The position numbers and the translations under genes were made by a program. Shown here piece after piece: positions 1 to 64,000 of a stretch of 64,000 nt of DNA; within the stretch, counting starts at the first letter, position 1; the number at the start of each line of letters is the position of its first letter. The notes below the pieces were generated by a model. It had not been told where the DNA came from and ran no database searches. It worked only from the letters and a program-made list of their open reading frames with translations. This DNA is from Diogma glabrata (lineage: Eukaryota > Arthropoda > Insecta > Diptera > Cylindrotomidae), in contig OY856188.1 of the NCBI GenBank assembly GCA_963693315.1, positions 222,567,517-222,631,516 on the forward strand, given 5' to 3'.

Positions 1-1467
1 GAAAATTCCACTTAATTAAGTTACCAAAATAAGAGCATCTGTAAAGGTTTAGTTTAATACAAACTATATACCATGGTATATTATAATAGGATAATACAAA
101 TTATATAAACAAATAATCTATTGTGGTATGCATTCTGTAATTTTTAATTTTCAGAGACGCTATTTTGTTTTCGTTCTTATTTTTTGGTGGAATATTTAGA
201 TAAAATTATACTTAGAAGCCAGAAAATAGTTACCTAAAATATTATTTAGTCGCCAAAATTATTAGATCATAAATACTTTTATGATATATCCGGTCCATCC
301 CTTAACTATTTTTGTTTATATAATTTTTTTCCTTTGTTTCATGTAAAACATAAAAAAATAGACAGGTGATAACTTGTTCTTATATCGCAATAAAACTATG
401 GTAAAAAAGAAAAATGAAATGACTATGAAACTCAGATAAATATAGGATTAGAAATATTGATCAGTACTTGTTTAAGATCTGATGATTTTAGAAATTATTT
501 TAGAAAATTTGATCTAATTATTTTAGTGTTAAAATTATTAATCGTTATTAGTGTTAATTATTAATTATTAACTGTAAAGTGTTATAAATCGCTAGTGTTA
601 TAAAAAAGTGTTCCTGTGCTTAAAATCAGAGAAGTGTGTGTTAACATTGCTTATAGCATATATATATACTATTTATCAAGTATATATATTTGGTGATATG
701 ACTTTCACCCCGGCCTAAAAGAGTTGTTTTTATCGCTTTAAAATTGATTTTAAAAGCTAAACAAACATTAAAAAAAGCACACATCTACAAAGGCTTAGGA
801 TACAGACAGTTGACATTCTTAAACAAAAACATATGTACATAACATATTGGTTAAATCTTAATAATAAAAATTTGGAAGTATGTACATTAAAAACTTATAA
901 TTCAGTCATTGAAAATATGCAAAATATATACATTTTATTTATTACAATTTAACTAATATGATTATCAAAATGAAAAACCTATTTCAATAACATCAACAGA
1001 ATTTATATATCAAAATAGTATGTATTGTATGGAAGTTTTTGTTCAATGGTCTGTATCTTCGACCTTTGGGGTTGATATGACGAAATGTGCATCGGTTTTG
1101 TAGTATATTTTAAAGCCAATAAAATCATGTTTCTTTACGCTGGTATATGTATATACATATATTTAAATCTATATCTTATAGGTGTTTAACCGAAAATATC
1201 TAACTATAATAAGTGTTTAACCGAAAAACAACTAACTAAAAACAAAAACTATTATACATATATATATATAAATACATTATATTCAAATTTGTGTTTTCTT
1301 TAAATTAAGAAGTAATTTAATGTAAGTACCATTTATTAATTAAAATATAAAAGCTAGGCAATTCAATATCATTTGATTTCATGATATGCATTTATGAATT
1401 AGTTTGTAAAACGTTTTTATATGGATGTTAATTTAGGACCAAAGACATGCTAAAAATTTCAGTTTAA
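1..1467. other. AT-rich non-coding stretch
   Basis: No open frame of protein-like composition, no RNA gene and no clear repeat was recognised here. The segment around 520-660 has short TTAGTGTTA repetitions that loosely resemble the leader of the LINE at 62.6 kb, but this is too weak to call. It could be intergenic or intronic DNA upstream of the exon at 3,355. Confidence 0.5.
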
Positions 1468-2026
1468 AGACCAGTCAAATTAACTTTTTTTGAGGAAAAA
1501 ATTAGTAACAGGATGAAAACTATTGGATAAATAAGAAAATATTGCGCAAATGATGGGAAACAAAAGTTAAAGGTGCTCCGAGTTGCGGTGGTGAAATGGG
1601 GTGAGGTTTTAGAAAATGGTTTTTCATGATTTTCAGCGAAGCTAGACCTTCTATCGAAAAATGTTTAAAGCAAAAGTTGTAGGTAATTTTTTTTTGGGAG
1701 ATAAAAATTAAAAACAAAAAGACCTTTTTTTCTCGGTTTTTTCTATTTAAACGGCAAATTTTAGGTTATGTGAAAAAATGGCCGGTATAAAAGTTGTAGA
1801 CCTTTTTATTACCTACAACTTTTGCTTTGGTGAAAAGCAGTTCTAGTTTCGCTGAAAATCATGAAAAACCATTTTCTACCCCTAAAAGCTCACCCCATTT
1901 CACCCCCGCAACTCGGAGCACCTTTAATTTATGTTTCCCATCATTTGCGCAATATTTTCTTATTTATCCAATAGCTTTCATCCTGTTACTAATTTTTTCC
2001 CTGTTTTTAAGGTATCTAGACTGGTC
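1468..2026. repeat. Long inverted repeat (foldback or MITE-like element)
   Basis: The left arm (about 1,468-1,690) and right arm (about 1,810-2,026) are reverse complements over roughly 210 bp. They start and end with AGACCAGTC and GACTGGTCT, and the central loop is about 125 bp. The arms show a few small differences, so it is not a fresh palindrome. Short open frames on either strand are mirror images of each other and are not genes. The form fits a non-autonomous foldback DNA transposon; no target-site duplication was identified. Confidence 0.75.
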
Positions 2027-2338
2027 TATAATTTGTTAAACAGAGAAGGATATGTATAAGTACATATAATCCAAAATCAGATTACATTTTAGTGTTCTTA
2101 GGTCTAGAAAGTTTTACAAGATATATTTCGTTTAAGTTCCTGGAGCTTAAAAAGACTATATATTAGTAGAAAAAACCATTTCAGATTGCAATGTTTAGTT
2201 TTTTGGGCATATTATTATTATTGAGGATTTAACCTTGATGTCAAGATTTTTTTATTTGCTTTTGAATTGATAAAGGTAATAACACACAAACGAGATGCAA
2301 AATTGACTTTAAACGTTGAAATACGATTGACTTTAAAC

Positions 2339-3199
2339 CAGGGACTGAAATCCTGAAAAAATTGGGTTCGGATTCGGGTTAATCAAAATAGAAAGTTCAG
2401 GTTCAGGTTCGGTTCAGGGTTCGGTTTGGGTAAAAAATTTAGAAAAAGATTACAATATATTTTTTCTCAGATAGACAGCAAATATAAATTTTGCAGACTT
2501 ATTTCAGTCAGCAAAGTGGCACTTCTCCTGCCTAGGCAGCAAAGCAAGTACTTTGCTGCCTAGGCAGCAAAATAATTAGACTTCATAGAAGTAAACAGAT
2601 ATTTTTCCACGAATCTGGCAGAATTTTTTAATTTGTCAAACTATAATTATTATTACATTTCCATAACAACTAAATCTTCCAACAATTGCGATTTTTTTTC
2701 ATTTTTAAAATTTTGCTTTATTTTTAAAGTAATAATTATTAAATTACATATCATTGTAATTAATCGGAGAAAAAATTATGTGTTCAACTCGGCAGCAAGG
2801 TAGATTGACTGCCTTGGCTGAATTTCTAGCCTCGCTTCGCTCGGCTATGAACTATCAGCCGCGGCAGTCAATTACTACTTTGCTGCCTAGTTAAACAAAT
2901 AACTATTATTTATTTGTCAAACAACTTTATTTATTTTTCAAAAAAATTCTCATTTAATTTAAGAATCAAAATATTTTTTAAATTTTCTTCTTTTAAATTT
3001 GCTCTTTGTGGTGACAATACAAATTTCAAAGCTGAACAAGCCTCTCTACGCTTACTTGCGTAGGAAAATATATATTTTTTTTATATTTATAATTGAAGCC
3101 GAACCTGAGTTTTTTGGATTCGGGTTCGGGTTCGGGTTCATGGTTTATAAAAAGACCGAACCTGGACCCATTTGGGTTCAGGTTCGGATTCAGTCCCTG
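2339..3199. mobile_element. Non-autonomous hAT-like element
   Basis: The element begins CAGGGACTGAAATC and ends GGATTCAGTCCCTG, a terminal inverted repeat with the CAGGG end typical of hAT elements. Flanking 8-mers (CTTTAAAC and CTAGAAAA) match at 5 of 8 positions, compatible with a decayed 8-bp target duplication. Both ends carry subterminal arrays of GGTTCG/GGTTCA (about 2,363-2,435 and 3,105-3,190). The interior has a perfect 20-bp palindrome at 2,552-2,571 and a hairpin at 2,791-2,887 whose arms read GGCAGCAA and TTTGCTGCC. No transposase frame is present. Confidence 0.65.
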
Positions 3200-3354
3200 C
3201 TAGAAAACAATATTTATTGAATTGTTAAAAAAGGTACAGGTTGAGCAAGAATGGTCGATAGCATTCGCTTCTCTATAGCCTACACCCTAACCATAATCAC
3301 AAGACAAGACAAAAAAAAATGATGTATAAAATGTATGAATTTTAATATTTTCAG

Positions 3355-3632
3355 AATGTGGTGGTGAGTTTAAAACCAGTGGAAGTATAATTAAAACCGA
3401 TGTTACCCGGTTAAAAGATCTTCAAAAAGCATTTAAAAAATTTAAAGATGCTTGTCGACAACAATTGAAAAGAGTAAACACTGGCAACGTAACATCGAAA
3501 AAAGGGGACAAAACTCTCAAAACAGCTGCATCACTAACTGCGCTAGAAATTCAAGAGGTTTCGCAAGTTTTTCCTGATATTGATTTGACACTCGCAGAAG
3601 CTGAAACCGCGGGGTCAATTGGCTCCATTTAA
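3355..3632 (+). CDS. Orphan terminal coding exon, protein not recognised
   Basis: A TTTTCAG acceptor at 3,348-3,354 opens a frame of 91 complete codons ending at TAA 3,630-3,632. Base composition is clearly less AT-rich than the flanks. The peptide reads roughly [20 protein letters not shown], then a lysine/arginine-rich, probably helical stretch ([16 protein letters not shown]), then an acidic C-terminus ending TAGSIGSI. There is no start codon, so upstream exons must lie outside or remain unseen. I do not recognise the family; the basic helix is faintly reminiscent of MADF/SANT-type DNA-binding proteins, but that is a guess. It could also be a retrocopy fragment. An AATAAA at about 4,100, beyond the (TA)n tract, could serve as a polyadenylation signal. 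Confidence 0.5.
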
Positions 3633-3639
3633 TTAATTC

Positions 3640-4081
<442 letters not shown>

Positions 4082-4280
4082 GTATTTAAAGTATATTTAA
4101 AATAAAGAAAATTTTGATAGTAAAGATATAATCAATTTATCATCTATTCAAATTTTAATAATGAAGTAATATTTACTTAAAATCTAAAGTATTAAAAGTC
4201 AAAAGTTATGATATTTTAAAATTCTTTAGAATAAATTTTATTTATAAAATAAATCTTATATATCGACTGCTAATTACATG

Positions 4281-4522
4281 GGCCCTATTCCCGAACACAT
4301 AAATGTAAATTTGGACAATATTGTTAAGTTTGTACTGCGTAACATTAAAAGGAAACGGTAACAATTTTTCGAAAAACGAATTTCACAACGTTGTCTAAAT
4401 TGAATTTACACAATATTGTGAATTTCGTTTTCCAGAAAATCGTTACCTTTATCGTTTAATAATATGCAATGCAAACTTGACAATACTGTCAAAATTCACA
4501 TTTATGTGTTCGGGAATAGGGC
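4281..4522. mobile_element. Palindromic MITE of 242 bp
   Basis: Arms beginning GGCCCTATTCCCGAACAC and ending GTGTTCGGGAATAGGGCC are reverse complements along nearly the whole element, with a short centre around TTTACACAATATTG. It has no coding capacity. No convincing target-site duplication was seen, so the superfamily is unknown. Confidence 0.8.
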
Positions 4523-5602
4523 CTCAGTCATCCTCAGGGTAAAACAAACTCCAACATTTAAAAATATTTGAAAATAACTTACAAAAAACAAATAAAAGTT
4601 ATAAAAGTAACTTCAAGAATTATCAAAAATTAATACAAAAAAGAACTCGAACAAAAAATTAAAAAATTAAAAAATATTAAAATAATTAAAATAGTTTAAA
4701 AATATTATTAATATTATTAAAGATATTAATTAAATAGTTTTTCTCCAAAAATGTTGAAGGTAGTACAATTTTTAAAAACTATTTAAAAATTATTTTATTT
4801 AGCAAAACATTTTAAAAACATAAACTGAAAATGACAATAAATTTGTTTACAAAAATAATGAAAAAGAGTTGATGTAATATACAATTTTAACCTAGAAGAT
4901 TAAGTTATATATGTATTTTAATATTTATTTTTTACTGCAAGAAACTGTGTATTTGTTTACATATGGTTTTATTTTATTCATTAAATTTTTTATGCATGAA
5001 TAAAAAAAAATTAACCCATTCAATATATTTGTATTTATTTTCGGATATTCCTTGGTTTTGTCCATGATTATTGGTCCCGTATTAGTACTAAGGATGTAAT
5101 ATGGGATAGTAGTTAAGAAAATTTATAAATATATCCTAAAATTTTTATATTTTTATCAATAAAAGATTTTCTAATGCATTCAATATATTGGTATTTATTT
5201 TTGGATTTTCCTTGATATTGTCCATAACTTTTACTTCAATATTTGTATTGGATTGTTTTAAGGAGGCTATGGATATTTTTGTGGACATCGGACGCATGGA
5301 CGATTTTAAACCAAACTCATTGAACAAATCTAAGGACAATACAATACATTATAGGATTTTTGTCCCAAAGTTTTTTGGATTTCAAGTCCCCAATAAAATT
5401 GAATCATCCTCGAATTCGTACTATGATTTTGCCGGTAGGGCCTCTCGTTCTATATTTTGCAAATCTATACCATTTATCAAGTTTTTATGCTGTTTGCTTT
5501 GTTTGTTCTTTATTGAGAAAAAGAATTATATATTAGAAAATAATAATTTTACTTTTGAGCTATCTAGTTAAAGTCTGTTTTAAACAGAGTTTGAAACGCT
5601 AC
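4523..5602. other. AT-rich stretch with a 52-bp direct duplication
   Basis: Mostly A/T runs. Segments 5,017-5,068 and 5,176-5,227 are near-identical direct repeats 159 bp apart (both begin CATTCAATATATT). A 127-codon plus-strand frame (5,188-5,571) and a 64-codon minus-strand frame overlap here; neither has recognisable motifs and both could be chance or decayed. Nothing was assigned. Confidence 0.4.
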
Positions 5603-5970
5603 TTATTTATTTATTTATTTATTTATTTACAAAAGAAATCCATAAATATGATTTCACATAATATACAAAAAAACAGAAATGATTACAAATCAAAGATGAT
5701 TAAACTATACAAATAATAATAGTAATCATTAAATTATAAAAAAAAATTAAAAGAACAAAGAATTAATAAATAACATTAATAAAATTAATAAATAGTTGTA
5801 CCTAAGCTTTGCTTAGCCGTCTAAAATAAAAAATTAAAAAAAATACATTTCCTATGTATAAATTTTAAAATAAAAATACAAAAGTAATAAAATTAATATA
5901 CAGATAAATTATAAATTACTTATAAAGTTGACTTAAAATATAATCTAAAAAGGTATTCAGAACGAAATTG
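5603..5970 (-). other. 3' untranslated region and (TAAA)n tail of the helicase-LINE
   Basis: On the minus strand the sequence after the reverse transcriptase stop is A-rich and ends in a TAAA tandem tail (5,603-5,629, read as TTAT repeats on the plus strand). Several LINE families end in short tandem repeats rather than poly(A), so this fixes the 3' end of the retrotransposon at about 5,603. Confidence 0.75.
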
Positions 5971-7869
5971 TCAAGGGTTGTTTAATTGCAGGTAGTGTTT
6001 TTTAATAATGTTTTTTAAATTTGATTTATTTATATCGAAGTCAAACAGATCGGAAATTTCATTAAAAGTGGAAGCCATGGCATTAATTGGTTCATGCATA
6101 CCATAGTTAGTTCTGTGAAATTGAATATTTAAGAAATCATGCTTACGTAAGGTTTTAGCCGGGACATTGAATGATATATTCTCAAGAATGTAAGGAGAAC
6201 TCATATTTCCGTTTATGATGTTTGCTAAAAAGCAGGATGATAGAAGTTTTCTTCTATCATCGAGATTAAGAATGTTGAATGTGTGGCATCTTTCCAAATA
6301 GGATGGAAGTAGTGCGAGGTTTTCATGATATGGGATACTGGGATCATATCTTCCTCCATTCTTGTAGTGAAGAAAGACTAGAAACTTTTTTTGAACTTTT
6401 TCTAATCTTTTAATATGCACTTCATAGTAAGGATTCCACACTTGAATAGCATACTCTATTTGAGAACGAACATAAGCAAAATACAATGTTATTATGCAAT
6501 CAATATCTTTTATGTCATTGGTCAAACGTTTAAGAAATCCAAGCATTTGATTAGCTTTAGCTATGGTGATATCCATGTGCTTATTGAAAGTTAGGTTTTG
6601 AGTAAAGATTATACCCAGATCTCTAACTTCACAAATTTGGGCTAGTTGGATATTATTGATATCGTAGCTGAAAATAATAGGATTACACTTTCTATAATGA
6701 CTTATGACTTTGCATTTATCAATATTCAGATCCAACTTCATTTTGTTACACCAGTCACTAATATGACTAATATCTTCTTGAAGCAGAATACAGTCTTCAA
6801 TCGTGTTAATAACTTTAAAAATTTTCATATCATCAGCGTAAATAAGTACCTGAGAGTTACCTATTATTTTGGCTATTCCGTCAATTAAACAAATAAAAAA
6901 CCAAGGTCCAAGATATGAGCCTTGAGGAACCCCAGATGTTACCTTGATGTTATCCGAGTATTTGCCATTAATACATACGTACTGGCTCCGATTGGACAGG
7001 TATGATTTTATCCACAGCACAAAGCGTTTCGAAAATCCGAATTCATATAGAGCGTCTAATGTTTTTAGGTGACTACAAGAGTCAAAGGCTTTTTTAAAAT
7101 CCGTATGAATTGTATCTACTTGTTTATGCTGCTCAATTGCTTTTATGGTAAAATTTGTAAACTCCACCAAATTAGTTGTCGTTGATCTGCCAGGTAGAAA
7201 ACCGTGCTGATTTATGGAAATGGAACTTGTTATTCTTTCTTTGAATGTATTACACATAATTACTTCGAACAATTTAGGTATTATCGATGTAGAAGAGACC
7301 CCTCTATAACACTTTATATCATTCCTGCAACCCGATTTGAAAATAGGTGTGATTTTAGAAATTTTCCATTTATCCGGAAAAGAATGAGAAATGAGTGACT
7401 TATTAAATAATAGCGATAATGGCAACGCTAGTTCGTCCTTAAAACGTTTTAGAAGATAGGATGGTATTCCGTCAGGGCCACATCCATCTTTAAAGTTATT
7501 AAGAGATTCAATAATTGTTTCCTCAGTTATAGTGGGTGTATCGATAAATATATTGTTTTGGTCCAAGACATTTTCAGAAAAATTGTGCTGGTTAATATCT
7601 TCTCCTTTATAAACGGATTGAAAAAAGCCTGCAAACATATTAGAAATTGTTTGATCATCCGAAGAATGAGTATCATCTAAAGTCATAGTTTTAGGAATTA
7701 TACGCGATTCTCTTTTAGATCGAAAATAATTCCAAAAGTGTTTCGGATTCGATTTAATTTTTGTTTGTAAATTCTCAATATACTTATCGAATTTGGAATT
7801 ATAGTAACTTGTAAATTCACTAGAATGTTCATTGATCTTAGAGTTCTCTTTTGTTCTTTTGTTAAGCAT
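5971..7869 (-). CDS. LINE reverse transcriptase (ORF2 C-terminal part)
   Basis: This 632-codon frame encodes the RNA-templated DNA polymerase used in target-primed reverse transcription. Visible motifs in order are CGPDGIPSYLL (about residue 130), the DFKKAFD aspartate block (about 254-260), SGVPQGSYLGP, and the catalytic YADD (about 342-345). The C-terminal region contains VWNPYYEVHIKRLEKVQKKF, typical of Jockey/CR1-like elements. No internal stop is present. The frame lacks its own natural start: its first Met sits in the tail of the preceding endonuclease frame, which ends at 7,862 in a different phase. Shifting by one base in the A-run at 7,888-7,900 connects the two, so this is the second half of one ORF2 rather than an independent gene. 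It looks young: all catalytic blocks are intact. Confidence 0.9.
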   Translation of the reverse strand: MLNKRTKENSKINEHSSEFTSYYNSKFDKYIENLQTKIKSNPKHFWNYFRSKRESRIIPKTMTLDDTHSSDDQTISNMFAGFFQSVYKGEDINQHNFSENVLDQNNIFIDTPTITEETIIESLNNFKDGCGPDGIPSYLLKRFKDELALPLSLLFNKSLISHSFPDKWKISKITPIFKSGCRNDIKCYRGVSSTSIIPKLFEVIMCNTFKERITSSISINQHGFLPGRSTTTNLVEFTNFTIKAIEQHKQVDTIHTDFKKAFDSCSHLKTLDALYEFGFSKRFVLWIKSYLSNRSQYVCINGKYSDNIKVTSGVPQGSYLGPWFFICLIDGIAKIIGNSQVLIYADDMKIFKVINTIEDCILLQEDISHISDWCNKMKLDLNIDKCKVISHYRKCNPIIFSYDINNIQLAQICEVRDLGIIFTQNLTFNKHMDITIAKANQMLGFLKRLTNDIKDIDCIITLYFAYVRSQIEYAIQVWNPYYEVHIKRLEKVQKKFLVFLHYKNGGRYDPSIPYHENLALLPSYLERCHTFNILNLDDRRKLLSSCFLANIINGNMSSPYILENISFNVPAKTLRKHDFLNIQFHRTNYGMHEPINAMASTFNEISDLFDFDINKSNLKNIIKKHYLQLNNP

Positions 7870-10800
7870 GTTGCGGTATGCTTTGTTTTTTTTTTTTGAG
7901 ATTAATCAGTATATTATCATACCAAGGGGGATATTTTGTAGAAATAGTTTTTTCGAATGGTACAAATTTTTCAAATCCAATTGTGAGCAATTCATAAAAA
8001 ATATCAAGACAATCATTGATATTTTTATGTTGAAATTCAGGCGACCAATCAATGTTTGTTAAATATGTTGAAAAATTATTTTGTACTTTACGAAAATTAA
8101 ATTGAAAATCATTGCTAATAGCGGATCGGTTGGATTTTTCCTTAATCCTGAGAGATACTTCCAAACTTTTATGATTAATATCGTTCGATACAAATGGATG
8201 ATTTGATTCAGTGATATAAATCCAATCAACATCATTAGCAAAAATTAAATCAAGATACTTATTTCTGTTGTTAGCTATACCGTTAAGCTGGTACATGTCA
8301 AGAGCAAAAACGGTGTCTAAAAACATAGACTCAACGCTGTTTGATACATTAGATGGCAGCATACAATTGGATTCTATGTCAAAATCCCAGTTTAGATTTG
8401 GTAAATTGAAATCTCCAAAAATTAGAATTCTATCTTCAGGGTTAACATCGCCGCATATTTCACTTATCACTTCACAAAAGTTAGCATACACCGTGTATGG
8501 GGAACATGGAGGAATGTACACGACAAATATTAATAGATTCATCTTTCCAATCCCGATTTTAACACATAACATTTCCAGAGATTCTATCGAGAGCTTAACC
8601 CTCTCACTTTGAATGAAAGATTTAAGCGCGATAAGAACTCCACCACCACTTGATTTTTTACTATTCAGAATTGAGCGGTCACATCGATAAACAATGTATT
8701 CTGGAGGAAAGAATTCTGAGCTGGCTAAATTTTCATTTAAAGATGTTTCACAAAGAATGTATCCAAAGAAATCTGATATCAACACAAATTTATGAAATTC
8801 AGAAGCTTTAGAAGACATTCGATTAACATTCTGAAAATAAAATGAGATAAGATCCGGTTGTTGTGATTTATTAAATGTCTGTTTTTTCTTAAATGTCTGT
8901 TTTTTCTTAATTAAATCAGCTTCCTTATTACACGATTTATTAACTATAACCTTAATGAGATCAGTAGTATTGGCGTAAATGGCTCTTTTCGCATACGAAA
9001 GTAGTACGTCGTTTGAACAATTTTCTGAAAACAAATATTGAAATGAAACGGTGTGTCTTGTTAGTGCCACGATAATATGAGGTTCACTCTTAAAAATCTC
9101 AATTTCTTCACTAGAAAGCCTGATGCAAATAACATGTTTATATGTTAAGCCTTGAGCTTCATGGATGGTTAAAATTTTACTGGTTGGTGGAATTTTCAAA
9201 TTAGATAATAAATACTGCTTATCTTTTTTAAGAAATGTGATATAAAGAGTATCATCTTTTACTGGAACGCTAAATCCCAAGACTATTTTATTAAATGCTA
9301 CAGATTTCATTATAGAATTAGTTGTATTAAAATTTGGATACATATCTGAAAGAGCAAATACAATATCAGAAGGACATCTATAAGTTAGTGTTAAGGAACT
9401 TGTTGAGGTGACAATCTTACCTGGATTAGAGTACTTAAAATCGACAAAGTGATTACGATCGATAAAAGGAATCTGTTTATTGTCTCCCAAAACAAACATT
9501 TTCTTACAACCACTTAAGAAACATACCAGACCAATAAATCCGGCGTGTACCATAAGATATTCATCAACAAACACAGTGTCAAATTTTTTAGTGCAGTTTA
9601 CCAGATAAGATGCAATTGTGCGGTAATTCGATTCAATGTCTGAAAAATTCAATTTTTTGGCTTCACAGAACTTCATAACTTTTTCTTTAATTGAAATAAC
9701 TCCTTCTCTGGACGCGCATAGAACTAAATCCAAACCAGGCTTATGATTATTGAAAATCCACGTGGATTTACCACAACCAGGAACCCCTTCTAAGGATATT
9801 ATTTCAGGCTGTGAGATCTTATGAAGGGAGTAGTTGTTTAATAAAATATTCTGTTGGATGTCAAAGTCAATGAAAATTTCAGTTGCAGAACAGCAATATA
9901 TGTATTGTCTATCAGATTTGAATTTTAGTAAATCGATATCAAATTTAACCAATTCCACACCATCGTACCCCCAACTATGAGTGTTTGGACTTTCTATTAG
10001 GTACGTCTTGGATATATTATCATAAACGTATATTTTTGCTGATTTTAACGAAGATGCTGAATAAGGTAACGTATTTTTAGTGTTTGTATAGTTATTATTA
10101 AAATGATTAATAATGAACTGCTTAGAAAATTTCAAATAAAACATAATTTCGATTACTGAATTTAAAAAATAATTATCAGAATTGGATGGCATGAAATTTG
10201 GAGATTCAACGGATGACATAGTTCCCTTCGGTTTGACTTGAGGTATATCATCAAAAATGAACCGCGACGATAATGCAAATTTAAAAGAGAAAAAGTTGTT
10301 AATAGGAACCAGAATTTTGAACTTAATATTATTAAAAAAACTACCTGAAATGAAAGATAAGAGGTTATTATATTGTACTACACTAGAAGGTAAGTCGAAA
10401 TCGATACGAAAATTGGTTGCTTTTTCACATAGTAAATTTGAAAGAAGTTTTATTAAGTGAACAACATCTTCACAGCTGGTCTTGAGCTGATTGTTGATGA
10501 TGATGACATGTTGATTCTTCAGCATATATGCAGAAGAAACACAGTTGATATAGGTAAAAAGATGATCGTTAAATACCACTTTGTTGCTCTTTAAAAAATT
10601 TTTCAGGTATCCGTTTTCCAGTTCATTAAACAGATTAACCACAATTAAAATCGAAGTTTTTGGAAGTTTATTGCAATCACTACTCAGATATTTCCAAACC
10701 ACTGGTTCTGAGAGACCGTCGTTAAATGAAGCTAGTCCACATATAAAGTCCAAAATGTCACTTTTAATGGAAACAGCGGACTTAGCATTTGAATTTTTTA

Positions 10801-11143
10801 TTCCTATCTTCGATTTAAGTTTTTGAAGCATTGACTTATTTGGTTTAGTTGAAACAGCAGAACCAGTTTGGGTGGAACCATCCTTAACATTCAGTTCAGT
10901 TGTTGATTTACATCTGAAAAATATGTCCGAACATGTTATATTAAGCATCTTACCTAACACTTCACAGGAAACGTTTCTCATTGAACTGTCTAGTGAAGTG
11001 GTTTTGAATTGCTGGACAACTGCAGCATTTTCTGTTTTATTGGTCAGTTCCTTTACGTAATTAATGCATTGAGGCCATTTTGTTGAAAATTTGATTTCCT
11101 TTGGCGCCAAGCGAATTCTTGAACGATTAAACCAGAAGGCCAA
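7862..11143 (-). CDS. Virus-type SF1 helicase fused to LINE endonuclease
   Basis: This is a 1,093-codon open frame. Residues about 450-700 are a superfamily-1 helicase: Walker A GVPGCGKST (about 453), Walker B VFVDEY (about 525), LGDNKQIPF (about 552), LTYRCPSDI (about 583), TIHEAQGLTY (about 657), VALTRHT (about 690). This set is characteristic of alphavirus-like replicases, closest in feel to virga/nege-like viruses. Residues 1-440 are unassigned and probably the replicase region upstream of the helicase. A lysine-rich linker (about 745-757) leads into an apurinic-type endonuclease: NVNRM (about 768), CETSL (about 791), YIPPCSPY, GDFNLPNLNWD (about 905) and a DINH motif near 1,000, so catalytic residues look present. 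The frame opens at TTG just after an in-frame TAA; the first ATG is about codon 54. The frame ends in LKKKKQ at an A-run and continues as the reverse transcriptase after a one-base shift. Absence of stops across about 750 viral-type codons argues for recent origin or selection. Confidence 0.85.
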   Translation of the reverse strand: MAFWFNRSRIRLAPKEIKFSTKWPQCINYVKELTNKTENAAVVQQFKTTSLDSSMRNVSCEVLGKMLNITCSDIFFRCKSTTELNVKDGSTQTGSAVSTKPNKSMLQKLKSKIGIKNSNAKSAVSIKSDILDFICGLASFNDGLSEPVVWKYLSSDCNKLPKTSILIVVNLFNELENGYLKNFLKSNKVVFNDHLFTYINCVSSAYMLKNQHVIIINNQLKTSCEDVVHLIKLLSNLLCEKATNFRIDFDLPSSVVQYNNLLSFISGSFFNNIKFKILVPINNFFSFKFALSSRFIFDDIPQVKPKGTMSSVESPNFMPSNSDNYFLNSVIEIMFYLKFSKQFIINHFNNNYTNTKNTLPYSASSLKSAKIYVYDNISKTYLIESPNTHSWGYDGVELVKFDIDLLKFKSDRQYIYCCSATEIFIDFDIQQNILLNNYSLHKISQPEIISLEGVPGCGKSTWIFNNHKPGLDLVLCASREGVISIKEKVMKFCEAKKLNFSDIESNYRTIASYLVNCTKKFDTVFVDEYLMVHAGFIGLVCFLSGCKKMFVLGDNKQIPFIDRNHFVDFKYSNPGKIVTSTSSLTLTYRCPSDIVFALSDMYPNFNTTNSIMKSVAFNKIVLGFSVPVKDDTLYITFLKKDKQYLLSNLKIPPTSKILTIHEAQGLTYKHVICIRLSSEEIEIFKSEPHIIVALTRHTVSFQYLFSENCSNDVLLSYAKRAIYANTTDLIKVIVNKSCNKEADLIKKKQTFKKKQTFNKSQQPDLISFYFQNVNRMSSKASEFHKFVLISDFFGYILCETSLNENLASSEFFPPEYIVYRCDRSILNSKKSSGGGVLIALKSFIQSERVKLSIESLEMLCVKIGIGKMNLLIFVVYIPPCSPYTVYANFCEVISEICGDVNPEDRILIFGDFNLPNLNWDFDIESNCMLPSNVSNSVESMFLDTVFALDMYQLNGIANNRNKYLDLIFANDVDWIYITESNHPFVSNDINHKSLEVSLRIKEKSNRSAISNDFQFNFRKVQNNFSTYLTNIDWSPEFQHKNINDCLDIFYELLTIGFEKFVPFEKTISTKYPPWYDNILINLKKKKQSIPQHA

Positions 11144-11400
11144 GAGTGTTTACTTATTACCGTGTTGAAGTAAGATTCTGGAACACTAATTCTGTACGAT
11201 GCGTAATCACAGGATACTCCATTTATCACTTTTGGTGGCAATCTTATGGGATTCGCGCCTTTAACACATAATGAATTTTTAAGATAACCATTCATTGCAC
11301 CGAGAAAAAATATTGCGACGCTGATGCATAGGCTGACTTCACCACAGCTCTGGAAACATAGTGTTCTGGATATATAATGAGCTAATATCCATAAAATACT
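11053..11400 (-). pseudogene. Possible upstream part of the viral replicase, frame-broken
   Basis: An open stretch runs from a stop near 11,401 to 11,053, with Met at 11,295. It includes LPPKVINGVSCDYASYRISV, which I read as possibly the region after the capping (methyltransferase) domain of alphavirus-like replicases. It overlaps the start of the helicase frame in a different phase; the frame break lies near 11,140, where homology appears to pass from one phase to the other. The assignment rests on position and a weak resemblance only. Confidence 0.45.
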
Positions 11401-11504
11401 TTAATTAAAAGCTAACCAATATTATGGACTTCGTAGTTCTAATAATAAAAATATTAAAGCAGGCAGTAGTATCCCAACAAACATAAATTCTGTTGTTCGA
11501 AAAA

Positions 11505-14500
11505 AAGTAAAAAAAATTTTATCGGAAGTGGCAAAGCGGAAGTTAGGATGCAGAACTGTTGTAAACTTTACTAAATGGGTATGTACCAAATTTCATCCAA
11601 CTCGATTATTAGGTACAGAAGTTATTGAGCTTCCAAAATAACAGGTGCTTGGAGGACCCCCTACCACTTTGTTCACTATCGCTAAAATAACTAAGCAGTT
11701 CCTTGCCATACATATTTGCATCTTTTTGCAAAGTGTAATCAAAATTACTTAACGAACGAATGTTGTATGCTTCCAACAAACATTGAAACAATAAACAGGT
11801 GTTCGGGAGGACCCCACCACTTATCCCAATATTGTCCAAAAACTAGTCAATTCTTTGTCAATAAAGTCTTTATCTTTTTTCAAAGTGCCATTAAAATTGA
11901 TTAATGAATGAAATCTGTATGCTCCCAACAAACTTTAAAAACCAATGTGTCCCAAAAGATGATAATTATCTTCTTACACTAATTGAAATTTTTCCATAAG
12001 TTTTATCATAATCACTTCATTATTGTAGGCTGTAGTGTGCATAAAGATACTGAAAAAACTGCCAACAAGTAAAAAAAATTTTTTTTTACCGGAAGCAAAA
12101 AACCGGAAGTTGGGATGCAGAATTTTTGTAAATCATACTAAATGCTTATGTACAAAGTTTCATCCAATTCGATTATCAAGTAGTTATTGAGCTTTAAAAA
12201 AAACAGGTGTATGGGACACCCCTCACCACTTTGTTCACTATCGCTCAAAAACTAATCAGTTCTTTGCCATACATGTTTGCAATTTTTTCCAAAGTGTCAT
12301 TAAAATTGGTTCACGAACGAATGCTGTGTGCTCCCAACAAACATTGAAAAAATGCTGACACAGTAAACAAGTGTTCGGGAGACCCCGTACCACTTATCCC
12401 AATATTGTCCAAAAACTAATCAGTTCCTTGTCATTTAAGTTTCCATCTTTTTCCAAAGTGTCATTAGAATTGATTAATGAATGAAGTCTGTATGCTCCCA
12501 ACAAACTTTAAAAACAAAGTGTGAAAAGTCAGCAGTTGTATGGTAGACCCCCCGCCACTTTGATCAATGTGTCCCAAAAGATGATAATTATCTTCTTACA
12601 CTAATTGGAACCCTATTCCATAAGTTTTATCATAATCACTTCATTATTGTAGGCTGTAGTGTGCATAAAGACACTGAAAAAACTTCAAAAAAGTACAAAA
12701 AAAAATTTTTTACTGGAAGTAAAAAACCGGAAGTTGGGATGCAGAACTATTTTAAATCGTACTTCATACTTATGTAACAAGTTTCATCCAATTCGCTTAT
12801 CAGGTACAGAAGTTATAGAGCTTTCAAAAAAACAGGTGCTCCAGGGACCCCCCACCACTTTGTTCACTATCGCTCAAAAACTAATCAGTTCTTTGCCATA
12901 CATGTTTGCATCTTTTTCCAAAGTGTCATCAAAATTCGTTCACGAACGAATGCTGTGTGCTCCCAACAAACATTGAAAAAAGTGTGACACATACCTGTTT
13001 AATGTGTTTTCGGGAGGACCCCCACCACTTATTCCAATATTATCCAAAAACTAATCAGTTCTTTGTTACTTAAGTTTTCATCATTTGCCAAAGTGTCATT
13101 AAAATAAATTAAGGAACGAAGTCTGTATGCTCCCAACAAACTTAAAAAACAAAGTGTGAAAAGTCAGCATTTGTATGGTAGACCCCCCACCACTTTGATC
13201 AATGTGTCCTAAAACATAATAATTATCTTTTCACACTAATTGGAACCCTATTCCATAAGTTTCATCATAATCACTTCATTGTTGTAGGCTGTAGTGTGCA
13301 TAAAGACACTGAAAAAACTTCAAAAAAGTACAAAAAAATTTTTTTTACCGGAAGTGAAAAACCGGAAGTTGGGATGCAGAACTATTTGAAACCGTACTAC
13401 ATACTCATGTACCAAGTTTCATCCAATTCGCTTATCACGTACAGAAGTTATAGAGCTTTCAAAAAAACAGGTGCTCCAGGGACCCCCCACCACTTTGTTC
13501 ACTATCGCTCAAAAACTAATCAGTTCTTTGCCATACATGTTTGCATCTTTTTCCAAAGTGTCATCAAAATTCGTTCACGAACGAATGCTGTGTGCTCCCA
13601 ACAAACATTGAAAAAAGTGTGACACATACCTGTTTAATGTGTTTTCGGGAGGACCCCCACCACTTATTCCAATATTATCCAAAAACTAATCAGTTCTTTG
13701 TTACTTAAGTTTTCATCATTTGCCAAAGTGTCATTAAAATAAATTAAGGAACGAAGTCTGTATGCTCCCAACAAACTTAAAAAACAAAGTGTGAAAAGTC
13801 AGCATTTGTATGGTAGACCCCCCACCACTTTGATCAATGTGTCCTAAAACATAATAATTATCTTTTCACACTAATTGGAACCCTATTCCATAAGTTTCAT
13901 CATAATCACTTCATTGTTGTAGGCTGTAGTGTGCATAAAGACACTGAAAAAACTTCAAAAAAGTACAAAAAAATTTTTTTTACCGGAAGTGAAAAACCGG
14001 AAGTTGGGATGCAGAACTATTTGAAACCGTACTACATACTCATGTACCAAGTTTCATCCAATTCGCTTATCACGTACAGAAGTTATAGAGCTTTCAAAAA
14101 AACAGGTGCTCCAGGGACCCCCCACCACTTTGTTCACTATCGCTCAAAAACTAATCAGTTCTTTGTCATACATGTTTGCATCTTTTTCCAAAGTGTCATC
14201 AAAATTCGTTCACGAACGAATGCTGTGTGCTCCCAACAAACATTGAAAAAAGTGTGACACATTAAACAGGTGTTCGGGAGGACCCCCTTCACTTATTCCA
14301 ATATTATCCAAAAACTAATCAGTTCTTTGTTACTTAAGTCTCCATTATTTGCCAAAGTGTCATTAAAATTGAATAATGAATGAAGTCTGTATGCTCCCAA
14401 CAAACTTAAAAAACAAAGTGTGAAAAGTCAGCATTTGTATGGTAGACCCCCCACCACTTTGACCAATGTGTCCTAAAACATAATAATTATCTTTTCACAC

Positions 14501-15970
14501 TAATTGGAAACCTATTCCATAAGTTTCATCATAATCACTTCATTATTGTAGGCTGTAGTGTGCATAAAGACACTGAAAAAACTTCAAAAAAGTACAAAAA
14601 AATTTTTTTTACCGGAAGTGAAAAACCGGAAGTTGGGATGCAGAACTATTTTAAACCGTACTACATACTCATGTATCAAGTTTCATCCAATTCGCTTATC
14701 ACGTACAGAAGTTATAGAGCTTTCAAAAAAACAGGTGCTCCAGGGACCCCCCACCACTTTGTTCACTATCGCTCAAAAACTAATCAGTTCTTTGCCATAC
14801 ATGTTTGCATCTTTTTCCAAAGTGTCATCAAAATTCGTTCACGAACGAATGCTGTGTGCTCCCAACAAACATTGAAAAAAGTGTGACACATTAAACAGGT
14901 GTTCGGGAGGACCCCCACCACTTATTCCAATATTATCCAAAAACTAATCAGTTCTTTGTTACTTAAGTCTCCATTATTTGCCAAAGTGTCATTAAAATTG
15001 AATAATGAATGAAGTCTGTATGCTCCCAACAAACTTAAAAAACAAAGTGTGAAAAGTCAGCATTTGTATGGTAGACCCCCCACCACTTTGATCAATGTGT
15101 CCCAAAACATGATAATTATCTTTTCACACTAATTGGAACCCTATTCCATAAGTTTCATCATAATCACTTCATTATTGTAGGCTGTAGTGTGCATAAGGAC
15201 ACTGAAAAAACTTCAAAAAAGTACAAAAAAAATTTTTTTACCGGAAGTGAAAAACCGGAAGTTGGGATGCAGAACTATTTTAAACCGTACTACATACTCA
15301 TGTACCAAGTTTCATCCAATTCGCTTATCAGGTACAGAAGTTATAGAGCTTTCAAAAAAACAGGTGCTCCAGGGACCCCCCACCACTTTGTTCACTATCG
15401 CTCAAAAACTAATCAGTTCTTTGTCATACATGTTTGCATCTTTTTCCAAAGTTTCATCAAAATTCGTTCACGAATGAATGTTTTATGCTCCCAACAAACA
15501 TAAAAACTTTGTGGAAAAAACCACCTGTTGTATGGTGGACCCCCCAACCCTTTATCCAATGTGCTCCAAAAGCTGATAAAATCTTTCTCATGTTATTTAA
15601 AAGCTTTTCGCAACGTTTCATGAAAATCGATCGGTAATTGTAGGCTACAGTAGGGATAAACACCTGAAAAAAAAACTTTTTAACCGGAAGTGACAAACCG
15701 GAAGATGGTATGCAGAAATATTGGAAACAGTATTAAAACCTTATATACTAAGTTTCAGTAAGATCATAGCTCGGAATCAGAAGTTATTCAAGATTTAAAC
15801 TTAGAGGTGTTCGGGAGACCCCCCGCCATTTTGTCCAAATTTAAAATGAATCCAGATCTTCTATTTTCAAGTGAACCTGTATCATTTGCCAAAGTTTCAT
15901 CAAGATCCTATGCAGAAAACTCAAACACCCACACACCCACCCACCCACCCACCCACCCACCCACACACAG
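11505..15970. repeat. Tandem array of about 630-bp higher-order units
   Basis: The landmark GTGCATAAAGACACTGAAAA recurs at about 12,661, 13,296, 13,931, 14,560 and 15,189 (steps 635, 635, 629, 629), with a diverged copy at about 12,037 and partial, more diverged ends to left and right. Inside each unit a GACCCCCCACCACTT block recurs about every 165 bp with similar following sequence (CTAATCAGTTCTTTG, then AAAGTGTCAT, then CTCCCAACAAAC), so the unit is itself built from related subunits. CCGGAAGT occurs twice in each unit. The right edge ends in an ACCC/ACAC microsatellite (about 15,924-15,969). Conserved open frames of 96-108 codons exist only because the DNA is repeated; they have no known motifs and no ATG starts. 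Confidence 0.9.
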
Positions 15971-16079
15971 ACGTACACCAAAATTTTTATTGGCTATTTG
16001 GATAGAGGATGGTCCAAAACAAAAGCAAAAACAAAATTTGGGGTATGTAAGATTTTTTTTTTTCACGATAGATTGCATT

Positions 16080-17240
16080 ACTTCACACAATTTAAAATTG
16101 TGGTGAAGTAAAAAATAATTGGTTGTAATAAAAATGGTGATTAATATTAATAAATTGGTAGTTAAAAATGACTAACTACGCCCGTAGTGAAATTTAGTTG
16201 TTTTAAATACATAAGGGTAGTAATATGTGCAATACTCTGTGTTGAAAAGTAATAAAATTTTTTATTATTTTTAATACAAAATTTTGTAAAACTTACTTTC
16301 GACGTAGTAATTTTAAATACGAAAGATATTGGTGATTTTAAGTCGTAATTGGCTTTACTATGTTTCTTTGTATAAATTAAAAGTACTAGAGTTGTTTTGT
16401 ATACGATTGGTAGTATAAACAATTGTTGAGATTAGTAGTTTTCACAACTATAAACAAAATATCGTAGTAATTATAAAAATAACAAATATTGATTTTTATT
16501 ACCTACTGGTAGTAATTTCAGTTATTGAAAGTAGTAGAAACAATAACTTTTTTTTCAAAATTAATTGTTTATTTATTTTTTTAGAAAAATGTTATAAAAA
16601 TATTGACACGACTCGTTGTCTTTACCACATAATTAAAAAATTGTGAAATCGATTTTATTTCATCGAACTCCACCCGTGATCCTACCCATTTGTTAGTTTG
16701 GGAGCTACCAGGTGAGCTACAAAACGATGAAACTGTTGTAGCTGTAGCAACTAAATGAGGATCCTGAAAAATAAATTTAGTTATTTAAAATATTATTTTT
16801 AACAATAACAAATCCTCACATTTTCTTTCTTCCACTTTTATTCATTGCTACGGAATATAATATAACTCTTTGATAAGTACTAAAATCCATTTTCCACTTA
16901 TCAACAATTAAATTATGTAATTTAAAACTATCATCTGTAAAATCATCTGTCAAATAATACCAGTATAATAAAATGAATTACGGTAGTAGATATTTTACTA
17001 TTTTGAGTAGTTGAAGCTACTACGCTGAGTATTATTAGTGCACATATAATATATTAGTATAGGTTAGTTGCAATTAAATATTAAAAAATTACTTGTTGTA
17101 TTGTACAACATGATTTCAACAAAATTTAAACGTTAAAACAAACGTTTTAACGATTTTCATATATATTTATAATTTATATATATATAAACAACAAAATAAT
17201 AAATTTAAATAAATTAATTAATGTAAAAAAATTAAAACAT
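16080..17240. other. AT-rich DNA with a hairpin and scattered GTAGTA motifs
   Basis: A near-perfect hairpin (ACTTCACACAATTT / AAAATTGTGGTGAAGT) lies at 16,080-16,109. From there to about 17,060 the motif GTAGTAATTT and its complement recur at irregular spacing on both strands, suggesting a decayed repeat. No coding sequence was recognised. Confidence 0.4.
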
Positions 17241-18475
17241 CTTGAAAAGAATTTTTAATTCTAACAGCGTTTGGCAAATAGTATACGATTGAACGATTTG
17301 GCAAATAGTATAAATGAATGGGCGAGCCATCGAAATCCTCGATATTTTTTAAAATAAATTTGTTCGTATGTATGATTTAAAATGAATATCATAAGTTTTA
17401 ATTTCAAAATTTTTACAATAAACAGAACAGAACTACTAATAGATTTGTCGCATTTCATTATTTCAGCCTGTAGCTTACGGACATTATCTATAACACAATC
17501 ACTTGCTCCGGTATTTTTAATGTTATTATTGAATGTCATCTCTAATTCATCGGAAACAACCTGAATTGAGCTGTTAATATTTTTGAGACTACTTTGTATT
17601 TTTAACAAACTTATGCTGTTGTCGTTTGTGATGTTAAAATTTTTTTCACAAATTAAGTTGATGTTTTCGATTTTATTATTACTTATCGCTAACTCATCAC
17701 TTAGCGATGCCCACCTGTCTTCTAGAGATTTTATTTTGTTGGCAGCATACTCAGAGCTACTGGCAATACAGTTAATTTTTTAAACCAAGTCGATGTTTAA
17801 AATTTTGAAGGCACGAAGAATGTGAGCCGGTTTAAGGTCCATACATTGTATACAAAGGTTTGAAGATCTTTTAGATCTCTTGCATTCCCTGCTTTTGCAT
17901 ACAAGGTGTAGATTTGCATCACATCCCTCACAACAAACGGCGGGCATAGATATTTTGATTTCTTCACTGCAATCTCCGCATAAATTATTCATTTTAAAGA
18001 AATTTTGTTTTTAAAAACTTGTTGAATGAACACTGTATGCGTCCACAGTAAGTCACTATTTCAATTTTAATTTTAATTTTAATTTAACCTAGTTTTTAAA
18101 TTAATTACACAAAATTTGATTGACGAAAAACAACAAAGTCAGCACACTAAAATTTAAAGTACATAATATTCAATTAAATTTTTAAATAAAACACAAAGTC
18201 AGCACTACACTTTCATTAAACTTGTACAATTATGTATAAATCTATAATATATATACAAGATAAGATCTATAAATATATTATATATTATATAAAATTTTTA
18301 GATTTATAGATTTAAAAAACAGTAATAAGATTTATGAATTTAAATAAAACAAATAAAAAAAACACAAAACCTAGTTAAAACAAAACTTAACTAAGCCGAA
18401 AAATAAAACACGTCCGTTTGTCGCGAAATTTATACTATGTACTATGTACTTATATCACCCCTTTACTTTGTTCTT
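17240..18475 (-). mobile_element. 5' fragment of a LINE with PHD-type ORF1
   Basis: The minus strand holds a leader (about 18,475-17,993) and the first part of ORF1. The leader resembles that of the LINE at 58.7-62.45 kb: both contain AGTCAGCAC/AATCAGCACT, CACAAAAC, an ACTAAGCCGAAAA-like block and CGCGAAATTT/CCCGAAATTT in the same order. The rest of the element, including any endonuclease and reverse transcriptase, is absent, which is the reverse of the usual 5' truncation and points to a later deletion or rearrangement near 17,260-17,390. Confidence 0.65.
17261..17992 (-). pseudogene. LINE ORF1 fragment: PHD finger plus coiled coil
   Basis: From ATG 17,992 the frame shows CGDCSEEI, CCEGCDANLHLVC and LCIQC, a PHD-like Cys4-His-Cys3 pattern, within 70 residues, then a stop at 17,780. 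In a second phase the sequence continues without stops as a heptad-rich coiled coil (about 17,770-17,400) containing KIKSLEDRWASLSDEL and IQVVSDELEMTFNNN. A one-base change near the AAAAAATTAA run at about 17,775 would explain the break. Such PHD/coiled-coil ORF1 proteins bind LINE RNA in several insect non-LTR families. After about 17,390 the peptide loses LINE character, so the fragment ends there. Confidence 0.7.
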
Positions 18476-20430
18476 TCAGAAAATATAACACTCCCACATA
18501 CAGGAGTGAAAATAATAAAATATCATTCTTGCTACTAAATTGAAATAAATATTTTCTTTCAAATACTCAAAACTTTTATTTTTGCTTCAAATGTGATGCT
18601 TTCCAACGTAAAATGCTTCGAATGATTCGTTCAATTATTCATGTATTGTTAGAAAAATGAATATAATGGATGACGTAGAGGGACTAATTTTGTTCTTTTG
18701 TAAATCGAATGAAAGAACAGGAAAATGTAATCTGGTTCAAAGGAGTAAAATCGAAAAAAACCAAAATTTTACTCTTACGAGTAAGAGCGATATTCAAATT
18801 ATGAACATTTTAATTTTTGAATATTATTTCAAAGGATTGAAATGAGTGCTCGAATAAACTAAAATTGTAAACTCTGGTTTGAAAATTTAAATGTTTATGA
18901 ATTTATACGGAAAACTGCGTCTTTTTAAGTAAAATATTTGGCATTTTATTTTCCATAATATACTTTCGATCTCTCGTATATACACTGGCAAGATGTTTCT
19001 ATAAACAAAGAAACCTTTTCGCTGAGGTAGATCTGTTATCTGAAAAAAACTGAGTTTAGTATTTCTAAGAAAATTATAGTTAAAACACTATCTTAGTAAA
19101 AAAATATTGCACTGGTTTGTTCTCTCAATATAGTTAAATCAACATATACATAACATTATACAAACTGCAAGAAAAAACTGTGAAGCCATTGCTTTGACTA
19201 AGATATTGTGCAAACTGTACGTAGGTAGATATAAGGTATTTTGATTATTTCGATATTGCGGGCAAATTTGGTGGAAATATTTGTTTCGTGGGACGCTTCG
19301 TGGGACAAATTTCTCCGCGGGACAACGCAATGAAATGTGGGACATTTCCATGCAACGTGAAACGTCTGGTCAATTTAGTACTACCCATAAACGGGCGTAA
19401 ATTTTTCATTTGATCCAAAATTGTACGATTATTGCGAGCTCTTTTAAATCTATAAAAAAAACCTACCACAAAAAAATAATGCTTTCTCCCTCCCTGTGAC
19501 TGTATTAAATAAATGAACAAAGATTGACGTTTAGGATACTTTTTGGATTTTATTATAACCAACCAAACATATAATTTTTGCTATTTTATGAATTAAAAAT
19601 TATAGTCCATATAGCGAAAAGAATTTGTCAGCAAGTTTTCATAATATACTTTGAAAATATTTACATAACATAAATATTTGTTCGTGTTGTTAGAAAACAT
19701 TGCTTGTCCATTATAAAACATTCACTATTATAAAATCACTAGAAATAACACAAAAAATTTAAATTACTCCCGCAATTATTTTCATTCATTTTATAAAAAT
19801 TAGCACAACTATCAAGAAAACTTCTGATATGTTATAGGATTTTACATTTATAATTGTTTTTAATTTATTGTTTTTAAAAAAGTCTTGTAAAGTTTGTACA
19901 ATATGATATAAATAAAAAACCGGGTCTTCAAATAAATTGGGTATAATTAGGTTGTGTTCTCCTGCATGTACTTACTTTTAAGTTTATATAAATTACCAAT
20001 GGCCAATAGCAATTGAAATTTGAATGTTAAATATGTAATGAAGAGCTTTCTCATTGGCGAACCAATGAGAATGGCATAGCAGGATGCGTACCTAGAGTAA
20101 TTTAACGGGGTAACGACTAAAGCTCAGCCATCGTGGATTTGAAAGATTTTTACCTGCTGCTTCAACACAAATGCAGAAATGTACGCAATTTACGAAAATA
20201 CACAGAAATGGAAAATTGTGAGTCAATAATATGTAACGGAAACTATATAAAAATATGTCTATAGATTGTGGATGAATGAAAAACTATTATGAACTACGTA
20301 TGGTAAGCAAAATTGTGAACTATGAGAAAACAGACATTGAACAAATCGGGAACTTTACCGCTCTACATTATCATACTCCAGTCTACATAACAAATACTGC
20401 ACTATGAACTCTCGAGGAACCCTATACTAA
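18476..20430. other. AT-rich DNA, no gene recognised
   Basis: A GC-richer patch at about 19,255-19,390 (minus strand: TTGACCAGACG, then repeated GTCCCAC/GTCCCGCGG) resembles the GACCAGACGTCCCG start of the hAT relic at 29,360, so it may be a hAT terminus. A 105-codon minus-strand frame across it shows no motif. The rest is plain AT-rich sequence. Confidence 0.4.
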
Positions 20431-20469
20431 TGAAATATTTTGTTTCCTCTGGCTCAGACACGAATATCT

Positions 20470-20592
20470 TATAAACAAAACACAATCGTTCTTCTAAAAG
20501 CGCTGATGCCGCGCAACTTTTAGTACGATAGAATTTTGTCAAAATACGCACTCACGGCGTTTTTGGAACAACGATCGTGTTTTGTTTATAAA
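20470..20592. repeat. Imperfect inverted repeat, about 35-bp arms
   Basis: TTATAAACAAAACACAATCG on the left pairs with CGATCGTGTTTTGTTTATAA on the right, followed inward by CTAAAAGCGC-like and GCGTTTTTGG-like segments. The loop is about 50 bp. It may be the core of a foldback element; no coding sequence. Confidence 0.6.
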
Positions 20593-20910
20593 ACTGATTT
20601 CATCAGAAGATTAGAAGCAATACTACCGCTTTTCGTATCGGCGGCGCTCTAGTCCTTGATACAAACAACGATAACGGTTTGAAAATTGCGGTGAACTGTA
20701 CTTTAGTCGGGTCAAAATAATATGTAACGTAATAATTATACTATCAGATATATTTCAATTAATAGTATGCGATAAAATTGGTATATTAGTAAAGTGAATC
20801 TTCTAAAAATTAGACGAATTTACAAAATAACCGTGCGATGAAATTTTTATAGTGTATAATTCTACCACGATTGGACGGTTTTATTGAATCGATGTATTGA
20901 TAGTATCAGA

Positions 20911-20968
20911 TCCTTGGGAGGGGGGGGGGGGGCTAATGCCCCCCAGCCCTACCCAATTGACGCCCCTG
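20911..20968 (-). repeat. G-run and probable hAT-like terminus
   Basis: A run of 13 G is followed by CTAATGCCCCCCAGCCC and ends at ACGCCCCTG. Read on the minus strand this begins CAGGGGCGTCAATTGGG, an end typical of some hAT elements. The partner end was not found, so the element is truncated or unrecognised. Confidence 0.4.
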
Positions 20969-21498
20969 TATTCACCATAGGATTTAGAATAAGAAATTAG
21001 AAGATATTATAAGAATACGCAGTAATATATATGGTACACTAACAAAGAATTACCATAAGATTATTATAGGTGACCGACACTTGAGGACAATCGAAGGATA
21101 AGGAACTTCTACCAACAAAATTGAGTTGTTTAAATGATATAGATAAGCGTTTTGTTGGTCAGTCCCTGCTATAGACTATTAACTCTGATTAACTTATTTT
21201 GTAAATATCAAAAACAGCAACCTCATGACAGCATTGCAAGTCAAGTTTACTCCCAATACTTCTTTATGATATATTTGGAGTTTCATAACAAGGCCTTTTA
21301 GAATCTCTTAGCAATGTTTCTGTTTAAGGGTTGTTATATTTTTATTATTCTTCTTAAAACTATAATGATTTTGGACTTTTAAAACGAATGTATAATATTA
21401 CACCGGAAAACTGAAAAAAATATATGAAAACTGTTATATTAAGCCGGAAAACTGAGTCTATGACAAACAAATTACACTTGCAAATCTCTTATTTATGA

Positions 21499-21943
21499 AC
21501 TAGCAGGGCCCAGCGTGCTTCGCTACGCTTATAAATAAAGTTTTTGCGTATACATTTTGTTGACGTAGAAGCAATGATTTCAAAAAGTGATAATGAGAAA
21601 TGCTAGCATATAATTTTTAATTTTTCTTTTTAAATATATGAATGAAAAATAATCAGAACTCTAGCTGATCAGTTCGGATAAATGAAAAATTAGCGATCAA
21701 ATAAGTTAGAGATTAAATAAGCTTACTTGAAAACTTATTTGATCGCTAATTTGTCATATATCCGATCTGATCAGCTAGAGTTCTGATTATTTTTCATTCA
21801 TATATTTAAAAAGAAAAATTAAAAATTATATGCTAGCATTTCTCATTACCACTTTTTAAAATCATTGCTTCTACGTCAACAAAATGTATACGCAAAAACT
21901 TTATTTGTAAGCGTAGCGAAGCACGCCGGGCGCCCTGCTAGTA
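21499..21943. repeat. Palindrome of two opposed Helitron 3' termini
   Basis: Both ends carry a Helitron-like 3' terminus in opposite orientation: on the plus strand the right end reads GCGTAGCGAAGCACGCCGGG and ends CTGCTAGT; the left end is its complement, ACTAGCAGGGCCCAGCGTGC. Between them arms of about 200 bp (CATTTTGTTGACGTAGAAGC, TATATGCTAGCATTTCTC and others) mirror each other around a centre near 21,725. Helitrons end in CTAG(T/R) preceded by a short hairpin, as here. The decayed Helitron helicase gene lies immediately to the right on the minus strand, so the left terminus is in the correct orientation to be its 3' end. Confidence 0.7.
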
Positions 21944-21988
21944 AGAAATAAAGAAAACAAAACACTCACCTTTCTAATATGTTTTATT

Positions 21989-23585
21989 TCATAATACTTG
22001 AGGGTATTCAATGTTTTTTGTTGATCCATTGTCTGTGTGGATATAGAGATTGCCTGGTTTGCCAACTCTAAAACACGCAACATATAATTGTCCATGTAAG
22101 AAACAATCGTTATCTAGATCTAAACCACATACTTCCAATGTTTGGCCCTGAGCTTTGTAGATGGTGATTGCAAATGCCAATCGAATTGGGAATTGCAGTC
22201 TTTTAAATTGAAATGGCATATCCGTTGGTATCATGGGTATGCGAGGAATGAAGACATCTTCGCTTTTGAAAGGTCCATTCAAGATTGTTGCTTTTACTAC
22301 GTTGCTCAATAATTTTTTTGCTGTGAGTCGCGTGCCATTGCAAAGTTTTGGCTGATTGATATTACGCAACATGATGATTGGCACGCCAATTTTAAATTGT
22401 AGTACATGTGGTGGCATCCCTGGTAGATCAAGTGAATTCAAAAATTCTGTTGGATAGCTAACTGCTTCATCTGCTTCCATGACAGTGTCTACGGACTTGT
22501 ATGTGACTTCCTCGCTTTGAATATTAGACATAATTAAATTGTTAAATTCATTGACGTCTTTGTTTTTGGCCGCAAGAATGATTCGTTCACTCAGCCAATC
22601 GTGATTCTTATGATTAATTTGAATATCAGGAAATATTTTTTCAATTAATTCCTCTTTTGACGACACTAAATTGCAGAAGTTATGAGGCAATAAAATTCGT
22701 CCTATTGTTAAATCAACCGGCACCTTTCCGTCACCAATTCTCAGCAATTGATATGAGAATATCTCAGCTGATTTATCTTTTTGGAGGAGAACACGGATGT
22801 TTGTCGATAATTTTAACCTTTTCACGTATCGCCACAAAGTAGAATATTTCAAGCAAGCATTTATTTCATCTGCCGGTGTTGATCGGGGAACTACAGCTAA
22901 TGTTTGTCTGAAATCTCCTGCAAGAAATATTAATGCATTCCCAAATGGTCTGGTATTTCCACGCAAATCTTGCAATGATCGATCAAGCGCTTCAAGTGAT
23001 TTTTTGCGCGCCATTGTGCATTCAGCCCAAATGATTAGTTTACATTTCTGCAATACTTTTCCAATTCCCCATCCTTTGGAAAGGTTGCATGTGGGCGTTT
23101 CAATGAATTGCATGTTTAATGGCAATTTCAAAGCGGAATGAGCTGTTCTTCCATCTGGTAGCAATGTCGCAGCTATGCCGGACGACGCAAGAGCTAAAGC
23201 TATGCTATTTTACGGTTGAATTACTGCTAGAATCGTTTAAGAATCGTTTTAAGAAACGTTTTGCCAGTTCCTCCTGGCGCATCCAAGAAAAAGATTCCTA
23301 CAACCCCGTTATCAACATTTTGCATTAGTTGATCGTAAATTGTTTTTTGTTCAAACGTTAGCTTCGGAATATTTGATTGCACATACGACAGTTACTTCTG
23401 TAATCCTTTTATTTATTTATGATGGGTGATAGCATGCAAATTCGTATTGATGTTATCAGCATTCAATGGTATTGCTACACTCGAATCACTCAAATTTAAT
23501 GTTTTTAAGTACTCAGAAATACAGCTAAACTTACCATCTGATTCATTGGCACTTTCATAAAAATCACTAAGCGCAAGTTGTTAGT
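21989..23585 (-). pseudogene. Helitron PIF1-type helicase, C-terminal part, broken
   Basis: Minus-strand sequence encodes the 5'-to-3' DNA helicase half of a rolling-circle Helitron protein. The first part (about 23,585-23,225) has PKLTFEQKTIYDQLM and Walker A DAPGGTGKTF, then a stop. A different phase continues with ALALASSGIAATLLPDGRTA, followed by the 391-codon open frame 23,164-21,989: IIWAECTMA (Walker B position), GDFRQTLAVVP, AITIYKAQGQTL and YVACFRVG. The Rep nuclease half is missing. Besides a stop and frameshift near 23,215, Walker B carries Ala where Asp is expected, so the helicase would be inactive even if read through. Confidence 0.85.
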
Positions 23586-24074
23586 TAGTTATTCATGCAC
23601 AGTACTGTTTTATATATTTAAATTTCCTTCAAAATGGTAAGTTTTCTGTAGCCAAATGCTTTATAATTTATAACAATCACAAATAATATGCAGATCAGCT
23701 ATTTCATTTATAATACTAAGAACAGATAATTAGTAACAGAAGTTATTTAAAAAAAACAGATGTTTAACGGTGGATTGAATCCAAAATTGCTTAAACAATG
23801 GTTCACCACCTGATCGTGCGATATAGTAAAAGTAAAGATATTCACATATATTATAGAGCAATGTAAATTAATTGATATTGTTACCAACCTTGCGACACAA
23901 ATTTTAATAATCAGTTACTTTGATATAAGTAAAGGTGCGATCCACGTGCGAAATCACGATTTTATATTTTCCTGATCCGTTTATTGGGAGAAATATGTAG
24001 CAAAAAGATCTATTTTGTTCAGTGTAAAATATTGTATTACAGATTGCTTCAAGGATAATGTTTTTATAGTAAAT
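23586..24074. other. AT-rich DNA, no gene recognised
   Basis: Sequence between the Helitron remnant and the tandem duplication. A 77-codon minus-strand frame (24,137-23,904) overlaps the start of the duplication and shows no motif. Confidence 0.4.
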
Positions 24075-24890
24075 GAGAACTGAGGACATTTTTACTCCTA
24101 CCGAGGACAGTCCTACCGAAAGGAGAACACGTTGCAACCTTATTGGTTTACAAATTAGATAAAATAATCTTTGGGCCTATCACTATACGAAACTAATCGA
24201 TTAAATTGAGCATGAAGTTAAAATCGACCATAAAGTTGAGTGATTTGAGAATAAAGCAGGTGAGACAATTGTAATTGTTGACAGCCTACGTTATAAAACA
24301 TATACATATGTATAACGAAAAAAAAAAAAATTAAAAAAAAAAAAAAAAACTATGTAACAACTTTCCTGTATTCAAATGCAACGTTGTCTCCAAATTTCAA
24401 AAGATTCGATCAAGTACTTTCGGAGATTACCTATTTTGAACAAACGAACATTACATTTTTATTTATATAGATAGATAGATAGATGAGAACTGAGGACATT
24501 TTTACTCCTACCGAGGACAGTCCTACCGAAAGGAGAACACGTTGCAACCTTATTGGTTTACAAATTAGATAAAATAATCTTTGGGCCTATCACTATACGA
24601 AACTAATCGATTAAATTGAGCATGAAGTTAAAATCGACCATAAAGTTGAGTGATTTGAGGATAAAGCAGGTGAGACACTTGTAATTGTTGACAGCCTACG
24701 TTATAAAACATATACATATGTATAACGAAAAAAAAAAAAATTAAAAAAAAAAAAAAAAAAAAAAAACTATGTAACAACCTTCCTGTATTCAAATGCAACG
24801 TTGTCTCCAAATTTCAAAAGATTCGATCAAGTACTTTCGGAGATTACCTATTTTGAAAAAACGAACATTTACATTTTTATGTATATAGAT
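24075..24890. repeat. Tandem duplication of a 410-bp dispersed-repeat fragment
   Basis: GAGAACTGAGGACATTTTTA occurs at 24,075 and again at 24,485, and the following 400 bp are nearly identical, differing mainly in A-run length. Each copy ends TTTTTATTTATATAGAT or TTTTTATGTATATAGAT; the junction between copies is a GATA microsatellite. The end sequence (TTCAAAAGATTCGATCAAGT then ACAAACGAACATT) resembles tails common to insect RTE/SINE-like or Helitron-like repeats. It could be two head-to-tail insertions or a later duplication. Confidence 0.75.
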
Positions 24891-25249
24891 CACAGAATAT
24901 ATGAATAATGTAATGAAACTATTAATTAGCTAACATAGTTAGCATAGAGAAAATAACTTAGTTCTACAAAAATTATATAATGCAAAATATAAAAAGGCTT
25001 ACATTAATTTATTGTTGAATGTTGTCTTCTTGCAAAACCAGTCCATGAAACTAAATGTTGATCTACAATCGCGCCAATAATTATTTGTATTTCAAAGCTC
25101 AGCATATATCATAAACCTTTTTTAGTTGCTTTTTGTTTTGATTATACATAGTTATTTTTCAATTTTGCATCCGACACAATATTAGTGGTAGCTGCTGTAC
25201 ATACTAACACTGCATGTGCAAATAAAACACAAAACGTCTAGATGACATT

Positions 25250-26914
25250 ATTACTTCGGTCTGAAAGACCTAAGTATTACATTCATGAGCCAAAAGTGAA
25301 ATTCTTACCCCCACTTTTTTTGACATTTCTCGACTAGGACCTACTGATTCTAAAAAAGCAAAAAAAAAAATGTATGTCTGTCTGCCGGCCGTCCGTCCGT
25401 CATTACCTACGCTGCAGGGAAAACCGCTGGAAGGATTTCAAAATTTTTTTTTTCTAGAAATAGGTATTTACAAGGGACAGGTTTGAAAGGACGCTGTGTT
25501 CGATAACTGTACCGGAAGTGTGTCAAAAAAATCATTATGTGTGTCAAAAATAGCAAATTTTCATATTTTTGGCTTAAAAAACATTCATTTTAAGTGATTA
25601 TGAGTAGGAACATTGAATTTGGAGAAATCTTGATGGTCGGGATTGGTATGTGAGATCAAAAACTAGATTATTGCATTATAAGTTTGTCAAAAAAATGTTG
25701 TCAAGTGTGTCAAAAGAAAGATTTTGTATTTATTTTTTTGCCCAATTTTTTGGAAAAAAAAATAAAATTAATTGTTTGTTTGAAATGAAGTTTTATTATT
25801 GTTATTATTGAGAATTATGGCATTAAAAGTTTGTCAAAAAATGTTGTCAAGTGTGTCAAAAGAAAGATTTTTTTATTTATTTTTTTACCCAATTTTTTGG
25901 AAAAAAAAATAAAATTAATTGTTTGTTTGAAATGAAGTTTTATTATTATTATTGAGAATTATGGCATTATAAGTTTGTCAAAAAACTGTTGTCAAGTGCG
26001 TCAAAAGAAAGATTTTGTGTTTGCTTTTTTACCTAATTTTTTGGAAAAAAATAAAATTGTTTGTTTGAAATGAAATTTTATTATTATTATTGAGAATTAT
26101 GGCATTATAAGCTTGTCAAAAAAATGTTGTCAAGTGTGTCAAAAGATTTTTATTTAGTTTTTTACTTAATTTTTTGGAAAAAAATAAAATTGTTTCTTTG
26201 AAATGAAATTTTATTATTACTATTGAGAATTATGGCATTATAAGTTTGTCAAAAAATGTTGTCAAGTGTGTCAAAAGAAAGGTTTTATTTATTTTTTTCC
26301 CAATTTTTTTAGAAAAAAATAAAATTAATAGTTTGTATGACATGATATTTTATTATTATAATAGAGAATTATGGCATTATAAGTTTGTCAAAAAATAATG
26401 TCAAGTGTGTCAAAAAATGATTTCATTTATTTTTTTAGCCAATTTTTTGGAAAAAAAAATGTAGCTGTTTTTATGACGTAAATGTAATTTAAAATGAAAT
26501 TGGACATGGAAATTTTTGAATTTGTTATAGTTTTTGAAATATTTTTGGAATTTTGAAAAAGTTTGTATTTTTGATTTTGTAATAATTTTTGCAATATTTT
26601 GGGAATTCCGGCAAAAGTTTTAAATTTTGATTTTGTAAGAATTTTTGGAATATTTTTAGAATTTTGAAAAATTTTTAATTTTATAAAATTTTATAATTTT
26701 TCGGCAACGTATTGATGTTTCGTGTTAGTTTTGTATAAATTTTTAAACAGAGATAAAAAATACTTGTACTTTAACAAAGAGTTATGTTTGATATACATCG
26801 CTGCTCAAAACTAAAAACCATGTCCTTATAAAAGTTTGTTGCCGAAAACTATATCAAAATCCTTAACCCAGACCGAAGTCTTGATATCTCAGAGCTGTGA
26901 GATTTCAGCCCCTT
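25250..26914 (+). repeat. Minisatellite-bearing dispersed repeat, copy A
   Basis: Starts ATTACTTCGGTCTGAAAGAC, passes a GC-rich CTGCCGGCCGTCCGTCCGTC block, then six tandem units of about 140 bp (GCATTATAAGTTTGTCAAAA at about 25,673, 25,821, 25,964, 26,102, 26,234, 26,374), then a degenerate TTTTGGAATTTTGAAAAAG region. It ends with GACCGAAGTCTTGATATCTC and GTGAGATTTCAGCCC. GACCGAAGT near the end is the inverse of ACTTCGGTC at the start. No transposase is encoded. Copies B (37,359) and C (51,493) share the same order and orientation. Confidence 0.85.
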
Positions 26915-29340
26915 CATATTTTTTTCTTAAAAAACTTAAGCTTTCGATTTTTTTTTGGTTCTGTCATATTTATATATATAAATATTTTTTTTTTGGCTGA
27001 AAATCTCAGTTCTAATTATCACTAAAACAAATTATGGTTTTGAAATGTCACAAAATACAAACCAATATTCTGGTATAAAATTGATATATTTTTAAACAAT
27101 TTATAAATGGAAATAAATAAATATTTAATTAATAGAATTTATTAAGAACTATTATTATAGTTTATTAAACTAAAACTTTAATTTTGCGATCACACACAAT
27201 TCTTACATTTAAATTTATATACTAATTGAACCGATCCAAACAATTTGATTGTTTATATATCATATTATCGATCTTCTGTTTACCTTCCCAGTAATAATAA
27301 GCGATTCCCCTTTTTTTTTCAAATAAAAAATCATCTATGCAAAACATGTTTATTAAGTGAAATTAAGTTCAATTGTACAAATTAACTTCCATGTTTATCA
27401 CAATTGAAGAAAATTAATAAAATATTAGCGAATTTTTTTTTTGATAATGAATAATAAAAGTATAAGTATAAGTAAGTCAGAGCAAAAATCGAAAATAGTC
27501 CTTCGTTACAAAGCTACTAGCTAGTGTTTTATGGAATATTTCTACATATTTATTTTGCCATCATTAAAAGCAATGAATATAGTTTTTACATCTGAAAATG
27601 ACTATATCAGACAACGTCCGTCAAGTTAGGGTTATCTGAGGCGCTCATAATATATTCAAGAATATTATTGTGTGATTCACAATCAGTACTACACAATTTC
27701 AAAAACTTATCATAATCAAACAAACAAAAATTTATAATAATTAGTTTTATATGCTTCCATTCCTTATATCAGTTGTAGCTTTAAATAAATACAACGTACT
27801 GAGCAACGTTTATAAATAACCAAATACAAATAAACAAAATGCTTAAATCAAACAAAAATTAATTATACGAACTGTGATGGATAAATTAGCTATATAATAA
27901 TTTCATATAATTTTTTCAATAATAACAAAAATGAAGAATCGTTATATTTACAAAAAAAATTTGTTACTGTACAAGGAGAATGTTACAACACCATAACAAT
28001 AAGTGACCAACAAGTTAAAATTAAGTTACAATGTGACACTTTGTGAGAATAAACTACATGAGCAGATTTTTTTCAAATGATTTTGACATGAATCTTTGAA
28101 TGAATTTCATTTCCATCCATGAATCACTAATCCCAATTGGCTGTATACTATGATATAAAAAATAACACTTCTGCATAAACTTTTCAAAATAACATCGTAA
28201 TAAAATGTAAGCCACCCCCAAATTATTCATTACACAAAATTTGTTTGTTTTGGACAAACATAATTTTTTCGCAAACATAAATTGAAAAATTCATTTTATC
28301 TTTGATAAATGGATAACAAATAATCGAAATAAAATTAAAATCATAAATATATAAGTCGTTAATCGAAAAATTATAGCTATAAATAATAACAATTTAGATT
28401 AATTATCTGATTGGTGGATTATATAGAAGTTTATGGGTTAACCGGATAGTTCGCACAACGAAAATATGACAAAATTTAAAATGGAATATTGATAAGTTTG
28501 AATCTATTGCTATCCATATAATATATCATTTAGATAGCGAAATGTAGTTTGGATTGAAGTTTGAGAGTACTCGATACTCAACGTGCCAATTCTATTGTGC
28601 TAGATGTTTACGGTCGATAGTTATTACTCTCAGAATGTAATCGAGGCTATACACAAGAAATAAGACTGCTGAAGCCTTCTTTCACTGAACCTAGGTACAT
28701 CTAATTTAAGCTATCACTACTGACATCATACGCTATATTGAAGTATTTTTATTACATGATTAAGTGACTTTTCAATATTTTCAAACTGTGATGAAGCAAA
28801 ACTTTTAAAATATTGATCCAAGAATATATACATATCAACTTTTCAATTTTATTTACATACAGTAAACCTCCTGTGGGTGATTGTTATTGAAATACGAAAA
28901 AGACTCCCTAAACAATAATTTTCATTTAATTTACTTTAATTTCATCCTTTATCCATTTCCTCTTTTCGTTGGTTTTCTATTATTAAAACAAATTGTTATA
29001 ATTTTCTTTGATTTTGTTTTTGTTTTTTTTTTAATTTTTTTTCATTGAAACGGAAATGAAAATTGTTCAACTTTTGTTTGGTAATCATCAGACTGTTGAC
29101 GAATGAAAAAAACATATAGGTATAATTTAGGAAAATTGAAATAAAATATGATGTGAGATTAGAAAAAACTAAAATTCATGAGTGAGTTCAAATTATTTGA
29201 ATCAGTTGTAATAGCGATGTAAAAAATGATATACATACATACGTACATATATGGCTATTCAATTTGTTTTGTTTTATGTACGTTTAGCCTGTTTAGTTTG
29301 AAGAAACAATTATTTACATATTAACATCTCTATAAACAAT
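26915..29340. other. Plain AT-rich DNA
   Basis: About 2.4 kb in which no coding sequence, RNA gene or inverted repeat was recognised. A 74-codon minus-strand frame at 28,054-28,278 shows no motif. Confidence 0.5.
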
Positions 29341-29359
29341 GGCAATTGGCTTAGTAAGG

Positions 29360-29690
29360 AGACCAGACGTCCCGCTTTTTGCGGGACAATTCGGATTATT
29401 AACAATTTGTCCCGCGTCCGGCGACGCTTTAAAAAAGTACCGATTTTTTAAACAAATGCACGACTTTTTTAAAAAATAGAACGACGGTGAACAAGAAGGG
29501 ATTTACGGTTTTAGCAAAACCACAATACCAATGGAGAACAAATGATTAAAAACATTACATAATTTTGAAAAAAATCCATGTTCAATACCAGGAACTAATG
29601 CTGCAACTGGACACAATTTTTGTATGGCAAATAAAGAGTGGGCAGTAGTAAAATCACTATTAAGTGTTGAGACTTTGACAGTCGTTTCAT
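29360..29690 (+). pseudogene. hAT transposase C-terminal relic
   Basis: The segment opens with GACCAGACGTCCCGC, a G/C-rich start found in hAT-like repeats. In frame from about 29,576 it reads CSIPGTNAATGHNFC, then a tryptophan (NKEWAV) and LLSVETLT. This resembles the conserved C-terminal block of hAT transposases (PGTNAATER, then W, then L-x-VET), which mediates dimerisation. Only about 37 codons are recognisable and the rest is missing. Confidence 0.55.
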
Positions 29691-29929
29691 GCGAGTGAAA
29701 TATAATTTAATTATATTATAAATATATTGGGAATAGAATATAATTTAACAAATTCTTGAGAAAAATTTCATGACCTTTCAAACAACCACAGCGATCTACT
29801 AAAAAAATTCACTTAAATTAGAAATATGCCAAACAATAATACATCATATAATACCTATTAATGAAATTCGTGATCTACGCGACCAACGGTGAATCCGACC
29901 ATTATGTATTGGGTCCGCTTCATAGTTTC

Positions 29930-30540
29930 GAAAAATCAAATGATCGTGTTATAGAACCGAAAATCAGTAAAACAAAAATTCATACCACCGAATTTTATAT
30001 CATCATACCAAATTGAAAAATAATGAGATCGAAATATGATATTTCATAAAATCGAAAATTCATTTCATCGAAACATCATATCACCGAAAATCAAATAATC
30101 GAAAATTTAATGAATAAAATCGAAAAATCATTTGTTCGAAATTTATAAACTAGAATAAAAAATCATATTATCGAAATATCATAACATCGAAAATTTTCGA
30201 TACAATGGATAAATTATTCCATCGCAAAATAGAGTATTCCCTACTCAATACTCGGCATATTGTAAATTTAAATGTCAGATAGCTGCAGTATGTATTAATT
30301 ATTATATTGATTTATATTATATTTCTATACATTCAGTCAGATTTTTTTATTACTAATCGTAATCCACATCTTCAAAAAATTACACCATCGAAAACCGTTA
30401 CATTGACAAATATCAATAAATCGAAAGATAAATAAATCATACTATCAAAACAACCAAAAATCATAACACCGAAAATTCACATTGTCGAAAGGTTATTGCA
30501 TCGAAATATCGTTGCACCGAAATATTTTCTCTTTGCCACC
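29930..30540 (+). repeat. Degenerate TCGAAA-rich repeat, left copy
   Basis: ATCGAAAAATCAT-type words recur every 15-25 bp. The right part (about 30,430-30,530), with CATAACACCGAAAATTCACA and TTGCATCGAAATATCGTTGC, is closely matched in reverse complement at 33,390-33,510. It looks like a decayed simple or short-period satellite. It flanks the Penelope fragment together with its inverted partner. Confidence 0.7.
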
Positions 30541-31064
30541 AAGGCGATGATATTGCGAAGCTGAAACTTCATCTTTATTCTATTTACTTAAGTTGAATTC
30601 TCAACTGTCATTGGACTCATAGTTTTTTTGGACATGTGTTAACATTAAATGGAGATTTTCGCATTAAATTTCAAAAAGTTTAAATTTTAAAATTAATTTA
30701 TACTTTATTTCTATACATTTATCCAAATGCTTTGTGAATATTTTCGAAAAAGTTGTGTTCTGACTGTTTATAATTGATTATAGTTGAAATACAAAAAACT
30801 CACAAACCTTATAAAATTTCGATAACTCATCGTAGATAATTTATTGGAAATGAGATAATCTACAAGATATGTCTTGCAATATTTTTCCATAAAGTTCATA
30901 AACGAGCTCCACTTCACACTCTCAAATCACACCAAAAACCTAAAGCAATGGCATTACAAATCAATATAATTATAAAAATATACTGCCAGCTATCTGGCAT
31001 GTCGGGGTCACCAATTATAGCTAGTCATTCGCGCTATATAAATATTAAATAAGTATTTTGTTTT
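30541..31064. other. AT-rich DNA, no gene recognised
   Basis: Nothing supported here. A T-run at about 31,060 may be the 3' edge of the Penelope-like element read on the minus strand. Confidence 0.4.
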
Positions 31065-31178
31065 TTTTTTTTTTTTATTTTTTCGGCTTTCCGGTCACTC
31101 TGATATTTCCAATTACTTTAGATCATTTGATCATTTATTGGTTTAATATTTGTTTAATTTATTGTTATATGTTTTTCC

Positions 31179-31213
31179 GACGTTTCGATAAGTATGTTAT
31201 CATTATCAAGGTC
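31179..31213 (-). ncRNA. Degenerate hammerhead-ribozyme-like motif
   Basis: On the minus strand: CTTGATAAT, a 5-bp stem GATAA/TTATC with loop CATAC, then GAAACGTC. The layout matches the hammerhead core order (CUGANGA, stem II, GAAA) known from Penelope-like element terminal repeats. Two core positions differ from consensus (UUGAUAA instead of CUGANGA), so self-cleavage is unlikely. Inference from pattern only. Confidence 0.4.
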
Positions 31214-31516
31214 TACAATATATATAAGAAACTTATACAAATAAACCGTAAATTTAAATGAGATGGTATGCTATGTGGATGGATGTATACTTACACTATG
31301 GAATTTGACAATAAAAAAACTATTAATTTTACAACTAAGTACTAGAAAATAATTATCACATTTGACATATTAATTGTTTAAGTCAACGATTTACTATGTA
31401 TAAATTAAAACTATTATTAAAATTAAAAATTAAAAATTAAAAAAGCAAGAACAATTGACAACTGTGTCTACAAACAGCTAATTTATGATTGATGTGAATA
31501 TGTTGTTGGATTATTA

Positions 31517-32338
31517 CTAGATAATTCTTCGTTTTTTTGTACTATTGGTGTTTGTGTTTGTGAATGTTGATGTCCGTTTTCTTTTTCTATTATTGTTTAT
31601 TCGTTTATTCTCAATGTCGTCACTGATGATGTTACAGAACAGTGGGGTAATATTATCTGTGTCACGTTTAATATTGTATGTGTTGTGGGTGTATATATGC
31701 AGCGCTTCTATGGTCAATCGTTTTGAATAATTCTTTTGTGTATCCAGTATTTTTACGTTCTTGAAGTCCGGGTAGTGGTTGAGGTTTAGATGGTGTTCCA
31801 TCAGTGCAGTTTTGGGATGGTTGGGATCTATTATTTTTTTGATATCATATCCATGGTTGTCTATTCTCTTGCCTAAATATTGTTTCGTTTGGCCTACATA
31901 TGTTTGATTACATTCATGTCCGTTAATACCAGTCCCCAAACATGGAATCTCATAGATAACGTTGGTCCTTTTTAGTTTTTCAATCGGGTATTTCAGTTTT
32001 GTACATGTTCGTTGTAGTTTGTTGTCGCTTTTGAACGCTAGACATATGTTGGGGCATACAGCTTTAGATATTTTTTGGATTTGGTCGGATATACCATTCA
32101 CATATACCATGCTCTTGTAGATTTTGTTATTTGTGTTGTCGACGTTATGAGGAGGTGTTGGATTGTTTTTATTATTAATTTCATGAACTACCATCCTGAT
32201 GAGTTTGTTGGTTGTGGGTGTTGGGTAATTATTTAGTCTAAGTGTTTTTTTGATTAATTTGATGTTCTTGTTGTGGTATTCAGGTGCACTCAATAATAAC
32301 ACGATATGATATGGAAATCGGTGCCAAGCCCGAGACAT
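31517..32338 (-). CDS. GIY-YIG endonuclease of a Penelope-like element (fragment)
   Basis: This 273-codon frame begins in the linker after reverse transcriptase (FPYHIVLLLSAPEYHNKNIK, LRLNNYPTPTTN) and contains a GIY-YIG nuclease domain from about residue 124. NVIYEIPC stands for the first strand, TYVGQT for the YIG motif, LGKRIDNH supplies the conserved Arg and His region, and IEALHI carries the probable catalytic Glu. A Cys pair precedes it (AVCPNICLAF). The C-terminus is a basic tail (NNNRKRKRTST, STKKRRII). The enzyme would nick target DNA for insertion. There is no stop inside, so it is relatively young, but without reverse transcriptase it is not autonomous. The Met at 32,338 is simply the first available one. 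Confidence 0.8.
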   Translation of the reverse strand: MSRAWHRFPYHIVLLLSAPEYHNKNIKLIKKTLRLNNYPTPTTNKLIRMVVHEINNKNNPTPPHNVDNTNNKIYKSMVYVNGISDQIQKISKAVCPNICLAFKSDNKLQRTCTKLKYPIEKLKRTNVIYEIPCLGTGINGHECNQTYVGQTKQYLGKRIDNHGYDIKKIIDPNHPKTALMEHHLNLNHYPDFKNVKILDTQKNYSKRLTIEALHIYTHNTYNIKRDTDNITPLFCNIISDDIENKRINNNRKRKRTSTFTNTNTNSTKKRRII

Positions 32339-32359
32339 ATTAGTCGGTTTTTCATCAAT

Positions 32360-33168
32360 GTGGCACCGACTTCAAACAGTTTTGTACTACAAATAACTTT
32401 TAAAATATAATAACTATTATAACAACTATAATAACTATAATAATTATAATAAAAAGTAACTATTTTAATATAGTAACTTTGTATAATAGCGTAATTTTTT
32501 TGTCTATAGTAAGGTATAATTAAATTAAATTAATCAAAATGTAACGTAGTTTTGTTTCTAAAAGCAACGATTGAGTTATTTTTCACTTTTTTGTGCCTCT
32601 TTTGTTTTTTTTGAAGTCGGTTCTATTTTTTTTTTTAAAGTTTTTTTATTTTTCGATTTTTAGTGTAGTCATTAAGCAAATGTTGGCTAGAAAGCGTTCT
32701 AAAAGTAATAACTTCAAATGCCGGAAAAACTTTCATCAGTGACAATCTATTAATTATGGTTTTGCGATTTTTTGCACAAACGGCATACATATTTGCCGTA
32801 ATAGAAAATTATTTACGATAACCTTGACAAGTAAGGCAGCAATATAATACTGCCCAAAACATCCAAACAGATTAATATATTTTTGACGAAATCAGCGAAA
32901 ATGCATTAAAAATATGGTTTTTCCAAATTTTCTGAACAACGGTATTTTTCAAATCATAGAAAAAAATTATGGGACCCTCTGGGAATAAACTCAAATAGAA
33001 TAAAATTTAAATCATCCAAATCGAACGAGCCGTTTTTGAGAAATCGGTGTACATGCATAAAAAAAACCCAACAGTGAAACACAGAACCTCCTTCTTTTTT
33101 GAAGTCGGTTAAAAAAAAAACCTACAGTGAAACACAGAACCTCCTTCTTTTTTGAAGTCGGTTAAAAA
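32360..33168 (+). repeat. GAAGTCGGTT-tailed dispersed repeat
   Basis: The right end has two copies, 52 bp apart, of CAGTGAAACACAGAACCTCC followed by a T-run, GAAGTCGGTT and an A-run (33,069-33,168). The left edge carries the inverse motif ACCGACTTCAAA (about 32,367), and a further GAAGTCGGTT occurs at about 32,613. Upstream of the tail is ATCGAACGAGCCGTTTTTGA. These words are widespread in insect dispersed repeats. No coding sequence was found. Confidence 0.65.
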
Positions 33169-33239
33169 CCAAAAGTTTTTTGTTTTTTCTATTATTTCAA
33201 AAACTACTAAATTTAAAAAAGTTATTTTAAATTTTTAGT

Positions 33240-33575
33240 TTTACGATACGCCACAGTATTTCGATTTTAATGATTTTATTAATTATATCGAAAATTTTCG
33301 ATGTTATGATATTCAATATGATTTTATATTCAATTTTATGAATTTCGATCATCTGTTTTTTCGATGGTATGATATTTTCAGTAAATCGAAAAAAAATCGG
33401 TTGCAACGACTTTTGATGCAATGAATTTTCGACAATGTGCAGTTTGGTGTTATGACTTTCGATGTTGCGATTTTCGGTTGTTTGATTTTTCGATAGTATG
33501 ATTATTTTTCAATTTATTGATATTTTTCGATGTAACGAATTTCATGTGTATGATTTTTCGATAATATGGCATTAA
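33240..33575 (-). repeat. Degenerate TCGAAA-rich repeat, right copy (inverted)
   Basis: TTTCGATGGTATGAT-type words recur through this stretch. Read as reverse complement, the 33,390-33,510 part follows the same word order as about 30,430-30,530 of the left copy (AATCATACTATC, ACAACC, CATAACACC, CACATTGTCGAAA, TTGCATC, TCGTTGCA). The pair forms an inverted repeat about 3 kb apart around the Penelope fragment and the GAAGTCGGTT repeat. Confidence 0.7.
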
Positions 33576-33596
33576 TATGACTACTAGTTTTTATCG

Positions 33597-34640
33597 ACTA
33601 CTATACTAGCTAATGTCGTACTTGCTCGACTCATCCCGTTCGCCGAATCTATCATCGGTGACTATCAGTGTGGTTTTCGTCCCAACCACTCAACCACAGA
33701 TCAATGTTTTACATTAAGGATGATTCTGGAAAAATGTTGGGAGTACAACATCAGCATTCACCAGCTCTACGTTGATTTCAGGCAAGCATATGATAGTATC
33801 ATCCGCGACAACCTCTGGTCCGCACTCATATGCCTTGGTATCCCAGAGAAACTTGTTTCTCTGTACAAACTCACAACATCGGGATCAAATTGTAGAATAG
33901 TAATCGAAGGGTCAGTTTTTGATCCTTTCGATATAACATCAGGTGTTCGACAAGGTGATGCACTCGCGTCCGTACTATTTAAATTGGCGCTGGAGTACGC
34001 GATAAGAAAAAGCCGAATTGATACACAAAACTGCATATATAACAAATCTAGTCAAGTTCTTGGCTACGCAGATGATATTGTGCTTCTCGGAAGTAGAACA
34101 AGCGATATTAAGGATAGTCTCTCTCAGCTTGAAAGAAATGCTAAGCGACTTGGATTATGCATCAACACCGGCAAAACGAAAGTGTTAACAACATCTAAGA
34201 ACATACCTCCTGGAAATCTGGATACTGGCGACTATGAAGTGGAACGCGTGGAAAACTTCAAATACCTCGGGTCAGTAATAACATCGTCAAATGACATGCA
34301 GGCAGATATCAAAGCACCTGTCTCTGCCGCATACAGAGTTTTCTACGCACACTCAAAACGTTTGCGATCAAAACACCTTACGCGGTCGTGTAACCTCACA
34401 CTTTGCAAATCATTAATCCGACCTGTGCTTACATTTGGAAGTGAAAGCTGGACGCTGACTTCCTCGGATTGTAGAATTTTATTAACATTCGAGAGGAAGG
34501 TCATACGAACAATTTATGGTCCATGTAAAGTTGCTGAAAATCAGTATAGAATCCGAATGAATCATGAAATCAGACAGCTTCTTGGAGACTGCGATGTAAT
34601 GGGATTCATTAAATCCAACCGGATTAGATGGTTTGGTTAT
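33597..34640 (+). CDS. RTE-type LINE reverse transcriptase, partial
   Basis: The frame is open from about 33,597 into the assembly gap, with an internal Met at 33,720. Motifs are IIGDYQCGFRPNHSTTDQ, LYVDFRQAYDS (aspartate block), TSGVRQGDALASVLF, LGYADDIVLLG (catalytic), LGLCINTGKTK and ENFKYLGSVIT. The combination DFRQAYDS, GVRQGD and FKYLGS is typical of the RTE clade. The N-terminal endonuclease is missing, so the copy is 5' truncated at about 33,597. The end is unknown because the gap begins 11 residues after RIRWFGY would be expected to continue. No stop or frameshift is visible. Confidence 0.9.
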
Positions 34641-34840
34641 NNNNNNNNNNNNNNNNNNNNNNNNNNNNNNNNNNNNNNNNNNNNNNNNNNNNNNNNNNNN
34701 NNNNNNNNNNNNNNNNNNNNNNNNNNNNNNNNNNNNNNNNNNNNNNNNNNNNNNNNNNNNNNNNNNNNNNNNNNNNNNNNNNNNNNNNNNNNNNNNNNNN
34801 NNNNNNNNNNNNNNNNNNNNNNNNNNNNNNNNNNNNNNNN
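34641..34840. other. Assembly gap (200 N)
   Basis: A run of exactly 200 undetermined bases, a conventional scaffold placeholder, so the true distance is unknown. It cuts the reverse transcriptase frame. Confidence 0.99.
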
Positions 34841-34923
34841 CATTTAAGCTAAAATTTGTATTTTGTACCTAGATTAACACCTAGTCAGCGGTGGGGAAAC
34901 TCCTTATCACATATTCTGATACA

Positions 34924-35967
34924 AATAGTATATTATTGAATTAGGAGCTAAAGTCGTACTTTTTGTGTTGAGTCTATAGTTTGGCGGCCGACCGTAGGGA
35001 GGCCGACAATTATAGACGAAACACAAAAAGTCACTTTAGCTCCGAATTCAATACACTATTTTTTCGGCAAACGTTTAAATTTGTTTAAAAATATGAAATT
35101 AATGCATCAAATTTTTTAAAAATATGTTTTAGGTAATAAATTTTCTGAAATTAATTTTTTTTTATTTTTATTCATTAAAATGAACTGAAATGCATTCTGT
35201 TTTGAACAAATTAATAATATCATTTTATTTTACTTTACTGCCGCCGTAAAAATATGAAAATTACTTTACAGCCGCCGTAAAAATATGAAAATTACTTTAC
35301 AGCGGCCGTAAAAATATGGAAGTTACTTTACAGCCGCCGGCAGAAAAAGTAAAAATGACGTCACTTTTGCAGCCGCCGGCTAAAAAGTAAGACTTTAGCT
35401 ACTCCCCAGCGGCAGTAAAGTTAAACTTTACAGCCGTTAGCCGAAAATAGTATATTATTGAATTAGGAGCTAAAGTCGTACTTTTTGTGTTGAGTCTATA
35501 GTTTGGCGGCCGACCGTAGGGAGGCCGACAATTATAGATGAAACACAAAAAGTCACTTTAGCTCCGAATTCAATACACTATTTTTTCGGCAAACGTTTAA
35601 ATTTGTTTAAAAATATGAAATTAATGCATCAAATTTTTTAAAAATATGTTTTAGGTAATAAATTTTCTGAAATTAATTTTTTTTTATTTTTATTCATTAA
35701 AATGAACTGAAATGCATTCTGTTTTGAACAAATTAATAATATCATTTTATTTTACTTTACTGCCGCCGTAAAAATATGAAAATTACTTTACAGCCGCCGT
35801 AAAAATATGAAAATTACTTTACAGCCGCCGTAAAAATATGGAAGTTACTTTACAGCCGCCGGCAGAAAAAGTAAAAATGACGTCACTTTTGCAGCCGCCG
35901 GCTAAAAAGTAAGACTTTAGCTACTCCCCAGCGGCAGTAAAGTTAAACTTTACAGCCGTTAGCCGAA
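34924..35967. repeat. Two tandem 522-bp units with GCCGCCG arrays
   Basis: Unit 1 (34,924-35,445) and unit 2 (35,446-35,967) are almost identical. Each opens with a hairpin: GGAGCTAAAGT and ACTTTTTGTGTT pair with AACACAAAAAGT and ACTTTAGCTCC around a GC-rich loop (GCGGCCGACCGTAGGGAGGC). This is followed by three or four ACTTTACAGCCGCCGTAAAA subrepeats and ends GCCGTTAGCCGAAAA. There is no coding sequence. Related GCCGCC-type sequence occurs at 36,590-36,850 and 45,420-46,075. Confidence 0.9.
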
Positions 35968-36399
35968 AAACATATTTTATACAAAATTCAAACCAATTTT
36001 TGTAGTTACATTATTTTTTGTAAAATTGTATTTTTTTAAAAATATTTAATCCTTTTTTTTCGAAAATATTTTGTCTTGTTTTGTAGTCGACCTTTTTCGT
36101 GATTTCTGTTTAAAAATAGCGACGTAACAAATAACCTATTAATTCTACGTTAATATCGCTAAAAGTTTAATAGAATATAGTACATTTTGCCACAAGAGAT
36201 GAAAACACTCCTTTTTCGTGAGTGAGAACTTGTTAAAGAGAAGCGTTAGCATCGAGTGGGACAATTTAACGAACGTAGAATGTTTTCATCTCGCGTAGGA
36301 AATTGCAATTTTTTCTACGATATGGTAAATAAATAATAAACGATATTGATTATTAATTATTAAATTAGAAATCAACAACATAACATGAAAAATTCATAT
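35968..36399. other. AT-rich spacer with a weak foldback
   Basis: AGATGAAAACACTCC at about 36,196 and GAATGTTTTCATCTCGCG at about 36,280 form an inverted pair around a GTTAGCATCGAG-containing loop. It is similar in style to the other hairpins of this region. No coding sequence was recognised. Confidence 0.4.
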
Positions 36400-36855
36400 T
36401 CTTTTTTAGTGGTTACTGTGATTTTTTGACGATGAGTTGAAATTTTTGTACAGTTACATGAAAATATCATAGCAACTACAATTTGTTATTTAGCAAAAAT
36501 GATTTTACACTAGTGAAAAAACCCCTTTTCACAAGAGATTAAGCTTGCTTAAATATAGACTTTCCATCTGCTATCGTAGAAAAATAGTTTTTCGGCAAAC
36601 GGATGTAAAATTTAATTTTACCGCCACTTGGGAGAAGGCTTACTTTTTTAATTTTTTGACATATAATCAAAGCGGCTGTAAAGTAACGCCATTTTTCTTT
36701 TTTTTAACAGAGACAGTAAAGTAACTTTCATACGGCGGCAGAAAAAGTGTCGCCATTGCTTCCCATATTTTTACGGCCGCAGCAAAAGTAAGATATAAAA
36801 TAAGATTATGAATTTCTTTAAAAGAAGTAACTGTTGACCAAAATATTTGTTATTT
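36400..36855. repeat. Repeat arm related to 45,420-46,075
   Basis: Positions 36,400-36,620 match the reverse complement of about 45,520-45,740 (shared CATAGCAACTACAATTTGTT, TTACACTAGTG, CATCTGCTATCGTAGAAA). Positions 36,590-36,850 match 45,790-46,075 in direct orientation (CGCTTGGGAGAAGGCT-like, GACATATAATCAAAGCGGCT, TTGACCAAAATATTT). The two loci therefore share a mosaic of repeat modules in different orientation. Confidence 0.7.
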
Positions 36856-37305
36856 TTTTGTACGAATTGTTGGTGATCGAGATTTAACATTAGATCTTGA
36901 TTCCCTGCAACATCGTCGCACTGTTGCTGATCTCGTTGTTTTTTATAAATATCGTCACCAGCAGTGCTCGGATGAAATCAGGTCCATAATGCCTCAGACA
37001 TATGTTTTTCCCCGTTTTACTCGTCAATCGGTTTGTGCGGGCGGTCGAACTGTCGAGATTACTCACTGTCATAGTAATAGAATGCAAAGGGATTTCTTTG
37101 TGCGTACATCGTACACATGGAATGCTTTGTACGAATCAATAGTCTCGAGTGCCTTCAATCCACAAAGATTTAAAAAAAGCGTCCACCTATACCTGAAGAC
37201 GCATGTTGTTGTGGGACCTACGTCTTAAAAGGTATCTATGTGTTGTTGTGACACATTTTGTAATTCCTACTACACAACACTTCTTATTAAAAAAAAAAAA
37301 AAAAA
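36856..37305 (+). pseudogene. LINE 3' end, family 1 (reverse transcriptase C-terminus and tail)
   Basis: An open stretch reads RDLTLDLDSLQHRRTVADLV, FYKYRHQQCSDEI, then RMQRDFFVRTSYTWNALYES and FNPQRFKKSVHLYLKTH before a stop at 37,226-37,228. This is the C-terminal region found after the polymerase domain in Jockey/CR1-like LINEs. A short 3' untranslated region (TGTGTTGTTGTGACACATTT) and an A-run follow. It is a classic 5'-truncated insertion. Fragments of the same family occur at 46,320-46,790 and 53,290-53,402. Confidence 0.8.
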
Positions 37306-37358
37306 CAAATTGTATGTATGACAAAAAAAAATAACAAATATTTTTATTGAATTATGAA

Positions 37359-39174
37359 ATTACTTCGGTCTGAAAGACCTAAGTATTACATTCATGAGCT
37401 CAAAGTGAAATTCTTACCCCCACTTTTTTTGACATTTCTCGACGTTTTAAGACTTACTGATTCTAAAAAATCAAAAAAAAATGTATTTCTGTCGGCCGGC
37501 CGGCCGTCCGTTCGTCATTACCTACGCTGCAGGGAAAACCGCTGGAGGGATTTCAAAATTTTTTCTAAAAATAGGTATACTCAAGGGACAAGTCCGAAAG
37601 GACGCTGTGTTCGATAACTGTACCGGAAGTGTGTCAAAAACAGCAAATTTTCATATTTTTGGCTTAAAAAACGTTCATTTTAAGTGACTACGAGTAGGAA
37701 TATTAAATTTGGAGAAATCTTGATAGTAGGGATTGGTATGTGAGATCAAAAACTAGATTATTGCATTATAAGTTTGTCAAAAAAATGTTGTCAAGTGTGT
37801 CAAAAGAAAGATTTTTTTTATTTTTTTACCCAATTTTTGGGAAAAAAATAAAATTAATTATTTGTTTGAATGAAATTTTATTATTATTATTGAGAATTAT
37901 GGTATTATAAGTTTGTCAAAAAAATGTTGTCAAGTGTGTCAAAATAAAGATTTTTTAATTATTTTTTTACCCAATTTTTTGGAAAGAAAATAAAATTAAT
38001 TATTTGTTTGAAATGAAATTTTATTATTATTATTGAGAATTATGGCATTATAAGTTTGTCAAAAAAATGTTGTCAAGTGTGTCAAAATAAAGATTTTTAT
38101 TTAGTTTTTTACCCAATTTCTTGGAAAAAAATAAAATTAATAATATGATATGATATTTTATTATTATTATTGAGAATTATGGCATTATAAGTTTGTCAAA
38201 AAAATGTTGTCAAGTGTGTCAAAAGAAAGATTTTTATTTATTTTTTTACCCAATTTCTTAGAAAAAAATAAAATTAATAATTTGTATGACATGAAATTTT
38301 ATTATTATATTATAGAGAATTATGCCATTATAAGTTTGTCAAAAAAATAATGTCAGGTGTGTCAAAAAATGATTTCATTTATTATTTTGACCTATTTTTT
38401 GGAAAAAAAATGAAGCTGTTTTTATGACGTAAATGTAATTCAACATGAATTTGGACATGGACATTTTTGAATTTGTTATAGTTTTTGAAATATTTTTGGA
38501 ATTTTGAAAAAAGATTGTATTTTGTTTTTGTAATAATTTTTGCAATATTTTTAGAATTTTGGAAAAAGTTTTAATTTTTGTTTTTGTAAGAATTTTTGGA
38601 ATATTTTTAGAATTTTGAAAAAATTTTAAATTTTTTATTTTGTTAAAATTTTTAACTTTGGAAAAAGTTTCAATTTTTGATTTTGTTATAATTTATGCAA
38701 TATGTTTAGAGTTTTTGAAAAAGTTTTAACCTTTGATTTTGTAATAATTTTTAAAATATTTTTAGAATTTTGTTTGAAAAAAGTTTGAATTTTTCATTTT
38801 ATTTAATTTTTACAATATTTTTGGAATTTCGAAAGAAATATGAATTTGTGATTTTGAAACATTTTCTCGAAACGCTAAATCTAGAGGTTTTGAGTAGTTT
38901 GCTGATTGTATAATCTTTTCACTAAATTATGTTAATTTAGGATCTGTTATAATTTTCCAACAAAGTATTGATGTTTCGGGTTAGTGTTTTCGAGTTAAAC
39001 ATATCTAAACAGAGATTAAAAAAATACCTGTTCTTTAACAAAGAGTTATGTTTGATATACATCGCTGCCCAAAACTAAAAACCATGTCCTCATAAAAGTT
39101 TCTTGCCGAAAACTATATCAAATTAAGGATTTTGACCGAAGTCTTGATATCTCAAAGCTGTGAGATTTCAGCCC
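37359..39174 (+). repeat. Minisatellite-bearing dispersed repeat, copy B
   Basis: Same organisation as copy A: ATTACTTCGGTCTGAAAGAC start, GGCCGGCCGGCCGTCCG block, five units of about 140 bp (landmark at 37,763, 37,902, 38,045, 38,182, 38,325), a long degenerate TTTTTGGAATTTTGAAAAA region, and the end GACCGAAGTCTTGATATCTC to GATTTCAGCCC. The degenerate region is longer than in copy A. It inserted just after the LINE tail at 37,305. Confidence 0.85.
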
Positions 39175-39611
39175 ATCCATCTTTTCGAAATGAAAGCTTG
39201 CTTTGATAAAAAAATATTTTTATTTTATACTGATATCTAAAACAACATTTTTCGGATTATTTCTAGTACAAAAAGTTGAACTTTAAAGTCCTAGTACTTT
39301 AAAAAAATTTTAAATTACCATCTTTATTTTTTAGACAGAATTTAAATTGTGGGTCAGTTGCATCACACCCATTAGGAGTAGTACTAGAACTTTATAAAAT
39401 TATACGTCAGTTGTTGCCATAACAATAATTCAAACTTTTAGAAAACATTGCTCGTTTTAAAAACGCCTTTAATTTACAATAATTGGCAATGTCTATATCA
39501 TCCTTAGCACGTAGTGTTGATTTCAGCATAGAAAATTTTGACCACAATGAGGAAGATTTCAACTTTGACTATAATTATTATAATTTTTTGTTAATGTTAA
39601 ATGTTATTTTT

Positions 39612-39854
39612 CTACTTTTCAAAATTAGAAAAATAAGCTAAACAGACATCTTCATTTACAATCAGAATGCGTTTTTCCTTTCTCCACTCACAAAACAACT
39701 TGTATTCCTTTTCGTATTGATTCCGTGATTTATTTGGCAGCAAACTCTTCTTTACAGAATCAGCTTCATCGAGAATATCTTGGGGAATCTCATTTGCATC
39801 CATTTTAACACTAATAATTGAAAACAAATTATTCAAAAATAACAAATTATTCAA
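39612..39854 (-). pseudogene. Crypton-like tyrosine recombinase, N-terminal fragment
   Basis: The frame includes IPQDILDEADSVKKSLLPNK, SRNQYEKEYKLFCEWRKEKR and VNEDVCLAYFSNFEK before a stop. LP-K-(S/T)-x-x-x-Y-x-x-x-Y-x-x-F-x-x-W followed by a V-x-x-YF segment is the SAM-like N-terminal domain of Crypton-type tyrosine recombinases and their domesticated relatives. The more likely start is the internal Met before DANEIPQ. The catalytic domain (R-H-R-Y residues) is missing. The terminal EK followed by stop could also be an exon end, but no donor site was verified. Confidence 0.55.
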
Positions 39855-39920
39855 AAAAAATTGACGGGTCTTTTTGGTTGCTATATGTTATTTTTTCTAT
39901 TTTGCGTCTAAAATAAAGTC

Positions 39921-39950
39921 ATTTCGATACGCAAATGCGTATCGAAATGG
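39921..39950. repeat. Perfect 14-bp-arm palindrome
   Basis: CATTTCGATACGCA, two A, then TGCGTATCGAAATG. A third half-site GATACGCAAAG follows at about 39,962. Function unknown; it may be the core of a small foldback element or a protein binding site. Confidence 0.8.
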
Positions 39951-40345
39951 CCTTCATTACGATACGCAAAGTTTTGTCTTTCAAGGTTGGTCACATTGGT
40001 CATACAAACGTCAGTGAAAGTTAAAACGAATAAATATATAAATAAAATTATTCTTATTAATTAATCTTATTATTAAAAAATAATCTAAATTAGTGTTAAA
40101 TATTTTAATTAATTAAAATAATTAGTAATAATAACAAAATATCAAATTGACTATATTTTAATAAAATACACATTTTATGAAAGCTAGTTTTGCAACAAAA
40201 AATATATAGAAATATGATGAAACGCAGAGCTTACTATTTTGAATTGAAATTTTCAGAAATTTTCTTTAAAACATTAAAACATAAAAATTTTTTTAAAATT
40301 TCAAGACAAAAAATGCAAAATAGAAAAAATAGTATAAAAAACTCG

Positions 40346-40445
40346 TTTCATAAGACGTTTTATCGCACTTATCCTTTAGAAAACTCCCCGCTGCGCGGGT
40401 CGTTTTCTAAACAGATTGCGTGCGATAAAATCGTCGATTATGAAA
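40346..40445. repeat. Hairpin with GC-rich tip (CCCCGCTGCGCGGG)
   Basis: Left arm TTTCATAAGACGTTTTATCG pairs with CGATAAAATCGTCGATTATGAAA-type sequence on the right; the inner arms TTTAGAAAAC and GTTTTCTAAA close on a CCCCGCTGCGCGGG tip. No coding content; a 113-codon frame across it is incidental. Confidence 0.75.
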
Positions 40446-40628
40446 CTAATTTCTTAATATACTATTATTTGTTTACTATTAGGTTGGTTACCGTTTACTT
40501 TATTATTACGAATAATTTGAGCAAAATTTAAAACACATTTCTTTTTATTTTAATAAATTTTCAGTATGAAATAAAATTTTGTATTCACCTCAAACGAAAA
40601 GTGTTTTTAAAGGTACTTACTCACTAGT

Positions 40629-40672
40629 AATTTCGGCCTCGGCTAGACGCCTCGAATAAAACGCCGAAAATT
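40629..40672. repeat. Short hairpin around CTCGGCTAGACGCCTCGA
   Basis: AATTTCGGC and GCCGAAAATT flank CTCGGCTAGACGCCTCGA. The loop sequence is nearly the same as in the larger hairpins at 44,712-44,852 and 45,126-45,223. Confidence 0.6.
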
Positions 40673-40949
40673 TGAAAATGTTTCAAATATAGCCACACAA
40701 TTTTATGATTATCAAAATTTTTTATTTGGGCTGGGCTGATATTTAGATCTGAGTGGTGCATTTCATAATTAAAAATACTAAAAAAAGTTAGTAACCGGTC
40801 TAAATAAAACTGAAAAAACAGCTTTTCAACTACACAATCGAGGTAGAGTAGATCAAAGCAACTTTGAGTAAGTTTGATCTTCAGTAGAACGTACCTATTA
40901 TAATAGAGCAGAACGAATTAAACATTTCTTTGCAAGGCAAATTTATGAT

Positions 40950-41270
40950 ATGTGGCAAAAATCCATGCATTTTGAAAAAAATTGTTATTTTTTAAAGCTA
41001 TTTCATCTGGATCGGAAATTTCTTAGGAACATTTTAGCAAAAAAATTAAATGAACAGTTACCTGGTAGTTTCATATTCCAAGATTACATAACTGTTTTGG
41101 ACTCATTAATTGAAGAATATACGGAACGGTTTTCTGGGTTTGAAAAACATACTCTTACAACGAAATTAGCATTTGAACCACATCTAGTTGATATCTCAAA
41201 AGCACCAAGTGAACGACAGATGTAGTTATTTGAGTTATGTGAAGATAATATTATAAAATCTCTTTATGCT
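40950..41270 (+). pseudogene. hAT (ZBED/GTF2I-repeat type) transposase fragment
   Basis: A 91-codon frame with a stop at 41,225 and readable homology for a few codons beyond. Recognisable segments are LGQLNEQ-type positions (KKLNEQLPG), VLDSLIEEYTERFSGFEKH and LAFEPHLVDISKAPSERQM, then after the stop LFELCEDNI. The order (helical linker, ERFxxFxxH, NPF-like block, VDxxxxPxxxQxELxEL) fits hAT transposases of the ZBED5/FAM200 type. N- and C-terminal parts are missing. Confidence 0.5.
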
Positions 41271-41686
41271 TGACAATGATAATATAAAGTTGTTATAATG
41301 TCTAGGATACGCTATATATAAACACATTCATAAAAACTGGGGCGTTATGAGATGGCATTATGAATTCATAACGCCCGCTATTAAGACGCTAAAACATTAA
41401 ATAAAATTATTTTTACTGTAGTTTTGTCTACAAAATGCCAATAATTCTTATTCAATTTAAGCTAGTAAAAGATTTTTACATTTGTTTAAAAATGTTTAGC
41501 AACATTTTAGTTATTGTTCAAACTATCAAATTATTTTAAACGTCATACAATGTTTTTGTCATACGCTACAAAATTTAGGAAAATTTATTTACATAGCAAC
41601 GTTACGTACAAACAACAAATAATAATTTTTATTCGCCTACATATTAAAGTGTTACTTTATTACTGTGATTTGCGGCTTTAAAGAAT

Positions 41687-44331
41687 GCTTTTATTTTTTG
41701 AGTACTCTGAATCGGAGTTATGCGCGGTTGAATTTTGAGGCTTTTTCACGTAGTTTTTGGTAATGGTGGCAATGTTTTGTGAATAGGTGCCACAAATTTC
41801 ATCCGACTTACGTATATTTTTGCAAGTAAAAAGGAAAATAATTGAATAATTGAAATAAGTAAGTTTAAAATTAATAACTTTTCTCTTTTCCGCTAGGCGG
41901 CGCGTAAAATCTTGGTTTACTTCAAAGCTCATATCTCAAAAAGTAGGCTTTTTTTTTTTTGTTTTTCACAAATTTTAAAGTAAACATATGCAGCTATGAA
42001 ATTGAGAAATAAAAAGTCAGCAATTCAATATGGATTTTTTCTTACGATTTTTTAAAGTTTGGTATATGAAAAATTCACATGTGTTTTTTTATTAAGTTAA
42101 TAATCCTGTACGAAATGTGGATCTAATAAATTAAACATTTCAGATTTTAACACCTGCAATAAATTTGAACCATTTTCTGTGCGGTTAAATTGTTAAAAAC
42201 TTATTAAAATTTAATTTAAGTTAGGTGGTAAAATAAAGGAATTTAAATTATTAAAAGGGTGTGTAAAATGTTTATTCATTTTAAAAAATGTCTATTCAGC
42301 CCCTTTTTACTAATTAAAATCTCATTAGAGGCTCATAATTTTAACATTTAAAATTTCTAATGACGCCCACAAACGGTTTTTGACCAATTTACTTGCATCC
42401 AATCAAAATATATTAAATTGTACCTACCTAATTTTACCTGATTCTACCTATGTCAAAACTATTTCAAGGGTATATATATATATTGATTGGATTGCCTTAT
42501 AATCAATTATATTCCAAAATATTTAGAAGACATAACGTTTAGAAAAGATAATAATAGAAATGCCTTTCAAATTGTGCTGTAACTTGTATGGTCTCAAAAA
42601 TCATCAGCGGACATCAAAAAATGTGAAACTGATCACACCTGCTGTTATTCAAAAAACTGCGACCCTAAATTTTACTTTGCATGATGACCAGTTTATATGT
42701 GAAACATGTCGCACTTATATCTATAAAAATAAGGTAAATTTAATTATTTTATTAAAATGAATAAAAATTCATATGCAACTAATATTTTCTATACAGCAGC
42801 TTTCATGTTCGGAAACTATCGATAGTGAAATTACTTCTATAAATCAGGATGTTGAAAATGTTCCAACGAACGAAAATATTAAAATACCTCCAGCATCTTT
42901 AGATCCATCACCAGTTTCGGTTGATACTATATCTCCACCAGTTCCTGAACTACTTAATGACATTTTAGAAGATATTAACAATGTTCTTGGAAGGTTAGCC
43001 GAATCTCCTATCAAACAAAATCATATTACAACAGGAAGTTATAAAAAAATTGCAAGTGTCACATCGGCAATAAGTCAAAGAATATTTCAAGTAGATTCAG
43101 TTAAAGTGTTATCACCAAACGAGGAATGTGAATATACATCATGGCTTATGAACCTTAAAAAAGAGTTTAAAGATGCCAGCTGTAAATCAAAACAAGTGTT
43201 TTTGTTGACAACTCTACCACGTAAATTTTGGTCAAATCAACGTATCCAGGATGAATTTAATGCATCAAGACGACTGGTAGAATTCGCCATGGATCTGTTG
43301 GAAACAGTAGGTCCTTATAGTTGGCCTCAAAGCAAACAAGTGCACAGTTTGTCACAAAATATAGTAAAACAAATTCAAACATACTTCTTATCAGAGGAAA
43401 TTAGTAGAACAATGCCTGGCCTTAAAGATGTTGTTACTATTACAGAAGGATCGACAAAAATTAAGAAATTAAAGCGGTTGGTGTTATGGACCCTCACCGA
43501 CATCTACGAAATGTTCTTGGAAGAAAACAAAGAACTCAAGGATTCCACTGTTTTTTACCGGATAACACTACACCCTATAAAATAATTGCCAAAATGTTTT
43601 CTTTTTCTGATGATCATAAATAAGATTTCAATTTAAAGGCAAAAAAAAATATATAAATTAATTTTTTAATGTATTTATTTATAATATTGATTAAATTATA
43701 ATGTTTATAGGAAAAATATTTTTTTAATGTTTTTTTCTAATGTTAGTGTTGGTGATGTTGAAATTATAACAAAATCTTCGATCATTGGGATCTCCAATTC
43801 TTATTCTGAATAAAAACCTGTTTCTCAATCAGAAATACACAAAAAATGGTTCAAATTTATTGCAGATGTTACAATATGAAATGTTTAATTTATTAGATCC
43901 ACATTTAGTACAGGATTATTAACTTAATAAAAAAACACATGTGAATTTTTCATATACCAAACTTTAAAAAATCGTAAGAAAAAATCCATATTGAATTGCT
44001 GACTTTTTATTTCTCAATTTCATAGCTGCATATGTTTACTTTAAAATTTGTGAAAAACAAAAAAAAAAAGCCTACTTTTTGAGATATGAGCTTTGAAGTA
44101 AATCAAGGTTTTACGCGCCGCCTAGCGGAAAAGTGAAAAGTTATTAATTTTAAACTTACTTATTTCAATTATTCAATTATTTTCCTTTTTACTTGCAAAA
44201 ATATACGTAAGTCGGATGAAATTTGTGGCACCTATTCACAAAACATTGCCACCATTACCAAAAACTACGTGAAAAAGCCTCAAAATTCAACCGCGCATAA
44301 CTCCGATTCAGAGTACACAAAAAATAAAAGC
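41687..44331 (+). mobile_element. DNA transposon with about 490-bp terminal inverted repeats
   Basis: The left arm (41,687-42,180) and right arm (43,840-44,331) are near-identical reverse complements, starting GCTTTTATTTTTT and carrying CTCTGAATCGGAGTTATGCG, CCGCTAGGCGGCGCG and CTCATATCTCAAAAAGTAGG. They enclose one spliced gene (42,560-43,585, plus strand). Flanks show no clear target-site duplication. The gene product belongs to the same family as the pseudogene at 54,957-55,905, also inside a long-inverted-repeat element. Arm similarity suggests fairly recent activity, but the encoded protein is C-terminally short. Confidence 0.85.
42560..43585 (+). CDS. Transposase-like protein (N-terminal half), two exons
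   Basis: Exon 1 (42,560-42,733, 58 codons) begins MPFKLCCNLYG and contains CC and a CETC pair (FICETCRTYIYKNK), a possible zinc-binding head. AAG/GTAAAT at 42,734 and TTTTCTATACAG at 42,785-42,796 define a 63-bp phase-0 intron. Exon 2 runs from 42,797 to the stop at 43,585 (262 codons): an acidic, proline-rich stretch, then KEFKDASCKSKQVFLLTTLP, RRLVEFAMDLL, FLSEEISRTMPGLKD and KKLKRLVLWTLTDIYEMFLE. The SRxMPGxKD plus KRLxLxxLxxxY pattern occurs in uncharacterised transposon-like proteins of many animals. The product is about 320 residues and lacks the C-terminal half seen at 54,957-55,905, so it is probably a truncated or internally deleted copy. Nuclear DNA binding is inferred only. Confidence 0.7.
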
Positions 44332-44711
44332 AGAAATTACTTTTTTCCTTTCGTCAATACCAACAAAATATCAAAATTTCAGATTTTTAAAAAACAGTTG
44401 TTTTTTTTCGATGTACGTTTTCAAAATAATAGCCCAGCTACGTCCAAAAAAGTAAAAAGCATTTGTATTTGTTTAAATTCCATGAAAAATAAAAATTTTT
44501 ATCAAAGCAACCCTCAAATTCAAAATTTCATTATCCAATTAAAATAGTTGTTATCATTTGTAGTCATAGCTACACAATAATTTGGAAAAAATAATAAATA
44601 TTTTGTCAAAGGTTACTTGTTCCTCATATTTTTATTTTAAAATTTATGAAAATTTATAATTTTAATTTAGAATAAACAACTTTTCTTAAAATATTTTGCT
44701 TGCGGCGAATA

Positions 44712-44852
44712 AAAAATAGTATATGATGCACGGACGTAAGCTATTTTGGACTTAATGTGGGTGCAAATCTCGGCTAGCGCCTCGATTTGCATACTCCACA
44801 TCCGTCCAAAATCTTTAGCTTTACGTCCTAGCATCATAATGTACTATTTTTG
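44712..44852. repeat. Hairpin element centred on CTCGGCTAGCGCCTCGA
   Basis: Arms AAAAAATAGTATATGATGC and GCATCATAATGTACTATTTT, then GGACGTAA/TTACGTCC and TTTTGGAC/GTCCAAAA, then GCAAATC/GATTTGC close on CTCGGCTAGCGCCTCGA. No coding content. Confidence 0.8.
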
Positions 44853-44919
44853 TACGAGTAAACCGTAAAATTCACTTTTACGATTCAAAGATTGTACATA
44901 AAGCAGGCCCTTTTTACTA

Positions 44920-44982
44920 TTGAAATAACAATGCTAAAAGTGAAATAACAATGCCTAAAATTAAAATAACAATGCCTAAAGT
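44920..44982. repeat. Three 21-bp tandem repeats
   Basis: TGAAATAACAATGCCTAAAA-type units at 44,920, 44,941 and 44,962. Confidence 0.85.
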
Positions 44983-45125
44983 TATTATATTTCTATTATT
45001 TCGAAAAACTACTTTGATAAAATAATTTTCGAAAAAATATTTGAATATTTGTGTAAATATATATATTTTTATTTATGCAAATAATACAGAATCTTACTCG
45101 TACAATAATCTTGTATGCAATTCAA

Positions 45126-45223
45126 GCATAAAGTATCTTTTTTGCTTTCGAGTGATTGTTTCTCTCGGCTAACGCCTCGAGCAACAATTTCACTCTCAAG
45201 CGGAAAAGACATACTTTATGCCC
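45126..45223. repeat. Hairpin element centred on CTCGGCTAACGCCTCGAG
   Basis: GCATAAAGTAT and ATACTTTATGC form the outer arm. Inside, CTTTTTTGCTTTCGAGTGA faces TCACTCTCAAGCGGAAAAG and the tip is CTCGGCTAACGCCTCGAG. It is the same tip as the 44,712 hairpin with unrelated stem sequence. Confidence 0.8.
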
Positions 45224-45419
45224 TTAATACATAAATAGCAATTAACAGTATTATAATAAGCAATTAACAGTTATACAATAATTCAAAATTTCATTATCCA
45301 ATGAAACTGTTTGTTATGTTTTGTTGTCATAGTAACATACAATAATTCAAAATATAATAATCCAACGAAAATCAACTTATTTTTTGTTGTCGTAGTTATA
45401 AGTACAATTTGTTTGAAAA

Positions 45420-46075
45420 AATAACAAATAACAAATGCTACTTTACAGCCGCCGTAGTATAAAATAAAAATGGCGTTACTTTTGCAGCCGCAGTCAAAAA
45501 AGTAAGATTTTAACTAACTCCCCTAGCGGCAGTAATGTTAAACTTTACAGCTGTTTGCCGAAAAAAATTTCTACGATAGCAGATGAAAAGTCTATTTTCA
45601 AGCAGCCTTCATCTCCTGTGAAAAGTGGTTTTTTCCACTAGTGTAAAATCATTTTCGCTAAATAACAAATTGTAGTTGCTATGGTATTTTCATATAACTT
45701 TACAAAAAATTTAAATAACAGTCACCATTAAAAAAGAATGCGAATTTTGTCAAACTATAGACTCAACACAAAAAGTATCACTTTAGTTTCTAATTAAATA
45801 ATGCACTATTTTGGCAATCGGCTGTAAAATTTAACTGTACCGCCGCTTGGGAGAAGGCTCAAGTCTTACTTTTTTGACATATAATCAAAGCGGCTGTAAA
45901 GTAACGCCATTTTTGTCTTTTTATTATGGCTACAGTAAAGTAACTTTCATATTTTTACGGCGGCAGAAAAAGTGTCGCCATTTGTTTCCATATTTTTGCG
46001 ACGGCAGCAAAAGTAACATATAACATGAGATTATAAATTTCTTCAAAAGAAAGAACCTTTGACCAAAATATTTTA
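45420..46075. repeat. Mosaic repeat with GCCGCC blocks, partner of 36,400-36,855
   Basis: Contains TACTTTACAGCCGCCGTA, TTTTGCAGCCGC, GCGGCAGTAA and TTTGCCGAAAAA, followed by modules shared with 36,400-36,855 in inverted (45,520-45,740) and direct (45,790-46,075) orientation. A module at about 45,756-45,800 (ACTATAGACTCAACACAAAA) is the reverse complement of the hairpin arm of the 522-bp units. Confidence 0.7.
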
Positions 46076-46319
46076 CGCGATGAATGATGAAAAATGAATA
46101 TTATAAATAAATGTAATGGAAAAAGATCAACTTAAGAACTCAGATAGCTGATGTTCATTTAGAAGACCAGCTCAAGGTACGTGTTACTAAGCTATCTACT
46201 AAGCTACCCAATATAAAGTTTTTTATCAATTTTCTAACACAAAAGACCCTTTAATTTGGTTATGTGGGCCTTTATATGTTTTACATCTTTTTATTTTATT
46301 GTATGAACTATTTACCTTT

Positions 46320-46790
46320 TAAGACGATAAAAATATCTTTTAAGATAATATACATTTTAAACCTACTTCCCACAACAACATGCACTCTGAGGTATTGATG
46401 AACGCTTTTTTAAACTTTTGTGGATTTTCCCGAGACTATTATTCGGGCAAACCATTCCAATTGTACGATGTACGGACAAAGGAATCCCTCTGCATTCTGT
46501 CACTATATGATAGTGATCTCAACAGTTTGACTCTTTGCACAAACCGATTGACAAGAAAAACGAAGAAAAGAATATGTTTGAGGCATAATGGATTTGATTT
46601 CATCCGAACACTGCTGGTGAGGATATTTATAAAAAACAACAAGATCAGAAACAGTGTGGCGATGTTGTAGGCATTTAATGTTAAATTAACAATTCGTTTA
46701 GTACGCTTTCGAACAAGGTCAAAAAGAGCCATTATAGTAACAGATGCAAGCCCCTCAAACTTGATAAGAATAATTGGCATAATGCGGCCT
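46320..46790 (-). pseudogene. LINE 3' fragment, family 1, decayed
   Basis: On the minus strand, several phases together recall the 36,856 fragment: AFDLVVFYKY-like, SDEIKSIMPQTY-like, then DRMQRDSFVRTSYNWNGLPE, and near the end a CATGTTGTTGTGGGA word shared with the other copies. Multiple frameshifts and a stop at the end of the last recognisable block show that it is dead. Confidence 0.65.
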
Positions 46791-47975
46791 GTTTACGATT
46801 TGCCAAATTATAATTGACCTTTAATGGTAAAAAGGTTCCCCATCCGACCTAGATGCTAACCCAACTCTCATTTAGAATATGAGACAACGGTCTTAACAAA
46901 TATATGTATAGTATTTGGATAATTCAATCAGTTTTAAGGTATTTTCTCGAGCCCATTCGATGTAAACATAAAAGGCAACTGTTTGACAAAACTAAATAAC
47001 AACTTTAAGCGAAAGAATTTCAGAATTGCGTCAACGTCGCAACAAAGATTGATGTTTTAAACAATCTACTTATCATCCCAACATAGTAAGAGTAATTAGG
47101 TTTGAAATATTTTATTTTTTTTCATAAATTTTATATACAAAAAAACAGAAAATACAGAAAATTGTGTTGCATGCAACAGTTGAGAATTAGTTTGGTTCAA
47201 TTACATTAAATTATGTTGATAAACTATTTCGTTTTTGGTTCAAAGTAATTTTATGATTTCATTAATCAATTTGGGGGTTGGAAAATAATATTAATTATGT
47301 TACTTTAGCTATGCTATGGTGATTTATTATACATTTTTAGTATAAAACAAATGATTTTGAATGTTTCTGATGTGATAGAGAAGTTTTCTAAAAGTATTTT
47401 GATTAATTGAAAGTGGCCAATTTTATACTACTCGTAATCTATAATTATAACTAAATTATTCTAATGTAACATATTAAAACTCAAGTAAAGTCAATTGTTT
47501 TAGTGCTAGATTAGGGATAATCTAATAACAAAAACAATATTATCATTTGGTATAATGAATTTATTAGTTTAATTTTTGTTCTGTGACTGTTTATTTCGCT
47601 ATAAAATGATATTAAGTCACGTAAAGCATATGAAATTGAACAACTTTAAAAATTACAAGAAACATAAAAATTATATGATAAAAATACGCTTTCAAAGTTG
47701 TTCATGGGAAATATTGTGATTTCGTTTGCTTCAAGCAAGAAAGAATAGAATTTTAATTCTATTTTGGTTTCTTTGCTGTTTCCGTTGATTAAATTATTAA
47801 GGATATAAAAGTGGAATTACGACAGTTTAACATTTTTTTACTATGAATGGAGTAAAATTTGAATCAGTATAAGTTTGAGGCATAGTTAGGGTAGGCCACC
47901 GGGTAGGGTGACCATTTTTTTCTAAGTGAAATCAGTACAACATTTTAAGAGTAATATGTAATAAATGTAATTTAA
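46791..47975. other. AT-rich DNA, no gene recognised
   Basis: No motif-bearing frame was seen. A GGGTAGGGTGACCATTTTTT word at about 47,901 resembles ends of dispersed DNA elements but has no partner. The 5' LTR follows directly. Confidence 0.4.
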
Positions 47976-48613
47976 TGTAATAAACTTCGTCCAGAATGGG
48001 TTAATTTAATTTACTCATAAATAACCAATACATTCAGCTTTCCACATCCAGACTATGGCAAAGATGAATTAAAAGTTAACTCCTTTTAACTAATACATTT
48101 TGCATAAATTAATTAAATATGAGTTCGCTAATGTTTACATTTATGCAAGTATGAATGAAAATAGGTGTGGCCTATTGTTTCTAGAAAATACACTGGAAAC
48201 AAAAACTGAGTAGTAGAAGTTTCTGCTTATTTGTTTTTGAATATAAATAAGCGAACAAAATATCAGATAATCAGTTTTTTAGTTTTAATTTTGCAATTAA
48301 AAGTGTTTATAAATATTCGCAAGTATAAGGAATAATCGGTGGTACTTGAGCCTGGGTACTAATAGTGAAAGAATTTGAACTTAATGGAATAGTAAATACA
48401 GATTTTACGATTCCGATTCTCATTGATTCAAATTGAGGAAAAGCGGTGAAGTTTATCGTACATAAATTGGAGACCCTGGAATTTATTGAACTTAAAATCG
48501 GAAGTTGCTGTAACTGGTTGATAAATAAAGTTTGAGATTTTGTTAACTAAAGATCTGTCTTTTTACTGTCGTATTCGCTCAATAATCGAAAAGAACCAAC
48601 GAAGAGTCGTTCA
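47976..48613 (+). repeat. 5' LTR of gypsy element
   Basis: Begins TGTAATAAACTTCGTCCAGA and ends GAAGAGTCGTTCA. It matches the 3' LTR at 50,690-51,314 over its whole length with scattered substitutions and a small indel (about 48,500). A tail-adjacent GTGGTGTCAGAAGTGGGA follows, a plausible primer-binding region. Confidence 0.9.
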
Positions 48614-48642
48614 GTGGTGTCAGAAGTGGGATTATTGAAACA

Positions 48643-49140
48643 ATGGTCAAGACAGTAAATATTAGTGATCTCAGCCAGACCCAGCTGAAGGATGAGTTGA
48701 GGAAAAGGAATGCTCCAATCCATGGAACGAAGGCAGAACTTGCATTCCGGCTGCGTAAAGTTTTAGAAGAAGCAGGTTAAAACACAGAAGTCATAGAAAC
48801 AGAGCCGGAGGAAGCTCCGGTACAAATGGAAGCTGGAAAAAGAGCGTATGGCTCAGATAGAGTACGTCAGATGGAAGTTGCTGAAGAACCTATAAAAGCA
48901 GCGCTTGAGGAAGTGATCATGCGTGTCAAAAGTCTGGGAGATAAGCCTGAGCGAAATCAACGAAGTAGATCTAGCAAGGTAAGATGCTGGAATTGTGGGC
49001 AGTTAGGGCAAATGAGACGGGAATGCAAAACACGAGTAGCAGCGAAAGAAGGAGTAGTTCCAGTCCAGTTGATGAACCTCTCAAACAAGCAAGTAGATGT
49101 CAAAAAGGAAGGAGATTTCCGCGTTGTACATACACCGTAA
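48643..49140 (+). pseudogene. Gypsy gag with SAP domain and altered zinc knuckle
   Basis: From ATG 48,643 the first 45 codons read as a SAP DNA/RNA-binding helix pair (LSQTQLKDELRKRNAPIHG, KAELAFRLRKVLEEAG), then an in-frame TAA at 48,778-48,780. The same phase continues to 49,140 with an acidic stretch and CWNCGQLGQMRREC, a Cx2Cx4HxC-type knuckle in which Gln replaces His. It ends VVHTP and stop, at the edge of the internal deletion. Only about 165 codons remain, shorter than a usual gypsy gag. Confidence 0.75.
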
Positions 49141-49923
49141 GGGAAGGATACATTGTAACGCTGATGATCTTTCAAGAAGACCCTGTGTTGAGGAGCGCAA
49201 GTCCTGTAGCAGAACTGAGGGAAATGCGGCAATGAAAGTGAGCCAAATCAAGTTCCAAACTCCTGAGGATTGGTGCACCGAGGCAATTAAAAGAGAGCAG
49301 CTAGAAGATCCAGCTATGGCTCCAATATTGAAATGGAAAACCGAAGGAAGGCGACCGGAGTGGAAAGAGGTAGCACCTTTAAGTACGGAGGTGAAATGCT
49401 ACTGGGCGCAATGGGGCTCACTATTGATGGACAACGGGATACTAAAAAGAAAATGGGAGTCCGCTGATGGAAAGAAAGTGTTAGAACAACTGGTGTTGCC
49501 ATCAAGTCGAGGAGAAGAGGTACTGGGAAAGCTGCATGGAAGTATTTCTGGAGAACACCTGGGAGTCAATAAAACCCTAGCCAAAGTAAGGGAGAGGTTT
49601 TATTGGGTAAGGTATCGAACAGACGTGGAGCAATGGTGTCGGCGATGCGATACTTGTGCAGCGAGCAAATGACCAAGAACTAGAACTCGAGGAGAGATGC
49701 AACAGTACAATATGGGCACCCCAATGGAGAGAATTGCTATAGACATCGCGGGGCCATTTCCGGAAACGACAAAAGGTAACAAATACATCGTGGTGGTCAT
49801 TGATTACTTTACAAAATGGCCGGAAGCGTATGCGATACCGAACCAGGAGGCAGTTACGGTCACTGAAACATTAGTCAATGAATGGGTCTGCAGATATGGA
49901 GCACCGCTCGAGTTGCATACCGA
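49097..49923 (+). pseudogene. Gypsy RNase H end and integrase N-terminal half
   Basis: This frame starts inside the deletion junction and reads YIHRKGRIHCNADDLSRRPC, the end of RNase H. It continues into the integrase zinc-binding domain (HGSISGEHLGVNKTLAKVRE, CRRCDTCAASK: the H, H, C, C residues) up to an in-frame TGA at 49,670-49,672. In the same phase follows the integrase core: MERIAIDIAGPFPETTKG with the first catalytic Asp, VVVIDYFTKWPEAYAIPNQE, and RYGAPLELHTD with the second Asp. It stops at the LINE insertion; the catalytic Glu is not present. Confidence 0.85.
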
Positions 49924-50332
49924 CCTGTTGCTGATTTGACTATATTTTATAAATATATTATGGATGAACGAGCTTCTGAAGAGATCAAATCGATTTTACC
50001 TAAATCAGCAAACCTTTCGCGTCACACCAGAGCAAACGTAGCAGCGCATCCCTTTACAGTTCAAATAATTAGGTGTAGAACTGTAGCTTTCCAGCGTGAC
50101 TTTTTCAACAGAGTCTCTCATCTTTGGAATGCCTTACCTTCCTGGGTTTTCCCTGATGAATTTAATCCTCAAGGCTTTAAAGTTAACGTTCATAAATTTC
50201 TCAGAGAATCCTAATTTGCATTCCATTCTTATCCCTAGTTGGCATGGTATCTTCGGATATTCAGAGACGTTAATTTATAATTTATTATAATTAACACTAA
50301 ACATGCCTAACTTTGAATAAAAAAAAAAAAAA
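49924..50332 (+). pseudogene. LINE 3' end, family 2, nested in gypsy integrase
   Basis: Open stretch FYKYIMDERASEEIKSILPK, RTVAFQRDFFNRVSHLWNAL, PSWVFPDEFNPQGFKVNVHK ending at TAA 50,212-50,214, then a short 3' untranslated region and an A-run (50,319-50,332). It is the Jockey/CR1-like C-terminus but a different family from 36,856. It sits between the integrase HTD motif and the resumed integrase C-terminus; about 100 or more integrase residues that should lie between are gone, so insertion was accompanied or followed by a deletion. Confidence 0.8.
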
Positions 50333-50588
50333 ACTAAGGGAGAAAATGAATAAAATCCATCAACAGGTTCGAGACCACATTAAGATTGCCAGTGACAAAA
50401 TGAAAACCAGGTATGACATAAATACAAATAGTGGCGGTTTTCAAGAAGGAGAATTGGTAAGGCTATACAACCCCAGGAGAACTAAGGGAAGATCACCCAA
50501 GCTGCAGCCAGATTGGGAAGGTCCATATAAAATAATCAAACGAATTAATGATGTTATCTACCGCATCCAAAAGGGACCCCGTACCTAG
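50313..50588 (+). pseudogene. Gypsy integrase C-terminal domain
   Basis: Resumes after the LINE tail with REKMNKIHQQVRDHIKIASD, then GELVRLYNPRRTKG and WEGPYKIIKRINDVIYRIQK, the GPY/F module of gypsy integrases. A stop falls at 50,586-50,588; the next codons (MKVIHLQRLAPY) still look like the same protein. Confidence 0.8.
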
Positions 50589-50689
50589 ATGAAAGTTATA
50601 CATCTGCAAAGGTTGGCACCGTACCAAGGTAACAGTACCAATGCGATAGCTGAAATTGTTCGGGACGAACAAAACTAAATGGAGGGCAT

Positions 50690-51314
50690 TGTAATAAACT
50701 TCGTCCAGAATGGGTTAATTTAATTTACTCATAAATAACCAATACATTCTGCTTTCCACATCCAGACTATGGCAAAGATGAATTAAAAGTTAACTCCTTT
50801 TAACTAAAACATTTTGCATAAATTAATTAAATATGAGTTCTCTAATGTTTACATTTATGCAAGTATGAATGAAAATAGGTGTGGCCTATTGTTTCTAGAA
50901 AATACACTGGAAACAAAAACTGAGTAGTAGAAGTTTCTGCTTATTTGTTTTTGAATATAAATAAGCGAACAAAATACAAGATAATCAGTTTTTTAGTTTT
51001 AATTTTGCAATTAAAAGTGTTTATAAATATTCGCAAGTATAAGGAATAATCGGTGGTACTTGAGCCTGGGTACTAATAGTGAAAGAATTTGAACTTAGTG
51101 GAGTAGTAAATACAGATTTTACGATTCCAACTCTCATTGATTCAAATTGTGGAAAAGCGGTGAAGTTTATCGTACATAAAATGGAAACCCTGGAATTTAT
51201 TGTAATTAAAATCGGAATAAATAAATAAAGTTTGAGATTTTGTTAACTAAAGATCGGTCTTTTTACTGTCGTATTCGCTCAATAATCGAAAAGAATTAAC
51301 GAAGAGTCGTTACA
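50690..51314 (+). repeat. 3' LTR of gypsy element
   Basis: TGTAATAAACTTCGTCCAGA to GAAGAGTCGTTACA, 625 bp, preceded by a purine-rich tract. It lacks a short segment present in the 5' LTR at about 48,500. TG...CA ends as expected. Confidence 0.9.
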
Positions 51315-51492
51315 ATATGTACTATTCTTAGTCTCACCTAACCTATGTCTATGTCTTCTAAGTCGAAAGATAAATGTGTAAAGCGAAGTAGAGTAATTTT
51401 TTCAAGTAATTTTTATTACAAGTTCATACCAAACGATGACTCGTATAGTTTTATTTCCGTATTTAAATTGGAACTTAAATTGAAATTTAACA

Positions 51493-52735
51493 ATTACTTC
51501 GGTCTGAAAGACCTAAGTTTTACATTCATGAGCTCAAAGTGAAATTCTCACCCCCACTTTTTTTGGCATTTCTCGACGTTTTAGGACTTACTGATTCTAA
51601 AAAAGCAAAAAAAAAAATGTATGTCTGTCTGCCGGCCGGCCGTCATTACCTACGCTGCAGGGAAAACCGCTTGAGGGATTTCAAAATTTTTTTCAAAGCA
51701 CTCTCGGTTCTAATTTTTTTCTTTCCTCAATGAATGAAGATTGCTGTTTTGCTATAAAGTTGTGTGGTATCAAAATTTGTAAACGGTAAACAAATTCTTC
51801 ATAAATTCTTCTACAGTTTCTATTAAAGTATCCCAATTGCATCGATCAATGGTAATCCATTGTTGATATTTGACTTGAAGGATTCCTTTAACGTCAAAAT
51901 CATTTAGTAATCTTTCTTCCAGTTGTTTTTTCTTCAAGTTTTTTTGGGATTTCAAAATTTTTTTTTTCTAAAAATAGGTATACTCAAGGGACAGGTCCGA
52001 AAGGACGCTGTGTTCGATAACTGTACCGGAAGTCTGTCAAAAAATCATTATGTGTGTCAAAAATAGCAAATTTTCATATTTTCGGCTTAAAAAACGTTCA
52101 TTTTAAGTGATTACGAGTAAATTTGGAGAAATCTTGATGGTAGGGATTGGTATGTGAGATCAAAAACTAGATTATTGCATTATAAGTTTGTCAAAAAAAT
52201 GTTATCAAGTGTGTCAAAAGAAAGATTTTTATTTATTTTTTTACCTAAGTTTTTGGAAAAAAAATAAAATTAGTTGTTTGTTTGAAATGAAATTTTATTA
52301 TTATTATTGAGAATTATGGCATTATAAGTTTGTCAAAAAATGTTGTCAAGTGTGTCAAAAGAAGGTTTTTATTTATTTTTTTACCCAATTTTTGGAAAAA
52401 AATAAAATTGTTTGTTTGAAATGAAATTTTATTATTATTATTGAGAATTATGGCATTATAAGTTTGTCAAAAAAATGTTGTCAAGTGTGTCAAAAGAAAG
52501 TTTTTATTTATTTGTTTACCCAATTTTTTGGAAAAAAATAAAATTGTTTGTTTGAAATGAAATTTTATTATTATTATAGAGAATTATGGCATTATGAGTT
52601 TGTCAAAAAAAATTTCAATTTTTGATTTTGTAATAATTTTTGCAATATTTTTAGAATTTTGGAAAAAGTTTGAATTTTTAAGAATTTTTGGATTATTATT
52701 GGAATTTAGAAAAAGTTTAAATATTTGATTTTTGA
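51493..52735 (+). repeat. Minisatellite-bearing dispersed repeat, copy C (truncated)
   Basis: Starts ATTACTTCGGTCTGAAAGAC; four units of about 140 bp (landmark at 52,177, 52,319, 52,453, 52,590). The usual 3' end (GACCGAAGT) is missing, replaced at about 52,735 by unrelated sequence. A 252-bp insert interrupts it at 51,694-51,945. Confidence 0.85.
51694..51945 (-). pseudogene. Transposase gene fragment inserted in copy C
   Basis: This stretch is nearly identical to 55,333-55,587 and encodes, on the minus strand, LLNDFDVKGILQVKYQQWIT and FMKNLFTVYKF. It is bounded on both sides by GGGATTTCAAAATTTTTTT, which occurs only once at this site in copies A and B, so it looks like a target duplication of about 19 bp. 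The fragment begins and ends inside the coding sequence and has no poly(A) beyond A-rich coding runs. Confidence 0.8.
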
Positions 52736-52769
52736 AACAGGAAACAACAAACAATACAGGAAACAATAC

Positions 52770-52935
52770 ATTTTTTGATCCACGGGTGTGACAACCCCGC
52801 GTACTCCAGTCCCTGCTATTGGCATATGAGTTAACGTGAGATATCGCATACCACTGGCAATAGCAGTGAGATATCACTAGCCAAGGTGATATCTTAGGGG
52901 TGCTAGCGGATGAACTGTATTCAGTCAACGGTAGC
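52770..52935. repeat. Dispersed repeat with GTGAGATATC motifs
   Basis: TTTTTGATCCACGGGTGTGA, then CCCGCGTACTCCAGTCCCTG and GAGTTAACGTGAGATATC. An inverted copy lies at 57,142-57,218. Within 52,840-52,910 GTGAGATATC recurs with palindromic spacing (TGGCAATAGCAGTGAGATATC). Confidence 0.7.
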
Positions 52936-53289
52936 ACTCTCAATCTTAGCTAATGAATATTCCTTGATGCTGGAACGCTGGAGCTTGCTAGAAGAAACGA
53001 GCTTTCATATAACTATATATCTGAGCTTTAATCATTGAAAAATATACTGCGTCCCATAATCAAGGATTATGCCATTAGCTGGACTATTGGCAAACCAATT
53101 TTAGTTTTGTTCCTGCAAATTTTTAAAACAAATTTGCTTTTTATCTCTTATTTTATTTTTATTTTCCCTATCCTATCACGAAATATTGGCCTATGTCATA
53201 TTTTATATGTGATAGGATTTATGGTTTAGTTATCCATTATTTAACAAAACAATGTTAAAAAAAAAAACAGATTTGCGTCCATTAACATC

Positions 53290-53402
53290 CTTTGAACGCA
53301 TGTTGTTGTGGGACCTTGGTCTTAAAAGGTTTTTATGTGTTGTTGTGACACATATTGTAATGCCTACTACACATCACATTTTATTAAAAAAAAAAAAAAA
53401 AA
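53290..53402 (+). repeat. LINE family 1 tail only
   Basis: GAACGCATGTTGTTGTGGGA, TGTGTTGTTGTGACACAT and an A-run match the end of the 36,856-37,305 fragment. Only the last few codons and 3' untranslated region are present. Confidence 0.75.
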
Positions 53403-53546
53403 ATAGCAAATAATATTCCTAACTAGAATATTCTTTCAACAGCTTTAGAAACTCTAACGGTTGATTGTAGAAATTTCCAGTAACACCACGTTCAAAAATA
53501 ATAATAATAATAATAGTTTATTCAGTCAAATAAAGACATTACATAT

Positions 53547-57350
<3,804 letters not shown>

Positions 57351-58719
57351 ATGAGCAATTTCACGAAGATTCAACAACGTTTTGACTTGACCCCTTTTAA
57401 TTTTGATTATTTTTGTTGATAGATAGTCTTTGATAAATATAAAATACAAGTTCTCTTAGAATTTTTTTTTCGACCAGGGGTCTTCAGGGGCACCCCCTCA
57501 ATTTTTGTTATTTTGTGATGTGAGTGCATTTTGACGAGCGATTGTAGAAAAACTACTCAATCGATTTTCATAAATGATATGTCGTTGAATAGGTATTAGA
57601 ACAAAGTATTTAAAAATGTACACTGTTAATTTTTTGAAATAATTTTTAATGGTGTAACATAAGAAAAAAATGGTGTAATTGAAAAAAAGATGGCACAGCC
57701 TTTTTTTTTTTTTTTTTAAACTAAATTGATGCTTATTTTATATCTAACCACTTGTGAAAGTTTAGGAGATGCGATATTTTTCGTTTTAGATATAAAATTC
57801 GTTGGGCATATGACTGTCGGGAATCAGTTTTTTTTGTTCTGAAGGAAAATTATAAAAATGGCGATTTTTAGATTCAGCTTTTTTTTTTATGTTAAATATC
57901 AAATATTTTATTATTAAATGAACTTTTTAAAAAGCAATTTCAGTCAAGTTCAGCAAAATTTTGCGACATTTTGACTCGACCCTTTTTAATTTGGTTTATT
58001 TTGGTCTATATTTAAAAAAATTCTACTTGAAGCCGTATTTTTTATTTATCAAAGGTTATTTATAAACTAAAAATAAACCAAATTAAAAAGGGTCGAGCCA
58101 AAATGTCGCAAAATTTTGCTGAACTTGACTGAAATTGCTTTTTAAAAAGTTCATTTAATAATAAAATATTTGATATTTAACATAAAAAAAAATCTGAATC
58201 TAAAAATCGCCATTTTTATAATTTTCCTTCAGAACAAAAAAAACTGATTCCCAACAGTCATATGCACAACGAATTTTATCTCTAAAACAAAAATTATCAC
58301 ATCTCCGAAACTTTCACAAGTGGTTAGATATAAAATAAGCTTCAATTTAGTTTAAAAAAAAAACAAAGGCTATGCCATCTTTTTTTCAATTACACCATTT
58401 TTTTCTTATGTTACACCGTTAACAATTATTTCAAAAAATTAACAGTGTACATTTTTAAATACTTTGTTCTAATACCTATTCAACGACATATCATTTATGA
58501 AAATCGATTAAGTAGTTTTTCTACAATCGCTCGTCAAAATGCACTCACATCACAAAATAACAAAAATTGAGGGGCACCCTGTGAAGACCCCTGGTCGAAA
58601 AAAAAAATTCTAAGAGAACTTGTATTTTTTATTTATCAAAGACTATCTATAAACAAAAAATAATCAAAATTAAAAGGGGTCAAGTCAAAACGTTGTTGAA
58701 TCTTCGTGAAATTGCTCAT
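57351..58719. mobile_element. Non-autonomous foldback relative of the 53,547 element
   Basis: Ends ATGAGCAATTTCACGAAGAT and ATCTTCGTGAAATTGCTCAT. Arms of about 650-680 bp are reverse complements almost to the centre near 58,035. The arms match the outer arms of 53,547-56,540 (shared GACCCCTTTTAATTTTGATT, CCAGGGGTCTTCA, GTGTAACATAAG, ATGACTGTCGGGAA). No gene lies between them. Flanks offer TTTA on both sides as a possible target duplication if the ends are taken as TATGAGC...GCTCATA. Confidence 0.85.
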
Positions 58720-58726
58720 ATTTAAA

Positions 58727-60913
58727 TTATGAGGAATTCAAAGTTTTAAATTTAGTTAGAATTTTATTCTTGAATTGATCCCTAATCATATTAGAGTCAT
58801 AAAAAGCACTATACTTATTAAAATTTCTGATACATTCGTTAAGTGGGTTATAAAAAGAATAATCATGTCTATGAAGTTCTTCAATAAGAGGCCGCCTGTG
58901 TCTTGTATTATAAGTATGACAACTGGGAACCATCATTTCACACAATTCAGGACACCTTATATTACCTCTGACTAGCTCGAAACCAAATAAAGCAGAAGCA
59001 AGCTCACGTCTTGTTTTTAGTGAGACCCTATTCAGCAGTAAAAGTCTTTCTTCATATTTAGGCAGTCTGTATCCAGTAAAACCGAGAGGTTTTAATGCAA
59101 AGAGTAAGAATTGTTTTTGTACCGATTCTTATAGAGCTTGCGAATAACTCGGTATAAGGCGACCAAATTATACTAGCATATTCCATTTTTGATTGAACTA
59201 ACCCGAGCAGAAATTTCTTAGGGCTCAAATACGGCCCTGATCAGGTTGACCTTAGTTTGACAGGGCCCTGATCATGAGTGTAACGCTATTGCCCAATCAG
59301 ACCCTGATTGGGAAAAACGGATCAGGCACTGATCAAGTTTTTCATATAATATTGAATAGGGCAAACCCTAGTAAGGCATTTTGTATCAGGCCCTGATCAG
59401 ATTGCCCAACTAGGGGTCATATATGAAAAATCGAATCAGGGCCGGATATATTCAAATAAGGTTAGCCCTAAAAGGGTATTCTAATTCAGGTCCGGAACAG
59501 GCCCTGATCACGCTCTGACTGTATTCAGGCTTTCCCCAACTAATTTCTGCTCGGGAATGAACAGTACAAAGTTTTTGTCAAGGTGATGTCGTTGAATTCT
59601 TTTGCCCTACGTTTAATAAAGCCAAAAATAGCATGCTCACTTGTGCAGATTTGGTTGATATGCTGTTTGTATGTCAAGGAACTATCTAACATAACACCCA
59701 AGTCCTTAATAATATTAACCCTTGAAAGATTAGATCCATTTACATTATATGTATATTCTATTTTTTGGCTGCTTCTGGCGAATGTTATTACCATACATTT
59801 TTCAATGTTCAAATACATTCCATTTAGTAGACACCAGTTGTATAAAATGGCAATACCTCGGCAGTTAGAAATCTTACGCTTATGTCCATTTTTAAAGATA
59901 GGAGTTATAAATGATGATTTCCAGATATCAGGAAAGAAAAACTGACTTAGAGAAAGATTAAATAAATATTGTAGATGCTTTGCTATACTAGTTACTGTCC
60001 TTTTAATGAATTTTGGAGGAATTAAATCTGGTCCCGGCCCTTTTTAAATGTCCAAAGACTGAATTGAATTAAAAACATCTTCAAGCGTAAGTTCGATTTC
60101 TAGTATTCTGTCAGCTGAGTGCAAAATATGTGACTGGTCAGTTTCTTTAAAGATAAAAGATGGTTGACAAACTCTCTCAAAATGATGTGCAAACATTTCA
60201 GCTATTAAAATCGGTCGAAATTATAGTGTCAATTACATTTTTCCTTCTTTTCTCAGTAAAAAAATAAGTAAATTGAAGTATTTGATGGTGAACAGAGGTT
60301 TTTGATGTCAATTTTAGTGAAGCTATAACCAGATCAAAATTGGATGAAAAACTTTTAATTAGAAAATCATAACAAGTGATATCAATATTAACGGGGTCAT
60401 ATATATTTTCCTGTAAATCATTGGCAACCCAATGAATATTCGGCATATTGGCATCACCATAAATAAAAATGTAATCATCAATTGTCATGTTTAAGTTAAG
60501 GTTTGCTATTGAATTAGCTAGATTATTATAACTATTTATGTTTGACTTGGCGGTATATAGAAAGCACTTACAAATAAAAATTTACCATTTAGTTGTAGTT
60601 TACATGCAACAATGTCAAATGAGGTGTCATCACTTACAGATTGTAGCTGAATGAATACAACACCCCTAAGTTGATCTGTATCGGTATTAGAAAGTATTCG
60701 ATCTTTTCTGTAGATAGACCATCCATCAGGAACAATTTCAAATGTTAAATGTTGACTCTCTAACCATGATTCTGTCACGATGACAACATCATAATCGGAG
60801 TTATCTAGATCGTTTCTGAAATTTTCCAACGATGACATCATGCCTGACATGTTGTGAAAGTAGATGCTTAAGCTCTTCGGTATTGATTCCAACGAGCTCA
60901 AAACCCGAAGCAC
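58727..60913 (-). pseudogene. LINE ORF2: endonuclease and core-deleted reverse transcriptase
   Basis: Endonuclease part: SLSIYFHNMSGMMSSLENFR, IVTESWL (catalytic Glu), FYIPPSQT, then after a frameshift IFIYGDANMPNIHWV (GDxN). The polymerase starts at about 60,045 with GPGPDLIPPKFIKR, WKSSFITPIFKNGHK and NCRGIAIL. It jumps directly to WCLLNGMYLNIEKC and NIIKDLGVMLDSSLTYKQHI, so the blocks with the DFxxAFD, SGVPQG and YADD motifs are deleted. After the MITE at 59,202-59,555 the C-terminus resumes (FALKPLGFTGYRLPKYEERL, HTYNTRHRRPL, MIRDQFKNKILTKF) and stops at about 58,727. Confidence 0.8.
59202..59555. mobile_element. MITE of 354 bp rich in CCCTGATCAG
   Basis: Terminal inverted repeats CCCGAGCAGAAATT and AATTTCTGCTCGGG. 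The interior repeats GGCCCTGATCAGG-type words at least five times, each containing the palindrome TGATCA, in both orientations. It splits the LINE ORF2 reading frame between LYCSF and QSKMEYA-type sequence, so it inserted after the LINE did. Target duplication is ambiguous (TGAAC words on both sides). Confidence 0.85.
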
Positions 60914-62090
60914 AATTACTAGCCATGTTGAAACTGTCTACTTTAAAGCCCTCCGACCACATATTTGATGTTTTTACTTCATAAAATTTATTCGGTGGTA
61001 TTCCAACGTTAAAAGAAAGGTAGTTTGGCATGTACCTTAAGTTTGTTGGTGTATAATTAACATACATTCCACTTGACATTTAAATGTATTTTCAATAAAC
61101 ACTGTTAAGGTTTCGTCGGGAGTGCTCGTCTCCAGGTTAGATATGCTTAAGTATAGTAATTTTAATCTATGATATGCTGCCTGTGGTGCTCTAATAGCAG
61201 GTATTGGTGGATTAATCAGGGAGTTGAATTTGTTTTTTAAAGTAATTGGATTAAAAATCGGCGGCGTCGGTGCTCTAAAGGATACATTTTGATTTGAGTG
61301 ACTTTGTATATTCACTTCACCAGTACCTTTGCTCCTTCGTTTCTTATTTTTTTTTCTTCTTTTTGTTAGTTGCTTTCGCCTCTACGTTAGATTGTTCAGA
61401 TATAACAATAACATCAATAACTTCAGTATTTGGTTTGATTAGATTTGTGTCAACAGATGATCCTGAGTTAGAAGCAGACGGCTCGGGTTGAGAATTATTT
61501 GGAAGTGCATTACTTATATGCTTGTTGTAAGTATTGAAATTCCTTGCCGCTAAGTGAGATAGAACAGCTGATTCATTAAAATCATTGTCATCATTGTCCA
61601 TAATTTGTATTTGACTTGGCAGACCATGGTTAGTTGCAGTATTATTACTTATATTATTCGCATTACCCTCTTTATTCGATAGGACTGTCTCAGAGAGTTT
61701 ACTAATACTATTTTCTATTTTAATTTGAATGTTATTGGTGTCAAATACTGTTGTCTGTAGCTTATCGAAAGCTTCTTTATAACATAAAAACTCCTTCGCC
61801 AACATTTCAAATTTGAATGCATTGTCCTGAACTACTTGTTGAAAGTTATTTGATATTTCAGCGAAACTTTTCTGCATTTTGTCCACTACATCATTGACTA
61901 AATTGCAAGATGTTGAACAATTTTCACAAATGAAATGAGTAGCTAATGCTTCACCCAACTTAGACTCGTTCCAATTGCGAAGAAGTCCAGCTCAAATTCC
62001 GTGGAAACCATTTCTACAAATTGCATTACATTTTATTATTGTTTCTTTTCTATCAAAATCTGTGCATAGTGCTGAGTCACATTTAAACAT
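60860..62090 (-). pseudogene. LINE ORF1: PHD finger, coiled coil, RRM-like domain
   Basis: From ATG 62,090 the frame gives MFKCDSALCTDF and CNAICRNGFHGI, a stop at about 61,995, then in-phase FICENCSTSC, together a PHD-like cysteine pattern. Residues after it are coiled coil (KMQKSFAEISNNFQQVVQDN) then acidic and serine-rich, ending KKKKKK at 61,344. A second phase (61,315-61,037) has RAPQAAYHRLKLLYLSISNL, and a third (61,079-60,801) has YLSFNVGIPPNKFYEVKTSN and SEGFKVDSFN, the C-terminal RNA-binding-type domain of such ORF1 proteins. At least two frameshifts and a stop are present. Confidence 0.7.
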
Positions 62091-62788
62091 TTTGATTGAT
62101 TTTATTAAATTGATTTAAGTTTAATTATAATATTAAATCGCAATTCAACAGTTTTTTGAATTTTTATGAAAAATAAACATAATCAGCACTAAAACTCAAA
62201 GTAAAATGTTAATTAATTAAATAATTAATATTTCTATTGCACTAGTCTTGTAATTTTAAAATAGCACAAAATTGAATTTCATCACAAATAGATATTTTAA
62301 CTGTTTTATTATATCAGATTTTATAGTTTATAAATTCAAACTTCAAAAAACCAAAAGAAAAAGAATAAAACACAAAACTAAATTAAGCGAAAATCAAAAA
62401 CACAACCGTTCATCCCGAAATTTTTATTTTTAATACACAAATAATACACAAAATATTTCTACTCAATAACACATAAAACTTAATTCACAAAAACTAATTT
62501 AAAAATCACTTTTATAATTTTAACTTTACTATCGCAGGTTTAAAATAAAGAGTCACATTTTACTTTCGATTGAGTACGTACATGTTTTTGATTTGCTCTT
62601 TGAAATAAAATAAAAGTAAATAATTAAATTAATTTAGTGTTACTAAATTTGTGTAATTTATTCAAAATTATAAGTGTTATTAGTGTTATTAGTATTATTG
62701 CTAATAGTTTTTTGATTGTGTCTTGTTTTATTATAAAAACTGTTAATTCCTAAACTAAAACAAGTGTAACATTGTGATTTCATTTACT

Positions 62789-63778
62789 ATGCCACCAAGA
62801 AAACCAAATAAAAATCAATTAAGGGGCCAAGAGAAAAAAAACTTTCTTCTTAGTCCACCAGCTCGCAAATGTCCTAAGTGTGAAGAAACTATCACCAAAA
62901 AAGATAAAAAACTTACATGCAAAGCCTGTTCGGAAAATTTTCACCTTGAATGTACGAAGGTCACGCGTTATCAATACAAGCAGTATGTCGATGATCATAT
63001 CTGGTATTGTTCAAGTGTATGTGAGAATGAATGTAATGAAAGAAATACAAATAAAAACTCTTCTATTGAAACAGAATCAGATGATAATGAACAGGAAAAT
63101 TATAGCACAACTGCAAAGTCATCCATCAATTCTTTGGTTAAATCTCAACAATTTATTTCTAGTCAACTAGATATTTTAATACAAGAAAACAAATCTTTAA
63201 AAGCTATGTTAAACGACTATATTGAGCGAACACGTAATTTGGAAAGTCTGGTTGAAAATCAAAAATTTGAATTTGAAACTCTTAAACAGGAGCGTCTTAA
63301 TTGTGATATGATTATTATGGGAATTCCTGAAAATGGTGAATTGAATGATCTTGAAGCTGTCTCATTGATTGCCAAAGAGATTAAGGTAGATCTAAAGATA
63401 GGAGACATTAATGAAGTAATAAGGCTAAAAAAGAAAGGTAATGAGCAAAAAACTACTCAAACTCATTCACCACTTCTTATTAGATTTACAAATACAAAAA
63501 TCAAGGATCAAATGAAATCAGCAAAAAAAACGTATAAAGCCAACCTTTTTACGAAAAAAATATTTTTAAATGAAACCGATGAAGGAAGACAAATTTATTT
63601 TAATATGCATCTTACAACATTTAATCAGGAACTACTTAGAGAAGCTCGTTTATTGAAGAAATCTTTCAACTTTCAATACGTATGGTTCTCGAATAACAAC
63701 ATTTTCATTCGTAAAACTGGAACTTCACCTATCCATGTAATCAAGTCTAAAGATGATGTGGAGAAATACAAAAACTAA
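62789..63778 (+). CDS. LINE ORF1 protein: PHD finger, coiled coil, RNA-binding domain
   Basis: This 329-residue frame starts at ATG 62,789 (MPPRKPNKNQ). A PHD finger follows at about residues 30-80: CPKC, CKAC, HLEC, then WYC and C. A charged, low-complexity stretch (SSIETESDDNEQENYS) leads to a coiled coil (about 112-175, SQLDILIQENKSLKAMLNDY, RNLESLVENQKFEFETLKQE). The C-terminal domain (about 180-325) has DMIIMGIPENGEL, IKVDLKIGDINEVIRLKKKG, SPLLIRFTNTKIKDQMKSAK and WFSNNNIFIRKTG. It matches the fold order of ORF1 proteins in insect Jockey/CR1-like LINEs, which coat the element RNA. The PHD finger may help target chromatin; this is inferred. The frame is complete with no stop. Confidence 0.85.
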   Translation: MPPRKPNKNQLRGQEKKNFLLSPPARKCPKCEETITKKDKKLTCKACSENFHLECTKVTRYQYKQYVDDHIWYCSSVCENECNERNTNKNSSIETESDDNEQENYSTTAKSSINSLVKSQQFISSQLDILIQENKSLKAMLNDYIERTRNLESLVENQKFEFETLKQERLNCDMIIMGIPENGELNDLEAVSLIAKEIKVDLKIGDINEVIRLKKKGNEQKTTQTHSPLLIRFTNTKIKDQMKSAKKTYKANLFTKKIFLNETDEGRQIYFNMHLTTFNQELLREARLLKKSFNFQYVWFSNNNIFIRKTGTSPIHVIKSKDDVEKYKN

Positions 63779-63831
63779 AACTTCTCTCTGTGGTAATATT
63801 AATAAATAATTAATTTAAGTAAATTCTGAAT

Positions 63832-64000
63832 ATGGATTCTAGTGAATTAGTTAACTCTTGTGAAATAACCTATAATGTAAATAATATACCTAGTAGTTTT
63901 TTAAAAACGTCAAATCTTAACATACTTTACATAAATATTAGAAGTTTGCGACAAAATAAATTTGAAACATTAAAAACTATAATTGCATCATACACGTTCA
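63832..64000 (+). CDS. LINE ORF2 start (endonuclease), cut by window end
   Basis: ATG 63,832 begins MDSSELVNSCEITYNVNNIP; then LNILYINIRSLRQNKFETLK marks the first strand of the apurinic-type endonuclease, with the conserved Asn. 56 codons are visible, open to the window edge. It starts 53 bp after ORF1 in a different reading phase, which suggests re-initiation or an internal start for translation of ORF2. Confidence 0.85.
   Translation, partial: MDSSELVNSCEITYNVNNIPSSFLKTSNLNILYINIRSLRQNKFETLKTIIASYTF

Follow-up and report, generated by a model that had tools for sequence, protein, structure and literature searches.

The helicase-bearing element in the 64,000-nt window, by which we mean the whole stretch of Diogma DNA that was analyzed, is a 5′-truncated copy of a ~7-kb LINE family, whose ORF2 protein carries a helicase, an endonuclease (EN) and a reverse transcriptase (RT) behind a separate ORF1. 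The helicase-EN fusion has spread as a unit, has diverged into two subfamilies or more and is under purifying selection as strong as that on EN.

A viral-type helicase and a LINE endonuclease share one open frame

The minus strand of the window copy is open from 11149 to 7865 plus the stop, a frame of 1,095 codons from stop to stop, in which a tobamovirus-type SF1 helicase is joined in frame to a LINE EN and RT comes next. A chance open frame was ruled out by simulation, as the longest frame on one strand of 20-kb simulated sequences (n=300) was 194 codons. The helicase motifs listed by an earlier note on this DNA were all located in the frame with their order kept, and its two EN motifs, CETSL and GDFN, are both in the translation. 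The features of the window copy are as follows.

11056..11298, minus: remaining 3′ end of the LINE ORF1, last 81 codons (...SWPSGLIVQEF...), by homology to other copies
11015..11149, minus: ORF2 leader, aa 1-45, overlapping the ORF1 end in another frame; resembles the leader of the helicase-free sister by eye
8876..11014, minus: inserted segment of ~2.1 kb, aa 46 to ~758, both edges approximate, defined by the sister family that lacks it
10981-10979, minus: first in-frame ATG, from the ATG list
9032..10039, minus: tobamovirus-type SF1 helicase with part of the N-terminal domain, aa 371-706 (Viral_helicase1, PDB, motifs)
9790-9032, minus: Pfam core of the helicase, aa 454-706 (Viral_helicase1)
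9787-9761, minus: helicase motif GVPGCGKST
9574-9557, minus: helicase motif VFVDEY
9490-9464, minus: helicase motif LGDNKQIPF
9169-9140, minus: helicase motif TIHEAQGLTY
9070-9050, minus: helicase motif VALTRHT
8858..8944, minus: linker between helicase and EN, aa 736-764, holding the tandem duplication
8867-8910, minus: 18-nt tandem duplication at the junction, absent from every other copy aligned there
7886..8857, minus: LINE EN of the exonuclease-endonuclease-phosphatase type, aa 765-1088 (Exo_endo_phos_2; identity to the sister)
7886..7897, minus: run of 12 A, where the EN and RT frames diverge
5974..7905, minus: RT part of ORF2 (RVT_1 at 7317-6697)
5603..5629, minus: 3′ tail (AAAT)n, a tandem repeat

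In Pfam, aa 454-706 matched Viral_helicase1 (E 3.4e-37), and the SF1 motif set I-VI is complete, a trait shared with the SF1H-bearing Jockey-like LINEs. Exo_endo_phos_2 scored slightly below its 27.4 cut-off when the whole frame was searched (26.2 bits, E 7.7e-6) and exceeded it when the EN part was searched alone (28.3 bits, E 1.7e-6). RVT_1 was found (E 4.1e-25) in the frame 7905-5974, which overlaps the helicase-EN frame, and among PDB entries this RT part matched the reverse transcriptases of L1 and R2. EN alone gave a single PDB match that is not meaningful (E 0.31), residues 1-400 of the frame gave a best PDB E of 0.68, and PHROGs returned no match. A single-sequence structure prediction was set aside at a pLDDT of 33. 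The codon-usage distance of the helicase was 0.134 to EN and likewise to RT, and that between the two RT halves was 0.181; the helicase thus does not stand apart from either domain and bears no sign of recent arrival.

The same fusion recurs across the genome behind a separate ORF1

We fetched 30 loci from the same 1.33-Gb genome, which represent 25 distinct places including the window. The helicase/EN junction was crossed in 20 of these, so that the earlier note's proposal that a LINE had captured a viral-type helicase gained support and misassembly of the junction is unlikely. The match start points vary among the 25 places, as in dispersed copies with frequent 5′ truncation. One copy, L077, reads continuously through the point where the EN and RT frames of the window copy diverge. 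EN and RT, split by that frame change in the window, therefore lie together in ORF2 of L077, in one natural frame of 1,721 codons, and the helicase match (aa 454-706) precedes both.

Two copies, L042 and L052, have an open ORF1 of 397 aa upstream of the helicase-bearing ORF2. The helicase therefore does not take the place of the LINE ORF1, which corrects the layout implied in the earlier note. At different sites, these copies share a common 5′ end 444 nt before ORF1, as well as a common 3′UTR and a 3′ end with an AAATA-type tail. The window copy is truncated at 11298: homology begins at this point in all nine other distinct places that reach it, and eight of them, all except L041, run on upstream into the same ORF1 sequence. 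The frame 11400-11053 had shown modest similarity to another LINE of the window; no target shuffle out of 1,000 scored as high, and it was the best non-self match among 981 frames, but 2 of 100 shuffled queries attained the score window-wide. The ORF1 of the other copies settled the identity of this frame as an ORF1 tail, of which only 11298-11056 belongs to the element. As to target-site duplications, there was none of ≥9 nt in the stretch compared for the window copy, none found for L041 and none clear for L052, and 7 nt of low complexity (AAAATTG) stood at both edges of L042.

A sister LINE family of the same genome, represented by L072, L073 and L074, passes directly from ORF1 to EN. Its EN is 65-66% identical to that of the window copy over aa 759-1088, and its ORF1 is of the same type with a tail 60% identical. 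Its ORF2 frame also overlaps the ORF1 end, with a leader similar by eye. The distance from the ORF1-tail match to the EN match is 77 nt in the three sister loci versus ~2.2 kb in the window copy, placing the ~2.1 kb segment within the leader at the ORF2 N-terminus. The window also contains a degenerate LINE, more distant than the sister, whose ORF1 likewise lies near EN, by a weaker match. In another copy, L059, aa 1-45 directly adjoins aa 753; this copy lacks aa 46-752 but retains EN-RT sequence and some of ORF1. Helicase-free copies can thus arise, by later deletion or with help in trans.

The helicase is maintained by purifying selection

Selection across helicase copies was measured as the nonsynonymous/synonymous ratio (N/S) on differences fixed between the two helicase-bearing subfamilies. 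The ratio was 0.19 for the helicase (p 1e-8) and 0.18 for EN (p 6e-8), indicating that the helicase is maintained about as strictly as EN. The preceding part, aa 46-300, is weakly constrained (0.50, p 0.09). Pairwise helicase ratios were 0.24 for L050 and 0.29 for L053, and individually weak for the young copies L041 (0.39, p 0.15) and L061 (0.75, p 0.71); the case rests on the between-subfamily differences. Inside the older subfamily, for which two copies only entered the helicase test, the ratios were mixed (0.20 to 1.43). Many individual copies carry stops or altered motifs. As fixed differences accrue on the lineage that kept transposing, the constraint points to a benefit for the element itself.

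The helicase resembles those of tobamoviruses

The best PDB matches of the helicase, 3wrx and 3vkw ("Replicase large subunit"), scored 113 bits (7e-32) over aa 371-706, whereas alphavirus nsP2 helicase chains reached 43-44 bits. The "alphavirus-like" label of the earlier note can therefore be narrowed to tobamovirus-type. Together with 3wry, these entries presumably represent the tomato mosaic virus replicase helicase, with which the LINE version shares the core and part of the N-terminal domain. The LINE version differs in being part of a retrotransposon, and the window-copy LINE frame had no match to a viral methyltransferase or polymerase at E ≤ 0.5. Two motif scans of viral contigs covered 39 loci together: those of the first gave short matches only, with E 4e-4 at best and mostly near the nucleotide-binding motif, and the four loci of the second had no match at E ≤ 0.01. 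No relative was confirmed in the viral contigs scanned by peptide pattern, and a scan of genome contigs gave none. Database resemblance and the literature suggest a virga/nege-like positive-strand RNA virus as the source of the helicase.

Comparison with published helicase-bearing LINEs

Insect LINEs with viral SF1 helicases have been in print since 2015, the helicase lying at the ORF2 C-terminus or constituting ORF1 in the passages considered here (PMC4686597, PMC5563155). SF1H-bearing TRAS elements of the R1 clade were described in Lepidoptera (Lazareva et al. 2015, PMC4686597), including Spodoptera cells (PMC5803895), with >40 matches in Plutella. Their ORF2 protein likewise includes a fused virus-type SF1 helicase, but at its C-terminus behind RT, whereas the helicase of the Diogma element is N-terminal, before EN. 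SF1H-bearing Jockey-like LINEs were described in Hemiptera and Orthoptera, with dozens of such sequences in Nilaparvata lugens (Morozov et al. 2017, PMC5563155). As described there, they combine EN and RT with a virga-like SF1 helicase that has the full motif set and lies upstream of EN; their helicase, however, is ORF1, in a frame that lies near ORF2 or overlaps it (one N. lugens contig shows a 2-nt overlap). The Diogma helicase has no such frame of its own, being N-terminal in ORF2 in frame with EN, and with RT in L077, behind a separate ORF1. This N-terminal ORF2 arrangement was not found in the published passages considered.

Possible roles and origins of the helicase

We consider it probable that the family's ORF2 protein works as a helicase-EN-RT unit in which the virus-derived helicase acts in cis in target-primed reverse transcription. 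As part of an ORF2 protein that sits on the RNA encoding it, the helicase could melt the template or displace RNA from the cDNA. Beside the putative RNA-displacing role, we set the absence of an RNase H match at E ≤ 0.05 in the ORF2 frame of L077. The helicase-less L059 and the sister family, which manages without a helicase, speak against this reading. The same element might instead use its helicase mainly as an RNA-silencing suppressor, a role that we regard as rather less probable; by binding or unwinding RNA that is small or double-stranded, the helicase would let the element escape siRNA/piRNA control. The related LINE helicase of Plutella xylostella complemented a suppressor-deficient plant virus in its transport (PMC4686597), and weak suppression was seen in leaves (PMC5563155), but such a role does not require the helicase to be physically joined to EN-RT, and the published test, done in plants, was called "preliminary" by its authors (PMC4686597). 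Purifying selection fits suppression equally and does not separate it from unwinding. That the helicase is kept for the host as an antiviral defense, for example through virus-matching RNA or interference with virus replication, has been proposed (PMC5563155, PMC6338049). This is quite improbable here, given that the constraint equals that on EN and falls on fixed differences of the transposing lineage, and that many individual copies have stops or altered motifs.

As to origin, an endogenous viral fragment joined by template switching at one site, in frame by accident, fitted the finding as long as a single locus was known, with a viral-type helicase next to the 3′ half of a LINE. It is now scarcely credible: we reject such a one-off chimera on the 20 junction-bearing places, the two subfamilies, the LINE ORF1 beyond the viral part, the strong constraint and the simulations. 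The earlier note had named a junction confined to this locus, with a normal layout in other copies, as what would speak for it; the copies proved otherwise. It is also unlikely, though less so, that the helicase was ancestral to both families and was lost by the sister. The clean loss of aa 46-752 in L059 and the helicase-bearing Jockey-like LINEs of Hemiptera and Orthoptera (PMC5563155) favor this history, but ORF1 lies near EN both in the sister and, by a weaker match, in the distant degenerate LINE, so that a gain in one lineage is simpler than loss. Gain by the Diogma lineage may be seen more broadly: a viral RNA helicase would have become a working N-terminal ORF2 module, and this family would copy itself by helicase-assisted target-primed reverse transcription. 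With the TRAS and Jockey-like cases, this would make a third separate gain of one viral enzyme, each time in another position, with LINEs repeatedly recruiting it, a picture that we find possible while leaning somewhat against it.

In the published passages, the value of the helicase to the element was argued from conserved motifs, from expression and from a preliminary assay in plants. The Diogma genome offers a natural comparison: a family with the helicase, in two subfamilies, stands beside a close sister that has none and a copy from which it is deleted. A constraint equal to that on EN, along the transposing lineage, is evidence that the helicase serves the element, and it turns the contribution of a helicase to LINE retrotransposition into a testable question.

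A viral-type helicase shares one frame with a LINE endonuclease

The LINE copy in the window lies on the minus strand and comprises the following frames and domains (amino acid numbering follows frame 11149-7865):

11149-7865, minus strand: frame of helicase and endonuclease (EN), 1,095 codons from stop to stop
aa 454-706 of frame 11149-7865, minus strand: viral SF1 helicase (Pfam Viral_helicase1, E 3.4e-37)
in frame after the helicase, minus strand: EN (Pfam Exo_endo_phos_2, E 7.7e-6 for the whole frame, 1.7e-6 for the EN part alone)
7905-5974, minus strand: reverse transcriptase (RT) in a frame overlapping the helicase-EN frame (Pfam RVT_1, E 4.1e-25)

The longest frame open by chance in 300 simulated 20-kb sequences was 194 codons on one strand. 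Six motifs of the SF1 helicase set were found in this frame, including those listed by the earlier note. Among solved structures, aa 371-706 matched the viral 'Replicase large subunit' 3wrx and 3vkw, which we take to be tomato mosaic virus, at 113 bits, far above the nsP2 helicase chains (43-44 bits). Pfam and PDB gave no convincing match for aa 46-300. The repeat KKQTFKKKQTF of the window copy derives from an 18-nt duplication that is absent from every other copy aligned at that point.

The window copy shifts frame between EN and RT, inside a run of 12 A (7897-7886). In a natural copy at locus L077, one frame of 1,721 codons (1,665 counted from the first Met) encodes helicase, EN and RT; no RNase H domain was found in this frame.

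The fusion is present in many copies

A protein search of the 1.33-Gb assembly G000 gave at least 51 matches (E <= 1e-3); as 42 of 4,809 first-look candidates were scored, copy counts are lower bounds. Thirty loci (L040-L069) represent 25 distinct places including the window, several loci overlapping at one place. The fusion that the earlier note had described from the window recurs elsewhere: both sides of the helicase/EN junction were aligned in 20 of the 25 places, window included. At two of these, L055 and L062, the alignments begin only at ~aa 687 and ~aa 710, and therefore cover little of the helicase; at another, L051/L063, other sequence is inserted at the linker. The remaining five places are L052, with a deletion internal to the element, L057, where the match stops at ~aa 540, L068 and L069, which match from EN onward only, and L059. 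The DNA identity of young copies to the window copy is about 96-99%.

L059 (G000:C4:254555428-254556576, minus strand) is a natural helicase-free derivative: aa 46-752 are missing, ORF2 aa 1-45 directly precede aa 753 onward, and the sequence is elsewhere 97-100% identical. L068 and L069 (G000:C1:244292081 and 244346960) are separated by ~55 kb; their search scores are equal and their alignments nearly identical, and they may stem from duplication of one region instead of two insertions.

The complete element has a separate ORF1

The 5′ side of the window copy is cut off at 11298. Of the other distinct places, nine extend to this position, and eight of these (not L041) run on into a common upstream sequence. 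ORF1 is open in L042 and L052 and encodes 397 aa, with a cysteine-rich beginning (MNNLCGDC...) and the C-terminal stretch RKWV(F/S)VSRLSTSVTDEA...WPSGLIVQEF. LINE ORF1 proteins can have zinc finger, coiled coil and RRM-like parts; the 397 aa gave no confident domain in Pfam (best E 0.043). L042 and L052 have a common 5′ end 444 nt before ORF1, beyond which the sequences diverge, and a common 3′ end with an AAATA-type tail. By these ends L042 is ~7.1 kb long, its ORF1 open and its ORF2 spread over more than one frame. A 7-nt repeat of low complexity at its edges is a possible target-site duplication; none was clear at L052, L041 or the window copy.

A sister family (L072, L073 and L074) is without the helicase, and is 60% identical to the helicase-bearing family in the ORF1 tail and 65-66% in EN. 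In all three loci, 77 nt separate the ORF1-tail match from the EN match, versus ~2.2 kb in the helicase-bearing family. ORF1 ends within the ORF2 frame in the sister family as in the helicase-bearing family, and by eye the opening ~30 ORF2 residues of the two are alike. The extra segment is therefore located within the N-terminal leader of ORF2, from roughly aa 45 to aa 758 with approximate edges.

The window holds other repeats and frames. A degenerate second LINE (58727-61991, minus strand) has EN pieces and RT pieces 28-37% identical to the RT of the helicase-bearing LINE; it gave no helicase match, and a weak match (tblastn E 0.009) suggests ORF1-like sequence directly next to its EN. An RT fragment (33588-34847, plus strand; RVT_1 E 1e-18) is ~24% identical to the same RT, and a LINE ORF1-like frame of a different type (62759-63778, plus strand) matches Baculo_FP_2nd (E 9.2e-17) and, weakly, zinc fingers. 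A Pif1-type helicase frame (21989-23209, minus strand; PIF1 E 2.7e-33, with Pif1_2B_dom) is possibly a Helitron remnant. A satellite array (11472-15906) with a unit of ~630 bp and related sub-repeats inside lies on the side where the 5′ end of the helicase-bearing LINE is truncated, and much the same ~139-bp unit forms tandem arrays in three separate places (25667-26460, 37757-38409 and 52171-52611).

The helicase is under constraint

An older subfamily is set apart with support of 1.000 in both the helicase tree (L050, L053) and the EN tree (L050, L053, L054, L058, L062), and the helicase/EN junction is present in both young and older subfamilies. The earlier note had favoured a functional or very young fusion, and the fixed differences between subfamilies show constraint on the helicase. 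The codon projection used here disregards frame-shifting insertions, which limits the nonsynonymous/synonymous counts in the table and in the pairwise ratios.

Table. Fixed differences between subfamilies
Region; nonsynonymous/sites; synonymous/sites; ratio; p; old copies
Helicase, aa 301-745; 20/1,038; 29/294; 0.19; 1e-8; 2 (L050, L053)
EN; 16/753; 24/204; 0.18; 6e-8; 5
aa 46-300; 16/590; 9/166; 0.50; 0.09; 2 (L050, L053)

The young set comprised eight copies (window, L041-L044, L047, L060 and L061); omitted were L048 and L057, which are intermediate or divergent, and, among copies of the young type, L045, L046, L049, L051/L063, L052, L055, L059, L064, L068 and L069. Pairwise ratios of old copies to the window copy (helicase 0.24 and 0.29; EN 0.27 and 0.30) agree with these values. 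For the helicase, L048 gave 0.39 (p 0.005) and L057 0.51 (p 0.02), and young copies were individually weak: L041 0.39 (p 0.15), L042 0.20 (p 0.007), L060 0.42 (p 0.11) and L061 0.75 (p 0.71). Stops are present in many copies. Motifs I to VI are identical to the window in 13/17, 20/20, 15/19, 16/18, 18/22 and 21/23 rows, respectively, counting overlapping loci from one place. The helicase-EN fusion is real, multi-copy and selected.

Helicase-bearing elements and the role of the helicase

In the portions of the publications available to us, SF1 helicases are described at the ORF2 C-terminus of lepidopteran TRAS elements (PMC4686597), in ORF1 of hemipteran and orthopteran Jockey-like LINEs and, in two other insects, as fusions with proteins of LTR elements (both PMC5563155); in one Nilaparvata lugens contig, the helicase ORF1 and ORF2 overlap by 2 nt (PMC5563155). 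PMC6338049 repeats the reports in LINEs and LTR elements, PMC5803895 describes a further case in Spodoptera cells, and the available part of PMC7658314 holds nothing further on such LINEs. No further reports were found among titles and abstract beginnings, nor an N-terminal ORF2 helicase fusion behind a separate ORF1 in main texts outside most subscription journals. In the window family, the helicase is at the N-terminus of ORF2, unlike in TRAS, and in ORF2 behind a separate ORF1, unlike in the Jockey-like LINEs. Within this literature, the fusion is of a known kind in a new arrangement.

The main rival to a role in retrotransposition itself is that the helicase is a suppressor of silencing, a role put forward, with a preliminary test, for the lepidopteran element according to the accessible part of PMC4686597. 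Helicase-free versions arise or exist, as in L059 and the sister family. Because EN-RT is fused to the helicase and the search turned up no RNase H domain, we favour, on sequence grounds, a role in cis within the ribonucleoprotein, where the helicase would melt the template RNA or clear RNA from the cDNA. Since the constrained differences fixed between subfamilies are the record of the transposing lineage, the helicase most likely benefits the element rather than the host.
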